From Marinobacter sp. SS13-12 (GTDB taxonomy: Bacteria; Pseudomonadota; Gammaproteobacteria; Pseudomonadales; Oleiphilaceae), in NCBI RefSeq assembly GCF_030227115.1, contig NZ_JASSUA010000001.1, forward strand, positions 1,426,001 through 1,490,000: a stretch of 64,000 nucleotides of DNA, in the 5' to 3' direction. Within the stretch, counting starts at the first letter, position 1. Each line of letters begins with the position of its first letter. A program made the translations under genes and the position numbers. The notes beneath the pieces are model-generated. The model saw only the letters and a program-made list of their open reading frames with translations, was not told the DNA's origin and did no database searches. Below, piece after piece: positions 1 to 64,000 of this stretch.

Positions 1-47
1 CGGATGCTTGCGCCTGCTTCGGTTTCAGTTGTGGGGATAGCCTGCAT
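1..47 (-). CDS. Start of an unidentified gene running off the left edge
   Basis: Only the first 15 codons are inside the window (ATG at 45-47, reading leftwards, peptide begins MQAIPTTETEAGAS). A GGAG Shine-Dalgarno element lies 8 bases before the ATG, which supports a real start. The visible peptide is too short to assign a family. A 23-bp imperfect palindrome (77-99) lies 30 bases upstream and would overlap its promoter, so the gene is probably regulated by the factor that binds there. No function can be given from this fragment. Confidence 0.55.
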   Translation of the reverse strand, partial: MQAIPTTETEAGASI

Positions 48-76
48 GACAATGACTCCACTGGCGGTCTGAATAT

Positions 77-99
77 AACATGTATAATAAATAAATGTT
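77..99. promoter_or_regulatory. NsrR-like palindromic operator (candidate)
   Basis: A 23-bp imperfect inverted repeat with outer arms AACAT and ATGTT and an AT-rich centre; eight of eleven base pairs are symmetric. Length and half-site spacing match the 23-bp operator of the nitric-oxide sensing repressor NsrR (two ATGYAT-type half sites around a central base). It lies between the divergent gene starting at 47 and sirB2 at 177, nearer the former. The assignment rests on similarity only. Confidence 0.35.
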
Positions 100-176
100 T
101 AAAGGAATAACATACCCATCAGGCGGTAGTTTTGCGTACAATGCGGCTATCGATTTGATTCCCAATGGATTAGTTT

Positions 177-548
177 ATGAGTAGTTACCTGATTCTGAAA
201 AGCGTCCACATGATTGCAGCCTACCTGACGGTAGTGCTGTTTGCATTGCGCCTGCTCCTGGATGCGGTGGGCAAGCCCCAGTGGCGTAAGACTCCGCTGC
301 GCTGGATACCTCACGCCAACGATACGGTTCTGTTGGTGGCCGCCATCAGCCTGCTGTTTGTAACGCCCTGGATGCCGTTTGTGCACGGTTGGCTGACAGC
401 GAAGATATTCCTGTTGGTTGGCTACATTGTAGCGGGCGTGTTCGCAATGAAGGAAACCCGGAGTCTACAGGTGCGGCTGATTGCATCTGTGCTGGCGCTG
501 GTCCAGATCATGGCCATTTTCCACCTGGCTGTCGCCAAACCCTTCTGA
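177..548 (+). CDS. SirB2-family inner membrane protein
   Basis: A 123-residue integral membrane protein with about four hydrophobic segments (roughly residues 8-28, 44-66, 70-88 and 98-120). The opening pattern of hydrophobic residues around KSVHMIAAY and the later HANDTVLL match the SirB2 family (Pfam SirB), small membrane proteins of unknown biochemical role. The ATG at 177 is the only start that gives the full first helix. It stands alone: the gene to the left diverges and the channel gene to the right converges, with a strong hairpin between their ends. Confidence 0.75.
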   Translation: MSSYLILKSVHMIAAYLTVVLFALRLLLDAVGKPQWRKTPLRWIPHANDTVLLVAAISLLFVTPWMPFVHGWLTAKIFLLVGYIVAGVFAMKETRSLQVRLIASVLALVQIMAIFHLAVAKPF

Positions 549-559
549 TCCCTGTAAAG

Positions 560-580
560 CCGGGGGTCAGTGGCCCCCGG
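560..580. terminator. Hairpin between convergent sirB2 and channel genes
   Basis: Seven-base-pair GC stem (CCGGGGG / CCCCCGG) with a 7-base loop. It lies just after the sirB2 stop and overlaps the last codons of the channel gene. No long T run follows on either strand, so it is a hairpin barrier or a weak bidirectional terminator. Confidence 0.45.
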
Positions 581-1397
581 ACTTCTCTGACATCTGCCTG
601 GTCAATTCCTTCAACTGTTCCTGCACCCCCTGCAGCTGGCGGGCAATCTCATCCCGCTCGTCGTGGGCCTGTTGCGCCTGTTTGGCGTTCTGCTCCTCGC
701 TCATCACTTCCAGAATCGCCCCGATCATCATGTTCAGGAATACAAACGCCGTCAGGAAGATAAACGTCAGATAGTAGATCCAGCTTAGCGGATACTGATC
801 CATGGTGGCGTACATGACGTCTGTCCAATCCTCGAAGGTTGCCACCCGGAAAAGGGTAAGCATGGCGATGGCAACATCCCCCCACAGCTCCTCATCCACT
901 TTCGCAAAGAACATGGAGCCCATGGCGGCGTAAATATAGAAGATGATGAACATCAGCACAGCGATGTAGCCCATGCGGGGAATGGCTTTCAGCAGGGAGT
1001 TGATCAGAAACCGCAGCTCCGGCACCACGGAAATCAACCTCAATACCCTGAACACCCTCAGCAGCCGGCCGAGCAGAACCGCGTCTGAATTGTCCAGCGG
1101 AATCAGACTGCCAAGCACAACAAGCGTATCGAACAGGTTCCAGCCGTCCATCAGGAAGCGTTTCTTGTTGGGGCAGGCGGCAAACCTGAACAGTATTTCC
1201 AGCAGGAAAAAAATCGTGATGGCGTTGTCCATCACGATCAGTGAACCTTCCACCAGTGGCGGCAATTCATAGGTTTTGGCGCCAATCGTCAGGGCGGACA
1301 GGATGATGATGCCAATGACAACGCTCTGGAATAGCCGGCTGGATTCAATGTGTCGCAGCCGCTCGAAACCGGTTGCTGAACTCGATTGGGGTGACAT
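567..1397 (-). CDS. Voltage-gated cation channel with acidic selectivity filter
   Basis: A 276-residue single-domain channel of the NaChBac/ion-transport family. It has a voltage sensor S1-S4 (about residues 25-135), with S4 arginines every third position at about 111, 114, 117 and 120, then S5, pore helix, S6 and a polar coiled-coil tail from about 232. The filter is TFEDWTD (about 187-193; bases 819-839), where NaChBac/NavAb carry TLESWSM. The positions matching NavAb S178 and M181 are both Asp, as in the engineered calcium channel CavAb, so calcium permeability is plausible but inferred. The ATG at 1397 is preferred over an in-frame TTG 12 bases upstream; a GGAG lies 12 bases before the ATG. 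Monocistronic. Confidence 0.85.
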   Translation of the reverse strand: MSPQSSSATGFERLRHIESSRLFQSVVIGIIILSALTIGAKTYELPPLVEGSLIVMDNAITIFFLLEILFRFAACPNKKRFLMDGWNLFDTLVVLGSLIPLDNSDAVLLGRLLRVFRVLRLISVVPELRFLINSLLKAIPRMGYIAVLMFIIFYIYAAMGSMFFAKVDEELWGDVAIAMLTLFRVATFEDWTDVMYATMDQYPLSWIYYLTFIFLTAFVFLNMMIGAILEVMSEEQNAKQAQQAHDERDEIARQLQGVQEQLKELTRQMSEKSGGH

Positions 1398-1471
1398 GGA
1401 TAACAACAACTCCAGGCAGTTCGTGGAGCCCGAATTCTAAAGCGAGTGGGACGAGTTGGATACAGCCTGCG

Positions 1472-1496
1472 AAAAAAGCCCCCGGAGGTCGGGGGC
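1472..1496 (-). terminator. Rho-independent terminator of narK
   Basis: Stem GCCCCCG / CGGGGGC with a GAGGT loop (1478-1496), preceded on the plus strand by six A residues (1472-1477). Read on the minus strand this is a GC hairpin followed by six T residues. It lies 47 bases after the stop codon of the NarK gene ending at 1543. Confidence 0.8.
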
Positions 1497-1542
1497 GTGG
1501 TAGCGCAGGTCAAGGCTACAAGGGCAAAAGCTTCTGAGAGTG

Positions 1543-2904
1543 TTACTTCAGGGGCGGATGGCCCTTGGTCAGCCGGTCATTCTCCCTGTCCGGGCGGTTC
1601 AGCGGATAGAACAGCTGCGGCGATGCCAGCTCCGGCAGGTCGGTCTTGGACTCCTGGGCCGCCCATTCCACCCTTTCGGCAGAACGGATGGCGTAGTGCA
1701 TCCAGACGAGGGCAGAAGCCACGATCACGAACATCAACATAAAGCTGCTCTGCCAGACCCCGGTAATGTCGTTCAGCACACCAAACATCAGTGGCAGCAG
1801 GAATCCCCCAAGGCCGCCTATCATGCCGACGACGCCGCCCACAGCGCCAACGTGGGTGGGGTAGTAGACCGGGATGTGCTTGTACACAGCCGCCTTTCCC
1901 AGTGACATGAAAAAGCCGAGGATGAAGGTGAGAACCACGAATGGCACCAGGCCTACTTCGAGGAAGAAGCGGATATCGCCATCAATGCCGTGTACCACGT
2001 ATTCGGTTGGCGGGTAACTGAGCAGGAAGGTGCAGATCACTGAGGCGATAAAAGTCCAGTACATAACGCGGCGAGCGCCGTAGCGATCTGACATCCAGCC
2101 GCCAAGTATCCGGAACAGGGAAGCAGGGATGGTATAGAGCGCGGCAATCATGCCGGCGGTTTTGATGTTCAACCCGTAAACGCCAATCAGGTAGTGGGGC
2201 AACCACAGAGCCAGGGCGACGAACGCGCCGAATACAAAGAAATAATAGAGCGCGAAACGCCACACCCGTAGCTCCTTCAGCGGCGCCATCTGCTCCATGA
2301 AAGACTGGGATTGCTTGCTGGCGCGCTCTTTTGCCATAGGGTCTTCTTTGGCAAGGAGAATGAACAGCACACCCATGATGGCCAATACCGTGGCATAGAC
2401 CTGGGCCGTACCCTGCCACCCCAGAGCCACAAGAAGGAAAGGGGCACCGAAATTGGTCACGGCCGCGCCCACGTTACCCGCTCCGAAGATACCCAGTGCC
2501 GTGCCCTGACGCTCGCGTTCGAACCAGGCAGCGGTGTAAGTCACACCGACGATGAATGAGCCGCCGGCCAGACCAACCCCAAGTGCGCCCACCAGCAACA
2601 TCAGGTAGCTGTTGGCAAAGGTAAGGAGGTAAACACAGGCTGCTGTTGTCAGCATCAGCACGCCGAACACCCAGCGGCCCCCGAAGCGATCTGTCCATAT
2701 GCCGAGGAACAGCCGGCTGACGGAGCCGGTGAGGATAGGCGTTGCCATCAACAATCCCAGTTGGGTATCCGAAAGCCCGAAGTCCTGGCTGATCTTGATG
2801 CCGATAATCGAAAAAATGGTCCAGACCGCAAAACAGAGGGTGAAGGCAAAGGTGGATATGCCCAGCGCCCGGTACTGTTCGGTTTTCGATACGCTGTTTT
2901 CCAT
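1543..2904 (-). CDS. narK: Nitrate/nitrite porter, NarK type
   Basis: A 453-residue, twelve-helix major facilitator of the nitrate/nitrite porter (NNP) family, predicted to move nitrate or nitrite across the inner membrane. It shows the NNP signatures GLAGGSF (about residue 110) and GIFGAGNVGAA (about 133-143) and a second Gly-rich signature in the C-terminal half (GAVGGVVGMIGGLGG). The start at 2904 (MENSVSK) is chosen because GGGGGGA lies 8 bases before it; upstream in-frame codons code for no family sequence. An Anr/Dnr box sits about 70 bases upstream (2974-2987), suggesting oxygen- or NO-controlled expression. It resembles the proton-linked NarK1 class, but transport mode cannot be read from sequence alone. 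Confidence 0.88.
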   Translation of the reverse strand: MENSVSKTEQYRALGISTFAFTLCFAVWTIFSIIGIKISQDFGLSDTQLGLLMATPILTGSVSRLFLGIWTDRFGGRWVFGVLMLTTAACVYLLTFANSYLMLLVGALGVGLAGGSFIVGVTYTAAWFERERQGTALGIFGAGNVGAAVTNFGAPFLLVALGWQGTAQVYATVLAIMGVLFILLAKEDPMAKERASKQSQSFMEQMAPLKELRVWRFALYYFFVFGAFVALALWLPHYLIGVYGLNIKTAGMIAALYTIPASLFRILGGWMSDRYGARRVMYWTFIASVICTFLLSYPPTEYVVHGIDGDIRFFLEVGLVPFVVLTFILGFFMSLGKAAVYKHIPVYYPTHVGAVGGVVGMIGGLGGFLLPLMFGVLNDITGVWQSSFMLMFVIVASALVWMHYAIRSAERVEWAAQESKTDLPELASPQLFYPLNRPDRENDRLTKGHPPLK

Positions 2905-2973
2905 GATGATTCCCCCCACTGCGAACGGCAAAACTATGGTTTTGACTGTATCCCGCCGGCCCCCCCGAGCTAC

Positions 2974-2987
2974 TTGAACAATATCAA
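2974..2987. promoter_or_regulatory. Anr/Fnr/Dnr-type box upstream of narK
   Basis: The 14-mer TTGAACAATATCAA fits TTGAT-N4-ATCAA with one mismatch. It is centred about 76 bases before the narK start at 2904, a normal distance for an activator site. Confidence 0.7.
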
Positions 2988-3115
2988 GAATGGCTGTCGG
3001 GCGGCCGTGGCATTGGAGGTACCCCTTCAAGGCAGGTAGGGGGTAGGCGATCGAGGCATGAAAGGCGGCAGGGGATATCGCTACTGTGTCTCTGGTGGGG
3101 TACCCGGGGCCGGAT

Positions 3116-3129
3116 TTGACGCATATCAA
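3116..3129. promoter_or_regulatory. Anr/Fnr/Dnr-type box upstream of usp
   Basis: The 14-mer TTGACGCATATCAA fits the TTGAC/T-N4-ATCAA consensus exactly. It lies about 90 bases before the universal stress protein start at 3218 and on the far side of the other box, so it most likely serves the plus-strand usp-porter unit. Confidence 0.72.
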
Positions 3130-3217
3130 GTGCTGGTAGCAGGCGATTGTGGGCTAATGCTGACATCTATCAAACCTGCCACGCGTGCGCGCTGGCATAA
3201 CGGGTCTGGAGCCTACG

Positions 3218-3679
3218 ATGAAAATCATGATTGCCTACGACGGTTCGAGGAATGCCAGGTTGGCCCTGGCACAAACCATCACCATGTTTCGGGATCTGAA
3301 ACCACAAATCACGCTGGTTGCCGTGGCAGAAAATCCTCGCGACATCACCTCGGGAAATGAAGACTTCTTCCAGCAGGAAGTGGACGAGCTCAAACAGCAT
3401 ATATCAGAGGCCATGGAGGTGTGCCAGAAAGAGCAGATCGTTGCCGAAACCATGCTGCTGGAGGGTGATGCCCGCAAGATGCTGCTGTTTGCAGCGGAGA
3501 AGAAGATTCGCCCCGACATGCTGGTAATAGCCCGCCACAGCCACGAGCCCGATGGCGGATTCATTGCCCGATCCCTGACCTATTTCGTGGATGAGCTGGA
3601 TTACATGACCTTCGGCAGCGTGAGCTCCTTTCTCGCGCGCCGGGTGCAGTGTCCGCTGCTCATTCTCCCCAGCCTTTAA
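3218..3679 (+). CDS. Universal stress protein, UspA family
   Basis: A 153-residue cytoplasmic protein of the Usp alpha/beta fold. It starts MKIMIAYDGS, the usual first strand and Asp of the family, and ends with the LARRVQCPLLILP strand seen in C-termini of the family. The second half has ARHSHEP rather than a clear GxxGxxxxG ATP-binding loop, so nucleotide binding is uncertain. The ATG at 3218 has GGAG 6 bases before it; an upstream in-frame ATG (3185) adds only unconserved residues. An Anr/Dnr box precedes it and a nitrate porter follows 28 bases later. Usp proteins of this kind are common in anaerobically induced denitrification loci; the exact role is unknown. Confidence 0.82.
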   Translation: MKIMIAYDGSRNARLALAQTITMFRDLKPQITLVAVAENPRDITSGNEDFFQQEVDELKQHISEAMEVCQKEQIVAETMLLEGDARKMLLFAAEKKIRPDMLVIARHSHEPDGGFIARSLTYFVDELDYMTFGSVSSFLARRVQCPLLILPSL

Positions 3680-3707
3680 TAACCCTTGAATAGCCCCGGA
3701 GGCTGAA

Positions 3708-5213
3708 ATGAAAGTCGCAGACGTATTCCACGTCCGCAATCCGGAAATCAGGGCACTGCACCTGACCTGGATTGCCTTCTTTATTACCTTTTATGTCTGG
3801 TTCAATATGGCGCCGCTGGCGTCCAGCATGCTGAAAAGTGTGGACTGGCTGACAAAGGATGACATTCGCCTGTTTGCTATCTGCAACGTGGCGCTGACCA
3901 TTCCCGCCCGAATTATTGTGGGTATGGCCCTGGACCGCTTCGGTCCGCGTCGTGTGTTCTCGGTACTGATGGTATTGATGGCCATCCCGGCATTGGTGTT
4001 TGCTTTCGGCACCACCATGATGCAGCTGCTGGTCAGCCGGCTGGTTCTGAGCTCGATCGGTGCCAGCTTTGTGGTGGGCATTCACATGACCGCCATGTGG
4101 TTCAAGCCAAGGGATATCGGTTTCGCCGAGGGCTTCTACGCCGGCTGGGGCAATTTCGGTTCCGCAGCCGCAGCCATCTCCCTGCCGACTATTGCCCTGC
4201 ACATGTATGGCGGTGAAGACGGCTGGCGCTGGGCCATTGCCCAGAGCGCGATCTTCATGGCGGCTTATGGTGTTTACTACTGGTTTGCCATCACAGACGG
4301 CCCTGTGGGGACTGTTCACCGCAAACCCCGCAAGGCGATTGCGCTGGAAGTCAGCACCTGGGGCGATATGGTCAAACTCATCCTGTGGACCATTCCTCTG
4401 GTCGGAGTGCTGGGTATCCTGGTGTGGCGCATCGAGAGCATGGGATACATCGGCAGGACCGGTGCTCTGATCTGCTATGGAGTCATCACCGCGATTGTGA
4501 TCTACCAGATCATCCAGATCCTGCGGGTGAACATTCCCATCCTCAAAAAAGGCGTGCCGGAGGACGACAAGTACCCATTCAACAGTGTAGCCGCCCTCAA
4601 TAGCACCTATTTCGCCAACTTCGGTGCGGAACTGGCGGTGGTGTCCATGCTGCCCATGTTCTTTGAAGAAACCTGGAGCCTGAGTGCGGCAGCCGCAGGC
4701 ATGATTGCGGCCTCCTTTGCCTTCGTGAACCTGTTGGCGCGCCCGATGGGTGGCCTGGTCTCCGACCGCATGGGCAACCGCCGCTTTGTCATGCTGGCCT
4801 ACATGTTCGGCATCTCAATCGGTTTTGCACTGATGGGATTCATGAACTCCAGCTGGCCGCTGATCATTGCCGTTGCCATCACCGTGTTCACTTCGTTCTT
4901 CGTGCAAGGAGCGGAAGGCGCCACTTTCGGTATCATCCCGTCTATAAAGCGTCGCCTCACCGGGCAGATCTCCGGTATGGCCGGTGCCTACGGCAATGTG
5001 GGTGCAGTGGTGTACCTCACCATCTTCACCTTTGTAACTCCTACTCAGTTCTTCTACATCATTGCGGCGGGTGCCTTCATCAGCTGGGTACTGTGCCTGA
5101 TGTGGCTGAAAGAGCCGGAGTCCGGCTTTGCAGAAGAGTACCAGGTGTCCTCTGTTGACCTTCAGATTGAAGAGGAAGAGCGCCAGAAGCAGGCTGCCGC
5201 AACGGCTGGATAG
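3708..5213 (+). CDS. Major facilitator, nitrate/nitrite porter family
   Basis: A 501-residue, twelve-helix major facilitator. The fifth-helix motif GFYAGWGNFGSAAA (about residues 144-157), the motif-A loop DRFGPRR between helices 2 and 3 and a matching DRMGNRR in the second half place it in the NNP nitrate/nitrite porter branch. An extended central loop (about 205-300) and a Glu-rich C-terminal tail separate it from the other two porters here. The ATG at 3708 has a CGGAGG 6 bases upstream. It follows usp by 28 bases and probably shares its promoter. A strong terminator follows at 5238-5270. Confidence 0.82.
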   Translation: MKVADVFHVRNPEIRALHLTWIAFFITFYVWFNMAPLASSMLKSVDWLTKDDIRLFAICNVALTIPARIIVGMALDRFGPRRVFSVLMVLMAIPALVFAFGTTMMQLLVSRLVLSSIGASFVVGIHMTAMWFKPRDIGFAEGFYAGWGNFGSAAAAISLPTIALHMYGGEDGWRWAIAQSAIFMAAYGVYYWFAITDGPVGTVHRKPRKAIALEVSTWGDMVKLILWTIPLVGVLGILVWRIESMGYIGRTGALICYGVITAIVIYQIIQILRVNIPILKKGVPEDDKYPFNSVAALNSTYFANFGAELAVVSMLPMFFEETWSLSAAAAGMIAASFAFVNLLARPMGGLVSDRMGNRRFVMLAYMFGISIGFALMGFMNSSWPLIIAVAITVFTSFFVQGAEGATFGIIPSIKRRLTGQISGMAGAYGNVGAVVYLTIFTFVTPTQFFYIIAAGAFISWVLCLMWLKEPESGFAEEYQVSSVDLQIEEEERQKQAAATAG

Positions 5214-5237
5214 CCACCGCCAGCTTACCTTCACCAA

Positions 5238-5270
5238 AACCCGCCCGGAGCAATCCCGGCGGGTTTTTTT
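5238..5270 (+). terminator. Rho-independent terminator of the usp-porter unit
   Basis: Stem AACCCGCC / GGCGGGTT around a 12-base loop, followed by a T run (5264-5270). It lies 25 bases after the stop of the porter ending at 5213. Confidence 0.85.
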
Positions 5271-5322
5271 ATGCTCGTATTCTGTTGAGGTGTGGAGGCC
5301 TGAAAACACCAGGGTGAACTGG

Positions 5323-5409
5323 ATGGGAATTCTGGAACGCTGCTCTGGCTGGCTTGGGGCGTTGCTGGCGGTTGTTATGTTGGTGGCTATGGGGGAGGTC
5401 CTCTGGTAA
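5323..5409 (+). CDS. Possible 28-residue single-helix membrane peptide
   Basis: A short frame coding MGILERCSGWLG followed by a hydrophobic stretch (ALLAVVMLVAM) and ending VLW. It would form one transmembrane helix. An AGGG lies 8 bases before the ATG. It falls just after a terminator in a region with no other gene. No family is recognised and coding cannot be proven; it may be a chance frame. Confidence 0.2.
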   Translation: MGILERCSGWLGALLAVVMLVAMGEVLW

Positions 5410-5631
5410 GACGATACTCTGCAAGAGCGTGATATAAGGGGAGGAGCACGCTGGTTGTGACGGCGCAAGAGGGGAATGCAGAACAGGCTTGCCGCCTGGT
5501 TGGACTTGCCGTCTGGCTGGAAAGGGGGCGCGGATTGATGCCAAGGTGGTCAGACAGCACTCATTTGGGCTGTCAGGAACAGGAATCCTTAACTGGTGCG
5601 GTTACTCTTGAGCACAGGCGCGGACGCAGAC

Positions 5632-5657
5632 ATAGAGAACAGGAATAGAGAACAGGA
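5632..5657. repeat. Two-copy 13-bp tandem repeat
   Basis: The unit ATAGAGAACAGGA occurs twice in tandem without mismatch (5632-5644 and 5645-5657), in non-coding sequence. No function can be assigned. Confidence 0.7.
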
Positions 5658-5734
5658 TAGGGCACACCGCAAAGGTTCTTGCCTTGTCGGTCAGCGCAGA
5701 GGAAGTGGGCGAGGATGGGGAGGTTATAACGAAA

Positions 5735-5755
5735 GCCGGCCCCAGAGGGGCCGGC
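5735..5755 (-). terminator. Hairpin downstream of the second narK
   Basis: Perfect 9-bp stem GCCGGCCCC / GGGGCCGGC with a 3-base loop, 30 bases after the minus-strand stop at 5785. On the minus strand only TTTCG follows, so it is a weak intrinsic terminator or a 3'-end stabilising hairpin. Confidence 0.6.
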
Positions 5756-5784
5756 AATCTGAGTTGGAATAGCTTACTTCTGCA

Positions 5785-7377
5785 TTAGGGATTCTTGATG
5801 TAGGCATTCTTGCGCAGATAGAACCACCAGTTAACCACCAGGCATACGGCGTAGAACACCGCAAAGCCGTACATGGCCAGTTCCGGGGTGCCGGCCTGGA
5901 TTTCCTGCCCCATTACCCTGGGCGCAATGAAGGCGCCGTACGCGGCAACGGCAGAGGTCCAGCCAAGTACTGGCCCCTTCTGCTGAACATCAAAGATAAC
6001 GCCAATGCTGCGGAAGGTGGAGCCGTTACCAATGCCGCTGGCAGCAAACAGCACGATGAACAGAATCAGGAAGACCGGGAAGTAAACATTGGGATCGGTA
6101 GAGTTGTAGGCCAGCATCATCACATAGCCTGTTGCCACCGATGCCACCACCATGACCGCCGAGATAATCTGGGTCACGATGGAACCGCCCATCTTGTCAG
6201 AGATCCAGCCACCCACCGGACGAATTAGAGCCCCCACGAAAGGTCCGATCCAGGCCCAGGTTAGCGCACTGGGTGCATCAGGATTGGTGACGCGGGTTAC
6301 GGTGCCGTCCGCGGCTACATCCATCATGTTGCCGAAGATAACGCTGATGGACAGCGGCAGGGCAGCGGAGAAGCCGATGAATGAGCCGAAAGTAAGGATG
6401 TACAGCACCGTCATGGACCAGGTGTGCTTGTTGCTGAAGATGGCAAACTGCTTCTGGATGTTGGGTTTGATATCACCGGGGATCAGTCGCAGAAGAACCA
6501 GTGTCAGAATGATGGTGAGCGGTAACGCCACCCACATGTTCAGAATGCCCAGGGCATACACCCCAACCAGGGAGGTGGCGAGGCCAACCACATACAGGCC
6601 GATGATCTTGCCAAAGGCTGAGGCAGGACTGCCCGGGTTCGGAGTAATGGTGCGCAGGTTGTTCATGCCGAACCAGCCAGCGAAGGCCAGGGGAATCAGA
6701 AAGACCAGCCAGATAAAGCCGGCGTTCTGGATCCAGGTATCAGTACCGGCTTCAATGCGACCGATCAGAGTACCGCTCGGGCTCTGCAGCTCCAGGGGGC
6801 CGCCTGCGAGTGCTCCAAAAACTCCCACGGTCATTACCAGGGGAATCACCACCTGCATGGTGGTCACACCAAAGTTGCCGAGCCCGGCGTTCATGCCCAG
6901 CCCATAGCCCTGCTTGCTCTTTGGATAGAAAGAGCTGATGTTGCTCATGGAGCAGGCAAAGTTACCGCCACCAATGCCTGACAGCAGCGCCAGCGCCTGG
7001 AAAACGATAAACGGGGTGTCGGGATTCATCAGAGCGATGCCGGTTCCCAGGGCGGGGAGCATCAGCAAGGCGGTGGTCAGGAAGACCGTATTGCGGCCAC
7101 CAGCAATTTTGATCATGAACGATGCCGGAATTCGTAGTGTCGCACCAGAAAGTCCGGCAATGGCCGTCAGTGTGAACAGTTGATCAACGGTGAAAGGAAA
7201 ACCCAGATTCTTCATCTGGGTGGTGATCATGCCCCACATCAGCCATACGGCGAAGCCCATAAGCAGGCTGGGGATGGAAATCCACAGGTTGCGGGAGGCG
7301 ATGCGCTTGCCTTCCTTCTCCCAGAATTCCTCGTTTTCGACATCCCATTGTTCGATGTCGGCATTGGTTTTGGCCAT
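5785..7377 (-). CDS. narK: Nitrate/nitrite antiporter, NarK2 type
   Basis: A 530-residue NNP-family major facilitator. It carries GIGGGNFACSMSNISSF (about residues 135-151) followed by GLGMNAGLGNFG (about 159-170), and in the second half GIGNGSTFRSI, the two nitrate-signature regions. The protein is longer than the porter at 1543 because of an N-terminal soluble extension (about 30 residues) and a loop after helix 6, which is typical of NarK2/NarU-like nitrite-nitrate exchangers. An AGGAG lies 9 bases before the ATG. An Anr/Dnr box sits about 95 bases upstream (7472-7485). Likely role: exporting nitrite or importing nitrate during anaerobic respiration. Confidence 0.88.
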   Translation of the reverse strand: MAKTNADIEQWDVENEEFWEKEGKRIASRNLWISIPSLLMGFAVWLMWGMITTQMKNLGFPFTVDQLFTLTAIAGLSGATLRIPASFMIKIAGGRNTVFLTTALLMLPALGTGIALMNPDTPFIVFQALALLSGIGGGNFACSMSNISSFYPKSKQGYGLGMNAGLGNFGVTTMQVVIPLVMTVGVFGALAGGPLELQSPSGTLIGRIEAGTDTWIQNAGFIWLVFLIPLAFAGWFGMNNLRTITPNPGSPASAFGKIIGLYVVGLATSLVGVYALGILNMWVALPLTIILTLVLLRLIPGDIKPNIQKQFAIFSNKHTWSMTVLYILTFGSFIGFSAALPLSISVIFGNMMDVAADGTVTRVTNPDAPSALTWAWIGPFVGALIRPVGGWISDKMGGSIVTQIISAVMVVASVATGYVMMLAYNSTDPNVYFPVFLILFIVLFAASGIGNGSTFRSIGVIFDVQQKGPVLGWTSAVAAYGAFIAPRVMGQEIQAGTPELAMYGFAVFYAVCLVVNWWFYLRKNAYIKNP

Positions 7378-7471
7378 GATAACTGCTCCTATGGTTGCTG
7401 ACCCGGAGCCACGGCTAGGGTGGCATGAGGGCTATGGGGGTCATTCTGCAAACGGAAGGTGCAAGGTGATC

Positions 7472-7485
7472 ATGATAAATATCAA
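7472..7485. promoter_or_regulatory. Anr/Fnr/Dnr-type box upstream of narK2
   Basis: Read on the minus strand the 14-mer is TTGATATTTATCAT, one mismatch from TTGAT-N4-ATCAA. It is about 95 bases before the start at 7377. Confidence 0.68.
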
Positions 7486-7634
7486 GGACACCGGCAGAGG
7501 GTTGGTTGTCGCTTTTTCAGCTTTCCAGAGGCCCGGAAAGTGGTGTTAAAAGTCCTTTTAAAATATAAGGTTATGTTGGTAATACAACTGATGGAGTAGT
7601 GAGTGTCAGCCACTGGCGCAGTGGAGGTAGCCAA

Positions 7635-8780
7635 TCATTTCCGGCGCTGTTGGCTGGCGCGAAACAGGGTAGCGAGCTGTATCGCAACCAGCCCGTAAGC
7701 AGTTGACCAGCACAGGGCGGATAACCAGAGCAGCCCCGGATGTGCAAACGGAGTTGCGCCTGCCTGTAACCGGGCCAGTACTGCCACCGCCATGGCGACA
7801 GCGATGGCGAGCACCTGCCAGGTCGGAGGAAAGGTCCGCCTCGCCCTTTGCCAGGCCAGGCGCAGCATCACACTGATAGACAGGGTGCCGAGAGCGCCAA
7901 TAGTGATTACATGGAGCGCTGGCAGGGGGTTGTTTCCCTGCAAGAGATAAACGCCCGTGGTACCTGCTCCTGCTGCAAGCCAGACATAGCCAATCCCCAG
8001 TACCAGTAAATCCGGCCTGTTCATGCAACGCCAGAGCTTCCAGCGCAGGGCGCGGATCAGCATCAATATCGCTGAGAGCACCAGGGCGAGGCCGGTAACA
8101 ATATCCGCACGTGGCATGAGCACAAACACCATTGCTGCCAGCAGGATCACCAGCAGTGTACCTTCAATTCGTGGCTGCACTCTTGCTTCCAGGGGAATAC
8201 CGCGTTTTTCCAACGTGCCGGCCACAGCCGGAGCAATGATTCTGCCGCCCATGAACGTCATTAGCAGCAACAGGCCAAGTATGGCGGCCGTCATGACACG
8301 GCGTGTGTGGGGTAACGCAAGCCAGAAACCGGCCGGAGCATTAGCCGTAATCCAGAAGGCCACAGATAGCAGGCAAAGAACCAGGATCAGCGGGCCGGCG
8401 ATCTTGTTGCGCCACTTCTTGGCGGCCTGGAACCTGGGTACGGCATAGTGGGCGAGCAACAGGGCAAAGGCCGGGCTCAGCAGCTGGGATATCGGGTTTT
8501 CCGGCGCCAGTGTCCAGCAAAGGCGAGCCACCAGCCAAAGCACAAACAGAGGTGCAAGAACTCGCCAGGGTTGGGGGCCGAGGGTATAACCGGCAATCAG
8601 CGCCAGCGCAAAACCGAATATCAGCTCATGGCCATGGCCGGCGCCCAGAAGCCCCGGTGGCCAGCCCGAACCAGACAGCACGGCATAGATGGACATGGGC
8701 ACAACCACGGCTGCCCACAAAGCCGCCGCCGGGAAAAACAGCCAGAACGCATGAAACGGTTTTACCTTGGTTAGAGCCAT
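7635..8780 (-). CDS. nnrS: NnrS-family membrane protein (NO response)
   Basis: A 381-residue polytopic membrane protein of the NnrS family, which binds haem and copper in characterised members and helps cells tolerate or sense nitric oxide. Family features seen are the N-terminal FHAFWLFFPAAALWA, the GHGHELIFGFALALIAGYTL block (about residues 48-67) and the later LHVITIGALGTLSI block (about 289-302), all with the conserved His residues. About twelve hydrophobic segments are visible. The ATG at 8780 is taken; a TTG directly precedes it. The ribosome site is weak. A poor Fnr-like 14-mer (TTGTC-N4-GTCAT, 8810-8823) lies 30 bases upstream. It sits between a nitrate porter and the nir island, in keeping with an NO-related job. 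Confidence 0.82.
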   Translation of the reverse strand: MALTKVKPFHAFWLFFPAAALWAAVVVPMSIYAVLSGSGWPPGLLGAGHGHELIFGFALALIAGYTLGPQPWRVLAPLFVLWLVARLCWTLAPENPISQLLSPAFALLLAHYAVPRFQAAKKWRNKIAGPLILVLCLLSVAFWITANAPAGFWLALPHTRRVMTAAILGLLLLMTFMGGRIIAPAVAGTLEKRGIPLEARVQPRIEGTLLVILLAAMVFVLMPRADIVTGLALVLSAILMLIRALRWKLWRCMNRPDLLVLGIGYVWLAAGAGTTGVYLLQGNNPLPALHVITIGALGTLSISVMLRLAWQRARRTFPPTWQVLAIAVAMAVAVLARLQAGATPFAHPGLLWLSALCWSTAYGLVAIQLATLFRASQQRRK

Positions 8781-8893
8781 CAATCTGTTACCGGTGGCGG
8801 AGTGCCGACTTGTCTGAGGTCATGGGGGATCCTTGACCCCACAGGTTGGCTTGGCTATCACAAAAGTACAAGAACCGATAAATGAGGTGCATC

Positions 8894-9457
8894 ATGACTA
8901 TCTCTCAGTTGCTGTATTTACCTTTCTCCGGAAACGGAGTGTGGTCGGAGCTCAAGCGCCTGAATCTGACGATTCCCTTCCTGGCATGGGTGGTGGTTGT
9001 GCCCCTGTCACTGTTACCACCGGTGCTGCTGTATTACGCGGGTACCCACTATGGCGATGCTTTCCTGGCCGGATTTGCTGACAAGGAATGGCGTTTTATA
9101 ACAACCATTCTGTTCCTGGCGGAATTGCTGACGTTTTTCGTGATGGGCTGGCTTATCCGTGCCGTTCTTGAAGCGGACAAGATGGAAATCAGCTATCAGG
9201 ACGCCTACCTATTGGCCGCCATAGCGCCCATACCCCTGTGGTTGTCCTCCCTGGCGCTGCTGGTACCGGTGCTGGCAGTGAGCGTATTGGCAGTCGCAGT
9301 GGGCCTGTTTCTTTCCTGTGCTCTGATTTATCAGGGCGTCCGGTCCCTCTGCCATCGCTCTGACAACGATGTTGTCGCCATGTCTGCCACTTACACCATT
9401 ATGGCGGCGTCTCTGCTCGCCTGGGGCATTCTGATGGCGATGGTCTGGGCGTTCTGA
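8894..9457 (+). CDS. Yip1-family inner membrane protein
   Basis: A 187-residue protein with about five hydrophobic segments. The N-terminal region before the first helix (PFSGNGVWSELKRLNLTIPFL) and the helix pattern resemble the Yip1 domain family of bacterial membrane proteins of unknown function. The ATG at 8894 is chosen over an in-frame ATG 12 bases earlier because a GAGGTG element is correctly placed for it. It is divergent from nnrS (113 bases between starts), so the two may share regulation. Its stop codon directly abuts the stop of the convergent haemolysin III gene. Confidence 0.65.
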   Translation: MTISQLLYLPFSGNGVWSELKRLNLTIPFLAWVVVVPLSLLPPVLLYYAGTHYGDAFLAGFADKEWRFITTILFLAELLTFFVMGWLIRAVLEADKMEISYQDAYLLAAIAPIPLWLSSLALLVPVLAVSVLAVAVGLFLSCALIYQGVRSLCHRSDNDVVAMSATYTIMAASLLAWGILMAMVWAF

Positions 9458-10147
9458 TCAGACCGTGTAGGGAAGCACCCCGTAGTAGACGGCACTGAAG
9501 TGCAGGGCACTGCCGCCGATCACAAACAGGTGCCACACCGCGTGCATATAGGGTATGCGGTCGGCCAGGTAAAAAATGACGCCGGCGGTGTAGACCACGC
9601 CGCCGGCGATGGTCAGGTAGAGTGCGGTTTCATTCAGGCTGGCTACCAGATCAGACGAGGCAAAGATGATCAGCCACCCCATGGCAATGTAGATGCCCAC
9701 GCGGGCGAGCTTGAAGCGGTTTTTGAAGATGATCTTGAGCACTACTCCGGTAACTGCCAGGGACCAGATAATGGCAAACAGCGTCCAGCCCGTGGTGCCG
9801 CGCATGTTCACCAGCAGAAAGGGTGTGTAGCTGCCGGCGATGAGCAGGAATATGGCGCAATGGTCCAGGGTTTTGAAAATCGCCCGTAGCCGTGGGTGCC
9901 GGGCGCCATGGTAAAGCGCTGATGCCAGGTAGAGCAGTATCAGCGAGGCCCCGAATATGCTGAAGCTGACAACCTTCCAGGCGTCCCCCAGTTGGCTGGC
10001 CGCAACAATCAGGGCAACTGTTCCGATAACACTGAGAATGGCTCCCAGGCCGTGGGTGGCAGTGTTGAGCCATTCTTCAATGCGGTAGTGGGGAGATTCC
10101 GTGGCGGTGCCGGTCGCTTTCATCAATGTTTTTTCCAGTTCGGTCAT
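9458..10147 (-). CDS. Haemolysin III family (PAQR/TrhA) membrane protein
   Basis: A 229-residue seven-helix protein of the haemolysin III/PAQR family. Metal-site residues of the family are visible: SALYHG (Ser and His, about residues 75-81), the DHCAIFLLIAGSYTP block (about 94-108) and the C-terminal HAVWHLFVIGGSALHF with two further His residues. Members are involved in membrane homeostasis; the old name reflects a Bacillus cytolysin. The ATG at 10147 is used; an alternative at 10123 has a slightly better ribosome site. No link with its neighbours is evident. Confidence 0.85.
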   Translation of the reverse strand: MTELEKTLMKATGTATESPHYRIEEWLNTATHGLGAILSVIGTVALIVAASQLGDAWKVVSFSIFGASLILLYLASALYHGARHPRLRAIFKTLDHCAIFLLIAGSYTPFLLVNMRGTTGWTLFAIIWSLAVTGVVLKIIFKNRFKLARVGIYIAMGWLIIFASSDLVASLNETALYLTIAGGVVYTAGVIFYLADRIPYMHAVWHLFVIGGSALHFSAVYYGVLPYTV

Positions 10148-10319
10148 GGCGATACGGTACTTCAGCGTACAGGTGTACGCAATGGCTGGCGCGTGACACC
10201 TCCGTGAGAATGATCAGAAATTCTGAACAAGCCGAATGAAATCTTCCGGTTTTTCGATAACGTTCGCGGGCGTAGGCTTAGGGCATCCATTAACTGTATC
10301 AAGCAGAGGCTCTGAACGT

Positions 10320-10919
10320 ATGGCAAAGGTACTTGTTCTTTATTACTCCATGTACGGCCACATCGAAACCATGGCCAGCACTGTGGCAGAGGGCGCAAAG
10401 GGTGTCTCTGGCGCTGAGGTGACGGTCAAGCGTGTTCCGGAAACCATGTCCGACCAGGCATTCCTGGGCGCCGGTGGCAAATCCGAGCAGGCGGCACCGG
10501 TCGCGGACCCCAAAGAGTTGCCGGAATACGATGCCGTCATCTTCGGCACGCCGACGCGGTTCGGCAATATGTCCGGCCAGATGCGTACCTTCCTGGACCA
10601 GACCGGCGGACTGTGGGCTGAGGGTAAACTCCACGGCAAGCTTGCCAGCGTGTTCACCTCAACCGGAACCGGTGGCGGCCAGGAACACACCATCAGCTCG
10701 TTCTGGACCACACTGGCTCACCACGGCATGGTGATCGTGCCGCTTGGCTATGGCATTCCGGATTTCTTCGATGTGTCGGAGATGAACGGTGGCACGCCCT
10801 ATGGCGCCTCGACCATTGCCGGTGGTGATGGCTCCCGCCAGCCCAGTGAGAAGGAACTGAACATCGCCCGCTATCAGGGCAAACTTGTGGCGGAACTGGC
10901 CGTTAAACTACACGGCTGA
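10320..10919 (+). CDS. wrbA: NAD(P)H:quinone oxidoreductase WrbA
   Basis: A 199-residue flavodoxin-like quinone reductase that makes two-electron reductions of quinones with FMN. Signatures: [15 protein letters not shown] at the FMN phosphate loop (about residues 5-19), [18 protein letters not shown] (about 77-94), and STGTGGGQE with the later GYGIP (about 114-145). Length matches the family. The ATG at 10320 starts [10 protein letters not shown]; a GAGG lies about 10 bases upstream. It is monocistronic and followed by a terminator. Confidence 0.93.
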
Positions 10920-10955
10920 TAGTGACAGTATTGATCAAGCGTTGAGCGTCTTTCA

Positions 10956-10987
10956 GGGCAGCAGGCGAGAGCTTGCTGCCCTTTTTT
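10956..10987 (+). terminator. Rho-independent terminator of wrbA
   Basis: Stem GGGCAGCA / TGCTGCCC with a 10-base loop, followed by six T residues. It sits between wrbA and the convergent Crp/Fnr gene. Confidence 0.85.
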
Positions 10988-11004
10988 GTGTTGTATCTCC
11001 GGCC

Positions 11005-11712
11005 TTACTTCCGGTCACCCAGGGCGCCGGTTTTCAGCCGTGAGAAAGTTGCAGGCACCACCCCCAGCCAGGAAGCCAGCTGGTTATCCGGCACACGCTT
11101 CACCAGCTCCGGGTATTCCTCCAGCAGCAACAGGTATCGCTCCCTTGCGGACATGGTGTGTTTCCGGAATTCCCTCATGCTGGTCAACTCCGCCATTTCC
11201 TCGGTCAGCACCAGGGCGAATCTGGGCCAGAGTCCTTCACCGTGAGACTGGATCGCGGACCGGAATGCGGAAAAATCAGCGACCCAGGCTGTGACCGGGG
11301 TTACGCTCGTCAGGCACAGGGTGTTTCGTACAGTGCGGCTACGGCCGAAGACCGGCCAGACCATGTCGCCCTCGGAGAAGAAATGGTGCACGGAGACCTT
11401 GCCGCTCGGTGCTTCCCGGAACAGCCGCATGATGCCGTACTGAATCAGGTAAACGTTTGCCCAGGGGGTGTCATGTTTTTCCAGGGTGGTTTCGGCATCC
11501 ACCCTGCGCTGGTGGAAAAGGCGGGCGAGGTCAGCCAGAAACCGTGCATCCGGATCGTTTTCGTGCCCTGCGAGACGAATACCGAATATTCGGCTCAGGC
11601 CATTCAGCAGGGCCGTCGACGCGGGCGCGGTATCTTGCTGGATGATGTCCGGGTTGTTTTCGCCCAGCATGCAGGGTGCAGAGGATACCTTTGGCCTGAG
11701 AATACTGTTCAT
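11005..11712 (-). CDS. Crp/Fnr-family transcription regulator
   Basis: A 235-residue protein with an N-terminal cyclic-nucleotide-binding-type beta barrel (about residues 55-150), a long dimer helix (EMAELTSMREFRKHTM) and a C-terminal helix-turn-helix (DNQLASWLGVVPATFSRLK, about 209-227). There is no N-terminal Cys cluster of the Fnr/Anr type, so it is not an oxygen-sensing Fe-S regulator. Where Fnr and Dnr recognition helices have E-T-x-S-R, this one has A-T-F-S-R, so its DNA target may differ from the TTGAN boxes. It lies just after nirN on the same strand, which suggests but does not prove a role in nitrite or NO control. Confidence 0.8.
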   Translation of the reverse strand: MNSILRPKVSSAPCMLGENNPDIIQQDTAPASTALLNGLSRIFGIRLAGHENDPDARFLADLARLFHQRRVDAETTLEKHDTPWANVYLIQYGIMRLFREAPSGKVSVHHFFSEGDMVWPVFGRSRTVRNTLCLTSVTPVTAWVADFSAFRSAIQSHGEGLWPRFALVLTEEMAELTSMREFRKHTMSARERYLLLLEEYPELVKRVPDNQLASWLGVVPATFSRLKTGALGDRK

Positions 11713-11771
11713 GGTGTTGGCCCTGTTATGAGTGTCAGGCCAATTATGGTATCAAAAAAACATCTTTTGAA

Positions 11772-11785
11772 ATGACTTAAATCAT
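11772..11785. promoter_or_regulatory. Weak Fnr-like palindrome before the Crp/Fnr gene
   Basis: TGAC-N4-ATCA within ATGACTTAAATCAT keeps the inner half-site bases but lacks the outer T and A of an Anr/Dnr box. It lies 60 bases before the regulator start and could be an autoregulatory site. Confidence 0.25.
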
Positions 11786-11808
11786 TAAGCCTTTTTCACT
11801 GAGTCGAT

Positions 11809-13305
11809 TTAGTGACTGGTCCCTTCCTCGTAATTGATCTTGTTCCAGACGTTGTATTTGCCAGACGGCTTGTTCATAGGGATACGCTTTTCTTCCTTCA
11901 GGGTATCGGCGTCGTAAACGATCACAGCCCCGTCGTTATCCCAGATACTCAGCAATAGTTTTTCACCGTACCGGTCGAATTCGACATGGGCGGCGACTTT
12001 GCCCGGAGCGGGCTGTAGCGTTTTGACGATTTCCAGGGTCTGCTTGTCGATGACGTGGACCTTGTCCTTGTTCGGGCCAAAGAACACATCCACCCAGGCG
12101 TAGCGGGAGTTCTCGTGGCTGCGCATGAAGAAGCCGGGACCTTCGGTTTCCAGGGTCTTGATGACTTCCCAGTTGTCCATGTCGATGATGGAAACGGCAC
12201 CAGTTCGGAAGTGCGGGGTGGCCATTACCCGTTTGCCCTGATACTCCCAGGTTATGCCGGATCCCAGGTGCGGCATACCGGGAAGGGGCAGGTCGGCGAC
12301 GGTTTTGCCGGTGTCGAGGTTGATCACCAGACCATGTTTGCCGTCGCGGGCAGCGCCGATGAGATGGTCGTAACCGGGGTCGAAGAAGAAGTCATCCAGC
12401 CAGGTGTCGGTCTGCATCCGGCGGACGTTGGGTTTGCCCTCTTCCACAGTGATTTCCCAGGCTTCGGGAATGTCCTTGAGCGCGGCAATGAAGCTGTCCC
12501 GGGGTGGCGCGGCGTACACGGCGCTGACACGGGAGCTGTCACCGGCGTCGTTTTCGACCGGGATGATGTCCATCAGTTCAAGGTTGTCAGCATCAAACAG
12601 CACCAGAGTATGGGGCAGGTAGTTGGCGGCCATTACGTAGTTGCCGTCAGCGGAGACAGCGATGTTTCGCATGTTGATACCGGCCCGAACTTCGGCAGTC
12701 ACTTCCAGGTTGTACAGGTCGTATTTGGTAATCCAGCCGTCCCGGGAGCCGAAGTAAACGTAGCGGCCGTCCGGGCTGTATTTCGGGCCACCGTGCAGGG
12801 CGTAGCGGCTCGGGAAGCGGTGGATGGGTTCCATCCGGTCGCCGTCGAGCAGCGTCACGTGATGGTCCCCGATTTCCACTACCAGGAACAGATTCATCAG
12901 GTCTGCTTCGTAAGCCGGTTCATCCGGCAAAGAACCTTGCGGGTGGGGTAACAGGTGGCTGTCGAGAATTTCTGCCTTTCCCCAGGTTGGCGTGTTGGCA
13001 GGTGGGCGGTAAATGTACTCCGCCAGCGCAGTGATGGATTCGGAGTCGAGGATATCGGCATAGGCCGGCATCTGGGTTGCGGGCCGGCCGTTCCGGATTG
13101 CATCCTCGGCCTGGGGCATTTTGAGCCGGGACAGGTTGTCCGGCAGCAGGGCAGGGCCCATGCCGCCCAGGCGATCGGAACCATGGCAGCTGGCGCAGTG
13201 CTGCTGGTAGAGAACCTCAGTCTCCGGGTCGGTACTGGCCTGTAACGAGGCAGGAAGAAGCAGGCTGGTGGCCAGAAGCAGCAGTGTATCTTTGCGGATC
13301 ATCAT
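11809..13305 (-). CDS. nirN: NirN, c-type haem protein with d1 propeller
   Basis: A 498-residue periplasmic protein built like cytochrome cd1: signal peptide (about 1-24), a cytochrome c domain with CASCH at about 37-41 and a later MPAYADIL Met segment, then an eight-bladed d1-type propeller. Propeller His candidates appear in MPHLGSG and ATPHFRTG. NirN acts in the last steps of haem d1 biogenesis (dihydro-haem d1 dehydrogenase in Pseudomonas). NirS proper is the longer protein at 17377, so this paralogue at the far end of the operon is NirN. AGGAGG lies 9 bases before the ATG at 13305, which overlaps the nirE stop, indicating coupled translation. Confidence 0.88.
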
Positions 13306-14165
13306 GCCGGCCGGCCTCCTGCGCTGGCTGCAATGGCTGAACTGTGGCCAGACTGCCACCCTGCTGCAGTGGGCTGAGCCAGTTTGTCTGCAAGATGGAC
13401 GACCTCACCCACAATAATCAGTGTCGGGGGCTGGAAGCCTTCACGAAGAATGGTGGCCTCAAGTTTCGCGAGGCTGGTTACCGCCATGTGTTGTTGCGGC
13501 GTGGTCCCCCGCTCAACCAGTGCCACCGGGCAGTCCCCTGGCAGGCCATGGGCCATGAGTTCACGGACAATGGTCGGAGCATTATGGAGTCCCATATAGA
13601 ACACCCGTGTCTGGCCCGGCGCTGCCAGCACACGCCAGTTCAGCTCCAGGGACTGGTCGGCCTTGCGATGGCCGGTTACGAAGGTCACGCTCTGGGAGTA
13701 ATCCCGGTGAGTCAGTGGTATGCCGCAGTATGAGGCGCAGCCAGCGGCCGAGGTGATGCCCGGCACCACCTGGAAATCAATGTCATTATCCACCAGGAAT
13801 TCCGCTTCCTCACCACCACGGCCGAAAATGTAGGGGTCGCCGCCCTTGAGCCGAACCACCCGGCGCTGTTTTACGGCCAGCTGAACCAGCAGCTCATTGG
13901 TGTCTTCCTGGGGAACATAGTGGCAACCGCTGGCTTTGCCCACATGAATGCGTTCGGCAGCCGGGTTCACCAGCTCCATGATTTGGGGCGATACCAGGCG
14001 GTCATACACCACGGCATCGGCCTGCTGTATCAGCATCAGGGCCCGCAGGGTCAGCAGGCCCGGGTCGCCCGGGCCTGCTCCGACAATGGCGACTTCTCCG
14101 GCCCGTAAGGGTTGTTCCGCCAACTGGAACTCCACCAGGCACTTCTTCCTTTGGCTGGTTGTCAT
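13302..14165 (-). CDS. nirE: Uroporphyrinogen-III C-methyltransferase NirE
   Basis: A 287-residue SAM-dependent methyltransferase making precorrin-2, the first committed step toward haem d1. Signatures: [15 protein letters not shown] (about residues 28-42), VVYDRLVS, the [20 protein letters not shown] block (about 105-124) and [13 protein letters not shown] (about 134-146). A C-terminal region around TTPQQH and GEVVHL completes the CobA fold. There is no siroheme-synthase (CysG) N-terminal domain. Its presence inside the nir operon, between nirJ and nirN, marks it as the d1-dedicated enzyme. Its stop overlaps the nirN start. Confidence 0.92.
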
Positions 14166-14176
14166 GATGCTTGTCC

Positions 14177-15373
14177 TTACAGGTTATGAACCGGAATCTC
14201 GGTAACGGGGGCGGCTACGCGCCGGGGCATGTCGATAACGCCAATTTCTTCATTGGTGAGGTAACAGCCGGGGTCCTCTTCCCAGTAATCACGGGAAATG
14301 TTGTAGGCCCGTACCCGGGTGTTGCCATTGCAGATCGACAGGTAGCGGCAGTCGGCACAGCGACCCTTGACCGGGCGTGGGCTCTGGCGGAAACCGACCA
14401 TCAGCGGATCATTGGCTTCGGACCAGATCCGGGAGAAGGGTTTGTTGCGGACGTTGCCCAGGTTGTAGTCCCACCAGAAGGTATCCGGGTGAACCTCCCC
14501 AAGGTTGTCGATGTTGGAAATGTTGACGCCGGAGGCATTGCCTCCCCAGTAGGTCAGCCGTTGTTTCAGGGCCGGAACCTGGTCGGGGTAGTGTTCCTCA
14601 GCCCACTGCAACAGGAAGGGGCCGTCGGCATCGTTGTTGCCGGTTACGTATTCCCGTTCGATGCCGCGCTGGAGTTCGTCGTGGCAGTGGTCGAACAGCA
14701 GGGTCATGGCCTCGCGGGTCATGTCGTACCAGGCATCGCGCTTGCGGTTGCGACCGCCCCGGCCGGAATAGTTCAGGTGTGACAGGTAGAACTTGTCGAT
14801 GTCGTGCTCGTCCAGCAGCTTGAGCATGTCCGGTAGCTGGGGGAAGTTGTCCTGGGTGAGGGTGAAGCGCAGGCCCACCTTGATGCCTGCCTTCTTGCAA
14901 AGCTCAACGGCCTTCATGGAGGCCGCGAAGGCGCCTTTCTTCTGGCGGAATTCGTCGTGTGTCTGTTCCAGTCCGTCGATGCTGATGCCCACGTAGTCGT
15001 AGCCGGCCTCAGCGATCTGCCCGATATTCTCTTCGGTGATCAGCGTGCCGTTGGTGGAAAGGCCGACGTAGAAGCCCATGGCTTTGGCGCGGTGGGAGAT
15101 ATCAAAGATATCCGGGCGCATCAGTGGCTCGCCACCGGACAGGATCAGCACGGGTACGCCGAAATCCTTGAGGTCGTCCATCACGGTATAGACCTCATCG
15201 GTGCTCAGTTCGCCCTTGAAATCCACATCGGCGGAGATGGAGTAGCAGTGTTTGCAGGTGAGGTTGCAGCGACGGATCAGGTTCCAGATCACCACCGGCC
15301 CGGCCGGTTTCGGGACCGGGCGCACCGGAGCCGGGTTCATCAGGCTCTTGATGTAGCGGGTCATTCTGAACAT
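14177..15373 (-). CDS. nirJ: Radical SAM enzyme NirJ (haem d1 synthesis)
   Basis: A 398-residue radical SAM protein. The Fe-S motif CNLTCKHC (CX3CX2C) is at about residues 36-43, followed by GGEPL (about 80-84) and the SAM-binding STNGTLI strand. A C-terminal Cys-rich segment ([10 protein letters not shown] ... DPGCYL, about 344-378) fits an auxiliary Fe-S cluster of SPASM type. NirJ replaces two propionate side chains of didecarboxysiroheme during haem d1 synthesis. It lies 11 bases before nirE and 13 bases after nirH, in one transcription unit from nirS. Family length is normal. Confidence 0.92.
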
Positions 15374-15386
15374 GGTGCTTCCTCTC

Positions 15387-15902
15387 TCATGATTTCCGCA
15401 GCCGCAGACCGGTTTTTTTCAGGATGGCCGAGCTGTAAAGAATGGTGTGACCTTGGCAGGTGTCCCCGAGCAATTCGTGAATCTGCGAAGCCTTGTCTTC
15501 TACTTCTTCACGGCTGGTGCCGTGAACCATGGCGAACAGGTTGTAGTTCCAGTAGGGCAGGTGCCGCGGCCGTCGGTAGCAGTGGCTGACAAAGGGCAGT
15601 TCACCCACCTGCCGGCCCATGTCGGTGATGGCATCGTCGCGGACATCCCAGACCGTCATGCCATTGAAGCGATAACCCAGGCGGTAGTGATCGGGCACGG
15701 CGGCCACCCGGCGGATAACGCCGGCGTCCTGCATTCGTTGAAAACGGGCCAGAACTTCGTCTGCCGGCAACCCCAGTTCCTTGCCCAGGGCTCCCCAGGG
15801 GTCCGGTACCAGGGGCAAACCGCCCTGGGTGGCCAGGATCAGTTTCCGGTCAAGCGCGCAAAGCCTGTAATTCTCGTCAGACCGGGAAGTGGAGATGGAC
15901 AT
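15387..15902 (-). CDS. nirH: Sirohaem decarboxylase subunit NirH
   Basis: A 171-residue AsnC/Lrp-like protein of the NirDLGH group, which together decarboxylate sirohaem to 12,18-didecarboxysirohaem. It has an N-terminal winged helix (LDRKLILATQGGLPL ... GLPADEVLARFQRM) and a ferredoxin-like half with VVAAVPDHYRLGYRFNG-type sequence and YRRPRHLPYWNYNLFAMVHG, which carries the Tyr/His region of the family. The start at 15902 has a GGAGGAG run 5-8 bases upstream; the frame open further upstream has no family match. It overlaps nirG by 26 bases. The D/L/G/H order is by position in the operon. Confidence 0.85.
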   Translation of the reverse strand: MSISTSRSDENYRLCALDRKLILATQGGLPLVPDPWGALGKELGLPADEVLARFQRMQDAGVIRRVAAVPDHYRLGYRFNGMTVWDVRDDAITDMGRQVGELPFVSHCYRRPRHLPYWNYNLFAMVHGTSREEVEDKASQIHELLGDTCQGHTILYSSAILKKTGLRLRKS

Positions 15903-16359
15903 GGAACTCCTCCTCCTTGGGCATGTTGTAAACGGGGTAGCCTGTCGAGGATTCGATCCCGGCAATAACCCGTGCTATGTCGTCCGGGGCTTCCGTTGCC
16001 ACTACAAACCACATGTTCAGTTCATGTTCCCTGCGGTAGTTGTGGGCCACTTCGTCGAACTCGTTAACCTTTGCGGCGACGTTTTCAAAGTCCTGTTCGG
16101 GAATGCGCATGGCGGCCAGGGTCAGACCGCCACCCATTTCGCCGGCGTGAAACATGGGGCCGAAGCGCGTGAGAATGCGACGGTCCAAGAGGTTCTGGAG
16201 GGTGTGAAGAAGCACCTGCTCGGAGATGCCCAGCTCGTCGGCTACCGCTTTGTAGGGCGAGTGCACCAGGGGCAGCCCCGTCTGCAATCGGTTAATGACT
16301 GTCCGCTCCACCTCGGTAAATTCGCCAGTTGTCTCGGGGCATTCAGTCATGGCTGACAT
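15877..16359 (-). CDS. nirG: Sirohaem decarboxylase subunit NirG
   Basis: A 160-residue AsnC/Lrp-like subunit of the sirohaem decarboxylase complex. It shows the winged-helix start VERTVINRLQTGLPL, then LTRFGPMFHAGEMGG and the HNYRREHELNMWFV block that is shared with NirD. The final segment is EEEFHVHLHFPV. The ATG at 16359 is chosen because GGGGAGG lies 5 bases before it. The gene overlaps both neighbours (nirL by 17 bases, nirH by 26), so translation of the four decarboxylase subunits is tightly coupled. Confidence 0.85.
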   Translation of the reverse strand: MSAMTECPETTGEFTEVERTVINRLQTGLPLVHSPYKAVADELGISEQVLLHTLQNLLDRRILTRFGPMFHAGEMGGGLTLAAMRIPEQDFENVAAKVNEFDEVAHNYRREHELNMWFVVATEAPDDIARVIAGIESSTGYPVYNMPKEEEFHVHLHFPV

Positions 16360-16888
16360 AACGGCCTCCCCGTTGCCGGTAGGCTTTGGTGCTGAACAGC
16401 ACGGCATGGGGCGTCTGCTCCAGCCCCTGATCGGCGATCAGCGTTGCCAGCTGGCTCAGAACCCGTTGCCGGTCAACGCCGTGAATCATGCAGAACAGAT
16501 TGTAGGGCCAGTCCGGGAGCCTCCGTGGGCGCTGATAGCAGAGTGTAACGAAGGGCGCGCGGGCCAGAGTCCGGCCCAGGTTTAGTACCTGATTGTCCGG
16601 GATATCCCAGACAACCATGGCGTTGGCGGTATAACCAAGCGTCCGGTGCCGGACCACCAGCCCGAATCGTTTGATGAGCCCCTGGTCCTGCCACTGCCTG
16701 ATGGCTGCCATCACTTCCTGCTCGGACAGACCGGTCAGTTCTGCCAGCGCCTGGTAAGGGCGTGGCGTAAGTGGAAGGCCACGTTCCAGCTGTTGTCTGA
16801 GTCGTAGTAAACCCCACGCACTGACAGGTCCGACACCGGCAATTTCCGGCACCACGGTCAGATATTCCGGTGACGAAGAAGCTGTCAT
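16343..16888 (-). CDS. nirL: Sirohaem decarboxylase subunit NirL
   Basis: A 181-residue AsnC/Lrp-like subunit. Winged-helix region LRLRQQLERGLPLTPRPYQALAELTG is followed by IKRFGLVVRHRTLGYTANAMVVWD and YQRPRRLPDWPYNLFCMIHG. It is closest in plan to NirH, as expected from the family, where L/H and D/G form two pairs. A GGGAGG lies 7 bases before the ATG, and the ATG overlaps the nirD stop as ATGA. Confidence 0.85.
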   Translation of the reverse strand: MTASSSPEYLTVVPEIAGVGPVSAWGLLRLRQQLERGLPLTPRPYQALAELTGLSEQEVMAAIRQWQDQGLIKRFGLVVRHRTLGYTANAMVVWDIPDNQVLNLGRTLARAPFVTLCYQRPRRLPDWPYNLFCMIHGVDRQRVLSQLATLIADQGLEQTPHAVLFSTKAYRQRGGRYVSHD

Positions 16889-17349
16889 GGCAGCGCCTCC
16901 CAGTCGATATCGAAGCCCAGGTCGATGTGGTGGGCCTCCACCATGGGCAGCCGGAGCATGGGAAGCCTGAGCTGGTGTTCGAGTTCGTCGAGCCGCTCTT
17001 CCAGAGTGTCTTCATCCGGCGCGGTCATGACAAACCAGAGATTGTAGGTGTGCTCGCGGGCGTAATTGTGGTTCACCCCCGGAGCACGGTTAACCCGGGC
17101 GGCAACGATATCCAGCTGTTCGTCTGGTGCCGCCACGGCAGCCAGCAGGCTCGTGCCCGCCCGGCTGTGTTCGAAAACCGGCCCGACCCGGCTGAGAACC
17201 TGGCTGTCCTGGAGCAACTGCAGTCGTTCAATGACGTCCTCTTCAGCGATGCCCAATTGCCGGGACATTGCCTCGTAGGGCCTTTCACAGACAGGAAGCT
17301 CCCGCTGGAAAAGGTTGATCAGTTGTCTGTCAGTGGTATCCAGTCTCAT
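16885..17349 (-). CDS. nirD: Sirohaem decarboxylase subunit NirD
   Basis: A 154-residue AsnC/Lrp-like subunit and first of the four decarboxylase genes after nirS. Visible features are LDTTDRQLINLFQRELPV (winged helix), LSRVGPVFEHSRAG, and the NHNYAREHTYNLWFVMTAP block shared with NirG. A GGAGGAG element lies 8 bases upstream of the ATG. There are 27 bases between the nirS stop and this start. Confidence 0.86.
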   Translation of the reverse strand: MRLDTTDRQLINLFQRELPVCERPYEAMSRQLGIAEEDVIERLQLLQDSQVLSRVGPVFEHSRAGTSLLAAVAAPDEQLDIVAARVNRAPGVNHNYAREHTYNLWFVMTAPDEDTLEERLDELEHQLRLPMLRLPMVEAHHIDLGFDIDWEALP

Positions 17350-17376
17350 CAGTGCTCTCCTCCGGGCCGGAACCGA

Positions 17377-19119
<1,743 letters not shown>

Positions 19120-19161
19120 TTAAGAGTCCCTCTAGGTTTCTCTTCTTTACCCTCATGAACA

Positions 19162-19175
19162 TTGATTAATGTCAG
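19162..19175. promoter_or_regulatory. Anr/Dnr-type box upstream of nirS
   Basis: TTGATTAATGTCAG fits TTGAT-N4-GTCAA with a final mismatch. It lies 61-74 bases before the nirS start, consistent with activation at about -41. Confidence 0.7.
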
Positions 19176-19246
19176 ATGTTTGTTTTTTGTCCAGCGTTTA
19201 CCCAAAGGTGGGTACACCCAAAGAGTTCTGGCATTGGCTGGTTGTT

Positions 19247-19260
19247 TTAACCAATATCAA
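19247..19260. promoter_or_regulatory. Anr/Dnr-type box upstream of nirC
   Basis: TTAACCAATATCAA matches the ATCAA half site exactly and the other half with one change. It precedes the plus-strand nirC-nirF unit, about 57 bases before the preferred nirC start. It also rules out translation beginning at the ATG at 19263, which would fall too close to the activator site. Confidence 0.6.
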
Positions 19261-19316
19261 GGATGGCATTTGGCAGGGTCGTCAGGATGCGGGTAATACG
19301 TGGGAGGAAGCAGGGA

Positions 19317-19682
19317 TTGAACAGAGTCTGGTTGGCAGGTCAAAGGCGAAATCGGGTTATCAGCATGCTCTGTGCCGGTCTGTTTTTTGCCCCTGCGGTG
19401 CTGCTTGGTAGTGAGGACGGCAATGCTCCGCCTCAGCAGGCCCGGCTGGCAAACCTGGTGATTCAGGATTGCGGTTCCTGTCACGGGCTGACTCTTCGTG
19501 GTGGGCTCGGCCCGCCATTGCGACCGGAGAATCTCGGACATCTGCCAGTGGAGGCTATTGCCGCCATTGTCAGCGAGGGCGTCCCGGGTTCCGCCATGCC
19601 GCCCTGGAAACCGCTGTTATCCCCTGAAGAGATTCGCTGGATCAGCGAACAGTTGAAATCCGGTGCGCTGGTTTCGCCCTGA
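19317..19682 (+). CDS. nirC: NirC, small periplasmic cytochrome c
   Basis: About 121 residues: a signal peptide (charged start, then MLCAGLFFAPAVLLG), one c-type haem motif CGSCHG and a late Met segment (SAMPPWKPLLS). NirC serves as an electron carrier for NirS or for haem d1 maturation. The start is uncertain. A TTG at 19317 has GGAGG 9 bases upstream and gives a good signal peptide, whereas the ATG at 19263 lies 3 bases after the Anr/Dnr box and the ATG at 19416 would remove most of the signal. It is transcribed divergently from nirS and followed by nirF 26 bases later. Confidence 0.85.
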   Translation: MNRVWLAGQRRNRVISMLCAGLFFAPAVLLGSEDGNAPPQQARLANLVIQDCGSCHGLTLRGGLGPPLRPENLGHLPVEAIAAIVSEGVPGSAMPPWKPLLSPEEIRWISEQLKSGALVSP

Positions 19683-19708
19683 GGGCCAATCTGGAGGAAT
19701 GATCAATC

Positions 19709-20926
19709 ATGGATCTAAAGTTCAAGGCGCCCTGCAAGTTGCTGTTGGCATTGCTTCTGGCCTTTGGCCTGAGCGGTTGTCAGGCACTCTCAGGATCAGA
19801 CTCCCGCCCCCACATCATGGGTACCGGTGATCTGGGACTGATCGTTGAGCGCGCGACTGGTTCGGTGCTGGTCATCAATACATCCCGCCATGAAGTACTG
19901 GGCCGCATTGAGGGCCTGGGGGATCTGTCCCATGCATCCGTGGTCTATTCCAGGGACGCCCGCTACGGGTACGTGTTCGGTCGGGACGGTGGCCTCACAA
20001 AGGTGGACCTGTTGAGCCAATCCATTGTCGACAGGGTTATCCAGTCCGGTAACAGCATCGGCGGTGCGATTTCACAGGATGGCCGCTATGTGGCGGTGTC
20101 CAACTACGAGCCGGGTGGCGTGAAAGTGTTTGACAGCCAGACCATGGAGCTGGTGGCAGATGTACCTGCTACATACACCAGCGGGCACGGTGAGACCGGC
20201 CAATCGAAAACCGTCGGTCTGGTGGACGCGCCAGGGAACCTGTTTGTGTTCAGCCTGTTTGAGGCGGGAGAGATCTGGACCCTCGACATGAGTGACGAAA
20301 CCGCTGAAATCACCCGTTTCGAGGCAGGCGAGTCGCCATACGATGCCTTGATCACCCCGGATGGCCGTTACTACATTGCGGGCCTGTTTGGAGAAGATGG
20401 CTTGTCGCTGCTGGATATGTGGAATCCGGAGCAGGGTGTGACAGAAATTTTGCCGGATTATGGCAAGGGTGAGCAGAAGCTGCCGGTGTACAAGATGCCT
20501 CATCTTGAGGGCTGGGCCATCGCCGACGGACGGGCTTTTGTACCGGCTGTGGGCCACCATCAGGTGCTGGTGGCCGATATGACGGACTGGTCACTGGTCG
20601 ATCGAATTCCGGTCCAGGGCCAGCCGGTGTTTGTGATGGCCAGCCCGGACAATCGCCAGATCTGGGTGAGCTTTGCCCACCCGGATAACGATGTGGTACA
20701 GGTGATTGATTCGCAAACCCGGGAAATTATCCGCACGCTGGAACCCGGCGAGGCGGTTCTGCACATGGAGTTTACCCCCCGGGGCGAAGAAGTGTGGGTG
20801 TCAGCGAGGGACAGCAACCGGGTGACCGTTTACAACACCCGCACTCTCGAGCCGGTCGCAACGCTCAGAGCCGAGAAACCCAGTGGCATCTTTTTCACTA
20901 GCCGGGCCCATGCACTTGGTCTTTGA
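19709..20926 (+). CDS. nirF: NirF, haem d1 maturation lipoprotein
   Basis: A 405-residue d1-type propeller protein without a cytochrome c domain. The N-terminus is a lipoprotein signal with lipobox LSGC (Cys at about 24), so it is predicted to be membrane-anchored in the periplasm. Repeated propeller blade patterns such as ISQDGRYVAVSNYEPGG and ITPDGRYYIAGLF are clear, and His residues in YKMPHLEGW and AVGHHQVLV are candidates for haem binding. NirF is required for a late step of haem d1 synthesis. GGAGG lies 11 bases before the ATG. Confidence 0.92.
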   Translation: MDLKFKAPCKLLLALLLAFGLSGCQALSGSDSRPHIMGTGDLGLIVERATGSVLVINTSRHEVLGRIEGLGDLSHASVVYSRDARYGYVFGRDGGLTKVDLLSQSIVDRVIQSGNSIGGAISQDGRYVAVSNYEPGGVKVFDSQTMELVADVPATYTSGHGETGQSKTVGLVDAPGNLFVFSLFEAGEIWTLDMSDETAEITRFEAGESPYDALITPDGRYYIAGLFGEDGLSLLDMWNPEQGVTEILPDYGKGEQKLPVYKMPHLEGWAIADGRAFVPAVGHHQVLVADMTDWSLVDRIPVQGQPVFVMASPDNRQIWVSFAHPDNDVVQVIDSQTREIIRTLEPGEAVLHMEFTPRGEEVWVSARDSNRVTVYNTRTLEPVATLRAEKPSGIFFTSRAHALGL

Positions 20927-21677
20927 ATCGCGGTGGGCATTGCCTGGCCTTGCGATGGCCGTGTTGTTTGCCGCCCATGCCGGCGCTGAAAGCGCGCGGA
21001 TTCCGATCGGGATTGAGACTGCCACCGGTGCTGCGACGGTATCGCGCTACCGCTTGACGGAGTATCTGCGCTCACGGGGCTGCGAAGCCGACATCCGGGT
21101 CGGCGCCTCGGCGCCGGGCCTTGCGCTGGCTTTTTTGCCGGGCATCCCCGGGGATGCTGAGCCAGCACCGGTACTGGAGGCGGTGAACCGGGATGGCAAT
21201 CTTCCGGTTGCGGTCTGGGTCACCCGCAGGACAGCCGGGGTGAGAAGTCTCAGTGAACTGCAGGGTCGTGACCTTGCCACAGTTGCCGGCCGCGATCCCC
21301 TGGGTGCGAGCCTGCCGCTGGTGGCGCTGAAGAAAGAGGGCATCGTGCCCGAGCCCGGTCAGTTATACGAAGCAGGTGACTACAGCTCTGCGCTGGGGTT
21401 ATTGCTCCATAACAATACCTACGCTGCGGTTTCGGAGCTCGGGTTCGTGGAGCCTTTCCTGACCCGGAACAGCCTTGTGGTGAGCTGGTCCGGGGAGCCG
21501 ACAATGGCGGCAGGCTGGTACCGGCAGGCCGGCTGGAACCACACTGTAGAGGCCTGTGAGCAGGCATTGGCCACATTAAAACGGGCAGATGATCGGCAAA
21601 GGTTCGCGATCTTCCCTGAATGGGTATACGGCTTTGCCTTACCCGACCGTCAGACTTCAAAGGATACAACCCAATGA
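20910..21677 (+). CDS. PhnD-like periplasmic substrate-binding protein
   Basis: About 255 residues. A signal peptide (ALPGLAMAVLFAAHAGA) precedes a type-2 periplasmic binding fold resembling the PhnD (phosphate/phosphonate) family: VTRRTAGVRSLSELQGRDLATV is the usual second-domain entry, followed by GLLLHNNTYAAVSELGF. The ATG at 20910 overlaps the end of nirF by 17 bases and the stop overlaps nirQ as ATGA, so it is embedded in the nir operon. There is no ABC permease or ATPase beside it, which argues against simple phosphonate uptake. Its job in nitrite respiration is unknown; sensing or cofactor binding are possibilities only. Confidence 0.68.
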   Translation: MHLVFESRWALPGLAMAVLFAAHAGAESARIPIGIETATGAATVSRYRLTEYLRSRGCEADIRVGASAPGLALAFLPGIPGDAEPAPVLEAVNRDGNLPVAVWVTRRTAGVRSLSELQGRDLATVAGRDPLGASLPLVALKKEGIVPEPGQLYEAGDYSSALGLLLHNNTYAAVSELGFVEPFLTRNSLVVSWSGEPTMAAGWYRQAGWNHTVEACEQALATLKRADDRQRFAIFPEWVYGFALPDRQTSKDTTQ

Positions 21678-22462
21678 CGTTTTACCAGGCTGCAGGCAAC
21701 GAAATAGAACTCTTTCAAGCCGCGGCAAATAACGGATTGCCTGTGCTCATCAAGGGGCCAACCGGCTGCGGCAAGACCCGCTTTGTCCGGTTCATGGCCG
21801 AAAAACTCGGGCGGCCGGTGTATACGGTTGCCTGCCACGATGACCTGACTGCCGCCGACCTGGTGGGCCGACACCTTATCGGCCCCGATGGCACTTACTG
21901 GCAGGACGGGCCTCTGACCCGGGCAGTGCGCGAAGGTGGCATCTGCTACCTTGATGAAGTGGTGGAGGCCCGCAAGGACACGACCGTTGTCCTGCACCCA
22001 CTGGCGGACGACCGTCGGGAACTGCCGATCGAGCGCACCGGAGAGGTGCTGAAAGCGGCACCCGGTTTCATGCTCGTGGTGTCCTACAACCCCGGTTACC
22101 AGAGCCTGCTGAAAGGGATGAAGCCCAGCACCCGGCAACGCTTTGTCTCGATGAGTTTTGATTACCCGGATGCCGGGACAGAGCAGACCATTGTAATCGA
22201 GGAGTCCGGTTGCGATCGGGAGTTGGCGGAGCAACTGGTGAATCTGGCCCGGTCAGTTCGTAACCTCAAGGATCACGATCTGGAGGAGGCCGCTTCGACA
22301 CGCCTGCTGATTCATACTGCCCATCTGATCAGGGCCGGCGTGCCCATCACGGAAGCCTGTCGGGCCGGGATGATAGAGCCATTGTCGGACGACGAAGCAA
22401 CAGTCAGCGCACTCATGGAGGTGGTTTATGCCGTATTCGGGAAGTCAGACGAAGGCCAGTAG
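21674..22462 (+). CDS. nirQ: NirQ/NorQ, MoxR-type AAA+ ATPase
   Basis: A 262-residue AAA+ protein of the MoxR group. Walker A GPTGCGKT at residues 28-35; Walker B GGICYLDEV at about 88-96; sensor-1 region VVSYNPGYQS; arginine-rich KPSTRQRFV near the C-terminal domain. Together with NorD (23666-25489) it forms a chaperone pair needed to activate nitric oxide reductase, probably by metal insertion. The ATG overlaps the preceding stop, so it is co-translated with the nirC-nirF unit. The next gene starts inside its 3' end. Confidence 0.93.
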   Translation: MTFYQAAGNEIELFQAAANNGLPVLIKGPTGCGKTRFVRFMAEKLGRPVYTVACHDDLTAADLVGRHLIGPDGTYWQDGPLTRAVREGGICYLDEVVEARKDTTVVLHPLADDRRELPIERTGEVLKAAPGFMLVVSYNPGYQSLLKGMKPSTRQRFVSMSFDYPDAGTEQTIVIEESGCDRELAEQLVNLARSVRNLKDHDLEEAASTRLLIHTAHLIRAGVPITEACRAGMIEPLSDDEATVSALMEVVYAVFGKSDEGQ

Positions 22463-22802
22463 TGGGGCAGTCGTCCCTGTTGTCTGGTACCTGTTGAACC
22501 TGCTGGCCCTGCCGGTGATCGGATTCGCGGTACTGTTGTGGCTGTTTTTGAATACTGAGCAGGCATCAACCATACGACGGGCCCACGTACGGGCAACATT
22601 TTATATGTCGATCATTGGTGCAGTACTGATTTTCAGCGGTGTAGGGGTGTTCTGGCTGCTGTTTGGTAACACCGGCAACTTCTGGACCGGTGCCATTGTC
22701 TGGTCCATCGTTCTGCATACGTCGTTTGTGCTGTGGGGGATGATCGCTCTGGCTCAGGCTATTGGGGACAAGCCTCCTTATTTTCCCGGGAAATATCGAT
22801 AA
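22428..22802 (+). CDS. Small membrane protein co-expressed with nirQ
   Basis: A 124-residue protein with about three hydrophobic helices (about 17-42, 57-80 and 88-112) and a polar ending (DKPPYFPGKYR). It begins 35 bases before the nirQ stop in another frame, with GGAGG 6 bases upstream of its ATG, so the overlap looks real. I do not recognise the family. Its place between nirQ and the converging norF suggests a role in nitrite or NO reductase assembly. Confidence 0.65.
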   Translation: MPYSGSQTKASSGAVVPVVWYLLNLLALPVIGFAVLLWLFLNTEQASTIRRAHVRATFYMSIIGAVLIFSGVGVFWLLFGNTGNFWTGAIVWSIVLHTSFVLWGMIALAQAIGDKPPYFPGKYR

Positions 22803-22836
22803 CAGCAGAGGTCTGGTTGCTGGTTGCGCAAAGCTT

Positions 22837-23076
22837 TCAGCTTAACCAGTGAAAGACCGCCAAACCTGTAACCACAACCGGTGCCCATGCCTGTGCAGCG
22901 AAGCGCCAACCAGCGGGTGCCTTGCGCATTTCCATGAAATGATCGACCAGCAGAAGCGCTTTCACGATGACCAGTGCAAACACCAGCCACACCAGAACGG
23001 AAGCGTCGGCGCCTGCCTGCAAGGCAATCACCGGCGTCATTGTGCAAACCATCAGGGCAATGTAGACCGCTAGCAT
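22837..23076 (-). CDS. norF: NorF-like subunit (cytochrome oxidase IV type)
   Basis: A 79-residue protein with two or three hydrophobic helices and the central VLVWLVFALVIVKALLLVDHFMEMRKAP, which matches the cytochrome-c-oxidase-subunit-IV/NorF type. NorF works with NorE to give full NO reductase activity. AAGGAGG lies 7 bases before the ATG. It is the last gene of the nor operon, 12 bases after norE. Confidence 0.8.
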   Translation of the reverse strand: MLAVYIALMVCTMTPVIALQAGADASVLVWLVFALVIVKALLLVDHFMEMRKAPAGWRFAAQAWAPVVVTGLAVFHWLS

Positions 23077-23088
23077 TTGCTCTCCTCC

Positions 23089-23661
23089 TTACGCCAGCAC
23101 ATACAGCATCGGAAACAACACCAGCCACACCAGGTCCACCATGTGCCAGTAGGATGCACCGGACTCCATGCCGTTCATGTCGTCCCCGTTGTAGTCGCCC
23201 CGCTTAACCTTCACTGCCAGTACAACCAGAATGATCTGGCCCAGTATCACGTGCATGAAGTGAAAGAAGGTGAGGAAGAAATAGAACATGAAGAAGGTGT
23301 CGGTACCGAGGTTGTAGCCGCTGCCGTAGAGGTCTGCGTATTCCCAGAGTTTGCCGAAGGTGTAGATGCAGGAGGCTGCGATGGCGCCCCAGAGTAACAA
23401 GGTGATGCCCGGCTGGCGGTGGCGCAGGCGGTGGACGGCGACGGCTACCAGGTAGCTGGCGGTGATCAGACCGATGGTGTTGACCAGGCCGGTCCAGGGA
23501 TGCAGTACCTGTCGGCCGGCGCTGAAGGTTTCCGGGTCGAGGCTGCGGGCGACGCCGAAGCCGATGAACAGGATGCCGAATACCGCCAGTTCCGCAAAGA
23601 TAAAGAACCAGACCGCGAGGTCTCCGGGCAGGTGACGGGTTATCGGGTCGGAAGCTTGCAT
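23089..23661 (-). CDS. norE: NorE, haem-copper oxidase subunit III homologue
   Basis: A 190-residue five-helix protein of the cytochrome c oxidase subunit III family. Features: LPGDLAVWFFIFAELAVFGILF (helix 1), the FFLTFFHFMHVILGQIIL block, and the final SGASYWHMVDLVWLVLFPMLYVLA characteristic of subunit III. In denitrifiers NorE/NirO is linked to NO reductase rather than oxidase. Four bases separate it from the norD stop; no clear ribosome site is seen, so its translation may depend on norD. Confidence 0.88.
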   Translation of the reverse strand: MQASDPITRHLPGDLAVWFFIFAELAVFGILFIGFGVARSLDPETFSAGRQVLHPWTGLVNTIGLITASYLVAVAVHRLRHRQPGITLLLWGAIAASCIYTFGKLWEYADLYGSGYNLGTDTFFMFYFFLTFFHFMHVILGQIILVVLAVKVKRGDYNGDDMNGMESGASYWHMVDLVWLVLFPMLYVLA

Positions 23662-23665
23662 GGGG

Positions 23666-25489
23666 TTAGCGGGTCAGGTTCATGTAGAGTTTTGGCAGCT
23701 GCAGCGGCAGCTGCACCGGGTCCTTGATGACCACGAAATGGTTGCTGCCAAAGACATAGGGCAGGTATTCGTTGGCGTCGTCGTCGATGGTGACGCAGAA
23801 GGGGGTCAGGCCTGCTTTGTGGGCTTCCTGGACGGCCATTCGGGTGTCTTCCACGCCGTACCGGCCCTCGTACAGGTCCAGGTCATTGGGTTTGCCATCA
23901 GTGAGCAGGAGCAGGATTTTCTGATGTTCGTGGCGGCCCTGAAGCAATCGGGTGGCCTGCCGGATGGCGGCGCCCATGCGGGTGTAGTAACCGGGTTCCA
24001 GTGCCTGGATGCGGCCGCGGCTGATGTCATTGTAGGGCTCGTCGAACGCCTTGATGTGATGGAAGCGCACGTGGTCCCGGCGGCGTGACGAGAAGGCGAA
24101 AATCGCAAACGGGTCCCTGCTTGCCTGCAGGGCCTCGCTGAGCAGTTGCAAGCCGTCCCGGGCAATGTCGATGACCCGCTGGCTGTTGTTGATGAAGGTA
24201 TCCGTGGACATCGAGATGTCCGCCAGGATCAGGCATGCCAAATCCCGCTGGTTCTGTTTGCAACGGCGAAACAGCTTCTGGTCGATGACCCCGGTGCCCC
24301 GGCGATGCTGGACTTCCCGTTCCATGCAGGCGTCCATGTCCAGTTCCTCGCCTTCGGTCTGCCGGCGTTCCCATTGCCGGAGTGGTTTCAGGGCACTGAA
24401 CTGACGGCGCAGCCTCGTGGCAGATTGCGACAGGTGGTCCGGCAGCCTGGTCGGAATTGATTCCTTGCTCAGCATGGGCTGCAGGCAACAGAAATTTTCC
24501 CGGTAGCTCTGGCTGCGCCAGTCCCATTCCGGCAGATGGATGCCGGGCCCCAGGTGCAGGTCGTCGTTTTCTTCAGAGGGCAGGTCCAGATCAAACTTGA
24601 TGGCGGAGGACGCCTCCCGGCGGTCTTTGGAGACAGAAATCATGTCCATGTCATCGGCCACGGCATCGGCATCGTCCTCTTTGGTATCGTCGCTGGCACG
24701 GTCTACGGGAATAAACTCGCTCCAGGAGAACAGGCTTTCCAGGCGGAACAGCATCAGGCCCTGGTCTTTGTCGAAGGCATCCACTCGTTCTGCACGCCGG
24801 CGCTTGCGTTTTTTAGCCAAGCCTCCCGGCGTCGACGTCAGGTTATCGTCACCAATGATCTGGCCGGTGACCTTGCCAAGCGCAAGGGTGGGATAAAGCC
24901 AGATGATAACCGGCCAGGGATCGGACTCCGCCCGGGGCAGGGTTTCTACGCTGCCAGGATCGATCAGTGCCCGGCGAATGGCCTCTTCGCGGCGCCCTTC
25001 GGCCGCTGGCAGGGAATCAGGGGTTGGGCGCCATTGCAGGGTGTGGCGCACCAGCCGCTGGTAAACCGGTTCCAGCCCCGGCCATGTGGCCAGCAGGGTC
25101 TGGACCATGGCCTGGTTGCCGGTCAGCCAGTCGGAATCGGTGAGCTCACCAAGAGAAGCCAGCGCCGCCAGCCAGAGGTACAGGTCACGGTTAACTTTTT
25201 TCGAGGGAAACAGCGCCAGGCGCTCTGGCAGTCGAAGGCTCTGTTCATCACGCCAGGCCAGTTCAAACTTTTTGTGGGTGCCCGCCAGTTTTTGCAGGAA
25301 TCGGCGGCGGGTACGGAAATGTCGGGGTTCGGCGGTGACCAGGCTCAGCGCCGGGTCACCACCCAGCGCCCGAAACAGGACGCCCAGGGTTCGCGCTTCA
25401 TCTTTCAGATGAACCGCGTGCTCCGGGAACTCGCCCATGGCTTGCCGGGTAATGTACTCGTGCCACTTGAAGCCTACCCACTCTTCCAT
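23666..25489 (-). CDS. norD: NorD, von Willebrand A-domain activation protein
   Basis: A 607-residue cytoplasmic protein. The C-terminal third is a von Willebrand factor A domain with the metal-ion-dependent adhesion motif DISMS (Asp at about 424) and later TDGKPND. The middle is acidic (DDTKEDDADAVADDMDM). NorD pairs with the AAA+ protein NirQ/NorQ, encoded 1.2 kb away on the other strand, to activate NO reductase. It lies 15 bases after the polyferredoxin gene and 4 bases before norE. Confidence 0.92.
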   Translation of the reverse strand: MEEWVGFKWHEYITRQAMGEFPEHAVHLKDEARTLGVLFRALGGDPALSLVTAEPRHFRTRRRFLQKLAGTHKKFELAWRDEQSLRLPERLALFPSKKVNRDLYLWLAALASLGELTDSDWLTGNQAMVQTLLATWPGLEPVYQRLVRHTLQWRPTPDSLPAAEGRREEAIRRALIDPGSVETLPRAESDPWPVIIWLYPTLALGKVTGQIIGDDNLTSTPGGLAKKRKRRRAERVDAFDKDQGLMLFRLESLFSWSEFIPVDRASDDTKEDDADAVADDMDMISVSKDRREASSAIKFDLDLPSEENDDLHLGPGIHLPEWDWRSQSYRENFCCLQPMLSKESIPTRLPDHLSQSATRLRRQFSALKPLRQWERRQTEGEELDMDACMEREVQHRRGTGVIDQKLFRRCKQNQRDLACLILADISMSTDTFINNSQRVIDIARDGLQLLSEALQASRDPFAIFAFSSRRRDHVRFHHIKAFDEPYNDISRGRIQALEPGYYTRMGAAIRQATRLLQGRHEHQKILLLLTDGKPNDLDLYEGRYGVEDTRMAVQEAHKAGLTPFCVTIDDDANEYLPYVFGSNHFVVIKDPVQLPLQLPKLYMNLTR

Positions 25490-25504
25490 TTCAACTCCTC
25501 AGGT

Positions 25505-26455
25505 TCAGGCGCTTTGCTGGCGTGGGGATGGATCAACCTGGCGAACCGGAATCAGAACGGTCTGTTTGCCAGGTTCACCGGGCTCCCAGCTCAGCAGGGA
25601 ACCTTCCGGATTGTTCTTCTGCACCTCGCGGCAGGCGCTGACACACTGCAGGCACTGGGTGCAGGTGAACTTAGCCCGCTTGTGGCTTCGTGTAGGTAGC
25701 CGCATCGGGCAGGCTTCGTCGCAGGCTTTGGTGCAGTCGCGACAGGCAGCAGCCCGTTCGGTATCAAAAGTGACAACCTTGCCTTTGCCATTGGTCATCC
25801 AGGCGATGCTCTGGACCACCCCGAAGGCGCAGCCGTATTTGCAGAACAGATGTCGGGCGAACAGGAAATCAAGGGTGAACAGTGACGTGGCCACGGCCAG
25901 GAAAATGGCCGGGTAAAGCGCCAGGTTGCCAGTAACCAGATCCGTATATAAAGGGATTGGTGGTAACAGGTAAGACAGCATGGCCAGCGCCCAGGAGAAG
26001 CCGATCAGTGCGCATGCCAGTGTCAGGCCAGCCCAGTGCAGTGCCTTTCCCCTCCGGCCCTTTTTCAGTGCCTCATACAATGTGGGGCGGCCGGTAATCC
26101 GGGTCATCAAATGATTGATGGTTTCTACAACCGAAAAGTGCGGACAAAGCCAACCGCAATAAATCCGCCCCCACTTCCAGGCGATCCAGAGTACCAGCGG
26201 AACCAGGAGTGTAATGGGGAGTATGAACCAGAACAGGATCTGCCCGGCCACTTCGGCCGGTGAACTCTGGCTGACCCAGGCCAGCTCGAGATTGAATGAA
26301 AGGGGAAACCCGAAAAGTATGAAGTGGGTTTCCGTAAGATCGTATCGGAAAATATTGAGCACCGGCGCAAGCAGAAACAGCCCGAAGAAAGCGGTGCGTG
26401 TCAGCAACCGTTTCTTCTGGAGAGTGTCCTTGTTCGGGAGTGTCTGCTCATGCAC
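25505..26455 (-). CDS. Membrane polyferredoxin, NapH/CcoG-like
   Basis: A 316-residue protein with about four or five helices, a CGWLCP motif after helix 3 (the NapH/NosR/CcoG signature), a CKYGC motif, and two C-terminal 4Fe-4S motifs CRDCTKACDEACP and CTQCLQCVSACR. It should carry electrons or aid cofactor assembly at the inner membrane. The gene sits between norB and norD in what is otherwise a standard norCBD operon. It may feed electrons to, or help metallate, NO reductase; the sequence does not tell which. Confidence 0.82.
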   Translation of the reverse strand: MHEQTLPNKDTLQKKRLLTRTAFFGLFLLAPVLNIFRYDLTETHFILFGFPLSFNLELAWVSQSSPAEVAGQILFWFILPITLLVPLVLWIAWKWGRIYCGWLCPHFSVVETINHLMTRITGRPTLYEALKKGRRGKALHWAGLTLACALIGFSWALAMLSYLLPPIPLYTDLVTGNLALYPAIFLAVATSLFTLDFLFARHLFCKYGCAFGVVQSIAWMTNGKGKVVTFDTERAAACRDCTKACDEACPMRLPTRSHKRAKFTCTQCLQCVSACREVQKNNPEGSLLSWEPGEPGKQTVLIPVRQVDPSPRQQSA

Positions 26456-26512
26456 GGTAAATGTCCGTTGGGGGGTAGGCAGGCCGGAGCGATGGGCCCC
26501 GGCCTGCGGTTA

Positions 26513-28388
<1,876 letters not shown>

Positions 28389-28461
28389 GGGTCTCTCTCC
28401 TTGGTCTTTTATGAAGTACCTGACTGCCCTGCTAGGATATAAAGATGCATCCCTAATGCTG

Positions 28462-28475
28462 TTGACCATTGTCAA
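28462..28475. promoter_or_regulatory. Dnr/Anr box upstream of norC
   Basis: TTGACCATTGTCAA is a perfect TTGAC-N4-GTCAA palindrome, the best such box in the window. Its distance to norC suggests NO-dependent activation of the nor operon. Confidence 0.85.
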
Positions 28476-28582
28476 GCATGTCGGGAGATTTCACCATTGC
28501 GCTGGGGAGTTACCTCTGGAGGGGTAGGTGATAGACTTCGCACCCTGTCTGTCCCTGAAAATGCTGTCTACATGGAGTGCTG

Positions 28583-29503
28583 ATGGCCGCTGCGTTTGCT
28601 CTTTTTCTGAAGCTGATTCCGCTCTATGTAACGGTGACCCTCGGCTGGATTGCGGGTCGGTATCTGGAAGCGAGCGGCAAGCATATTGCCGGCATCATGC
28701 TTTATATCATGACGCCATCGGTGGTGTTTGCTGGCGTCATGGCGGCTCCTCTGTCGGCGGAAGTGATCCTGCTGCCGTTTCTGACGTTCACCATGTGTTG
28801 TGTCATCGGCTTTGTGCATCTGGTGATTGCCAAACGGATAATCACGGACGACAGTGCCAGTCTCATTCCACTGTCGGTGGGAACCGGTAATACGGGGTAC
28901 TTCGGCATACCGGTAGCCCTGTTGTTATTCGGTCAGGAAGGGCTGGCGCTCTATATTGTGTGCATGCTGGGGACAACGCTGTTCGAGAATTCCGTCGGCT
29001 TTTACCTGGCGGCCAGGGGGCGTTACAGCCTGAAAGATGCCCTGGTGCGGGTCGCGAGGCTGCCGTCGGTATACGCGTTCGTTCTGGCGGTAATGTTGAA
29101 TCTTTCGGGCTTCTCCATCCCCGATGTGTTCACGCCCCTGTTCGACAACCTGCGCGGGGCTTACAGCATCCTGGGCATGATGATTATCGGCATGGGCATT
29201 CTCAGTTTCCGCGGGCTGGCGGGCAATCTTCGCTTCACCGGCCTGGCCTTTTTCGGCAAATTCGTGTCCTGGCCGATAGCGGCCATGGCATTCTGGTGGC
29301 TGGACGCCAGCTTCTTCGGCATCTACAACCTTGCCGTGTACCAGGCGTTCTTCCTGATCTCCATAACGCCGATTGCCGCCAATACAGTGGTCATTGCCAC
29401 GCTGCTGGATACCGCTCCGAAACAGGCCGCGGGCACGGCCTTGCTGAGTACGCTGTTCGCGCTGGCGTTTATCCCGGTGATGGTGGCGTTGGTTATCCCC
29501 TGA
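28583..29503 (+). CDS. AEC-family transporter (auxin efflux carrier type)
   Basis: A 306-residue protein with about ten helices, the Gly/Asn-rich core GTGNTGYFGIPVALLLFG (about residues 100-117) and a C-terminal NTVVIATLLDTAPKQAAGTALLSTL block, both typical of the AEC/membrane transport protein family. Members export small acids such as malate. The ATG at 28583 has GGAG 6 bases upstream; a GTG two codons earlier is less likely. It is divergent from norC and no substrate can be inferred. Confidence 0.8.
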   Translation: MAAAFALFLKLIPLYVTVTLGWIAGRYLEASGKHIAGIMLYIMTPSVVFAGVMAAPLSAEVILLPFLTFTMCCVIGFVHLVIAKRIITDDSASLIPLSVGTGNTGYFGIPVALLLFGQEGLALYIVCMLGTTLFENSVGFYLAARGRYSLKDALVRVARLPSVYAFVLAVMLNLSGFSIPDVFTPLFDNLRGAYSILGMMIIGMGILSFRGLAGNLRFTGLAFFGKFVSWPIAAMAFWWLDASFFGIYNLAVYQAFFLISITPIAANTVVIATLLDTAPKQAAGTALLSTLFALAFIPVMVALVIP

Positions 29504-29530
29504 CTGAAGGCTGATCCGTAATTCCGGTTC

Positions 29531-30091
29531 TCAGTCGTAATCCTGCAGGAGGCCGGCCATGTCGTCGGCGTGTTCCTCCTCGACTGCGAGAATCTCTTCC
29601 ATCAACCGGCGTGTCGTCGGGTCCTTGTCGCCCAGGTACTGGATAATCTCGCGATAGCTGTCAATGGCGATACGTTCTGCCACCAGATCCTCTTCAATCA
29701 TCTCCTTGAGCGTATCACCCTCGATGTATTCGGAGTGGCTGCGGGTTGACAGGCTGTCCGGTGAAAAATTCGGCTTGCCGCCCAGTTGGGCAATACGCTC
29801 GGCTATCTGATCGGCGTGCTCCTGTTCCTGCTGTGCGTGCTCGAGAAATTCCTGAGCGACGGCTTCAGCATTCAGCCCGTCAGCGGCGTAGTAGTGGTGT
29901 TTATAGCGCAGCACGCAGACGATCTCGGTAGCGAGCGCTTCGTTGAGAATCTTGATCACGGTTTCCCGGTCGGCCTTGTAGCCGTCGGTGATTGCACCGT
30001 CACGCATGTTTGCGCGGGCGCGTTCGCGGATGTTCTTGATGTCTGACAGAAACGGCTGCTTACCGCCGGCGGTATCCTTTGATGTGTTCAT
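29531..30091 (-). CDS. Ferritin-like (bacterioferritin-type) protein
   Basis: A 186-residue four-helix ferritin-like protein. Helix 1 carries NEALATEIVCVLRYKHHYY; helix 2 carries EFLEHAQQEQEHADQIAERI; helix 3 EEDLVAERIAIDSYREII; helix 4 LMEEILAVEEEHADDM. The E-(x)n-EHAxxxxxH and ExxxxEEEHADD pattern gives a di-iron site. It resembles the bacterioferritin/YciF-like group more than classical Bfr, and no haem Met is obvious. AAGGAG lies 7 bases before the ATG at 30091. It may store or detoxify iron or peroxide. Confidence 0.78.
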   Translation of the reverse strand: MNTSKDTAGGKQPFLSDIKNIRERARANMRDGAITDGYKADRETVIKILNEALATEIVCVLRYKHHYYAADGLNAEAVAQEFLEHAQQEQEHADQIAERIAQLGGKPNFSPDSLSTRSHSEYIEGDTLKEMIEEDLVAERIAIDSYREIIQYLGDKDPTTRRLMEEILAVEEEHADDMAGLLQDYD

Positions 30092-30211
30092 GTAAGGCTC
30101 CTTTTGACTGTTGGCGTGCAACGTTATCAATCTCTACGAAATAACCTTAGCACTCGATCAGAAGCAGTGCACTTTGAGAAGTTTCCGGAAAGCCTGTACG
30201 GATGCCTCTGT

Positions 30212-30847
30212 TCAGCCGTTATATGCCGCTGCAGCGACCTTTCCCTGGGCAATATCGCTGCGCGCATGGCGCACGACGCTGATGCCGGCGGTGATTGCGA
30301 GGCTGCCCATAATGGCGGCGACAATGAGGTCTGGCCAGGCTGTGCCAGTGCCGAAGACACCCAGGGCCGCCACCATCACTGCCACATTACCGATAGCATC
30401 GTTGCGACTGCACAGCCACACTGATCGCATGTCGGAGTCGCCCTCACGGAATTTGAACAGCATGATGGCAACGCCCATGTTGGCCACCAGAGCCAGTAAG
30501 CCGACGGCCCCCATGGTCAGTGGTTCCGGCGTGATGTCGTTTTGCATTACCCAGATGGCACGGCCCAGCACTGCGAAGCCGAACACGGTCATGGTTATGC
30601 CTTTCACCATTGCAGCCCGGCCACGCCAGAGCATGCCCATGGAAAGCACGGACAGCGAGAGCAGGTAGTTGGCACTGTCGCCGAAGAAGTCGATAGCGTC
30701 CGCGAGCAGCGACACAGAGCCGGACTGGAGGCTCGCGTAACCCTCTACCAGGAACATGGCCAGGTTGACCCACAGCGCAATCCACAAGGCTTTTCGGAAG
30801 CCCGGAGCGGGGGATTTTGGTTCGGGTGCGGAGCAGCTACACGCCAT
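30212..30847 (-). CDS. CDF-like heavy-metal cation exporter
   Basis: A 211-residue membrane protein with about six helices and a Cys-rich N-terminus (MACSCSAPEP). The helix-2 motif LLADAIDFFGDSANY and helix-5 SRNDAIGN carry acidic residues in the places of the CDF metal site, in the manner of the CadD/CzcD-like group. It lacks the long cytoplasmic C-terminal domain, so it is a short form. AGGAGG lies 5 bases before the ATG. The promoter immediately upstream has the 19-bp spacer and inverted repeat of a MerR-regulated gene, and a PbrR/CadR-like regulator is the next gene, so Cd, Pb or Zn efflux is likely. Confidence 0.78.
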   Translation of the reverse strand: MACSCSAPEPKSPAPGFRKALWIALWVNLAMFLVEGYASLQSGSVSLLADAIDFFGDSANYLLSLSVLSMGMLWRGRAAMVKGITMTVFGFAVLGRAIWVMQNDITPEPLTMGAVGLLALVANMGVAIMLFKFREGDSDMRSVWLCSRNDAIGNVAVMVAALGVFGTGTAWPDLIVAAIMGSLAITAGISVVRHARSDIAQGKVAAAAYNG

Positions 30848-30875
30848 GAATACCTCCTGTCTGATGGATGTCTTC

Positions 30876-30906
30876 ATTTAAGACCCTGTAGCTACTACAG
30901 AGTCAA
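30876..30906 (-). promoter_or_regulatory. MerR-type promoter and operator of the exporter
   Basis: On the minus strand a -35 TTGACT (30901-30906) and a -10 TTAAAT (30876-30881) are separated by 19 bases, the over-long spacer of MerR-controlled promoters. Within it lies an inverted repeat with arms ACCCTGTAG and CTACAGAGT (30883-30903), which closely resembles known CadR/PbrR operators. It drives the exporter ending at 30212. Confidence 0.85.
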
Positions 30907-30926
30907 AAGATGGCATGCGAACCGTT

Positions 30927-31379
30927 TTAACGCCCCCCGTGGGTGCCGGGGATATGGTTGTGATTACCGGCCCGTTGATCCACGGCAGGCTCTGAAGTCA
31001 ATCCCCCGAGGATGCCGCACTCACTGACGGTACGGCCTTCCGAGCAGGCTCGCTGGAGTTGTTCAAGTGTGTCCTCAAGGCGCGCCAGCTCCTGCAGACG
31101 CTCGCGTACGTGGCTGAGGTGGCGGGCCAGAAGGGCATCGACCTCGCTGCAGTCTGCATCCGGCTGGTCGGCCAGGCGGATCAGTTCGCGGATTTCATCC
31201 TGGGCCATGTCCAGGTTGCGGCAGCGTTTGATGAAAAGCAGCCGGTCAAGGTGACTCTGCCGGTAGTGTCGGTAGCCGCTGGCCTGCCGCTCGGGCTCCG
31301 GCACCAATCCGATTTTCTCGTAGTAGCGGATGGTTTCCACCGGAATGCCGGTCGTTTTCGAGATTTCACCGATTTTCAT
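30927..31379 (-). CDS. MerR-family metal regulator, PbrR/CadR type
   Basis: A 150-residue regulator. The N-terminal winged helix is MKIGEISKTTGIPVETIRYYE, followed by RHYRQSHLDRLLFIKRCR. Cysteines at 77, 112 and 121 match the three metal ligands of PbrR/CadR. The tail has several His residues (AGNHNHIPGTH), which may also bind metal. The ATG overlaps the stop of the upstream histidine kinase as ATGA, so this regulator is translated as the third gene of the two-component operon. It should act on the adjacent 19-bp-spacer promoter. Confidence 0.88.
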   Translation of the reverse strand: MKIGEISKTTGIPVETIRYYEKIGLVPEPERQASGYRHYRQSHLDRLLFIKRCRNLDMAQDEIRELIRLADQPDADCSEVDALLARHLSHVRERLQELARLEDTLEQLQRACSEGRTVSECGILGGLTSEPAVDQRAGNHNHIPGTHGGR

Positions 31380-32725
31380 GGTCGACTTCCTCTGGGCATC
31401 GATACAGTCACCCTGAGCCCTCCCCGTGTTCCGATACTGAATGACAGATTACCACCATAACGATCTGTGATTTCCCTGACGATGGCCAGTCCGAGCCCGT
31501 GCCCGGGCGTCTGTTCGTCCAGTCTTACGCCGCGGGTGCCCAGTGTTGGAAGCGCATCGACACCAACCCCTGGCCCGTCGTCTTCCACTTTAATGATCAG
31601 CTGTTCTGCGGATTCATTCAGAGACAGCTCGGCACTTTTCCTGGCCCATTTTCCCGCATTATCCACAAGGTTGCCCAGAATCTCGTTCAGGTCATGCTCT
31701 TCGATCGGCCAGCGGGTTTCCGGGCCCAGTTCGGTTTCCAGTTCGAAGTTCTTCTCCGGATACAGTCTGCCCAGCATCCAAAGCAGATCCCGTGCCTGGC
31801 TGACGGGTTTCGCGGCTTTGCCTGCCTGGGGGCCGGCAAACCGGCTGCGGCGCATTTCGCTTTCCAGCTGGCGGTCGATGTCAGAAAGCCGTTGGGCGAG
31901 CTGTTGTCGCATTTCCGGGTCCAGGGCGCGGGTGTCATCTTCAAGCACCTGCCGAATGGCGGAGACCGGTGTTTTTACGCTGTGAGAGAGATTGGCCAGT
32001 GCATCCCGGGATCGGGAAAGCCTCTGGTCCAGGGTGTCCAGGAGCAGGTTCAGCTGGCTGATCAACGGCTGGAACTCTGCAGGGGCGTCCACATCCAGTC
32101 GATTAATGGCGCCGGTTTGCAGCGACGTCAGGCCGTGCTGAATACGGTTCACGGAACTCAGGGAGAGTCGGATGGCCATCCAGATTGCCAGTATCAGCAG
32201 TACCAGCAGGATGGCGGAGACTACCGCCGTCCACAGGTGCAATTCCTGCTGGCTCTGCTGCAGGTGGCCCAGATCCTCAGCTACGACGATCACCACAATT
32301 TCACCGTTGAGGGTCAGAGCCTTGCGGTAGGCCAGAAAATCGGCGATGGAATCTTCGGGCTGGGGATCGGTTCTGTGGACAAGACCGGTTTCTACCTCGC
32401 TCAGCAGGGGTTCGAGCACCCGTGACCATTGGGCCGGGGAACTGTGTACCTGGCTCCCGATAAGAAGGGCAAAGGCGTGGTGAAACACTTCCTCAAAGTA
32501 ATCACCTTCGGCAATGTTGCGGATCTCCTCCGGGCCAGACTGGCGCAACTGGTGTTCAAGGAAGGCCACTTCGTCCTGCAGCCGGTCTTCAACGAATCCC
32601 CGGGCCATACGCTCCAGCAACAGGCCATGGACAATCCAGGCCGCAACCATCAATGCGATGGCGGCGGGCAGCAGCAGGGTGAGCAGGCTTCTGCGGATGG
32701 AGCGTCGGGGGTCAATCCAGTGCAT
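31376..32725 (-). CDS. Sensor histidine kinase of the metal two-component system
   Basis: A 449-residue inner-membrane kinase. Helix 1 (about 16-38), a periplasmic sensor domain (about 40-165), helix 2 (about 168-190), HAMP, then the phospho-acceptor motif LSHSVKTP (His at about 248), N-box EILGNLVDNAGKWA and G-boxes DDGPGVG and GHGLGLAI. The plan is like PhoQ/QseC kinases. The start at 32725 (MHWIDPRR) overlaps the response regulator stop by 14 bases; an in-frame start further upstream would lie deep within the regulator gene. Its stimulus is probably copper or another metal, judged by neighbours and by the shared promoter element. Confidence 0.88.
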   Translation of the reverse strand: MHWIDPRRSIRRSLLTLLLPAAIALMVAAWIVHGLLLERMARGFVEDRLQDEVAFLEHQLRQSGPEEIRNIAEGDYFEEVFHHAFALLIGSQVHSSPAQWSRVLEPLLSEVETGLVHRTDPQPEDSIADFLAYRKALTLNGEIVVIVVAEDLGHLQQSQQELHLWTAVVSAILLVLLILAIWMAIRLSLSSVNRIQHGLTSLQTGAINRLDVDAPAEFQPLISQLNLLLDTLDQRLSRSRDALANLSHSVKTPVSAIRQVLEDDTRALDPEMRQQLAQRLSDIDRQLESEMRRSRFAGPQAGKAAKPVSQARDLLWMLGRLYPEKNFELETELGPETRWPIEEHDLNEILGNLVDNAGKWARKSAELSLNESAEQLIIKVEDDGPGVGVDALPTLGTRGVRLDEQTPGHGLGLAIVREITDRYGGNLSFSIGTRGGLRVTVSMPRGSRP

Positions 32726-33377
32726 TGAAAATATATCCCTGACCCCGGCGGGTAGTGATGGCTTCCGCTCCGGTGATTTTCCGCAGCCGGCGCACATAGG
32801 CCTCAATGGTGTTGTCACTGGGGCTGTCGTTGAGGTTGTAGAGCTGCTCCAGCAACTGCTCCTTGGAGAACAGTTGCCCCGGGCGACTCATCAGGCAACG
32901 CAGCAGGCGAAACTCGGTGCCCGTCAGCGAGTGCTCCTGGCCATCCGGTGTATGCAGACACTGGCGGTGTTCATCCAGCTCGAAGCCACCGGCGCTCAGC
33001 TTTGCTTCTACCCGGCCTTCACTGCGGCGAATCAGGGCATTCAGCCGTGCCAGCAGTTCCTCGGTCTGGAAGGGTTTGGCCAGGTAGTCATCTGCCCCGG
33101 CCTTGAGGCCATTCACCTTGTCCTGCCAGTCGCCGCGGGCGGTCAGGATCAGCACCGGCATCGCCAGTTTTTCGGCGCGCCAGCTTTTAAGGACATCCAG
33201 GCCGTTGCCATCAGGTAGCCCCAGGTCCAGTACCACAGCCCGGTAGTCTTCCTGTTTGCCAAGATGCTCCGCCTGTTTTGCGGTGCCAGCCTCATCAACG
33301 GTAAAGCCCGCGGCGGACAATTGGCGGTTCAGGCTCTCTGCAATAAGTGTGTCGTCTTCCACCAGAAGCAATCGCAT
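32712..33377 (-). CDS. OmpR-family response regulator of the metal regulon
   Basis: A 221-residue regulator: receiver domain with the phospho-acceptor Asp at about 51 (VLDLGLPDG), Lys at about 101 (LAKPFQTEE), and an OmpR-type winged helix (about 125-220) with DNTIEAYVRRLRKI and RRGQGYIF. It is of the PmrA/QseB/CusR size and type. The ATG at 33377 has AGGAAA 4 bases upstream. Its promoter carries a TTCAG-N6-TTCAG element (33423-33438), matching the period of OmpR-family direct repeats, so it probably activates its own operon and at least six other promoters in this window. Confidence 0.92.
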   Translation of the reverse strand: MRLLLVEDDTLIAESLNRQLSAAGFTVDEAGTAKQAEHLGKQEDYRAVVLDLGLPDGNGLDVLKSWRAEKLAMPVLILTARGDWQDKVNGLKAGADDYLAKPFQTEELLARLNALIRRSEGRVEAKLSAGGFELDEHRQCLHTPDGQEHSLTGTEFRLLRCLMSRPGQLFSKEQLLEQLYNLNDSPSDNTIEAYVRRLRKITGAEAITTRRGQGYIFNALD

Positions 33378-33422
33378 GAAGTTTCCTGCAGTTCGAATTT
33401 CACTGAAGTGTAAGGCTGTTTG

Positions 33423-33438
33423 CTGAATGTAACCTGAA
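33423..33438 (-). promoter_or_regulatory. TTCAG-N6-TTCAG box before the response regulator
   Basis: Plus-strand CTGAA-N6-CTGAA, that is TTCAG direct repeats 11 bases apart on the minus strand. A -10-like TACACT starts 10 bases downstream. The response regulator start is 46 bases away. Confidence 0.7.
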
Positions 33439-33456
33439 AAAGTGTTAACGGGAAAA

Positions 33457-33472
33457 TTCAGCAAGAATTCAG
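33457..33472 (+). promoter_or_regulatory. TTCAG-N6-TTCAG box before the cupredoxin
   Basis: Direct repeats of TTCAG 11 bases apart on the plus strand, 18 bases from the divergent copy, 60 bases before the cupredoxin start. The -10 position (CAGAGT) is poor. The second repeat continues as TTCAGGTTA, as in the other strand copy. Confidence 0.68.
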
Positions 33473-33531
33473 GTTAGTGGGGCAGAGTATCGATCAAATT
33501 CCAACAGCCAGATCAGTTCCGGGAGAAATCG

Positions 33532-34068
33532 ATGAATCAGATCCTCAAGAATGCACTGTTACCTGCCATGGTATTGGCGATCTCCTCAGGTGCCTACGCC
33601 GCCGGTGAACACGGCGGGCATCATGGGGGTGGCTCCGGGGGTGAGCCCGGGAAGGCGGAAGATGTATCCCGCACCATTGATGTGACCATGATGGATAACT
33701 ACTACGAGCCCGAGTCCATCTCCGTGAAGCCGGGAGAAACCATTCGCTTCCGCGTGAAAAACGAGGGTGCCCTGGTGCACGAGTTCAACATCGGCACTGC
33801 AGACATGCACGAGGCTCATCAGAAAGAAATGCAGATGATGGTTGAGCATGGCGTTATACAGGGCGGCAAGCTCAATCGCGACATGATGGAAATGGACATG
33901 GGCAATGGTCAATCCATGAAGCACGACGACCCCAATAGCGTACTGCTGGAGCCGGGTGAAAGCCAGGAGGTGGTCTGGAAGTTTACCGGCCAAGGCAATA
34001 TCGAATTTGCCTGCAACGTACCCGGGCATTACCAGGCCGGGATGTATGGCGAAGTCAATTTCAAGTAA
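33532..34068 (+). CDS. Periplasmic cupredoxin (copper-binding)
   Basis: A 178-residue secreted blue-copper-type protein. Signal peptide at about 1-24, then a His/Gly-rich segment (GEHGGHHGGGSGG), then a cupredoxin barrel. Likely type-1 ligands are His83 (LVHEFN), Cys161, His166 and Met171 (ACNVPGHYQAGM). A Met/His-rich insertion (HEAHQKEMQMM ... MMEMDMGNGQSM) could hold extra Cu(I). It is preceded by a TTCAG repeat box and followed by copA, so it is probably a copper chaperone or buffer of the copA-copB resistance system. Confidence 0.88.
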   Translation: MNQILKNALLPAMVLAISSGAYAAGEHGGHHGGGSGGEPGKAEDVSRTIDVTMMDNYYEPESISVKPGETIRFRVKNEGALVHEFNIGTADMHEAHQKEMQMMVEHGVIQGGKLNRDMMEMDMGNGQSMKHDDPNSVLLEPGESQEVVWKFTGQGNIEFACNVPGHYQAGMYGEVNFK

Positions 34069-34183
34069 CTCTGGCTAATGAACTCAGGTTACTAATTTCG
34101 GTTACTTACAAAGAAATGAATGACCGGGCCGGCCATAGTCGCTGCAGCCCGGTCTTAACGTGTTGCAGTCTGGAGCAAAATAG

Positions 34184-35860
34184 ATGAAAAAACGCCTTTT
34201 GACAGGGTTTTTGACGCTCTTGGTGCCGGCGCTGGTTCTTGCCGGCGAATACGACCTGACGGTCGACCGGGTCAGAATTGATACCGGCGACTTCGTGAAA
34301 GAGGGTATCGGATACAACGGGAAATCTCCGGGACCGGTGATGCGCTTCAAAGAAGGCGAAAACGTCAAGATCAACGTGACCAACAACCTGGATGAGATGA
34401 CATCCATTCATTGGCACGGCCTGATTCTCCCCTTTGAGCAGGATGGCGTGCCCGGCATCAGCTTCCCCGGCATCAAACCGGGTGAGACCTTTACCTATGA
34501 ATTTCCGATTGTCCAGGCTGGTACCTACTGGTTCCACAGCCATTCCGGTTTTCAGGAACCCGATGGCGCTTTTGGTGCCATCGTCATCGAGCCAGAGGGG
34601 CGGGAACCTTTCCGGTACGATCGCGAATACGTGGTTCAGCTTACGGACAAACACCACCATTCCGGTGACCGCATCATGCGGAACCTCAAGATGATGCCCG
34701 ATTACTACAACCGTCAGCAGCAAACGGTGGGTGAGTTTTTCTCGGACGCTTCAAAAAACGGTCTGATGAACACCATCCAGGACTGGATGGCCTGGGGCGA
34801 CATGCGCATGATGAAGGCTGATGTCGAGGACGTTCAGGGCTTTACCGGCATGATTAACGGCATGGGGCCGGAACAGAACTGGACCGGTTTGTTCGAGCCG
34901 GGAGAGCGCATCCGGCTGCGGTTCATCAATTCATCGGCCATGACCTATTTCGATGTCCGGATTCCGGGGCTGGACATGACCGTTGTCCAGGCCGACGGTA
35001 ATAACGTCCAGCCAGTCAACGTCGACGAGTTCCGGATCGGCGTCGCGGAAACCTATGACGTGATCGTGCGCCCGAAAGACGCGCAGGCTTACACCATCTT
35101 CGCCGAGTCTATGGGGCGTTCCGGCTATGCCAGGGCAACACTGGCTCCGGAAGAGGGCATGGCGGCATCGGTGCCTCCAATGCGTGATGCGCCCAGGCTG
35201 ACCATGGCCGACATGAGCGGAATGCCTGGAATGGACCACGGCGACATGGACCACGGCGATATGACAGCCCAGGGTGATATGGACCACTCCAACATGTCCG
35301 ATATGGACCACAGTGCCATGATGGAAGGCGGCAGTGACCCATTTTACGCCGAGGGAAGTGGCATCGCCCCGGCCGCGGCGAACGGTGGCAAGTTTCTTTC
35401 CTACGCGGACCTGAAGGCCCAGAAGCCTTTGTATGAAGTGCGGGAGCCGACCCGTGAAATCGAACTGCGCCTGACAGGCAACATGGAGCGTTACACCTGG
35501 AGCATCAACGGCGTGAAATACGAAGATGCAGATCCGATCCGTCTGAAGTACGGTGAGCGCGTCCGTTTCAAATTCGTCAACGAAACCATGATGACGCACC
35601 CCATGCACCTCCATGGCATGTGGTCGATTCTGGACGTCGGTGCAGGTGAATGGAATCCCATCAAACACACTGTCAGTGTTCAGCCCGGCACGACGGTGTA
35701 TATGGAAACCGAGGTCGATGCTCCGGGACAGTGGGCTTTCCATTGCCACCTGTCCTACCACGCGGCAGCCGGCATGTTCCGCAAGGTGATCGTTGAGGGC
35801 GGTCCTGATACGACTCAGGCAAAGGCAGACGTTGCGACAGAAGAAGGAGGTGATGCATGA
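34184..35860 (+). CDS. copA: Multicopper oxidase CopA (copper resistance)
   Basis: A 558-residue periplasmic multicopper oxidase. Signal peptide at about 1-20. Copper motifs: HWHG (about 77-80), HSHSG (about 118-122), HPMHLHG and the C-terminal HCHLSYHAAAGM, completing type 1, 2 and 3 sites. Between domains 2 and 3 lies a Met/His-rich insert (about 343-385) of repeated MDHGDM-like units, characteristic of CopA/PcoA and able to bind many Cu(I). It oxidises Cu(I) in the periplasm. It has no Tat twin-arginine motif, unlike many PcoA proteins. copB overlaps its stop as ATGA. Confidence 0.93.
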   Translation: MKKRLLTGFLTLLVPALVLAGEYDLTVDRVRIDTGDFVKEGIGYNGKSPGPVMRFKEGENVKINVTNNLDEMTSIHWHGLILPFEQDGVPGISFPGIKPGETFTYEFPIVQAGTYWFHSHSGFQEPDGAFGAIVIEPEGREPFRYDREYVVQLTDKHHHSGDRIMRNLKMMPDYYNRQQQTVGEFFSDASKNGLMNTIQDWMAWGDMRMMKADVEDVQGFTGMINGMGPEQNWTGLFEPGERIRLRFINSSAMTYFDVRIPGLDMTVVQADGNNVQPVNVDEFRIGVAETYDVIVRPKDAQAYTIFAESMGRSGYARATLAPEEGMAASVPPMRDAPRLTMADMSGMPGMDHGDMDHGDMTAQGDMDHSNMSDMDHSAMMEGGSDPFYAEGSGIAPAAANGGKFLSYADLKAQKPLYEVREPTREIELRLTGNMERYTWSINGVKYEDADPIRLKYGERVRFKFVNETMMTHPMHLHGMWSILDVGAGEWNPIKHTVSVQPGTTVYMETEVDAPGQWAFHCHLSYHAAAGMFRKVIVEGGPDTTQAKADVATEEGGDA

Positions 35861-36606
35861 GTCGTATCCGAACTTTTATGGCCGTCAGCCTGTTGGGCCC
35901 GCTACTGCTTCCGGGTGCTGCAGCGGCTCAGGAAATGATTGCCGACACATCTGCACGGAAGCAGGCTCTGACCTCCTGGGGTGTGCAGTTCGAGGAGCTT
36001 GAATACCGTTACAGTGATAACGATGAGGAACTGGGCGTCTGGAATGCGGACTTCTTCTACGGCACCGACGATCTGAAAGTCCGATGGCTGACCAAAGGGG
36101 AGTACGCCATTGAGGAGCAGGCCTACGAGGGGCTGGAAAACCAGTTGGTCGGGCAGATTCCCATTTCCGACTTCTTTGACGCCAAGGCGGGTGTCCGATT
36201 CGACACACCCGAGGGGCCAGACCGTACCTACGCCGTTCTGGGCGTTGCCGGGCTTGCACCACAATGGTTCGAGATTGATGCCAATCTTTATGTGAGCGAC
36301 GAGGGCGACACCTCCGCGGAACTGGATGCCGAATACGAGTTGCTGCTGACCAACTACTGGATACTTTCAGCCACACTGGATGCCACCGTGGCGTTCAGTG
36401 AGGACCAGGAAATTGGCGTTGGCAAAGGGCTGGTTTCCACTGAAACCGGCCTGCGGCTGAGCTATGACCTTATTGATCGCGCATTCTCACCCTACGTTGG
36501 TGTGGTGCACGAGCGTAAGTACGGAGACACTGCCGATCTCGCCCGGGTTTCAGGCGGCAGTACCGAAGACTGGTTTGCGGTCGTCGGCGCCAGACTCACT
36601 TTCTGA
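35857..36606 (+). CDS. copB: CopB, outer-membrane copper resistance protein
   Basis: A 249-residue protein with a signal peptide (about 1-24) and alternating beta-strand pattern ending in Phe (VVGARLTF), as for an outer-membrane barrel. Sequence blocks WGVQFEELEYRYSDND, LKVRWLTKGEYA and TGLRLSYDL match the CopB/PcoB family. It lacks the Met-rich N-terminal repeats found in Pseudomonas CopB, so it is the short form. It overlaps copA by four bases and is followed by a strong hairpin. Confidence 0.9.
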   Translation: MSRIRTFMAVSLLGPLLLPGAAAAQEMIADTSARKQALTSWGVQFEELEYRYSDNDEELGVWNADFFYGTDDLKVRWLTKGEYAIEEQAYEGLENQLVGQIPISDFFDAKAGVRFDTPEGPDRTYAVLGVAGLAPQWFEIDANLYVSDEGDTSAELDAEYELLLTNYWILSATLDATVAFSEDQEIGVGKGLVSTETGLRLSYDLIDRAFSPYVGVVHERKYGDTADLARVSGGSTEDWFAVVGARLTF

Positions 36607-36620
36607 TCCTGCAGCTATGA

Positions 36621-36647
36621 AGGGCCGGGATACCCCATCCCGGCCCT
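36621..36647 (+). terminator. Hairpin after copB
   Basis: Eleven-base-pair perfect stem AGGGCCGGGAT / ATCCCGGCCCT with a 5-base loop, 15 bases after the copB stop. No T run follows, so termination may be factor-dependent or the hairpin may protect the 3' end. Confidence 0.6.
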
Positions 36648-36707
36648 GACCCCTGTTAATTGATTCAAATCAAAAGCCGGATAAATGTCGGCTTATCCTC
36701 CCGTTTT

Positions 36708-36723
36708 TTCAGCAGTAGTTCAG
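36708..36723 (+). promoter_or_regulatory. TTCAG-N6-TTCAG box before the HMA-like gene
   Basis: TTCAG repeats 11 bases apart with a -10-like TCTGAT 10 bases downstream, 51 bases before the start at 36774. Confidence 0.7.
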
Positions 36724-36773
36724 TTTCGGGTGTTCTGATACAGGAAAGGCATCAGGCCAAGAGGTGCAATCCG

Positions 36774-37130
36774 ATGATTAAACCACACAAAGCAACGAAC
36801 CAGGCGCAGTTCCTGTTACGCCGGAAACTGACCGTAAAGGGCCTTGGCGAGGATCAGTGGGACGAATTTATCCATGAACTCAACCATCATCCCTGTGTCG
36901 ACTTTGCCGAGCTGAAACCAGACAACCAGTTGCGTGTCACCTACGATGGAACTCATTGGACCATCGACGAGCTTCTGGCGCTGATTAAAGCTCACGGAGG
37001 CCATTTGAAGGCCGGGTGGTGGACCGAACGGAAACTGGCCTGGTATCGGTTTACGGACGACAACGTCCGCACCAATGCCAAACATGAGCCGTTTTGCTGT
37101 TCAAAGATCCCGCCGATGAAGCGTAAGTAA
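36774..37130 (+). CDS. HMA-like fold protein of unknown function
   Basis: A 118-residue protein. The core (about residues 15-80) has a strand-helix-strand-strand-helix order (RRKLTVKGLG, QWDEFIHELNHH, NQLRVTYD, IDELLALIKAHGG) like a heavy-metal-associated domain, but it has no CxxC at the usual loop. The C-terminus carries an adjacent Cys pair (PFCCSK). GAGGTG lies 7 bases before the ATG. The promoter has a TTCAG repeat box and the next gene follows by 27 bases. Metal binding is a guess from fold pattern and place. Confidence 0.7.
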   Translation: MIKPHKATNQAQFLLRRKLTVKGLGEDQWDEFIHELNHHPCVDFAELKPDNQLRVTYDGTHWTIDELLALIKAHGGHLKAGWWTERKLAWYRFTDDNVRTNAKHEPFCCSKIPPMKRK

Positions 37131-37157
37131 ATAGAAGCGAGAATAACAGGAGGTTGA

Positions 37158-38513
37158 ATGAGCAGGGAGCAGGATAGAACCACTCGCTACCAGGAAGGCA
37201 GTCTCACCCTGCCGGGAACTGTCATGCTGGGTACCGGCGTGATGATTGGCGCCGGAATCTTTGCGCTGACCGGGCAGATGGCGCAGATGACCGGCGTTCT
37301 TTTCCCGCTGGCCTTTCTGGCCGCCGCCGTGATTGTCAGCTTTAGCGCTTACTCCTACATCAAGATCTCCAATGCCTGGCCCTCCGCAGGTGGCATCGGC
37401 ATGTACCTGTACAAAGCCTATGGAAACCGGTTGCCAACGGCGTTCAATGCCTTGTTGATGTACTTTTCCATGGTGATCGCCCAGAGTTTTCTGGCCCGCA
37501 CCTTCGGCTCTTACACCATGCAGCTTTTCGGCGGTGATGAAAGCGGCCGGATGGTGCCCATTCTCGGGGTGTCGCTGATTCTGGCGGCTTTTCTGATCAA
37601 CCTGCTGGGCAACCGGATGATTCAGGGTACGGCCTCCTTGATCGGCGTTCTGAAGATCGGCGGCATACTGATTTTCGGGGTGGTGGGGGTCTGGATCGCC
37701 GACAGCCTTTCTGTTGACTTCTCGAGCCCTGGAGAAGCCGGAACAATGGGCAATTTCCTGGGCGCAACCGCGCTTGGCATTCTGGCCTTCAAGGGCTTCA
37801 CCACCATTACCAACAGCGGCTCCGAAGTAATAGACCCCAAGCGGAACGTAGGGCGGGCGATCATTATTTCCATCGCGGCCTGCGTGGTGATCTATACGTT
37901 GGTCGGTTTTGCCGTTGCCAGCAACCTGTCCCTGGCTGAGATTGTCGAGACACAGGATTACTCCCTTGCCGCTGCCGCACGCCCGGCACTTGGGGAATAC
38001 GCTGTGTGGTTCACGGTTGCCATTGCCATGATGGCTACTGCCGGAGGCATTCTGGCCAGCATTTTTGCGGTGTCCCGTATGCTGGCGATGCTGACGGAAA
38101 TGAAACTGGTCCCCCACCGGCACTTCGGCATGCCCGGTAGCATCCAGAAGCACACACTGGTCTACACTGTAGTTCTGGGGCTGATCCTGACCGCATTCTT
38201 TGACCTCTCCCGCATAGCGGCGCTGGGCATTGTGTTTTACCTGATTATGGACATTGCCATCCACTGGGGCGTGCTTCGCTATTTGCGCGAAGATGTACAG
38301 GCCAAAGCGTGGGTGCCAGCTATGGCCATTCTGCTGGATTTGCTCGTCCTTGGCGGCTTTGTCTGGGTCAAGCTGAACACTGATCCGTTTGTCATCGGCG
38401 TAGCGGTCGTAGCGATGATTGTTATCGCGGTCGCAGAGCAGATTTTTCTGAAAAAATTCCAGGAAGCGGGGCACTCAGTACATGACGAATCTCATGCTCA
38501 TGATCACCATTAA
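37158..38513 (+). CDS. APC-superfamily permease with His-rich tail
   Basis: A 451-residue, twelve-helix amino acid/polyamine/organocation permease: LGTGVMIGAGIFALTG in helix 1 and FKGFTTITNSGSEVIDPKRNV after helix 6 are family signatures. The extreme C-terminus is HDESHAHDHH, an unusual potential metal site for this family. AGGAGG lies 4 bases before the ATG. It lies in the middle of copper genes and may transport a metal-binding amino acid or a metal complex; substrate unknown. Confidence 0.82.
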   Translation: MSREQDRTTRYQEGSLTLPGTVMLGTGVMIGAGIFALTGQMAQMTGVLFPLAFLAAAVIVSFSAYSYIKISNAWPSAGGIGMYLYKAYGNRLPTAFNALLMYFSMVIAQSFLARTFGSYTMQLFGGDESGRMVPILGVSLILAAFLINLLGNRMIQGTASLIGVLKIGGILIFGVVGVWIADSLSVDFSSPGEAGTMGNFLGATALGILAFKGFTTITNSGSEVIDPKRNVGRAIIISIAACVVIYTLVGFAVASNLSLAEIVETQDYSLAAAARPALGEYAVWFTVAIAMMATAGGILASIFAVSRMLAMLTEMKLVPHRHFGMPGSIQKHTLVYTVVLGLILTAFFDLSRIAALGIVFYLIMDIAIHWGVLRYLREDVQAKAWVPAMAILLDLLVLGGFVWVKLNTDPFVIGVAVVAMIVIAVAEQIFLKKFQEAGHSVHDESHAHDHH

Positions 38514-38540
38514 TCAGCATTCGACTTGGAGAGCATTACC

Positions 38541-38762
38541 ATGATGGGAGATAACATGTTTGGCAACACCATGTGGGCGGGGCACTGGCTGTGGATGCTG
38601 GTGATTGCCATTGTGGTGGTGATTCCGGCCTGGCGTATTTGCCAGCGTACGGGCTACCCGGGCTGGCTGGGACTCCTGATCCTGATACCGATGGTGAATC
38701 TGATTCTGCTGTACGTCATTGCGTTCGGAGAATGGCCAGCCAACCGGGACAGAGAGGGATAA
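38541..38762 (+). CDS. Small two-helix membrane protein
   Basis: A 73-residue protein starting MMGDNMFGN, with two hydrophobic segments (about 17-35 and 46-63) separated by the short loop RICQRTGYPGW. A GGAGAG lies 7 bases before the ATG. It is five bases before the P-type ATPase gene, so probably co-translated. It is similar in type to small membrane proteins found beside copper ATPases, but no specific function is known to me. Confidence 0.7.
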   Translation: MMGDNMFGNTMWAGHWLWMLVIAIVVVIPAWRICQRTGYPGWLGLLILIPMVNLILLYVIAFGEWPANRDREG

Positions 38763-38767
38763 GTCAG

Positions 38768-41044
38768 ATGGACACCAAGGCTTCGCCATGGCAGAAGGAA
38801 TTTGAATTGATCGTACCCGGCATGGGTTCTGACCATTGCGCGGGCATTATCAGCAAGACGATTCGTCGTCTGGACGGTATTGAAGAGTTATCCACCAATA
38901 TAGCCAAGCACCGGGTCAGTGTCCGGGTTCAGGCTGACGGACCTGACGCGGAAGCCCTGAAAGCTGCTGTAGAAGGGGCAGGCTACGATGTGGCCGCAGT
39001 CACTGGTGGTGAGGACGCTGACCGGGAGGATGACACTGCCATTGATGAGGCCTACCTCAAGCTTGCATTGCGCAGGCTCTGGATTGCGGCACTGCCTACC
39101 ACGCTGATCATGGTGCTGATGGTGCCCCACATGTTCTGGCAGCCGGTGCCTGGGTATCTGGCAATCGTTGCCCTGCTGGCATTCCCGGTGGTGTTTCTTT
39201 TCGGCGGTGCAGCCACTCACAAGGCTTCATGGCGCTCCCTGAAAAACGGCACCTTCAACATGGATGTGCTGATTTCCATGGGCAGCCTGCCGCCCTATGT
39301 GATTGGTCTGGTTGGCTTTGTCTATCCGATGACCTCATTCATCGAAATGGCCGCCACCATTATGACGTTTCATCTGGTTGGCCGTTATCTGGAGGCGAAA
39401 GCCAAGGGCAAGGCATCAGAGGCGATCCGGAGGTTGCTCACCCTGGGAGCCAAGACCGCCCGTGTGGAACGGGATGGGGAGGAAGTCGAAATACCCGTCA
39501 AAGAGCTGGCGCCCGGCGACATCATGGTTGTTCGGCCTGGCGACAAGGTTCCGACCGACGGTGAGGTAGTGGATGGTGAGAGCCATCTGGATGAATCCAT
39601 TGCCACTGGCGAGTCGGTCCCGGTTTATAAAAGCGCGGGGGATACCGTTATCGGCGCTACCATGAACAAGGAAGGCCGCCTGAGGGTCAAGGCTACCCGG
39701 GTGGGCGGTGACACCTTCCTGGCCCAGGTGGTGAAGCTGATTGACGAGGCCCAGGGGTCCAGGGTGCCCATTCAGGAATTTGCGGACCGCATGACCGGTC
39801 GCTTCGTGCCGCTGGTTCTGATTATCGCGTTGGGCAGTCTTGTTGCCTGGCTGTTGGCAGCGGATACGCTCCGGCCAATCCTTGAGTGGGGCGCCGGCTT
39901 CCTGCCGTGGGTAGACCCAACTGCGGCTACACCGGTGCTGGCTATACTGGCGGCTATAGCGGTGCTGGTGATTGCCTGCCCCTGCGCACTGGGGCTGGCA
40001 ACGCCGACGGCGCTGATGGTCGGTTCGGGCGTTGGTGCCGAGCGGGGCATCCTGATCCGCTCTGGAGAGGCCATCCAGACCTTCAAGGACGTCAAGGTTA
40101 TGGTCCTCGACAAAACGGGCACCATCACCCGGGGGGAGCCGAAGCTGACTGATGTCGTAGCAGCCGAGGGTGTTTCGGAGACGGAACTGTTGGAGCTTGC
40201 CACCACGGTGGAAAATGCGTCTGAGCATCCCATCGCCCGGGCCATTGTGGACGGCGCCCGGGAACGAGGAATCAAGCCCGGGAACGTGGTTGATTTCCGC
40301 TCCACCGGTGCCCGGGGTGTATCTGGTACGGTCGGTGAGAAAATCGTGCTGATTGGCAATCGCCTCCTGCTGGAAGAGCATGGCGTTAATGGGCTGGAAG
40401 CCCTGGATAAGAGCCTTTCCGACCTTGAGGAACAGGGCAGAACTGCCGTCATCGTTGCCCGTGACGGTCAGGCCTGTGGCATTGTCGCGGTTGCCGACAC
40501 GCTCAAGGACGAATCGGTGGCGGCCATTCGTGCCATGCACGAGCAGGGGCTGCACGTAGTGATGATTACCGGTGACAACGAGCGCGCGGCCAAGGCGGTT
40601 GCCCGCGAAGTAGGCATCGACGAGGTGCGTGCCGGGGTGTTGCCGGAGGGCAAGGTGGACGCCATTCGGGAACTACAGAAAAAGTACGGCAACCATGTCG
40701 CTATGGTAGGTGACGGTATCAACGACGCCCCGGCCCTGAAACAGGCCAACGTGGGTATTGCAATAGGCGCTGGCGCGGATGTGGCTATCGAAGCTGCCGA
40801 CGTTACCCTGGTACGAGGCGAACTGTCCGGCGTTGTGGATGCCATGGTGTTGTCTCGCGCGACGTTCAGAAAGATCGTTGAGAACCTGCTGTGGGCCAGT
40901 GGCTACAATGCTGCAGCGATTCCGATAGCGGCTATGGGGCTTCTGCACCCGATGATTGGTGTGGTGGCAATGACCGCCAGCTCACTCTCGGTCATTGGTA
41001 ATTCGATGCTGCTACGGCGGCGTTACGACAGAGAGCGGCGATAA
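38768..41044 (+). CDS. Copper-translocating P1B-type ATPase
   Basis: A 758-residue metal ATPase. Order: an N-terminal HMA-like domain (about 10-75), eight helices, the CPC metal site (Cys404-Pro-Cys406) of Cu(I)/Ag(I) pumps, phosphorylation motif DKTGT (Asp448), HP motif (SEHPIARAI) and GDGINDAPAL. The HMA loop reads GMGSDHC where GMxCxxC is expected, so only the second Cys is present. The ATG at 38768 has a GAGGG about 9 bases upstream. Predicted to export Cu(I) from cytoplasm to periplasm, where CopA would oxidise it. Confidence 0.93.
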   Translation: MDTKASPWQKEFELIVPGMGSDHCAGIISKTIRRLDGIEELSTNIAKHRVSVRVQADGPDAEALKAAVEGAGYDVAAVTGGEDADREDDTAIDEAYLKLALRRLWIAALPTTLIMVLMVPHMFWQPVPGYLAIVALLAFPVVFLFGGAATHKASWRSLKNGTFNMDVLISMGSLPPYVIGLVGFVYPMTSFIEMAATIMTFHLVGRYLEAKAKGKASEAIRRLLTLGAKTARVERDGEEVEIPVKELAPGDIMVVRPGDKVPTDGEVVDGESHLDESIATGESVPVYKSAGDTVIGATMNKEGRLRVKATRVGGDTFLAQVVKLIDEAQGSRVPIQEFADRMTGRFVPLVLIIALGSLVAWLLAADTLRPILEWGAGFLPWVDPTAATPVLAILAAIAVLVIACPCALGLATPTALMVGSGVGAERGILIRSGEAIQTFKDVKVMVLDKTGTITRGEPKLTDVVAAEGVSETELLELATTVENASEHPIARAIVDGARERGIKPGNVVDFRSTGARGVSGTVGEKIVLIGNRLLLEEHGVNGLEALDKSLSDLEEQGRTAVIVARDGQACGIVAVADTLKDESVAAIRAMHEQGLHVVMITGDNERAAKAVAREVGIDEVRAGVLPEGKVDAIRELQKKYGNHVAMVGDGINDAPALKQANVGIAIGAGADVAIEAADVTLVRGELSGVVDAMVLSRATFRKIVENLLWASGYNAAAIPIAAMGLLHPMIGVVAMTASSLSVIGNSMLLRRRYDRERR

Positions 41045-41075
41045 GCTCTGAACTTATGAACCATTGGAGGTAATC

Positions 41076-41462
41076 ATGTCATACACGATCAATCGAATTA
41101 TCACGGATGAGGGTTTCGAGGCCGTGGACAAAAGAGCACGCCAGGCACTTGCCGATCACGGCTTCGGGGTGCTGACGGAAATTGACGTCAAGGCCACCAT
41201 GAAGAAAAAGCTGGATAAGGAAATGCCGGCATATCTCATCCTGGGAGCCTGTAACCCTGCTATGGCCTGGGAAGCTATCGGTATCGAACCTCGTGTGGGC
41301 GCCATGCTGCCTTGCAACGTCATTCTTCGTGAGGTGTCGGAGGGTGTAGAGGTCAGCGCGGTAGACCCTGTGGTTTCCATGGCCGCCATTGATAATGACG
41401 AGCTCAAGCAGGTTGCCGGGAAAGTCAGAGATATGCTTTCTGAGGTTGTTCAGGCGATCTGA
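41076..41462 (+). CDS. DUF302 family protein
   Basis: A 128-residue soluble protein of the DUF302 family: FGVLTEIDVKATMKKKL, YLILGACNPAMAWEAI and the LPCNVILRE strand are family hallmarks. Members often neighbour metal or thiosulfate genes and may bind a ligand at the conserved Cys residues (GACNP and LPCNV here). GGAGG lies 5 bases before the ATG. It follows the ATPase by 31 bases in the same direction. Confidence 0.85.
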   Translation: MSYTINRIITDEGFEAVDKRARQALADHGFGVLTEIDVKATMKKKLDKEMPAYLILGACNPAMAWEAIGIEPRVGAMLPCNVILREVSEGVEVSAVDPVVSMAAIDNDELKQVAGKVRDMLSEVVQAI

Positions 41463-41542
41463 TTAACTCAGGTCGGATGCCGGGGCACCAGGCGCAGAGT
41501 CAAAAAAAGGGCGAGAATCCGCTCTGCTGACAGGGAGGAAGT

Positions 41543-42859
41543 ATGAGGCTCAGAGGGTATCCGGGCGATGTCCTGATCCTGGGTGTATTTCTACTGCCAG
41601 TCATCGTAACCGCCCCGGGCCTGCCCTGGGGTAGTCAGGGCTGGCTGTATTCGGTGGCAGAAATGGTCGGGGTTCTGGCTCTGTCTGCGTTTCTGGTGGC
41701 AGGCATGTTGTCCGCCCGTATTCCCGGTACGGATCGGTGGTTTGGTGGGCTGGTGCGGGTCTGGACCATGCACCGCTGGCTGGGATTTTCGGCCTTTATG
41801 CTGGTGATGGTCCATGTGCTGTTGTTGGCGTTCGCCACCTTACCCTTCTCAATTAGCCGCAGTATAGAAACCCTTTTTCCGCCGCTAAGCCAATGGGAAG
41901 TGTGGGCCGGCTGGGCAGCCTTTGTCACCCTGCTGATTTTTATTGCGCCTACCCTCGGTTTTTTTGGCACCCTGCATTATCAGCACTGGAAGCGGTTGCA
42001 CCTGCTGTCCGTGCCAACGCTGGTTCTGGCGCTGATCCATACCCTGATGCTGGCGTCCGTGGCCTGGGTGTGGTGGCTGTTATCGGCGCTGGCATTGGCG
42101 GCCATTGCCTGGCGCAAGGTGTTATCGCCCCGCCTGGCCAGAAAGCCCTATGTGGTTGAAGAGGTTGATACCCTTGTCCGCGATGTGGTGGAACTGCGTT
42201 TGCGCCCACGAGGCAAAGGGATTCGCTGGCAGGCCGGCCAGTTTGTGTACCTGTCGCCGATGGACCGCTCGCTGGCGGCCGGGTATGGGGAAGAGCACCC
42301 CTACACCATTGCCTCTGCCTCGGGAGATGATGAACTGCGGATTGGTATCAAAGCGGTAGGGGATGCCACCCGGGCACTGGTGAACATCAAACCGGGCGCT
42401 GAAGTGCGCATTGAAGGGCCCTACGGAACGTTTTTTGAGACGACGGGCTTTGGAGTGCCGGGTTCCGGGTCACAGGAGCCGCAGCGAAAGCAGCTCTGGT
42501 TGGCAGGTGGCATTGGCATCACACCGTTTGTGTCTGGCGCCAGGGAGAAGATGACAAGTACGGATGCAGGTCGCGATGCCTGTCTGTTCTACCTGGCCAA
42601 CCGGCCCGAGCGGGCTTATTACCTGGATGAACTGGTCCGGATCGCCGAAGCCTGCGACACCTTTGCAGTCCACGCCCACTACATGAACGAGAACGGTGTC
42701 ATCACCCGGGATTACCTGGCACGACACTGCCCTGATTTCGCCGAGCGAGAGGTCTACCTGTGTGGGCCGCCCGGCATGATTGCCCATCTGAGAGCCCTGC
42801 TCAGGCACGAGGGTGTGCCTGCCAATCGCATTCACACGGAGGCTTTTGATTTCCTATGA
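41543..42859 (+). CDS. Ferric-reductase-like flavocytochrome
   Basis: A 438-residue membrane oxidoreductase. The N-terminal six helices (about 1-200) form a ferric-reductase-like haem domain with His residues in MHRWLGF, VHVLLLA, HYQHWKRLHLL and LIHTLML. The C-terminal half is a ferredoxin-reductase-type domain: FAD site EEHPYTIAS (about 250), NAD(P) site WLAGGIGITPF (about 326) and YLCGPPGM. It would pass electrons from NAD(P)H across the membrane, possibly to metal or to the following protein, whose start overlaps its stop. Confidence 0.85.
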   Translation: MRLRGYPGDVLILGVFLLPVIVTAPGLPWGSQGWLYSVAEMVGVLALSAFLVAGMLSARIPGTDRWFGGLVRVWTMHRWLGFSAFMLVMVHVLLLAFATLPFSISRSIETLFPPLSQWEVWAGWAAFVTLLIFIAPTLGFFGTLHYQHWKRLHLLSVPTLVLALIHTLMLASVAWVWWLLSALALAAIAWRKVLSPRLARKPYVVEEVDTLVRDVVELRLRPRGKGIRWQAGQFVYLSPMDRSLAAGYGEEHPYTIASASGDDELRIGIKAVGDATRALVNIKPGAEVRIEGPYGTFFETTGFGVPGSGSQEPQRKQLWLAGGIGITPFVSGAREKMTSTDAGRDACLFYLANRPERAYYLDELVRIAEACDTFAVHAHYMNENGVITRDYLARHCPDFAEREVYLCGPPGMIAHLRALLRHEGVPANRIHTEAFDFL

Positions 42860-43713
42860 ACAGTAACCGAATTGCTTATACCGGATTTGTTGCCTTTGTC
42901 AGTGTGGTGCTGACCCTGTTGGTGGTGAACATGGTGCAGAGCCGCACGGAATCACAACCTGCGGATGACGGTGTTAATGCCGATAGTGATACCAATGGTG
43001 ATGGCGAGACGGTTTATCGCCTTGATCAGGTGGCAGAACATAATAGCGCCAGCAGTTGCTGGAAAGTCATTGAGGGCGTTGTGTACGACCTTACCGAGTA
43101 TCTGCCCAACCACCCCACAGAGGAAGAAACCTTCACCCGCTGGTGTGGCAAAGAAGCGACCTCCGCCTGGCAGGACAAGGGCAATGGTCGTCCCCACAGC
43201 CCCCGTGCTGCTGCGCGCCTCGAGTCTTACCGGATTGGTGTCATTGAGGGCAGTGAATCTGCGTCAGCTTCGGTTGAGCCGGAGCCGGCTTCTGCCAGTG
43301 CAACCGCGGATACTGTTGATGGTCGTTCGGGGCAGATGATGCTGGCCCTGGCACCGGGCAACTATCTGGATGGCACCTACCGGGGCAACTTCATTGATCG
43401 TGGCCAGATTCAGGTCAGCCTGCAATTCCGGCTCGAGAATGGGCATATCGAGGCCATGTCTTACCGGCACCTGTTCTATGGTGACAAAAACTATCTGACC
43501 ATGGATGAAGGTGCAGAGCTCTACCCGGTACTACGCCAGTATCAGCAAATCACCGAGCGCCTGGAAGGTGCGCCGCTGACTGCAATCTTCCGGCTGTATC
43601 AGCCCGGAGAGGTGGTAGATGATATCGACGGATACTCCGGTGCTACGCTAAGGGGGGCAAAGGTGCTGAGCGCCTTTCGGGATGGCCTGAATCGGGGCGT
43701 CTACAGCTGGTAG
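42856..43713 (+). CDS. Membrane-anchored cytochrome b5 / FMN-binding protein
   Basis: A 285-residue protein with an N-terminal anchor helix (about 7-27). A cytochrome b5-like domain follows (about 50-130), with haem His candidates in NHPTEEETF (where HPGG is usual) and RPHSPRA. A C-terminal FMN-binding domain (about 165-283) has DGYSGATLRG, the Ser/Thr site for covalent FMN in NqrC/RnfG-type domains. The ATG overlaps the preceding gene as ATGA, so the two likely form one electron chain. It may hand electrons to a periplasmic acceptor or to the complex-I-like membrane complex encoded next; this is inference. Confidence 0.82.
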   Translation: MNSNRIAYTGFVAFVSVVLTLLVVNMVQSRTESQPADDGVNADSDTNGDGETVYRLDQVAEHNSASSCWKVIEGVVYDLTEYLPNHPTEEETFTRWCGKEATSAWQDKGNGRPHSPRAAARLESYRIGVIEGSESASASVEPEPASASATADTVDGRSGQMMLALAPGNYLDGTYRGNFIDRGQIQVSLQFRLENGHIEAMSYRHLFYGDKNYLTMDEGAELYPVLRQYQQITERLEGAPLTAIFRLYQPGEVVDDIDGYSGATLRGAKVLSAFRDGLNRGVYSW

Positions 43714-43801
43714 ATCGGCCGTGGGTGGGTTTACCAACGACTACGCTGGAAAGTGGGTCATTATCTAACGGACGCGCAGAAAACCAAGCTTGGGGGAAAC
43801 C

Positions 43802-44164
43802 ATGAGCGCTGGGCAACAATACCTTCTATTACTGGGCATGGCGCTTGGCGTCGTTTGTGTGGTTCTGAGCCTTTACGGGCTTGGCCGCGCGATAGGCCCG
43901 ACACGTCAGGAGCCGGGAAAAGATGTGCCGGCAAGTTCTGGAGTGCTGTCGCGGGATCCGGTTTGGGGGCGCTATCACGCGCGCTACTACGGATACGCGC
44001 TGCTGTTTCTGGCTTTCGATATGGAGATGGCGTTCATGTACCCATGGGCAGTGGTGTACAAGGAGGTTGGAATGGTTGCCTTGCTTGATATGGGCGTGTT
44101 TCTTGCCATTCTCTTTCTTGGCCTGCTCTACGGATGGAGTCAGGGGGCTTTCAGGCGGCAATGA
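43802..44164 (+). CDS. nuoA: Complex-I-like subunit A (NuoA type)
   Basis: A 120-residue three-helix protein. The conserved NuoA loop is present as [25 protein letters not shown], close to the usual FDxExxFLYPWA, so the acidic residues are kept. GGGGG lies 5 bases before the ATG at 43802. The next gene starts within its stop (ATGA). It heads an eight-gene set with no genes for the NADH-oxidising subunits E, F and G or for NuoI. In strict complex I this subunit packs beside NuoH. Confidence 0.85.
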
Positions 44165-45891
44165 GTTCTTATCCAGCAATAAACGCAACAGGCGCACGGC
44201 AGAAACGGTCCTCAATGCTGCAGAGGCTGGTTTCCCGGGCGCTGGCGCGCAATCTGAGCTGTCTGATTGTTCCGGGCCCGGAAGTTGCCTTGGCGCATGG
44301 TCTGGACGTAACCGCTGCAGGCTTGCGTATCAGCACTACGCCTCGCGATGCCGCCGTGCTCCTGATCGTCGGAGAGCTTTCGGAAAAAATGGGCGATGCC
44401 GTGACAGTGCTCTACGCGCAGATGCCCCGGCCGCGCGCTATTCTCATGGTAGGCGGGCAGGCACCGTCAACTTTACCTGGCGCCGACATTTCTGCAGGTC
44501 TCTCGCAAGAGGAACTGAACGAAGCCGTAGTTCGACTACAACGTGCATTCGCCGATAGTGCCTTTGCAGCCTCGCCGGAGGACTTCGACGCCGATGTCCT
44601 GCACGCCAGGATCGAGTATGTCTGCCCCATGCACCCGGAGGTCGTTGAAGACGAGCCGGGCAGCTGCCCCAAATGCGGCATGGACCTGGTAGCCCGCGAA
44701 GCCGGGGAATCGACGCCCGACCATGATCATGAACACCATCATGACGAACACCAGCATGATCACGAACACCAGCACCATGGCCACGAGCACGAGCACGAGC
44801 ACTGCCATGATCACGAGCACCAGGGTCATCATGATCACGGTGAACATGACCACGGTGGACATGATCATGAAGGGCACGATCACGGCGGTCACGATCATGG
44901 TGCCTCGGGATTTATGTCGATGATTGAAGTTACCAAAGACCTGCCACGCAGCGCCGACGGCCTGCAGATGGACTGGCTTGAAGTGCCATTCGGTCCGGTC
45001 TTTCCTGGCTTGCCCGGTGGTCTGAAGTTGACGCTGACGCTCGACGGTGACGGCGTGACCGAAGGGCAGGCGACCTCCCTGGTGGGTATGACCACTGAGG
45101 CCGAAGAGGGTGAAGGGAATGAAGAAAGCGAAGAAAGCGAACAGATAAATGCCGGGACCTTTATCGAGCATCTGGCCTCGGCAATGCCGCTGGCACCGGT
45201 GAGCTACCGACTGTTGGCCTGTCTGGCAATCGAGAGAGCGGCCGGTCTGAATGACGATCAGGCGACCACTCAGGCCCGCAATGGCGCCCTTGAGCGTGAG
45301 CGCATCGCCAGTCACCTGGGCTGGCTGGCACAAGTGGGGCGCCAGCTCGGATTCGCCTGGCTGACGCGGCGGGCTTCGACTCTGCAACTCAAAGTCAGAG
45401 ACGCTGACCGGGACAAGCTTGCTGAGCTGGAGCCAGCGCTGCGCACATTGGGTACCCATCTTGAGCGAACGCCTTTGCTCAAGTCGCGGCTTAAGGGTAT
45501 CGGCCTACTACCACCGCAATCTTCTGCTCTGCGCGGCCCGGTAGCGCGTGCGGCGCATGAAGGCGGAGATGCCTGGGCACGTCTGTGGCAACGTCTGGCC
45601 GAAATTTCGGCCAGCCTCGAATTTATCAGGTCGAGCGGCGAGCCCGAGCTGGCATCCCTGCGCAACATTGGCGATGTTTCAGGAGCCGGTGAGGCAACCG
45701 TTGACACCCCGCGCGGCGAGGCCCGGTTAAGTCTGAAACTGGAGCGTGGAAAGGTGAAGTCATACGAGCTGGATACTGCCTGTAGTCACCATATCGATCT
45801 GGTCCCGAAGCTTGTTGAGGGCCAGGAGCTGGGCGACGCGCTGCTGGCAGTCGGATCGCTGGATCTTTCGCCCTGGGAGGTAATCTCGTGA
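44161..45891 (+). CDS. NuoB-like / metal-binding / His-rich / NuoD-like fusion
   Basis: A 576-residue protein with four parts. First, about 20-140 resembles NuoB ([35 protein letters not shown]), but the Cys ligands of cluster N2 are missing apart from one Cys. Second, 153-180 is a heavy-metal-binding domain, YVCPMHP then [10 protein letters not shown]. Third, about 187-245 is a His-rich tract with about 29 His residues. Fourth, about 250-576 resembles NuoD ([43 protein letters not shown]). It replaces the catalytic NuoB-C-D arm. Translation couples to nuoA and nuoH. Quinone reduction is doubtful; metal binding is very likely. Confidence 0.8.
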
Positions 45892-46784
45892 CCGTCGCTA
45901 TCGTTTTATTGGCATTGTTTGGCAGCGCCTGGCTGCTGGCCGTCATCGAGGGCTGGATCACGACTGGCCGCCTGAGTCCGGCCGCGCCACTTTACAGCGG
46001 CCTGGCTCACCTCGGTCGTGAATCCATTGTACCGCGCTCGCCAGACAGGGTCTTTTTCGAGGCGGCGCCGGTGCTGCTAATGGTTGTGGCGGTCCTTGGT
46101 ATGGCGGTCCTGCCGCTGGCGCCGGATCTGGTCATCGCGGACCTCGGCACCGGCGGGCTCTTCATCAATGCGGCCCTGGCCTATGTGCTGGTCGCGGTGA
46201 TCATGGCGGGCTGGGGGCCGGATGGCGCCTACGCGATGATCGGCGGCTGGCGCTTTCTGGGCCAGCTTATTGCCTATTCCATGCTTATTGTCATGCCGAT
46301 CACGGCCGTGGCCATGCGCGCCGAGTCTCTGGTGAACACTGCGATCGTTGGTTCCCAGGAGAGCCTGTGGAACATTGTCTACCAGCCCCTGGGCTTCGTG
46401 CTGTTCTTCATTGCGGCCATGGCGCTGTCGTTCCGCGCGCCATTCGATCTGCCCACCGCGGAGGGGGAGCTTGGCGGCGGTGTGGATGCCGAGTACACCG
46501 GCGTTCGCCTGGCAGTGTTGCGCCTGGCTCGCCTGACGCTGGTGGTTACCCTGGCTTCGACAACCACGGTGTTCTACCTCGGTGGCTGGTACGGCCCGCT
46601 GCTGCCGCCCTGGGTCTGGAGCCTGGTCAAGACCCTGGCCGTGGCCGTGTCGATGATGCTGGCCGGCCGCTACCTGCCACGCATTCGCGAGGCGGATCTG
46701 ATGCGGTGGTGCTGGGTTCTCGGGATTCCCCTGGCGCTGGTTAATATCATTATTGTCGGTTTACTGATCCTGGTGGTTCCCTGA
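45888..46784 (+). CDS. nuoH: Complex-I-like subunit H (NuoH type)
   Basis: A 298-residue eight-helix protein. The family block [24 protein letters not shown] (about 185-208) is clear. The usual N-terminal quinone-loop GPNRVG is absent and replaced by [14 protein letters not shown], so quinone-site chemistry is probably changed, in line with the lost N2 ligands in the preceding fusion. Start is GTG, overlapping the preceding TGA (GTGA) with GGGAGG 7 bases upstream. Confidence 0.85.
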
Positions 46785-47320
46785 TGTACGCACAGGCTTT
46801 TTTCGTTGCCGTTTTCGGGCTGGCCGCCATCGGCTTTGGCGTGGTGGTGTTTCGCACGTCATCCATGGTCCGTTCCGCGCTGGCGCTGCTGTTTTCACAG
46901 ACTGCCGTCGGCTGCATGTTTCTGGCGATGCAGACAGAATTTCTGGGTGTACTGCAGATCATGATGATGGCCACGGAGATGAGCATCATGGCCATCTTCA
47001 TGGTGATGTTCATGATGGATCCCGGTGGGCTCGGCGGTATGGACATGAGCCACCAGAAGCGTTTCTCTATCGGTGCCGGGGTGAGTGCGGCCATCGTTGC
47101 TATCGCTGTTGCGCTACTGTCGGACTGGGGACCCGCAGCGGAGCAGGTGCCGGACGCGGAAGCGCAGACGCGGGCGTTGGGTGTGGAGTTACTCGGGCGC
47201 TCAATGATGATCTTCGAAACTGCAGGGATCACTATCCTGACCGCGATGATCGCGGCAACGGCGGTGGCAATACCGGTGAAAAACCTGGCGGGTAAAGACG
47301 ACAAGGAGGCATCGGAATGA
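46784..47320 (+). CDS. nuoJ: Complex-I-like subunit J (NuoJ type)
   Basis: A 178-residue five-helix protein. The third-helix region EFLGVLQIMMMATEMSIMAIFMVMFM, with its acidic residues, and the SSMVRSALALLFSQTAVGCMFLAMQ start match NuoJ. The helix with a pi-bulge is not discernible by eye. The start overlaps the nuoH stop as TGATG. Confidence 0.82.
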   Translation: MYAQAFFVAVFGLAAIGFGVVVFRTSSMVRSALALLFSQTAVGCMFLAMQTEFLGVLQIMMMATEMSIMAIFMVMFMMDPGGLGGMDMSHQKRFSIGAGVSAAIVAIAVALLSDWGPAAEQVPDAEAQTRALGVELLGRSMMIFETAGITILTAMIAATAVAIPVKNLAGKDDKEASE

Positions 47321-47628
47321 CCGTAGTTCTGATAGTAGCGCTTCTGACCGGCGCCATCCTGTTCGGTATCGGTCTCTATGGCGCGCTGTCCCAGACCAAT
47401 CTGGTGATGATCATGATGGGCGTGGAGCTGATGCTGGCGGGCGCCATGGTGAACCTGGTCGCTTTCTGGCGCTTTCTGCATCCCGAGGTCTATTCCGGCC
47501 AGATGTTTGTGCTGGTGGTGATGACGGTTATGGCACTGGAGATGGCGGTCGGCTTTGGCGTCGCCATTGCCCGCTTCCGGGCCAAGGGCTCGGTCGAGAT
47601 GGAAGAAGCGGAGGACCTGAAAGGATGA
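47317..47628 (+). CDS. nuoK: Complex-I-like subunit K (NuoK type)
   Basis: A 103-residue three-helix protein related to MrpC. The two membrane Glu positions of the family are kept in MMGVELMLAGAMVNL and in VMALEMAVGFG. This suggests that the proton path of the membrane arm is intact. The ATG overlaps the nuoJ stop as ATGA. Confidence 0.87.
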   Translation: MTVVLIVALLTGAILFGIGLYGALSQTNLVMIMMGVELMLAGAMVNLVAFWRFLHPEVYSGQMFVLVVMTVMALEMAVGFGVAIARFRAKGSVEMEEAEDLKG

Positions 47629-49524
47629 ATGCAGTGCTCCTGCCGATACTGCCGCCGCTGATCGCCGCCCTGGCCGTGTTGATACTGCGCCGGGGTGGAG
47701 CTGCGCTGGCCCTGGCTGGCGCAACGCTCAGCCTGGTGGGAAGTCTCTGGCTTCTGGCCCGGGTGGCAGGTGGTCAGGCCGAAACTCTGCTTCTGCCCGG
47801 TCTGCCGGACATGCCCTTGCGGCTGGTCGCCGGACCAATGACCTCGCTGGTGGCGGTGGCGGTGGCTACGGTGGGTACATTTGTGCTGATTTATGCCGTC
47901 GGTTATATGAAGCAGGAGTCCGGTCAGGCGCGCTTTTATGCCGTGATGACCCTGTTCCTGGCCAGCCATGCAGGCGTTGGTGCTGGCTGGCGACTGGATT
48001 CTGCTGCTGGCGGCCTGGGAGTTGATCGGTTTGTGCAGTTACCTGCTGATCGGCTTCTGGTTTCAGCGGCCGGAAGCTGCGAACGCAGCCAGCCGCGCAT
48101 TCCTCTATACCCGCAGCGCTGATCTCGGGCTTTACGTTGCGGTATTCATGCTTATCGGGTCGGCAGGTACCAGCGAGATTACCGCCTCCCTGGAATCAGG
48201 CAGTAGCGCATCGACCACTGCCGGGCTTCTGTTGCTGCTGGCCGCCATGGGCAAGTCGGCCCAGGTACCCCTGCAGGACTGGCTTATGCGCGCCATGGCC
48301 GGCCCGACACCGGTCTCGGCGCTACTGCACTCGGCCACGCTGGTTGCGGCGGGCGCTATCCTGCTGATCCGGTGGGCCCCGCTGCTGACTCCCGAGACAC
48401 TGTTCGCCGTTGGGCTTGTCGGTGGTATCACCACGGTGGCAGCCGGGGTGATTGCGCTTGCCGAGCGTGATCTCAAACGCCTGCTCGCGGCTTCCACGGC
48501 CAGCCAATACGGCCTGATGCTGATTGCTGTGGGCGCCGGGGTTCCGCTGGCCGCGCTGTTGCATCTGCTCGCCCATGCCGCCATCAAGAGCAGCCTGTTC
48601 CTGGCCGCTGGCGACTTCCAGCATGCCCGCGAGGGTACCGGTTTCGATCAGCTGAAGGGCGTTGGCCACGCCAGGCCCTGGGCTTTCGCCGGCTTTGCGC
48701 TGGCAGCACTGGCACTGGCCGGCATCCCACCGCTGAGCGGGTTCTTCTCCAAGGATGCAGTGATTGCCGCCGCTCTGTCGGGGCAGGGCGCCGCCTGGCT
48801 TGGACCCCTGGCCCTGGCAGGCACTCTGCTGACCGGCGCCTATATGGCCCGGGCTTTACGCTTGCTCTGGCAGGGCTCCGGCGATACCCGGCCGGTCGCC
48901 GGTACTGGCTGGATGCGCGCTGGCATCTGGGGTCTGGCGATCCCCGCCGCAGGCCTGGGTCTGGCCTTTGGTCCACTCGAAACAATGCTTGATCTGCCGG
49001 CGCCGGAAACCGCAGGTATCGGCGCCATATTGTCCGGACTCGTCGCCGCCTTGGGTGGTCTGGCGCTGGGCTGGCTGGTGCCGGTCAAGCGTCTGCTTGG
49101 GCCTGCCCATCAATGGGCAGCATCGGGGCTAGTGGTTGCGGGCGGGCTCACCGCCTGGGTAGGTCGGCCCGTAATGGCTGTTGCCCGGCAGTGTGACCGT
49201 CTGGAAGGCCACCTTTATGCGGCCGCGCTTGGCGTCGGCCATACAGCTCTCACCATTGCCCGCGGGGGCGAGCGCCTGGAACAGCGCCTGTATCTGGCCG
49301 TACTTGGCGTCGGTCGCGCCAATCTGGCGGTGGGTCGTTGGGTTCGGGGCGGGGATGAGCGTGGTATCGACGGTCTGATCTTCGCCCTGGTGGCCGGTGT
49401 GCGGGCCCTGGGCGCGCGGGCGAGAACCCTGCAAAGCGGCCTGATCCATCACAGCCTCGCGATCAGTGCCGTAGCCACCGCTGTGCTCCTGGCCATCCTG
49501 TTTTCAGCTTCACTGAGTTTCTAA
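47625..49524 (+). pseudogene. nuoL: Complex-I-like subunit L (NuoL type), frameshifted
   Basis: An antiporter-like subunit whose frame breaks at about 47961-47970. Codons from 47625 read to ...MTLFLAS and then lose homology. From the ATG at 47968, one base over, the sequence continues as the expected MQALVLAGDWILLLAAWELIGLCSYLLIGFWF. Removing one C near 47967 joins them into a 632-residue protein. Antiporter features are intact: Lys-Glu helices (MGKSAQVPLQDWLMRAM, LLHLLAHAAIKSSLF) and GIPPLSGFFSKD. The C-terminus has three imperfect repeats (about 49192-49440). A real inactivating mutation, a sequencing error or programmed frameshifting are all possible; no classical slippery heptamer is seen. 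Confidence 0.8.
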
Positions 49525-49539
49525 AGGAACCCTGTACTC

Positions 49540-51009
49540 ATGTTACCACTCGTATCTCTGACCCTGTTTTTGCCACTCGTCGGCGCTGTGCTGATTCTGT
49601 GTTTGCCGAAGCCGACGGCACGGACGGTGCACAGCATAGCGATCGTCAGTGCCGCCCTGACTCTGGTTGGCGCTCTGGCCATGTGGCTGCAGGGCGTGAG
49701 TGGTGACGGCTTTTCCCAGGTCGAAGAGCTGGAATGGATGCCGGCCATTGGCGCCGCCTACCGGGTCGGGGTTGATGGCATCAGCCTGCCGCTGGTGCTG
49801 CTGAGTGCCGTGCTTTTCCTGGTTTCTCTCATCTACGCTTCGTCGCTTCGCGACCGTCCGAGAGCATACGTGGCCTTGATCCTGCTACTTGAGACCACGG
49901 CAATCGGTACCTTTACCGCCCTCGACGGGATCCTGTTCTACGTCTTCTTCGAAGTTTCCCTGGTGTCGATGTATTTCATGATTGCCGGATGGGGACATGA
50001 AGACCGGCAGCGGGCCGCCCTGATGTTCTTTATCTACACCCTGCTGGGCAGCCTGCCACTGTTGCTTGCGATTCTGGGGCTTTACCTCGGTAGCCCTGAT
50101 CCCACCTTTGATATGCGGGCCTGGATTGCCAATCCTCCACTGGAGGGGGCGGCGGCCATGTGGGCGCTGATCGCCATGCTGATCACCTTTGCGGTCAAGA
50201 TTCCTGCGATACCCCTGCATACCTGGTTACCTGCGGCACACGTGCAGGCACCGACCGTTGGTAGCGTCATCCTGGCGGGCATCATGCTGAAATTCGGCAC
50301 TTACGGGCTGGTGCGCTTCGCCCTGCAAATGACCCCTGACGCTTTCCGCGAAGCCGGCATCGTTGTTCTGGTTTTCGGTGTCGTCAGCGCGATTTACGGT
50401 GCCTTTGCCGCCCTGGCACAGACCGATCTCAAGCGCCTGGTGGCCTATACCTCAGTTAATCACATGGGTTACGTGATCGTCGGCGTCTCCGCGGCTGCGC
50501 TAACGCTGGACCCCGCAGTGCGTGCCACCGCTCTGGACGGCGCCGTGCTGCAGATGTTCAGTCACGGCCTGGTCACCGGTGCCCTGTTCTTCCTGGTGGG
50601 CATGATTCAGGAGCGCGCTCATACCCGCGAAATGGGGGAGTTTGGCGGCTTGCTCAAAACGGTTCCATTGCTTGGCTGGTCCTTTGTGCTGGCGGCTTTC
50701 GCGTCTCTGGGTCTCCCTGGCCTGGCGCACTTCCCGGCAGAGTTCCAGATATTTCTCGCCACCCTGGGCACTACTCCCATCGCGGTTGTGGTGATTCTGG
50801 GTATTGCCATTATCGCCGGAACCTTTCTCAAGGCACTGCGTGAAACCTTTCTGGGTGAGCCCCGGGATCGCTGGAATAAAATGCCGGATCTGAGCCCGCG
50901 AGAAATTCTCGCGGTGGCGCCCCTGCTGGTGCTCACCGTTGCCACCGGCGTGGCGCCGTCCTGGGTGTTGGACGTTATTCACCGGACCACATCGGCACTG
51001 GTGCTGTAA
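49540..51009 (+). CDS. nuoM: Complex-I-like subunit M (NuoM type)
   Basis: A 489-residue fourteen-helix antiporter-like subunit. Marks: FYVFFEVSLVSMYFMIAGWG (helix 5 Glu), ITFAVKIPAIPLHTWLPAAHVQAPTVGSVILAG (helix 7 Lys and broken helix), LAQTDLKRLVAYTSVNHMGYV and LGLPGLAHFPAEFQ. The key charged residues for proton transfer are present. The ATG lies 15 bases after the nuoL stop, with AAGGAA about 10 bases upstream. Confidence 0.93.
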   Translation: MLPLVSLTLFLPLVGAVLILCLPKPTARTVHSIAIVSAALTLVGALAMWLQGVSGDGFSQVEELEWMPAIGAAYRVGVDGISLPLVLLSAVLFLVSLIYASSLRDRPRAYVALILLLETTAIGTFTALDGILFYVFFEVSLVSMYFMIAGWGHEDRQRAALMFFIYTLLGSLPLLLAILGLYLGSPDPTFDMRAWIANPPLEGAAAMWALIAMLITFAVKIPAIPLHTWLPAAHVQAPTVGSVILAGIMLKFGTYGLVRFALQMTPDAFREAGIVVLVFGVVSAIYGAFAALAQTDLKRLVAYTSVNHMGYVIVGVSAAALTLDPAVRATALDGAVLQMFSHGLVTGALFFLVGMIQERAHTREMGEFGGLLKTVPLLGWSFVLAAFASLGLPGLAHFPAEFQIFLATLGTTPIAVVVILGIAIIAGTFLKALRETFLGEPRDRWNKMPDLSPREILAVAPLLVLTVATGVAPSWVLDVIHRTTSALVL

Positions 51010-52361
51010 TGGGTCGTGATCTCGCCTTATTAGCTCCGGAAATTGCCGTCCTGTTGACGGCTGTCGGTGCCCTGATCGCGGAGATGCTGCGCCGGCCACG
51101 GATTTCGCTGATCACTGCTGTCGTCGGCCTGGTGGTTGCCACGGGGCTGGCCCTGCGCCTGCTCGGCACAGACACAACGATATTTGGCGGCAGTTTCCGG
51201 ATCGATACACTAAGTACCTGGGCCAAGCTTATCCTGTTGCCGGCTACGGTGCTTTCGATGTTGCTGGCGCGGGTGGATGTCCGGGGGAGCGCCCGCGAGG
51301 GTACGGTCTACAGCCTGCTGATATTTTCCACCCTGGGCGCCCTGGTTCTCGCAGGGGCAGCGGATACCATGTTTCTGGTGCTGGGCACGCTGCTGACCGG
51401 TTTGGCGACCTTCGCCCTGGTTGCCTACCCGGACACCGATCCGGCGACCGAAGCCGCCATGAAATTCTTTGTATTCGCTTCGGTCACCACATCGATCATG
51501 ATTTTCGGACTGAGCTACTGGTTCGGTGCCTCCGGCTCTACGCTGATCGCCGATCTGCCGGCCATGGACTCGATGCCGCTGGCCGTTATTCTCGGGTTCG
51601 TGGCTGTAGTTGTGGGGCTGGGCTATAAGGCATCACTGGTTCCGTTCCACTTCTGGGCACCCGATGCCTACGAGGGCGCCCCGCTGTCGATTGCCGCCTA
51701 CCTGTCCGTCGTGCCCAAGATTGGTGCCCTGTTTGCGCTCACTCAGGTGGTTCGTGACCTGCCGCCGGAAATTGGCTGGACTGCCGTCATCGCAGGCCTC
51801 GCAGTGCTGAGCATGACCTACGGCTATCTTGCTGCACTGGTGCAGGATAACGTTATCCGGCTGCTGGCGTATTCGTCGATTGCCCAGTCCGGCTATTTCC
51901 TGCTGGGTATACTGGCGGTGGGCTCCAGTGAGCTGGCCTTACCATCGATCATTCTGTTCGCCGCCGCCTATGCCGCCATGAACCTGGGCGCTTTCGCCGT
52001 TGCGGCCACAACCGGGCGCACTCTGAACGATTTTGACGGGTTGGGACGCACGCGACCGCTGATGGGAATCGCGATGGTGATGTTCCTGCTGTCGCTGGTC
52101 GGCATTCCGCCACTGGCCGGCTTCGTTGGCAAATTCATGCTCTTCGGCGCTGCCATCGATGCCCAGTTTACCTGGCTGGCTGTGGCGGCGATTGTCAACA
52201 GCGTGCTGTCGCTGGCGGTGTACCTGCGGATCATCGTGCCGATATACAGGTCTGGGGAGTCGGCGTCCGCTGCAACGGACCCATGGCATGGAATCGTGGT
52301 GATTACAGCGTTTGCGGCCACGCTGATTATCGGCCTGGCGGCCCAGCTTTTCATCGTCTAG
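51009..52361 (+). CDS. nuoN: Complex-I-like subunit N (NuoN type)
   Basis: A 450-residue antiporter-like subunit. Features: GYKASLVPFHFWAPDAYEGAPLSIAAYLSVVPKIG (Lys helix and broken helix), VQDNVIRLLAYSSIAQSGYFLLG and GIPPLAGFVGKFMLF. The start overlaps the nuoM stop as TAATG. It ends the operon, 11 bases before the converging ATP-grasp gene. Confidence 0.92.
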   Translation: MGRDLALLAPEIAVLLTAVGALIAEMLRRPRISLITAVVGLVVATGLALRLLGTDTTIFGGSFRIDTLSTWAKLILLPATVLSMLLARVDVRGSAREGTVYSLLIFSTLGALVLAGAADTMFLVLGTLLTGLATFALVAYPDTDPATEAAMKFFVFASVTTSIMIFGLSYWFGASGSTLIADLPAMDSMPLAVILGFVAVVVGLGYKASLVPFHFWAPDAYEGAPLSIAAYLSVVPKIGALFALTQVVRDLPPEIGWTAVIAGLAVLSMTYGYLAALVQDNVIRLLAYSSIAQSGYFLLGILAVGSSELALPSIILFAAAYAAMNLGAFAVAATTGRTLNDFDGLGRTRPLMGIAMVMFLLSLVGIPPLAGFVGKFMLFGAAIDAQFTWLAVAAIVNSVLSLAVYLRIIVPIYRSGESASAATDPWHGIVVITAFAATLIIGLAAQLFIV

Positions 52362-52373
52362 GCCAATGCTGAC

Positions 52374-53672
52374 CTAAATCTGAAAAATCGGGGCAAACCC
52401 GCCTCCGGGCGTTCGAAAGTTGGTGGTTTGCCCTTTGTAGATGCGGGCAGCGGTAAGCAATGTTTTGCCATTGTAGGTGTACAGGCGAATATCGACCTTT
52501 CCGGTGGTTATCGTGTCATCAATTTTGAGGCCTCGCTCACCCGGGGGGACGAGGTCCTGCGCAATGTAATCCCCCTCGAGAATGTTCTCGAAAACCCGTT
52601 GGGTCAGTTTGTCGCCCCGGTAGACACCTTTACTGCCATGGCCTGAAAAGGGCTTGAAGAAGAGCCTGCGGCGATCTCGCCATAACTCGGTCGCGTCATT
52701 CCTGGAAACCAGCCTGGTCTTTGGAACAGCCCTTTCCAGTAGCTCCACGTCCTTCGTATCCAGTCCCCATTCGCGCAACGTCTGTGAGTCTGACAAGAGA
52801 GTCAGATTCCGTTTGTCGGCCAGCACTGCGTGTGTTCGCGGGTTGGGCGTTACGACGACGGCGCCGTCGCGATAGGCCCGTCTTAACGTCGCATGGTTCG
52901 GCGCTTCCAGTGCGAAATCCACCAGCCTGTTGTACACCATATCAATGTGTTTTCCACCGGCGGTAAGCTCTCCATTGGCATACTCGAACTCGGCAGGGTC
53001 GAGGACCAGGGTTTCTATTCCCCGGTCCAGAAGGAGTCGCTGGGCCAGTTGGAACTCCGGGAACAGAAACTGACTCTCAGGGGCGTTATCAACGATGGCC
53101 AGTCGCTGCGGCATCGACTCTCCGCGCTGCCTTTGCCATTCATGTTTAAACATCTGGAACGCCGCATCATCGAACCTGTCCAGCGCCGGGCTGATGGCGG
53201 GCGCGTGTTGAGGTGGCTGGCAACATCGGCTTTGAGCCCGGGCGAGCACAGCGTTAAGAAAAGCACCGCCGGCATTGGTGTTGACCTCGATCAGTTGAGG
53301 GCCTTCGGGCCCCAGGTGAAAGTCATAGCCCATAAATGCCCCGAGAGGGCCGGGATCGAACTGTGCGATGTCCGGGGCCCAGGACAGGACCTGTGTCAGG
53401 TAAGACGGAAGTTTGCTCGCTTTCTCGATAGCCTGGACGACCCCCTCCATCGTCAAAATATCACTCTCGGGGACAAAAACGGCGGTGTCCGAGAAGAAAT
53501 GATCAAGCTCGGGGATCGCTGTCGCCGGGAAACCAATGCCAGCGTTCGAAAATTGATGCCGAAGATTTGAGTTGAGGGCGTCTTGATCAAGGGTAATGCA
53601 GTAACAATGACGATTAAGCAGAGCTGCATTGGTACTGGCTGTTTGCTGGCTATTTCTGGTTTCGTCGTGCAT
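52374..53672 (-). CDS. ATP-grasp-like protein of unknown substrate
   Basis: A 432-residue protein. The C-terminal third contains RLFFKPFSGHGSKGVYRG (about 340-357), a Gly-rich lysine loop of ATP-grasp type, then GDYIAQDLVPPGE and KVDIRLYTYNG. The central part holds GYDFHLGPEGPQLIEVNTNAGG (about 140-161), like the glutathionylspermidine-synthase and related ligase region. It is probably a carboxylate-amine ligase. The ATG at 53672 is chosen; an in-frame TTG at 53768 would extend it by 32 residues. Not obviously linked to neighbours; it diverges from the YncE operon. Confidence 0.65.
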   Translation of the reverse strand: MHDETRNSQQTASTNAALLNRHCYCITLDQDALNSNLRHQFSNAGIGFPATAIPELDHFFSDTAVFVPESDILTMEGVVQAIEKASKLPSYLTQVLSWAPDIAQFDPGPLGAFMGYDFHLGPEGPQLIEVNTNAGGAFLNAVLARAQSRCCQPPQHAPAISPALDRFDDAAFQMFKHEWQRQRGESMPQRLAIVDNAPESQFLFPEFQLAQRLLLDRGIETLVLDPAEFEYANGELTAGGKHIDMVYNRLVDFALEAPNHATLRRAYRDGAVVVTPNPRTHAVLADKRNLTLLSDSQTLREWGLDTKDVELLERAVPKTRLVSRNDATELWRDRRRLFFKPFSGHGSKGVYRGDKLTQRVFENILEGDYIAQDLVPPGERGLKIDDTITTGKVDIRLYTYNGKTLLTAARIYKGQTTNFRTPGGGFAPIFQI

Positions 53673-53792
53673 TCGGACACCACTGTAAGGGAGTTGCTTT
53701 ACCAAATGGGTGAAATCTGAGTCCTGGTCTAAAGCCGGGCGTTTGCTGGTGATACTGATCCACGTCAAATAGATGCATCTTCCGGAATAGTT

Positions 53793-53808
53793 TTCAGCTT
53801 TGTTTCAG
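53793..53808 (+). promoter_or_regulatory. TTCAG-N6-TTCAG box before the YncE/ABC operon
   Basis: TTCAG repeats 11 bases apart with a weak -10-like TCAACT 10 bases downstream, 110 bases before the start at 53918. Confidence 0.62.
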
Positions 53809-53917
53809 CTTGGCGTGTTCAACTCGGATTGAAGCAATCTTTTTGTTCGCAAGCGTGCAAACGTCGCTTATCTGGCAATTAAGAGCCATTCCGTTATTCC
53901 GATCACAGGGTGATCTT

Positions 53918-54988
53918 ATGAAACATCAGTTGCGCAAGCAGTGGTTTGGAGGCCTTACCGCTGCACTTTTAATGGGCCTGTCACTGGCAGTGTCGGCGGG
54001 CAGCAGTCGCGCCTTCATACCCATGGGGTCAACAGATTCCATAGGTGTTATGGATCTGGAAAGTCATCGTGTGACGTCGACGATTTCTGGCACGGTCAAT
54101 ACCCATGGTTCCGCACTGACTCCGGATGGTCGCTATCTTATTGTGGGCAGTTTGACGGCCCATGACAATCAGGAGCCGCCCGTTCGTCCAGAGGCTGTCA
54201 CGGAAGATGAGCACGCCTCCCACCATGGGGCACAGGGCGGCACGGTTCCGAAGCAGCCTGGCACAGGGCGTATCTACGTCGTGGATACCAACACCAACGA
54301 AATTGACAGCGTGTTTGAAGTGCCGGGGCCTGTGCATCACGTTCTGGTAACAGGGGATGGCCGCTATGCCGTTTCCACACATCCGATGGATGGCGGTATC
54401 AGTGTTGTTGATCTGGATTCCGGAGAAGTCGTTGAAGTCATCGCGACGGGCCCTTCTCCCAACTACATAGCGACGACGGGTGACGGCCAGACGTTGTTCG
54501 TCAGCAATACCGGTAATGGCACCGTTAGCGAGGTGGATACCCGGAACTGGTTTGTTAAGCGAAATGTACGCACAGGCGGGGCACCCGAGCACATGGCGCT
54601 CTCCCCCGACGAGGATCATCTTTACATCAATGATGCTGCCGCCGGTGAAGCGTTGGCTCTCATGCTGTCTGAAGTTACTGTCACTGCACGTTACGAAATC
54701 GGGGAAGCGCCTCATGGCCTGGGCCTGAGTGCCGATGGGCAGGTTCTTTTTGCGACCAGTCAGGGCGATGAAAGAATCGTTCGCATAGAGCTCAGACTTA
54801 ACTCCCGAGAAAGTGTGCAGCTGACACCGGCTCCCTATCACCTGGCAGTTTCCCCTGTGGATGGCCAGATACTGGTAACCAGTCGCGGTGAGGCAAAGCT
54901 CTGGGTACTGGATCCGGTTTCCCTTGCTACGGTAGATGAGATTCCACTGGACGGGATAGGTCATCAGATATCGATTAACGCCAAGTGA
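53918..54988 (+). CDS. YncE-like periplasmic beta-propeller
   Basis: A 356-residue secreted protein: signal peptide (about 1-27) and about seven propeller repeats with pattern LSADGQVLF, TPDGRYLIVG and VTGDGRYAV. A His-containing insertion (DEHASHHGAQGG) lies at about 95-105. The fold resembles YncE/cytochrome d1-like propellers but has no cytochrome motif. AGGG lies 7 bases before the ATG. It heads an operon with a LolA-like protein and an ABC transporter, under a TTCAG repeat box, so it may sense or bind a metal or a haem-like ligand. Confidence 0.75.
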   Translation: MKHQLRKQWFGGLTAALLMGLSLAVSAGSSRAFIPMGSTDSIGVMDLESHRVTSTISGTVNTHGSALTPDGRYLIVGSLTAHDNQEPPVRPEAVTEDEHASHHGAQGGTVPKQPGTGRIYVVDTNTNEIDSVFEVPGPVHHVLVTGDGRYAVSTHPMDGGISVVDLDSGEVVEVIATGPSPNYIATTGDGQTLFVSNTGNGTVSEVDTRNWFVKRNVRTGGAPEHMALSPDEDHLYINDAAAGEALALMLSEVTVTARYEIGEAPHGLGLSADGQVLFATSQGDERIVRIELRLNSRESVQLTPAPYHLAVSPVDGQILVTSRGEAKLWVLDPVSLATVDEIPLDGIGHQISINAK

Positions 54989-55042
54989 CGTTGCGGGAAA
55001 CGCGACACCGGGCCCGAAGATAACTGAATAAGGACTTGGTCA

Positions 55043-55789
55043 ATGAGATTCTGGATAAGCGCTCTTCTTGTTTTCGCCATATCCGGTCGTCTTCTCGCGG
55101 CTACTCCCTCGGCTGTTTCTTTGATCGAAGGTATGGAGCAGACCCTTTGGTCAGACAGTAGTCACGGCCGCTCCACCATGCGGATAGAGAGTGAGTACTG
55201 GACTCGGGAGCTGCAGCTGGAAGCCTGGATGGATCGGCCGGATCACACCTTGATCCGGATTCACTCGCCGAAAAAAGAGGCTGGCGTCGGCTCGCTGAGA
55301 ATCGGTGATGCCATGTGGAATTACCTTCCCAAAGTTGATCGCACCATCAAGATTCCCCCGTCAATGATGCTGCAGCCATGGATGGGGTCCAACTTCAGCA
55401 ACGATGATCTGGTCAAGGAAAGCTCCTTTGTTGACGACTACACCCATGAGGTTGCCGGGGTCGATGATTCTGGCGAGGTGCCGGTGTACCGGGTCGTCTC
55501 AACACCACGGCCCGATGCGCCGGTGGTCTGGAGCCAGCTTGAATTCGAAATTCGCGCGGACGCGATTCCCGTGTCTGTGGCCTACTACGGGGAGCGGGAT
55601 CAGGTCGTCAAACGGTTGACCTATGACCAGATCAAAACCATGGACGGGCGCCGGATCCCTACTCGCTGGACGATGGTTGACGCGGATAATCCCGCGTCCC
55701 GCACGGTCATCCTTATTGACTCCCTTGAATTCGATATTCCTGTAGACGAAACGCTTTTCTCATTGCGTCGCCTGCGCAACCCGGAATGA
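55043..55789 (+). CDS. LolA-like outer-membrane lipoprotein-sorting protein
   Basis: A 248-residue periplasmic protein with signal peptide (about 1-20). The half-barrel family pattern is seen in SSHGRSTMRIESEYWTRELQLEAWM, DAMWNYLPKVDRTIKIPPSMMLQPWMGSNFSNDDLV and the DQVVKRLTYDQIKTMDGRRIPTRW block. It belongs to the lipoprotein-sorting-like group that accompanies FtsX-type ABC exporters. It is 54 bases after the propeller gene and 9 bases before the ATPase. Confidence 0.82.
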   Translation: MRFWISALLVFAISGRLLAATPSAVSLIEGMEQTLWSDSSHGRSTMRIESEYWTRELQLEAWMDRPDHTLIRIHSPKKEAGVGSLRIGDAMWNYLPKVDRTIKIPPSMMLQPWMGSNFSNDDLVKESSFVDDYTHEVAGVDDSGEVPVYRVVSTPRPDAPVVWSQLEFEIRADAIPVSVAYYGERDQVVKRLTYDQIKTMDGRRIPTRWTMVDADNPASRTVILIDSLEFDIPVDETLFSLRRLRNPE

Positions 55790-55798
55790 GGCCCCGCT

Positions 55799-56485
55799 AT
55801 GAGCATCGTCAATGTGCAGCATGTGTCGCGGATTTATCAGCAGGATTCAATCGCCGTCAAGGCACTGAACGATGTATCCGTGGCGATCGAGCCCGGTGAG
55901 TTCACAACGCTGGTGGGGCCATCGGGTTCGGGCAAGACTACCCTGTTAAACCAGATCGGGGCCCTGGACGAACCGGATGCGGGGCGCATTCAGGTGGCGG
56001 GTGAGGAAATCACCGGGCTCAGCCGCAAGAAGCGCACCATTCTGCGGTTGTGGAAAATCGGCTTTGTGTTTCAGGAATACAACCTGATCGGCGTCTTGTC
56101 GGCTCAGGAGAATGTGGAGTACGTGCTGATGCTTCGCGGCGTTCCGTTTCGGGAACGACGGGCCGAGGCCCGGCGCATTCTCGCGGAGGTCGGGCTGCAG
56201 GGGATGGAACAGCGTCTGCCCCATGAACTCTCCGGCGGCCAGCAACAACGTGTCGCGGTGGCCAGGGCCATCGTCAGTAAGCCTGCGATTGTCCTGGCCG
56301 ATGAGCCAACCGCCAATCTCGACTCCGCAACCGGTGCGGCCCTGCTGGACCTGATGCGGGGGCTGAACTCGGAGCACGGTATTACCTTTGTGTTTTCCAC
56401 CCACGATCCGATGGTGATGGAGCGAGCGCGTCGTGTGATTCATCTGCGGGATGGCGGTGTCGAGAGTGAGGAGCTGCGACCGTGA
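55799..56485 (+). CDS. ABC transporter ATPase, LolD/MacB type
   Basis: A 228-residue ATPase: Walker A GPSGSGKT (about 40-47), Q-loop FQEYNLIGVLS, signature LSGGQQQRVAVARA (about 139-152), Walker B VLADEPTANLD and H-loop STHDP. It belongs to the LolD/FtsE/MacB branch that powers periplasmic mechanotransmission without moving substrate through the membrane. Its stop overlaps the permease start as GTGA. Confidence 0.92.
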   Translation: MSIVNVQHVSRIYQQDSIAVKALNDVSVAIEPGEFTTLVGPSGSGKTTLLNQIGALDEPDAGRIQVAGEEITGLSRKKRTILRLWKIGFVFQEYNLIGVLSAQENVEYVLMLRGVPFRERRAEARRILAEVGLQGMEQRLPHELSGGQQQRVAVARAIVSKPAIVLADEPTANLDSATGAALLDLMRGLNSEHGITFVFSTHDPMVMERARRVIHLRDGGVESEELRP

Positions 56486-58995
56486 TCGCGTGGCTGCGAC
56501 TGGCGTTCGGCAATCTTCGGGTCAATCGTCGGCGTACCGGCATCACGCTGCTGTCGGTGGCCGTCGGCGTCGGAGGTCTGGTGTTTCTCTGGGCTTTTAT
56601 CGATGGCATCAATGCCCAGATGATCAACAACATGACCGGTTATGTAACCGGCGACCTGAAAGTGCACCAGCGCGGATTTCACGACGACCGGGAAATGAAC
56701 ATTGCCGTTGCCGAGCATTGGAACCTTGCTGAGGAAATATCCTCCGTAACCGGTGTCGCAGCGACCACTCCCAGGGTGACGGGCAATGCGCTGGCCAGCC
56801 ATGCCGACCAGTCACGGGCCTTGCAGGTGATGGGGGTCGACAGCACAACAGAGCCGCAGGTAACCCGGCTTGATCGGTCGATCATCCACGGGCGCTATCT
56901 GGAGGGGGACAATGAGATCGTTATGGGCGTGGACGCCGCCAGTGCCCTGAGTACCTCCCCGGGAGATGAGCTGGTGCTGGTGGTTCAGGCAGCGGACGGC
57001 TCCATTGGCGCAGACCGGTTCGAGGTGGTGGGTGTTTTCGAAACCGGCATCAAACGTATTGATGGCTTTGTAGCCCAGATGCCCCTGGCATCCGCCCAGA
57101 CACTGTATGCCTTTGAAGGTCGGTTTACCGAGATTGCTGCCCGCGTAGAGGACTCTGACCAGCTCGAAGCGGTGGTTGGAAGCCTGCGAAATCAGCTACA
57201 GGAACGCAATGTGGAAGTCCTGGGCTGGCCGGCGCTGATGCCTTCGCTGGTGCAAATGGTCGCGTTTCACGACGCCGTCGCCTACATCGTCATCTTCGTG
57301 GTGTTTGTGGTGGTGGCGGCCGGCATCGTCAATACCATTCTGATGTCGGTGCTGGAACGTGGTCGGGAATTCGGGGTAATGATGGCTCTGGGTACCCCCA
57401 GCAGCCGGATTATCTGGCTGGTGCTTCTGGAAACGACGATTCTGGCCGGCCTGGGTTACCTGTTGGGGCTGGTGCTGGGGCTGTCACTGACCGGTTACTT
57501 CGGTTCCCAGGGGCTGGACTTCAGTGCCTATATCAAGGCCATGGATACCATGCCGGGGCTGAGCAGCATCGTCTATCCCACCATCGAATTCTCCCGCCTG
57601 GTGGTGATTGGCATCGTGGTTGTGTCGGTGGCCCTGCTGGCGGCACTGCTCCCGGCCTGGAAAGCCAGCCGCAACAGCCCGCTGGAGGCGATAGGTGCAC
57701 GGCGCAATGTGATCAATCGTATCCGCAGAATCCATTGGGAGGTGACGTCTGATCACCGGCTGCTGATTTTTGCGCAAATGGCACTTCGCTCGGTATTCCG
57801 TAATCCACGCCGGTCAGTGATTACCGCATCGGCTACCGCGTTCGGGCTGGCCGCCTATCTGTTCCTGTACGCCTTCGCCGATGGTTTCTTCGAGCAGATG
57901 ATCCACAACTCGACGCAACAGCTCAGCGGGCATGTTCAGGTGATGGAGGAGGGGCACAACGTCGATCTTTCGCCGGCCCTGCGCATTGCTGACAGCCAGG
58001 TGCTGCGCCAGCGATTGCAGGAGCGGCCAAAAGTCGAAGCCGCCTCACCCCGGGTGGTGCTCAGAGCCATGGTGGCAAACCCCGGGCAGAGCCTGCCGGT
58101 CGAACTGGTGGGTATTGCAGCGGAACAGGAGAAGGCCGTTACCGAGCTTTCCGGGTACATGGAGCAGGGCGCGTACGTTCAGTCTGGAGAGAACGGGATT
58201 GTGATCGGTCAAAAGCTGGCCGAGGAGATAAATGCCCGGTTGGGGGATAAGCTGGTGATCACGGTTCAGCAGGCTGATGGAGATCTTGCCTCCAGCGCCC
58301 AGGCCATTCGCGGTATCTACCGCACCGGCAGTGACCTGTTCGACACAGAGTATGCATTTATCGATATCAATACTGCCCGAAACCTGGGTGGGCTGCAGGA
58401 AGACGAAGTTTCACGGATCGTGCTGAGGCTGTCAGATCGCTCAGACAGTGCGGCCCTGGCACAAACCCTGAACCAGTCGTCGCTTCTGACCAACAACGGC
58501 CTGATGGCCCAGGACTGGGAAACCTTGCTGCCTGTGGTTGTACAGATGGTTGAGATGAGCAAGGTAGATTTCTATCTCATCCTGTCGGTGGTCTTTGTGG
58601 TGGTCGCCATTGGTGTCATGAACACCATGGTGATGTCGGTGATGGAGCGTACCCCGGAACTGGGCGTCATGCTGGCACTGGGTACGAGAGGCGGACAATT
58701 ACAGCTGACGATTCTGTTTGAGGCATTCTTTCTTGCGGTATTGGGTATGGTGGCAGGAATGGTAGTTGGCGGCCTGCTTGTCTTCTGGCTTGGCCAGACC
58801 GGCATTGATCTGTCCTCGATCAGCCGCTCTCTGGAAGCCATCCCCGGTATCACCGACCGTATCTATCCAGTGTTGATTTTCGATCATGTCTGGCTTCCCA
58901 GCCTGCTGTTGTTCCTGTGCTCCGTGCTGGTAGCGCTGTACCCGGCGTGGCGGGCCTCACGACTGGACCCGGTGGAGGCCATTCGGCATGGTTAG
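56482..58995 (+). CDS. ABC permease with two fused FtsX/LolC-E halves
   Basis: An 837-residue membrane protein composed of two similar halves. Each has one N-terminal helix, a periplasmic MacB-type domain and three C-terminal helices. Half 1 starts MIAWLRLAFGNLRVNRRRTGITLLSVAVGVG; half 2 starts near residue 425 with IFAQMALRSVFRNPRRSVITASATAFGL. FtsX blocks occur in both: ILMSVLERGREFGVMMALGT and MVMSVMERTPELGVMLALGT. One gene thus replaces the usual LolC plus LolE pair. Start is GTG, overlapping the ATPase stop. Confidence 0.9.
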   Translation: MIAWLRLAFGNLRVNRRRTGITLLSVAVGVGGLVFLWAFIDGINAQMINNMTGYVTGDLKVHQRGFHDDREMNIAVAEHWNLAEEISSVTGVAATTPRVTGNALASHADQSRALQVMGVDSTTEPQVTRLDRSIIHGRYLEGDNEIVMGVDAASALSTSPGDELVLVVQAADGSIGADRFEVVGVFETGIKRIDGFVAQMPLASAQTLYAFEGRFTEIAARVEDSDQLEAVVGSLRNQLQERNVEVLGWPALMPSLVQMVAFHDAVAYIVIFVVFVVVAAGIVNTILMSVLERGREFGVMMALGTPSSRIIWLVLLETTILAGLGYLLGLVLGLSLTGYFGSQGLDFSAYIKAMDTMPGLSSIVYPTIEFSRLVVIGIVVVSVALLAALLPAWKASRNSPLEAIGARRNVINRIRRIHWEVTSDHRLLIFAQMALRSVFRNPRRSVITASATAFGLAAYLFLYAFADGFFEQMIHNSTQQLSGHVQVMEEGHNVDLSPALRIADSQVLRQRLQERPKVEAASPRVVLRAMVANPGQSLPVELVGIAAEQEKAVTELSGYMEQGAYVQSGENGIVIGQKLAEEINARLGDKLVITVQQADGDLASSAQAIRGIYRTGSDLFDTEYAFIDINTARNLGGLQEDEVSRIVLRLSDRSDSAALAQTLNQSSLLTNNGLMAQDWETLLPVVVQMVEMSKVDFYLILSVVFVVVAIGVMNTMVMSVMERTPELGVMLALGTRGGQLQLTILFEAFFLAVLGMVAGMVVGGLLVFWLGQTGIDLSSISRSLEAIPGITDRIYPVLIFDHVWLPSLLLFLCSVLVALYPAWRASRLDPVEAIRHG

Positions 58996-60121
58996 TCGCC
59001 CTCCACTGGTGGCGGTGGGCCTGGCCTGGCTAATGCTGGCTTCGAACGCTGCGGCTGACTTCAGCCATTCCGGATCGCTCAAGAACCTCAGTGCCGGGTC
59101 GCGCTCGCTGGTTGATGACGATCGTTACTTCTCGAACCTGACCCGCCTGCGACTGGAACCCCGCTATCGATATGAAGACTGGGTTCTGGATGCAGCCTAC
59201 GACCTGGAGCTGGTGACAGGCAGTTTTCTGGACAGCCCGGAATTCGCCCTGCTAAGAGATGTTCCCGATCCACGCTACTGGGATCTCCAGGGCGACGTGT
59301 ACGAGTCAGGGGATGTGTTGGCGCGCCATCAACTTTATCGTGGCACGATACAGTGGCGCTCGCCAGCCGGGGATTTCCGATTTGGGCGCCAACAGGTGAA
59401 CTGGTCCACGGCCCTGATCTGGAACCCCATGGACATCCTCAATCCTGTCAGCCCCCTCAACCTGGAACCTGATGAACGAATTGGCGTGGACGCTGTGTTA
59501 TGGGACAGCCCTTTGGGGGCAACCGGCCGAGTCAGCGCTGTTCATGCCCTGCAACACAGTGACAAAGAGGCCAGCACGGCGGCGAGGGCCAAGCGTTTTG
59601 TTGCCGGGGTCGATGCAGGTGTGATGATAGGTGAGTTTGCTGGCGCTACCAAAGCAGGTGTTAGCGGCAGTGGCTCGGTGGCCGGCACCGGTTGGCGTAC
59701 CGAAATTGTATGGAGCGAGCCGGAGACAGGCGAGCGTTACTGGCAGGGCGTGGCGGATCTGAACTGGGCGTTTCGCAACGGGTTTAATCTGGCACTGGAG
59801 TATTTCTACAACGGTCAGCCTGCGCCGCCGGCAAACCTGGACGTCTTGCGGCTGGTTTCCACCCACCCACTGTATACCGGGCGCCATTATACCGGGCTGC
59901 TGGCATGGCAGGATATCAACCCGTTCTGGCAGTATCGGGTGGTGGCTATTCGCAATGCGGATGATGCCAGTTGGGTACTTTACCCCCGGTCTACATGGAC
60001 GCTGCCGCTAAAACGGGAAATCTACCTCACGGCCGGAGCCCAGTGGTTCGGAGGTGACGACGACAGCGAATACGGGAGATTAGAGCCGCTGGGGCTGATG
60101 GAGGTGCAGTGGTTTTTCTGA
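58988..60121 (+). CDS. Outer-membrane beta-barrel protein
   Basis: A 377-residue protein with signal peptide (about 1-23) and many amphipathic strands (LRLEPRYRYEDWVLDAAYDLEL, GTIQWRSPAGDFRFGRQQVNW, FNLALEYFYNGQ). It ends in the terminal Phe pair MEVQWFF typical of barrels inserted by BAM. It lies at the end of an ABC operon, starting inside the permease stop. It may be the outer-membrane partner or client of the exporter. No named family is certain. Confidence 0.75.
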   Translation: MVSRPPLVAVGLAWLMLASNAAADFSHSGSLKNLSAGSRSLVDDDRYFSNLTRLRLEPRYRYEDWVLDAAYDLELVTGSFLDSPEFALLRDVPDPRYWDLQGDVYESGDVLARHQLYRGTIQWRSPAGDFRFGRQQVNWSTALIWNPMDILNPVSPLNLEPDERIGVDAVLWDSPLGATGRVSAVHALQHSDKEASTAARAKRFVAGVDAGVMIGEFAGATKAGVSGSGSVAGTGWRTEIVWSEPETGERYWQGVADLNWAFRNGFNLALEYFYNGQPAPPANLDVLRLVSTHPLYTGRHYTGLLAWQDINPFWQYRVVAIRNADDASWVLYPRSTWTLPLKREIYLTAGAQWFGGDDDSEYGRLEPLGLMEVQWFF

Positions 60122-60597
60122 ATGTTGTTCTGCGGCCGCGATCTGTGGTTGTGCTTGCCCTGATGATCTGGGGCGTCAGTTTTTTTCTGCACTTTTTTTG
60201 GGAAATGGTGCAGGTTCCGTTCTTTACCGATATGACTGAAGCTCGTCATTGGGATGTGGTGTGGTTATGCACCCGTGCCACTATCGGAGATGCCAATATA
60301 GCCATTGGCGCCTATGCAGTTGCGGGATTGATATCAAGGGACTGGTTTTGGGTAGTGAGCGGCTGGAGACGAACCAGCCTGTCCGTTTACCTTGCTGTCG
60401 GGCTACTTGTAACGATCCTTTTTGAGTACTGGGCAACAGGGGAGGGTGACAGGTGGAATTATGGCGAGTTAATGCCGGTGGTCACATGGACAGGCACCGG
60501 TGTACTGCCTCTCGCCCAATGGGTTTTCTTGCCGTTGTTAACAGTATTGGTTGTCAAATGGATGTTTCTTGGATGGTTGATCTTGAGAGACAAATGA
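60109..60597 (+). CDS. Four-helix membrane protein of unknown function
   Basis: A 162-residue protein with about four hydrophobic helices; helix 1 contains WGVSFFLHFFWEMVQVPFF, and DVVWLCTRATIGDANIAIGAYAV forms helix 2. The start is GTG with GGAGG 4 bases upstream, overlapping the barrel gene by 13 bases. It is the last gene of the operon before a hairpin terminator. I do not recognise a characterised family. Confidence 0.7.
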   Translation: MVFLNVVLRPRSVVVLALMIWGVSFFLHFFWEMVQVPFFTDMTEARHWDVVWLCTRATIGDANIAIGAYAVAGLISRDWFWVVSGWRRTSLSVYLAVGLLVTILFEYWATGEGDRWNYGELMPVVTWTGTGVLPLAQWVFLPLLTVLVVKWMFLGWLILRDK

Positions 60598-60651
60598 AAG
60601 AGTGATAATAGTGAGATGGGCAAGCAAATTTTTATATATTTAATGCGCAAT

Positions 60652-60691
60652 AAATAGTCGGCCACCTTTTATAATAAGTGGTCGACTATTT
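60652..60691. terminator. Bidirectional hairpin terminator
   Basis: Fourteen-base arms AAATAGTCGGCCAC and GTGGTCGACTATTT with one G-T wobble and a 12-base AT-rich loop. A and T runs flank it on both sides, so it can end the plus operon finishing at 60597 and the minus gene finishing at 60720. Confidence 0.75.
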
Positions 60692-60719
60692 ATTTGACTT
60701 TCTAATTCTGAAATTTTAT

Positions 60720-60962
60720 TCAAGAATGAGTGTGGTTCAGGTCTTTATTTCCTGATTCATTTTCTTCGTATTTCACCTCTGATTTACTAATATTCCAGTG
60801 ATTGGTTTTGTTTTGTACGCAGGTCATTTCAGATCTTTCTGCACTGATTGATTTGTTCGGGTAACTGCGCGCTTCATTGATACGATCCGCCAAACCCGAG
60901 TTGGCAGTAGCCATGGTTGAAAGTAAGGCAGTGACTGCCGCAGCGATAATTGCTTTTTTCAT
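60720..60962 (-). CDS. Small secreted protein of unknown function
   Basis: An 80-residue protein with signal peptide MKKAIIAAAVTALLSTMATA and a mature part of about 60 residues, polar, with one Cys (EMTCVQNK) and a His-containing end (LNHTHS). AGGA lies 8 bases before the ATG. Base composition is more AT-rich than its neighbours. Upstream is the TTCAG box at 60999-61014, which points the other way. Confidence 0.6.
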   Translation of the reverse strand: MKKAIIAAAVTALLSTMATANSGLADRINEARSYPNKSISAERSEMTCVQNKTNHWNISKSEVKYEENESGNKDLNHTHS

Positions 60963-60998
60963 GATATTGTCCTTTCTTGCCATAAATAGGCTCAGTAA

Positions 60999-61014
60999 TT
61001 CAGCTCGGTTTCAG
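60999..61014 (+). promoter_or_regulatory. TTCAG-N6-TTCAG box before the predicted sRNA
   Basis: TTCAG repeats 11 bases apart, pointing rightwards, with a -10-like TTTACT (61025-61030) exactly 10 bases downstream. No ORF of note follows before a hairpin-T terminator at 61103-61129. Confidence 0.62.
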
Positions 61015-61036
61015 GTTCGTGTGATTTACTTGTTCG

Positions 61037-61130
61037 CGATCAGGGCACCGACTGCTCAACATTTGAGTTAGCCGGTGCCTGTGTCTCCGCGAGTTGACTT
61101 TGCCGCAGGATTTACCCTGCGGTATTTTTT
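61037..61130 (+). ncRNA. Predicted small RNA of about 93 nt
   Basis: Bounded by a regulated-looking promoter (60999-61030) and a factor-independent terminator (61103-61129). The transcript would fold a first hairpin with arms GGCACCG (61044-61050) and CGGTGCC (61073-61079), enclosing CTCAA/TTGAG, then the terminator stem CCGCAGG / CCTGCGG followed by TATTTTTTT. No start codon with a ribosome site is present. The 3' end overlaps antisense the last codons of the gene at 61112-61399. Ends are estimates from the -10 position and T run. Confidence 0.5.
61103..61130 (+). terminator. Rho-independent terminator of the predicted sRNA
   Basis: Stem CCGCAGG / CCTGCGG (61103-61109 and 61116-61122) with a 6-base loop and a following T run (61125-61131). 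On the plus strand no protein gene lies upstream, so it calls for a non-coding transcript. Confidence 0.7.
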
Positions 61131-61399
61131 TGCCGTTTTTTCAGTGCATTATGGTAGGATCGGCCTTCTTCTGTACTGATCATTTGTAGACGTGCCTCCA
61201 TGCCTACCTCGGACATCGCATTAAGCGTCATGTCTTTGTGCAGACGCTGCATATCTTCATTCTGAAGGATGTTTCCGAAGGATTGTTTGTCCTGTATTTT
61301 ATTATGCATGGCCTTCATGTCATTATTCTCTGACATGTTGCCAGCGAATACAGTTGTTGAAAGGGTAATTGCTGCAGCTAATACAAATAACTTTTTCAT
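61112..61399 (-). CDS. Small Met-rich secreted protein
   Basis: A 95-residue protein: signal peptide MKKLFVLAAAITLSTTVFA, then a helical mature part rich in Met, His, Asn and Glu (NMSENNDMKAMHNKI, MQRLHKDMTLNAM). Met/His spacing suggests periplasmic Cu(I) binding, but this is not proven. AGGAGG precedes the ATG by 7 bases. A TTCAG repeat box (61446-61461) and a -10-like TTTAAT sit upstream at the same distance as for the response regulator gene. Confidence 0.68.
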   Translation of the reverse strand: MKKLFVLAAAITLSTTVFAGNMSENNDMKAMHNKIQDKQSFGNILQNEDMQRLHKDMTLNAMSEVGMEARLQMISTEEGRSYHNALKKRQKNTAG

Positions 61400-61445
61400 A
61401 ATTCCACCTCCTGTTTGGTTGGTGAGATCATTAAACCACCAGTTT

Positions 61446-61461
61446 CTGAATTTATCCTGAA
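61446..61461 (-). promoter_or_regulatory. TTCAG-N6-TTCAG box before the Met-rich protein
   Basis: Plus-strand CTGAA-N6-CTGAA; on the minus strand TTCAG repeats 11 bases apart with TTTAAT 10 bases downstream and the start 46 bases away. Confidence 0.72.
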
Positions 61462-61552
61462 ATTAAGAATAATAAAATTGAAAACATTTTTGATATTTGT
61501 CACGTATAAAAATACTTGAGTCAGATCAAAATATGCTGTTTTTATTATAAAT

Positions 61553-61568
61553 TTCAGTTTGGTTTCAG
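61553..61568 (+). promoter_or_regulatory. TTCAG-N6-TTCAG box before the cus operon
   Basis: TTCAG repeats 11 bases apart, TAAGAT 10 bases downstream, and the TTG start of the efflux operon 50 bases away. Confidence 0.72.
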
Positions 61569-61618
61569 ATTAGAGCCATAAGATCTCCTTTCGGAATAAT
61601 TTCAACGGAGATTTCAAG

Positions 61619-62938
61619 TTGTCCATCCTTCCTCGCATTATAAAACCGGCCATTTTTGGCGCTCTGGTTCTGACCAGCCTGCCCGGTTGGGCGGAACCAG
61701 AGCTTGAACTGACGAGCGTCATCAATACGGCTATCGAGAACGATCCCTGGCTTCGCCAGAGCGCCCGGATGCAGGACGCGTTAATGGAAGAGTCCTACGC
61801 AGATGGAGCGCTCCCTGATCCCCGGGTAACCATCGGCGCCGCGAATCTGCCTACGGATACCTTTGACACCGGGCAGGAGGGCATGACTCAGGCCACCATT
61901 GGATTCTCCCAGCGCATTCCCCGTGGTGACAGTCGTCACCTGGCCAGTGAAAAAAAGACCCGCCTGGCTGACGTGCAGCCATTCCGCCGGGAGAATCGGC
62001 GCGAGCAGGTGACGGAAAGGGTAACTCACCTCTGGCTTGAGCTCTGGCGATCGCAGGAGAGTATCCGGTTGATAGAGGACAAACGGGGGCTCTTCGAACA
62101 GTTGTCAGATGTCGCTGAAGCAGGCTACACCTCGGCAACCATGGGCTCGAGGCAACAGGATATTATTCGCGCTTCGCTGGAGCTGACCCGGCTTGAGGAC
62201 CGGCTGGCAGCCCTGAACACACAACTGGCGTCCAACCGTGAATCGCTGGGCGAGTGGATTGGCGCGGAGGCAGCACAGTTACCGGTGACCGGACAGATTC
62301 CGCCAGAGCTATCGACCGGGCTTCCGGACAGGTGGCGCGAAACGAATATCGATGGGTTGATCCGCCACCCCTCGATTCGGGCGACGGATCAGTTGATCGA
62401 TGCCCAGGCGATTGATGTTGACCTGGCGCGCCAGGCCTACAAACCAGAATGGTCTGTTTTCGCGCAGTATGGCTATCGGGACAGGGCACCGAACGGACAG
62501 GATCGTGCCGACCTGTTTTCTGTAGGCATTGGTTTTGACCTCCCGATTTTTACCGGCAACCGACAGGACCGGAAGCTGCGTTCCTCGACAGCACGGCTGG
62601 AAGCGGCCAGATCCGAGCGGATACTGAAGATGCGGGATCTCCAGGCCAGGGCCCGCGCCGCAATGGCACGGATGGAACAACTTGACGACCGGATCAGGCT
62701 TTACCGTCAGACCCTGCTGCCGCAAATGGAAGAGCAGGCCAGCGCCGCCCTGACAGCCTACGACAATGACGATGGCGATTTCGCAGAAGCCGTGCGTGCG
62801 CGCATTGACGAACTCAATGCCCAGGTTGAGTTGACACAGATACTTGCCGAGCGTGCAAAAAGCCTTGCGAGCTTTCGTTATCTGACCGCGAATTCCTCCG
62901 AAGATCCCTCTTTGAAACTGCCTAACCATCAGGACTAA
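61619..62938 (+). CDS. cusC: Outer-membrane efflux channel, CusC/CzcC type
   Basis: A 439-residue TolC-family protein: signal peptide (about 1-25), then two OEP-type repeats of long helices (AIENDPWLRQSARMQDALMEESYADGALPDPRVTIG; GLIRHPSIRATDQLIDAQAIDVDLARQAYKPEW). The start is TTG with GGAG 8 bases upstream; no ATG fits. It is the outer-membrane exit of a metal RND pump. The next gene encodes the CusB-like adaptor. A TTCAG box precedes it, tying it to the copper regulon. Confidence 0.88.
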   Translation: MSILPRIIKPAIFGALVLTSLPGWAEPELELTSVINTAIENDPWLRQSARMQDALMEESYADGALPDPRVTIGAANLPTDTFDTGQEGMTQATIGFSQRIPRGDSRHLASEKKTRLADVQPFRRENRREQVTERVTHLWLELWRSQESIRLIEDKRGLFEQLSDVAEAGYTSATMGSRQQDIIRASLELTRLEDRLAALNTQLASNRESLGEWIGAEAAQLPVTGQIPPELSTGLPDRWRETNIDGLIRHPSIRATDQLIDAQAIDVDLARQAYKPEWSVFAQYGYRDRAPNGQDRADLFSVGIGFDLPIFTGNRQDRKLRSSTARLEAARSERILKMRDLQARARAAMARMEQLDDRIRLYRQTLLPQMEEQASAALTAYDNDDGDFAEAVRARIDELNAQVELTQILAERAKSLASFRYLTANSSEDPSLKLPNHQD

Positions 62939-62943
62939 CGACC

Positions 62944-64000
62944 ATGGCCAATCTGATTCGCCCATTGGGTTTTGTGTTACTGGGTGGCGTTGCCGGGGCG
63001 GCGGCTGCCTACTGGCTGGCCCCCGACGCCGGAATGAACCATGCCCCCGAAACTGCCACCACTGAAAGCAAAGAACCTTTGTATTGGGTGGCGCCCATGG
63101 ACCCCGAATTCAAACGTGATAAACCGGGCAAGTCGCCCATGGGCATGGACCTGGTTCCCGTCTATGAGGAGGCTGGGTCCGGGGAGGACGCACCAGGCAC
63201 GGTCCGGATCTCACCAACCGTGGTCAACAACCTGGGCGTGCGCACGGCACCCGTAATCCAGGGGCGGTTGCCAAGCACCCTCAGAACCGTGGGCTACGTG
63301 CAGTACAACGAAGATGAGATGACCCACGTGCACCCTCGTGTTGAAGGGTGGATCGAAGCCCTCTACGTAAAAGCAGAGGGCGAAACCGTCGAGGAAGGAA
63401 AGCCCCTGTACACCCTCTATTCGCCAATGCTTGTTAACGCCCAGGAAGAGCTGATCCTGGCATTGAACAGGGGAAACCAGCGCCTGATCAATGCCGCTGA
63501 AGAACGTCTCAGGGCCCTGAATGTACCCGCAACGGTAATCCGGCAGTTGAAAGACGCCCGTGAAGTTCAGCGGACAATGACTGTCCATGCCCGGGCCTCG
63601 GGCGTTATCGATAACCTGAACGTGCGAGAGGGCATGTTCATCAAGCCCGGCGACCGGGTTTTGTCGATAGCGTCGCTTGATGAAGTATGGGTGATCGGTG
63701 AGGTATTCGAGAGCCAGCTTTCGGCGCTCGACGCGGGCAATCGGGTGGTGATGACTCTGGATTACATGCCCGGGCGCCAATGGACGGGGCGCGTGGATTA
63801 TGTCTATCCGGAGATCAACCCGAAAACCCGGACGGCACGGGTCAGAATGCGCTTTGACAATACCGATGGTGCACTGTTGCCAGGTATGTTCGCCGGGCTC
63901 GAGGTTCAGGGGGAGCGAAGGGAACGACGCATGCTTGTGCCCCGGGAGTCCATAATTCGCACCGGACAGAGCGACCGCCTGGTGCTGGCGCTGGAGGAGG
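62944..64000 (+). CDS. cusB: Metal efflux adaptor protein, CusB type (partial)
   Basis: The first 352 codons of a membrane fusion protein; the gene runs off the right edge. It has an N-terminal anchor (LGFVLLGGVAGAAAAYWLA), a heavy-metal-binding domain (WVAPMDPEFK then PGKSPMGMDLVPVY, about 45-75) as in CusB, then barrel-sandwich and helical hairpin segments (RVEGWIEALYVKAEGETVEEGKPLYTLYSP). The Met residues of the CusB Cu(I) site are kept. It starts 5 bases after cusC. The RND pump CusA is expected next, beyond the window. Confidence 0.9.
   Translation, partial: MANLIRPLGFVLLGGVAGAAAAYWLAPDAGMNHAPETATTESKEPLYWVAPMDPEFKRDKPGKSPMGMDLVPVYEEAGSGEDAPGTVRISPTVVNNLGVRTAPVIQGRLPSTLRTVGYVQYNEDEMTHVHPRVEGWIEALYVKAEGETVEEGKPLYTLYSPMLVNAQEELILALNRGNQRLINAAEERLRALNVPATVIRQLKDAREVQRTMTVHARASGVIDNLNVREGMFIKPGDRVLSIASLDEVWVIGEVFESQLSALDAGNRVVMTLDYMPGRQWTGRVDYVYPEINPKTRTARVRMRFDNTDGALLPGMFAGLEVQGERRERRMLVPRESIIRTGQSDRLVLALEE

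What the first reader, a model, noticed from the sequence alone, without database searches (positions are those of the whole stretch)
43802..52361. Complex-I-like membrane arm without NADH or Fe-S modules, in a copper gene block
An eight-gene, translationally linked operon encodes all seven membrane subunits (A, H, J, K, L, M, N), yet has no NuoE, F, G, I or separate C. Proton-path residues in the K, L, M and N type subunits are retained, while the NuoH quinone loop is altered. The only peripheral subunit is a metal-binding fusion. It is neither respiratory complex I, a group 4 hydrogenase (no Ni-Fe Cys motifs) nor a plain Mrp antiporter. It might couple ion flux to metal binding or to an unusual electron donor.
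Basis: partly seen in the sequence, partly recalled or inferred. Interest (0 to 1): 0.88.

Follow-up and report, generated by a model that had tools for sequence, protein, structure and literature searches.

The report
Redox-dead complex I with metal-binding subunit
A bacterial gene set builds what looks like the ion-moving half of the respiratory enzyme complex I, but the known sites for electrons and quinone have been lost and a heavy-metal-binding domain sits in their place, which suggests an ion-moving machine controlled by metal rather than by electrons.

Summary
The operon encodes NuoA-H-J-K-L-M-N plus one peripheral protein: NuoB fold, heavy-metal-binding domain (HMBD) with His-rich linker, NuoD fold. 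It belongs to one family found in Gamma- and Alphaproteobacteria, Rubrobacter and Chloroflexota, sometimes on plasmids. None of 66 NuoB-like rows has an N2 ligand and none of 70 NuoD-like rows keeps the quinone-site His/Tyr, yet the main charged residues of the ion path are kept. Three host genomes show no NuoB match and no second NuoH, so the complex need not borrow complex I parts. Copper genes flank it in 13 of 19 same-genus loci and on 10 of 12 plasmids, against 0 of 20 and 0 of 6 control windows, but in 0 of 22 other gammaproteobacterial loci. Best reading: a redox-independent, metal-gated (probably copper) cation/proton translocator. Its presence in a Marinobacter copper operon is in print (PMC8233155); my searches found no report of the redox loss, the breadth or the plasmids.

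The parts
43802..44164 (+). nuoA-like subunit
   Evidence: PF00507 1e-25; D79, E81, K46 (E. coli numbering) kept in 66 of 66 rows, E51 not
44134..45891 (+). peripheral fusion NuoB-like / HMBD / His-rich linker / NuoD-like (start may be the ATG at 44161)
44206..44568 (+). NuoB-fold domain without N2 [4Fe-4S] ligands (bounds approximate)
44617..44694 (+). heavy-metal-binding domain (CPMHPE...CPKCGM)
   Evidence: PF19335 3.8e-14; 1-10 copies in 59 of 60 single-gene fusions
44707..44907 (+). His-rich linker, low model confidence
44911..44922 (+). FMSM motif; M261, M263 and, further on, M279 are invariant
   Evidence: 44 of 44 rows
44941..45888 (+). NuoD-fold domain; E. coli GPNHPSAHG is GPVFPGLPG here
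45888..46784 (+). nuoH-like, shortened after TM1 (RYGPNRVG segment absent)
   Evidence: PF00146 6.4e-58; alignment; tree
46784..47320 (+). nuoJ-like
   Evidence: PF00499 2.8e-19
47317..47628 (+). nuoK-like
   Evidence: PF00420 6.4e-18; E36 and E72 in 64 of 64 rows
47625..49524 (+). nuoL-like, frame broken near 47,966 in this assembly (ORFs 47625-48122 and 47968-49524)
   Evidence: one open frame in L110, L111, L021 and L004
49540..51009 (+). nuoM-like
   Evidence: TIGR01972 494.8 bits, above its cut-off
51009..52361 (+). nuoN-like
   Evidence: TIGR01770 294.5 bits, below its cut-off of 332.6
38573..41044 (+). upstream heavy-metal P-type ATPase with HMA domain, same strand
41064..41462 (+). DUF302 protein
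41543..42859 (+). ferric-reductase-like flavoprotein, not a constant neighbour
   Evidence: 2 of 19 genus loci
42856..43713 (+). cytochrome b5-domain protein, not a constant neighbour
   Evidence: 2 of 19 genus loci
33532..36606 (+). copper cluster: cupredoxin, multicopper oxidase, CopB
37158..38513 (+). APC-type amino acid permease, recurrent neighbour (15 of 19 genus loci, 18 of 77 loci)

Best explanation
It is a complex I derivative that has stopped being a redox enzyme. The membrane arm (A, H, J, K, L, M, N) keeps most of its charged ion path. The two quinone-module subunits are fused and emptied of their Fe-S cluster and quinone site, and a metal-binding domain with a His/Met-rich linker has been put between them. 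I propose that cytoplasmic metal (most likely Cu+) binds the fusion above the former quinone cavity and that this binding gates or drives the membrane arm, which moves H+ against another cation (antiport or controlled H+ flow) during metal stress. Shown by computation: gene content, loss of redox sites in the rows examined, conserved ion-path residues, selection, hosts without other complex I parts, near-constant metal-binding insert, copper context in several lineages, plasmid copies. Inferred: that metal binds, that it is copper, that it controls ion flow, and the direction of that flow.
For: NuoH tree: 22 family rows are one side of a 100/100 branch, drawn with 13 ordinary NuoH and apart from 4 hydrogenase-type rows. 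No Cys at the four N2-ligand columns in 66 NuoB-like rows, and no His at 220/224 and no Tyr at 273 in 70 NuoD-like rows. L E144/K229/K342/K399 in 69 of 69, M E144/K234/K265/E407 in 67 of 67, N K158/K217/K247/K395 in 64 of 64, K E36/E72 in 64 of 64, A D79/E81 in 66 of 66 (one ordinary set, L020, is among the H-N rows). dN/dS 0.03-0.25. HMBD in 59 of 60 single-gene fusions (one of the two search seeds was the HMBD itself) and in 115 of the 120 listed, of 535, homologues of an HMBD-less query; three of four other HMBD-less homologues and paralogue L182 have His-rich linkers. M261, M263, M279 in 44 of 44 rows. Three genomes without NuoB match or second NuoH. Copper genes: 13 of 19 genus loci vs 0 of 20 control windows, 10 of 12 plasmids vs 0 of 6 control windows. 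In M. atlanticus such genes are expressed with copper genes (PMC8233155, passages).
Against: No biochemical test exists and the metal is unproven. Outside the Marinobacter/Halomonas/Alcanivorax group only 12 of 53 loci had a copper gene in the fetched flank, and 0 of 22 other gammaproteobacterial loci; many flanks are short. Two of 12 plasmids had none within 12 kb. NuoN E104, E133, K295 and NuoM E108, K173 are lost, so the arm is not a perfect copy of the pump. L056 and P0204 have neither HMBD nor a strongly His-rich linker. Antiport without redox is an analogy with Mrp. An alternative quinone site in NuoH is not excluded. The copy in this window may be inactive because of the nuoL break.
Confidence: 0.5

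Rival explanations
1. Proton-driven metal exporter: HMBD and His/Met linker load Cu+ into the former quinone cavity and the proton-motive force, through L/M/N/K, powers export.
For: The HMBD matches the N-terminal part of a copper P-type ATPase (8ovl, 3rfu); operon next to a heavy-metal P-type ATPase, a metal-sensitive regulator and a copper-binding protein in Rubrobacter tropicus; invariant Met residues.
Against: No known metal path through NuoH; loci with copper genes often carry another exporter type nearby.
Confidence: 0.2
2. Copper-redox pump: Cu(I) at the HMBD gives electrons to quinone and drives pumping, as suggested for M. atlanticus.
For: Proposed from location and expression in PMC8233155; the HMBD is a likely metal site between the two quinone-module domains.
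Against: No quinone His/Tyr in 70 rows and no N2 ligands in 66; a NuoH quinone-side segment is missing.
Confidence: 0.12
3. A Na+/K+/H+ antiporter for general ion balance, in which the metal domain only buffers metal or senses stress.
For: Many hosts come from marine or saline sources (records); ion path largely conserved; 22 gammaproteobacterial loci lack copper neighbours.
Against: Near-constant HMBD or His-rich insert and copper linkage in several lineages.
Confidence: 0.13
4. The subunits are spare parts for the ordinary complex I, or a decaying duplicate.
For: The own genome has an ordinary nuo operon; nuoL is frame-broken here.
Against: Three host genomes have no NuoB match and no second NuoH; dN/dS 0.03-0.25; separate clade.
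Confidence: 0.03

Closest known systems
Marinobacter atlanticus CP1 nuoADHJKL cassette (Eddie et al. 2021, PMC8233155; passages read)
   Same: By its description the same kind of operon: complex I-like genes within a copper-resistance operon, expressed with copper genes; the authors suggest copper redox as driver. Its sequence was not compared here.
   Different: They report seven genes and say nuoMN are missing; here M and N are present, and the loss of N2 and quinone residues, the HMBD, the breadth and the plasmids are added.
Respiratory complex I (NDH-1)
   Same: All seven membrane subunits, NuoB and NuoD folds, most of the ion path.
   Different: No NADH module, no NuoC/I, no N2 ligands, no quinone His/Tyr, metal-binding insert.
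11-subunit complex I-like enzyme (e.g. Desulfitobacterium; PMC11238625, search listing only)
   Same: No NADH module.
   Different: As recalled, that enzyme keeps NuoB/C/D/I and quinone reduction; here C and I are absent and the redox sites are gone.
Group 4 hydrogenases and related Mbx/MBS/Ehr complexes
   Same: B- and D-type subunits on an antiporter-like arm; PFGPxxPGL stretch shared with the P. furiosus Mbh alpha subunit.
   Different: NuoH tree separates four hydrogenase-type rows; NuoA present; no CxxC in the NuoD-like part of 70 rows; no Fe-S ligands in the NuoB part.
Mrp cation/proton antiporters
   Same: Redox-free use of NuoL/M/N-type subunits (recalled; abstracts).
   Different: Mrp (recalled) has no NuoH, NuoA, NuoB or NuoD homologue; this has all four.

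Membership tests
Respiratory complex I (NDH-1) | Seven membrane subunits A, H, J, K, L, M, N | tested here: met
   Pfam/NCBIfam; nuoL frame-broken in the window
Respiratory complex I (NDH-1) | NADH module NuoE/F/G | tested here: not met
   Not among the operon's genes; own-genome NuoF-type hits lie on other contigs
Respiratory complex I (NDH-1) | Four Cys ligands of cluster N2 in NuoB (role recalled) | tested here: not met
   No Cys at the four columns in 66 rows; two columns fall in an alignment gap. By eye one Cys may remain near the first pair in 22 rows; one row, L027, has a CC pair somewhere in the stretch used
Respiratory complex I (NDH-1) | Quinone-site His and Tyr in NuoD (E. coli NuoCD H224, Y273; role recalled) | tested here: not met
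   Position 224 is Pro in 67 and Ala in 3 of 70; 273 is Pro in 66, Ala 1, Leu 1, gap 2 of 70
Respiratory complex I (NDH-1) | NADH:quinone oxidoreductase activity | not testable with these tools
   needs an enzyme assay
Group 4 [NiFe] hydrogenase | NiFe CxxC ligand pairs in the large subunit (recalled) | tested here: not met
   No CxxC in the NuoD-like part of any of 70 rows
Group 4 [NiFe] hydrogenase | NuoH-type subunit groups with hydrogenase rows | tested here: not met
   Four hydrogenase-type rows form their own 100/100 group; root is for drawing only
Mrp antiporter | Antiporter subunits without NuoH/A/B/D-type partners (recalled) | tested here: not met
11-subunit complex I-like enzyme | NuoB, C, D, I with Fe-S clusters retained (recalled) | tested here: not met
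   No C or I in the operon; N2 ligands lost
DAB/Mps transporters | DabA-type (DUF2309) partner (recalled) | tested here: not met
   No such domain among the ten proteins scanned
HMBD-containing metal-handling proteins | HMBD motif CPMHPE...CPxCGM | tested here: met
   PF19335 3.8e-14
HMBD-containing metal-handling proteins | Binds transition metal | not testable with these tools
   needs a metal-binding assay

The most novel reading that the evidence does not exclude
A complex I-family machine that takes a metal ion instead of electrons as its input: Cu+ binding at the former quinone site drives or gates long-range ion movement through the antiporter-like arm, possibly exporting the metal itself, and this module spreads on plasmids as part of copper resistance.
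Probability: 0.35. Interest if true: 0.93.

Novelty: new variant of a known kind. Interest (0 to 1): 0.8.

Why it matters
How complex I couples its quinone cavity to proton movement far away in the membrane arm is a long-standing open question. This family is a natural experiment: most of the coupling chain is conserved while the redox chemistry is lost. If a metal ion can set the arm in motion, or the arm runs as a metal-controlled antiporter, coupling can be studied without electron transfer. It would also add a new kind of component to bacterial copper resistance, one that already sits on plasmids, some of them conjugative.

Tried and rejected
Rejected: ordinary complex I, hydrogenase, plain Mrp and decayed duplicate (see membership test and rivals). 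Rejected as a general feature: the ferric-reductase/cyt b5 pair as electron donor (2 of 19 genus loci, 0 of 77 loci). Weakened: that copper linkage is universal (15 of 22 in the Marinobacter/Halomonas/Alcanivorax group, 12 of 53 elsewhere, all of the latter alphaproteobacterial or, once, Chloroflexia; 0 of 22 other gammaproteobacterial loci; 0 of 20 and 0 of 6 controls). The looser search adds a few matches (for example L070, L071, L077). An early clustering showed mixed neighbours, including two permeases, DUF6629 and fatty acid cis/trans isomerase; annotated plasmids then showed the copper link more clearly. A promoter/terminator scan found no more than shuffles give. Literature searches on the subject; in their listings only PMC8233155 was recognised as describing this operon. 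Listings on deactive complex I and HMBD were not opened. PMC13399641 and PMC11371751 were searched for terms only: the first does not contain copper or heavy metal, the second does not contain nuo, NADH, complex I or hydrogenase.

One of the 77 loci (L080) is only an HMBD-bearing P-type ATPase; in L020 the assigned H-N are an ordinary nuo set, so the raw 58 of 77 complete loci become 57 of 76. Of the 18 family loci not complete by raw count, most are cut by contig ends, but L064 seems to lack M and N. In one search rows outside 0.7-1.5 times the E. coli length were dropped (A 1, H 4, J 16, K 7, L 2, M 0, N 2). G484 and the own copy were not fetched for the genus count; G500 gave two loci. In one search, 3 of the 8 positive genomes match only the HMBD stretch, so 5 of 398, own included, are members. 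In one search one of 20 control windows matched a P1B-type ATPase at the looser threshold, and two to three matched the kinase and regulator queries. Three of six plasmid control windows carried genes for other metals, one of them a DUF411 gene, which as recalled can be copper-related.
Full report
WHAT IS THERE. Eight same-strand genes from 43802 to 52361 overlap by 1 to 31 bases, apart from a 15-base gap between L and M. Pfam and NCBIfam name them NuoA, a fusion, NuoH, J, K, L, M, N. The nuoL frame is broken near 47,966. In L110, L111, L021 and L004 the same gene is one open frame (L109 gave the same figures as L021), so the break belongs to this strain or assembly. Upstream on the same strand are a heavy-metal P-type ATPase, a DUF302 protein, a ferric-reductase-like flavoprotein and a cytochrome b5 protein. 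Further upstream are cupredoxin, multicopper oxidase and CopB, and on the other strand a histidine kinase, a response regulator and a MerR regulator.

REDOX SITES LOST. Aligned to E. coli NuoB, none of 66 rows (65 loci and the window) has Cys at columns C63, C64, C129 or C158; the first two columns fall in a gap. By eye a single LSC in 22 rows may correspond to one of the first pair, and one row, L027, has a CC pair in the stretch used. In the NuoD part, E. coli H220 is Phe in 69 and Ile in 1 of 70 rows, H224 is Pro in 67 and Ala in 3, and Y273 is Pro in 66, Ala 1, Leu 1, gap 2 (69 loci plus the window). These rows were chosen by an F[MI]SM start, so members without it were not counted; in A2, chosen without that rule, FMSM is present in 44 of 44. 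No row has a CxxC pair in this part. NuoH lacks the segment matching RYGPNRVG; E157 and E216 are kept in only 1 of 67 rows (L020, an ordinary set), while E228 is kept in 67 of 67 and D213 in 66 of 67. The roles of these residues are recalled knowledge of complex I.

ION PATH LARGELY KEPT. L: E144, D178, K229, H254, K305, K342, K399 in 69 of 69; H334 and D400 in 66 of 69. M: E144, K234, K265, E407 in 67 of 67, but E108 in 1 and K173 in 0 of 67. N: E154, K158, K217, K247, K395 in 64 of 64, but E104, E133, K295 and H305 in 1 of 64. K: E36, E72 in 64 of 64. A: D79, E81 in 66 of 66. J: Y59 is Met in 54 of 55. In each column with a single dissenting row that keeps the E. coli residue, that row is L020, whose H-N are an ordinary nuo set. 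All genes show purifying selection, dN/dS 0.03-0.25.

ONE FAMILY. In a NuoH tree of 39 rows, the 22 family rows (Gamma- and Alphaproteobacteria, Rubrobacter, Chloroflexota) are one side of a branch with 100/100 support and a long stem; with the midpoint root, used for drawing only, they fall with 13 ordinary NuoH and apart from 4 hydrogenase-type rows. 57 of 76 family loci have all eight genes; most others are cut by contig ends. The family is sparse: 5 of 398 sampled genomes of the phylum and 20 of 120 of the genus, own included in both. It is on 12 of 72,556 plasmid records, 4 typed conjugative. Sparse and partly plasmid-borne suggests horizontal spread.

METAL PART. The HMBD motif occurs one to ten times in 59 of 60 single-gene fusions; L056 has none. 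One of the two seeds of that locus search was the HMBD, so this is biased. Of the 120 listed of 535 homologues of L056, 115 carry PF19335. A Thiogranum paralogue (L182) and P0151, P0173, P0174 have His-rich linkers instead; P0204 has an acidic linker with few His, and L056 only a short one. Just before the NuoD part many members have MDHGxM-like stretches; M261, M263 and M279 are invariant in 44 of 44 rows and C363 is present in 40 of 44. These resemble copper-binding Met/His motifs of copper-resistance multicopper oxidases, which is recalled, not tested.

COPPER SETTING. Among 19 same-genus loci, multicopper oxidase and CopB occur together in 13, against 0 of 20 windows from seven of those genomes; these loci partly repeat L004-L024. 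On plasmids, a heavy-metal P-type ATPase, multicopper oxidase, CopB or CusA-type pump is annotated within 12 kb in 10 of 12 (exceptions H9 and H11). Six control windows on six of these plasmids had none, though three had genes for other metals. In Rubrobacter tropicus the order is heavy-metal P-type ATPase, metal-sensitive regulator, copper-binding protein, nuoA. With a wider query set, 15 of 22 loci of the Marinobacter/Halomonas/Alcanivorax group and 12 of 53 others had a copper gene in the fetched flank, but 0 of 22 other gammaproteobacterial loci. So copper linkage is repeated in distant lineages but not universal.

INDEPENDENCE. The own genome has a separate ordinary nuo operon on contig C2. 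Of 17 host genomes searched, 6 have only one NuoH, the family one. In three isolates of these (hosts of L018, L004 and L007) no NuoB match was found. Completeness was not reported for them.

PRIOR WORK. PMC8233155 (passages read) describes seven nuoADHJKL-like genes inside the copper operon of M. atlanticus, expressed with copper genes at 160 mV, and suggests copper redox as energy source. My searches found no paper describing the loss of redox sites, the breadth or the plasmids (open-licence PMC only).

MECHANISM. A complex that keeps most of the ion path, loses electron and quinone sites, and gains a likely metal site above the old cavity is best read as metal-gated ion movement. Mrp antiporters show that such subunits can work without redox (recalled; abstracts). 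Whether metal is a signal, a driver or the cargo is open; I give 0.5 to this reading, 0.2 to export, 0.13 to general ion balance and 0.12 to copper redox.

Noticed in passing
47625-49524: nuoL is split by a frame break near 47,966; the four relatives compared have one open frame.
   Followed up: yes
36660-37130: Conserved small protein without a Pfam or NCBIfam match, also seen in 11 of the 77 fetched loci.
   Followed up: partly
52374-53768, minus strand: Protein of 464 aa without Pfam or NCBIfam match, also present in 7 of the 77 fetched loci.
   Followed up: partly
L052:7537-8718 and relatives: Unnamed membrane protein, permease-like by eye (cluster 8), within 4 kb of the operon in 11 loci, mostly gammaproteobacterial.
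   Followed up: partly
L196, L199, L200: On Sulfitobacter and Paracoccus plasmids a short extra 'proton-conducting transporter membrane subunit' gene lies beside a DUF6629 gene and a sigma factor near the operon.
   Followed up: no
L036:3483-5984: A fatty acid cis/trans isomerase cluster is a near neighbour in five loci, hinting at membrane stress.
   Followed up: no
L028 and L182; L073 and L148: One Thiogranum and one Chloroflexia genome each have two family-type NuoH genes in separate places besides an ordinary one.
   Followed up: partly
family nuoN: E. coli E104, E133, K295 and H305 are lost in every row but the ordinary set L020, while four other lysines stay.
   Followed up: partly
L064: This Pseudogemmobacter locus seems to lack nuoM and nuoN and to have the fusion in two frames.
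   Followed up: no
L020: A contig with an ordinary nuo H-N set upstream of the family nuoA and fusion gene.
   Followed up: partly
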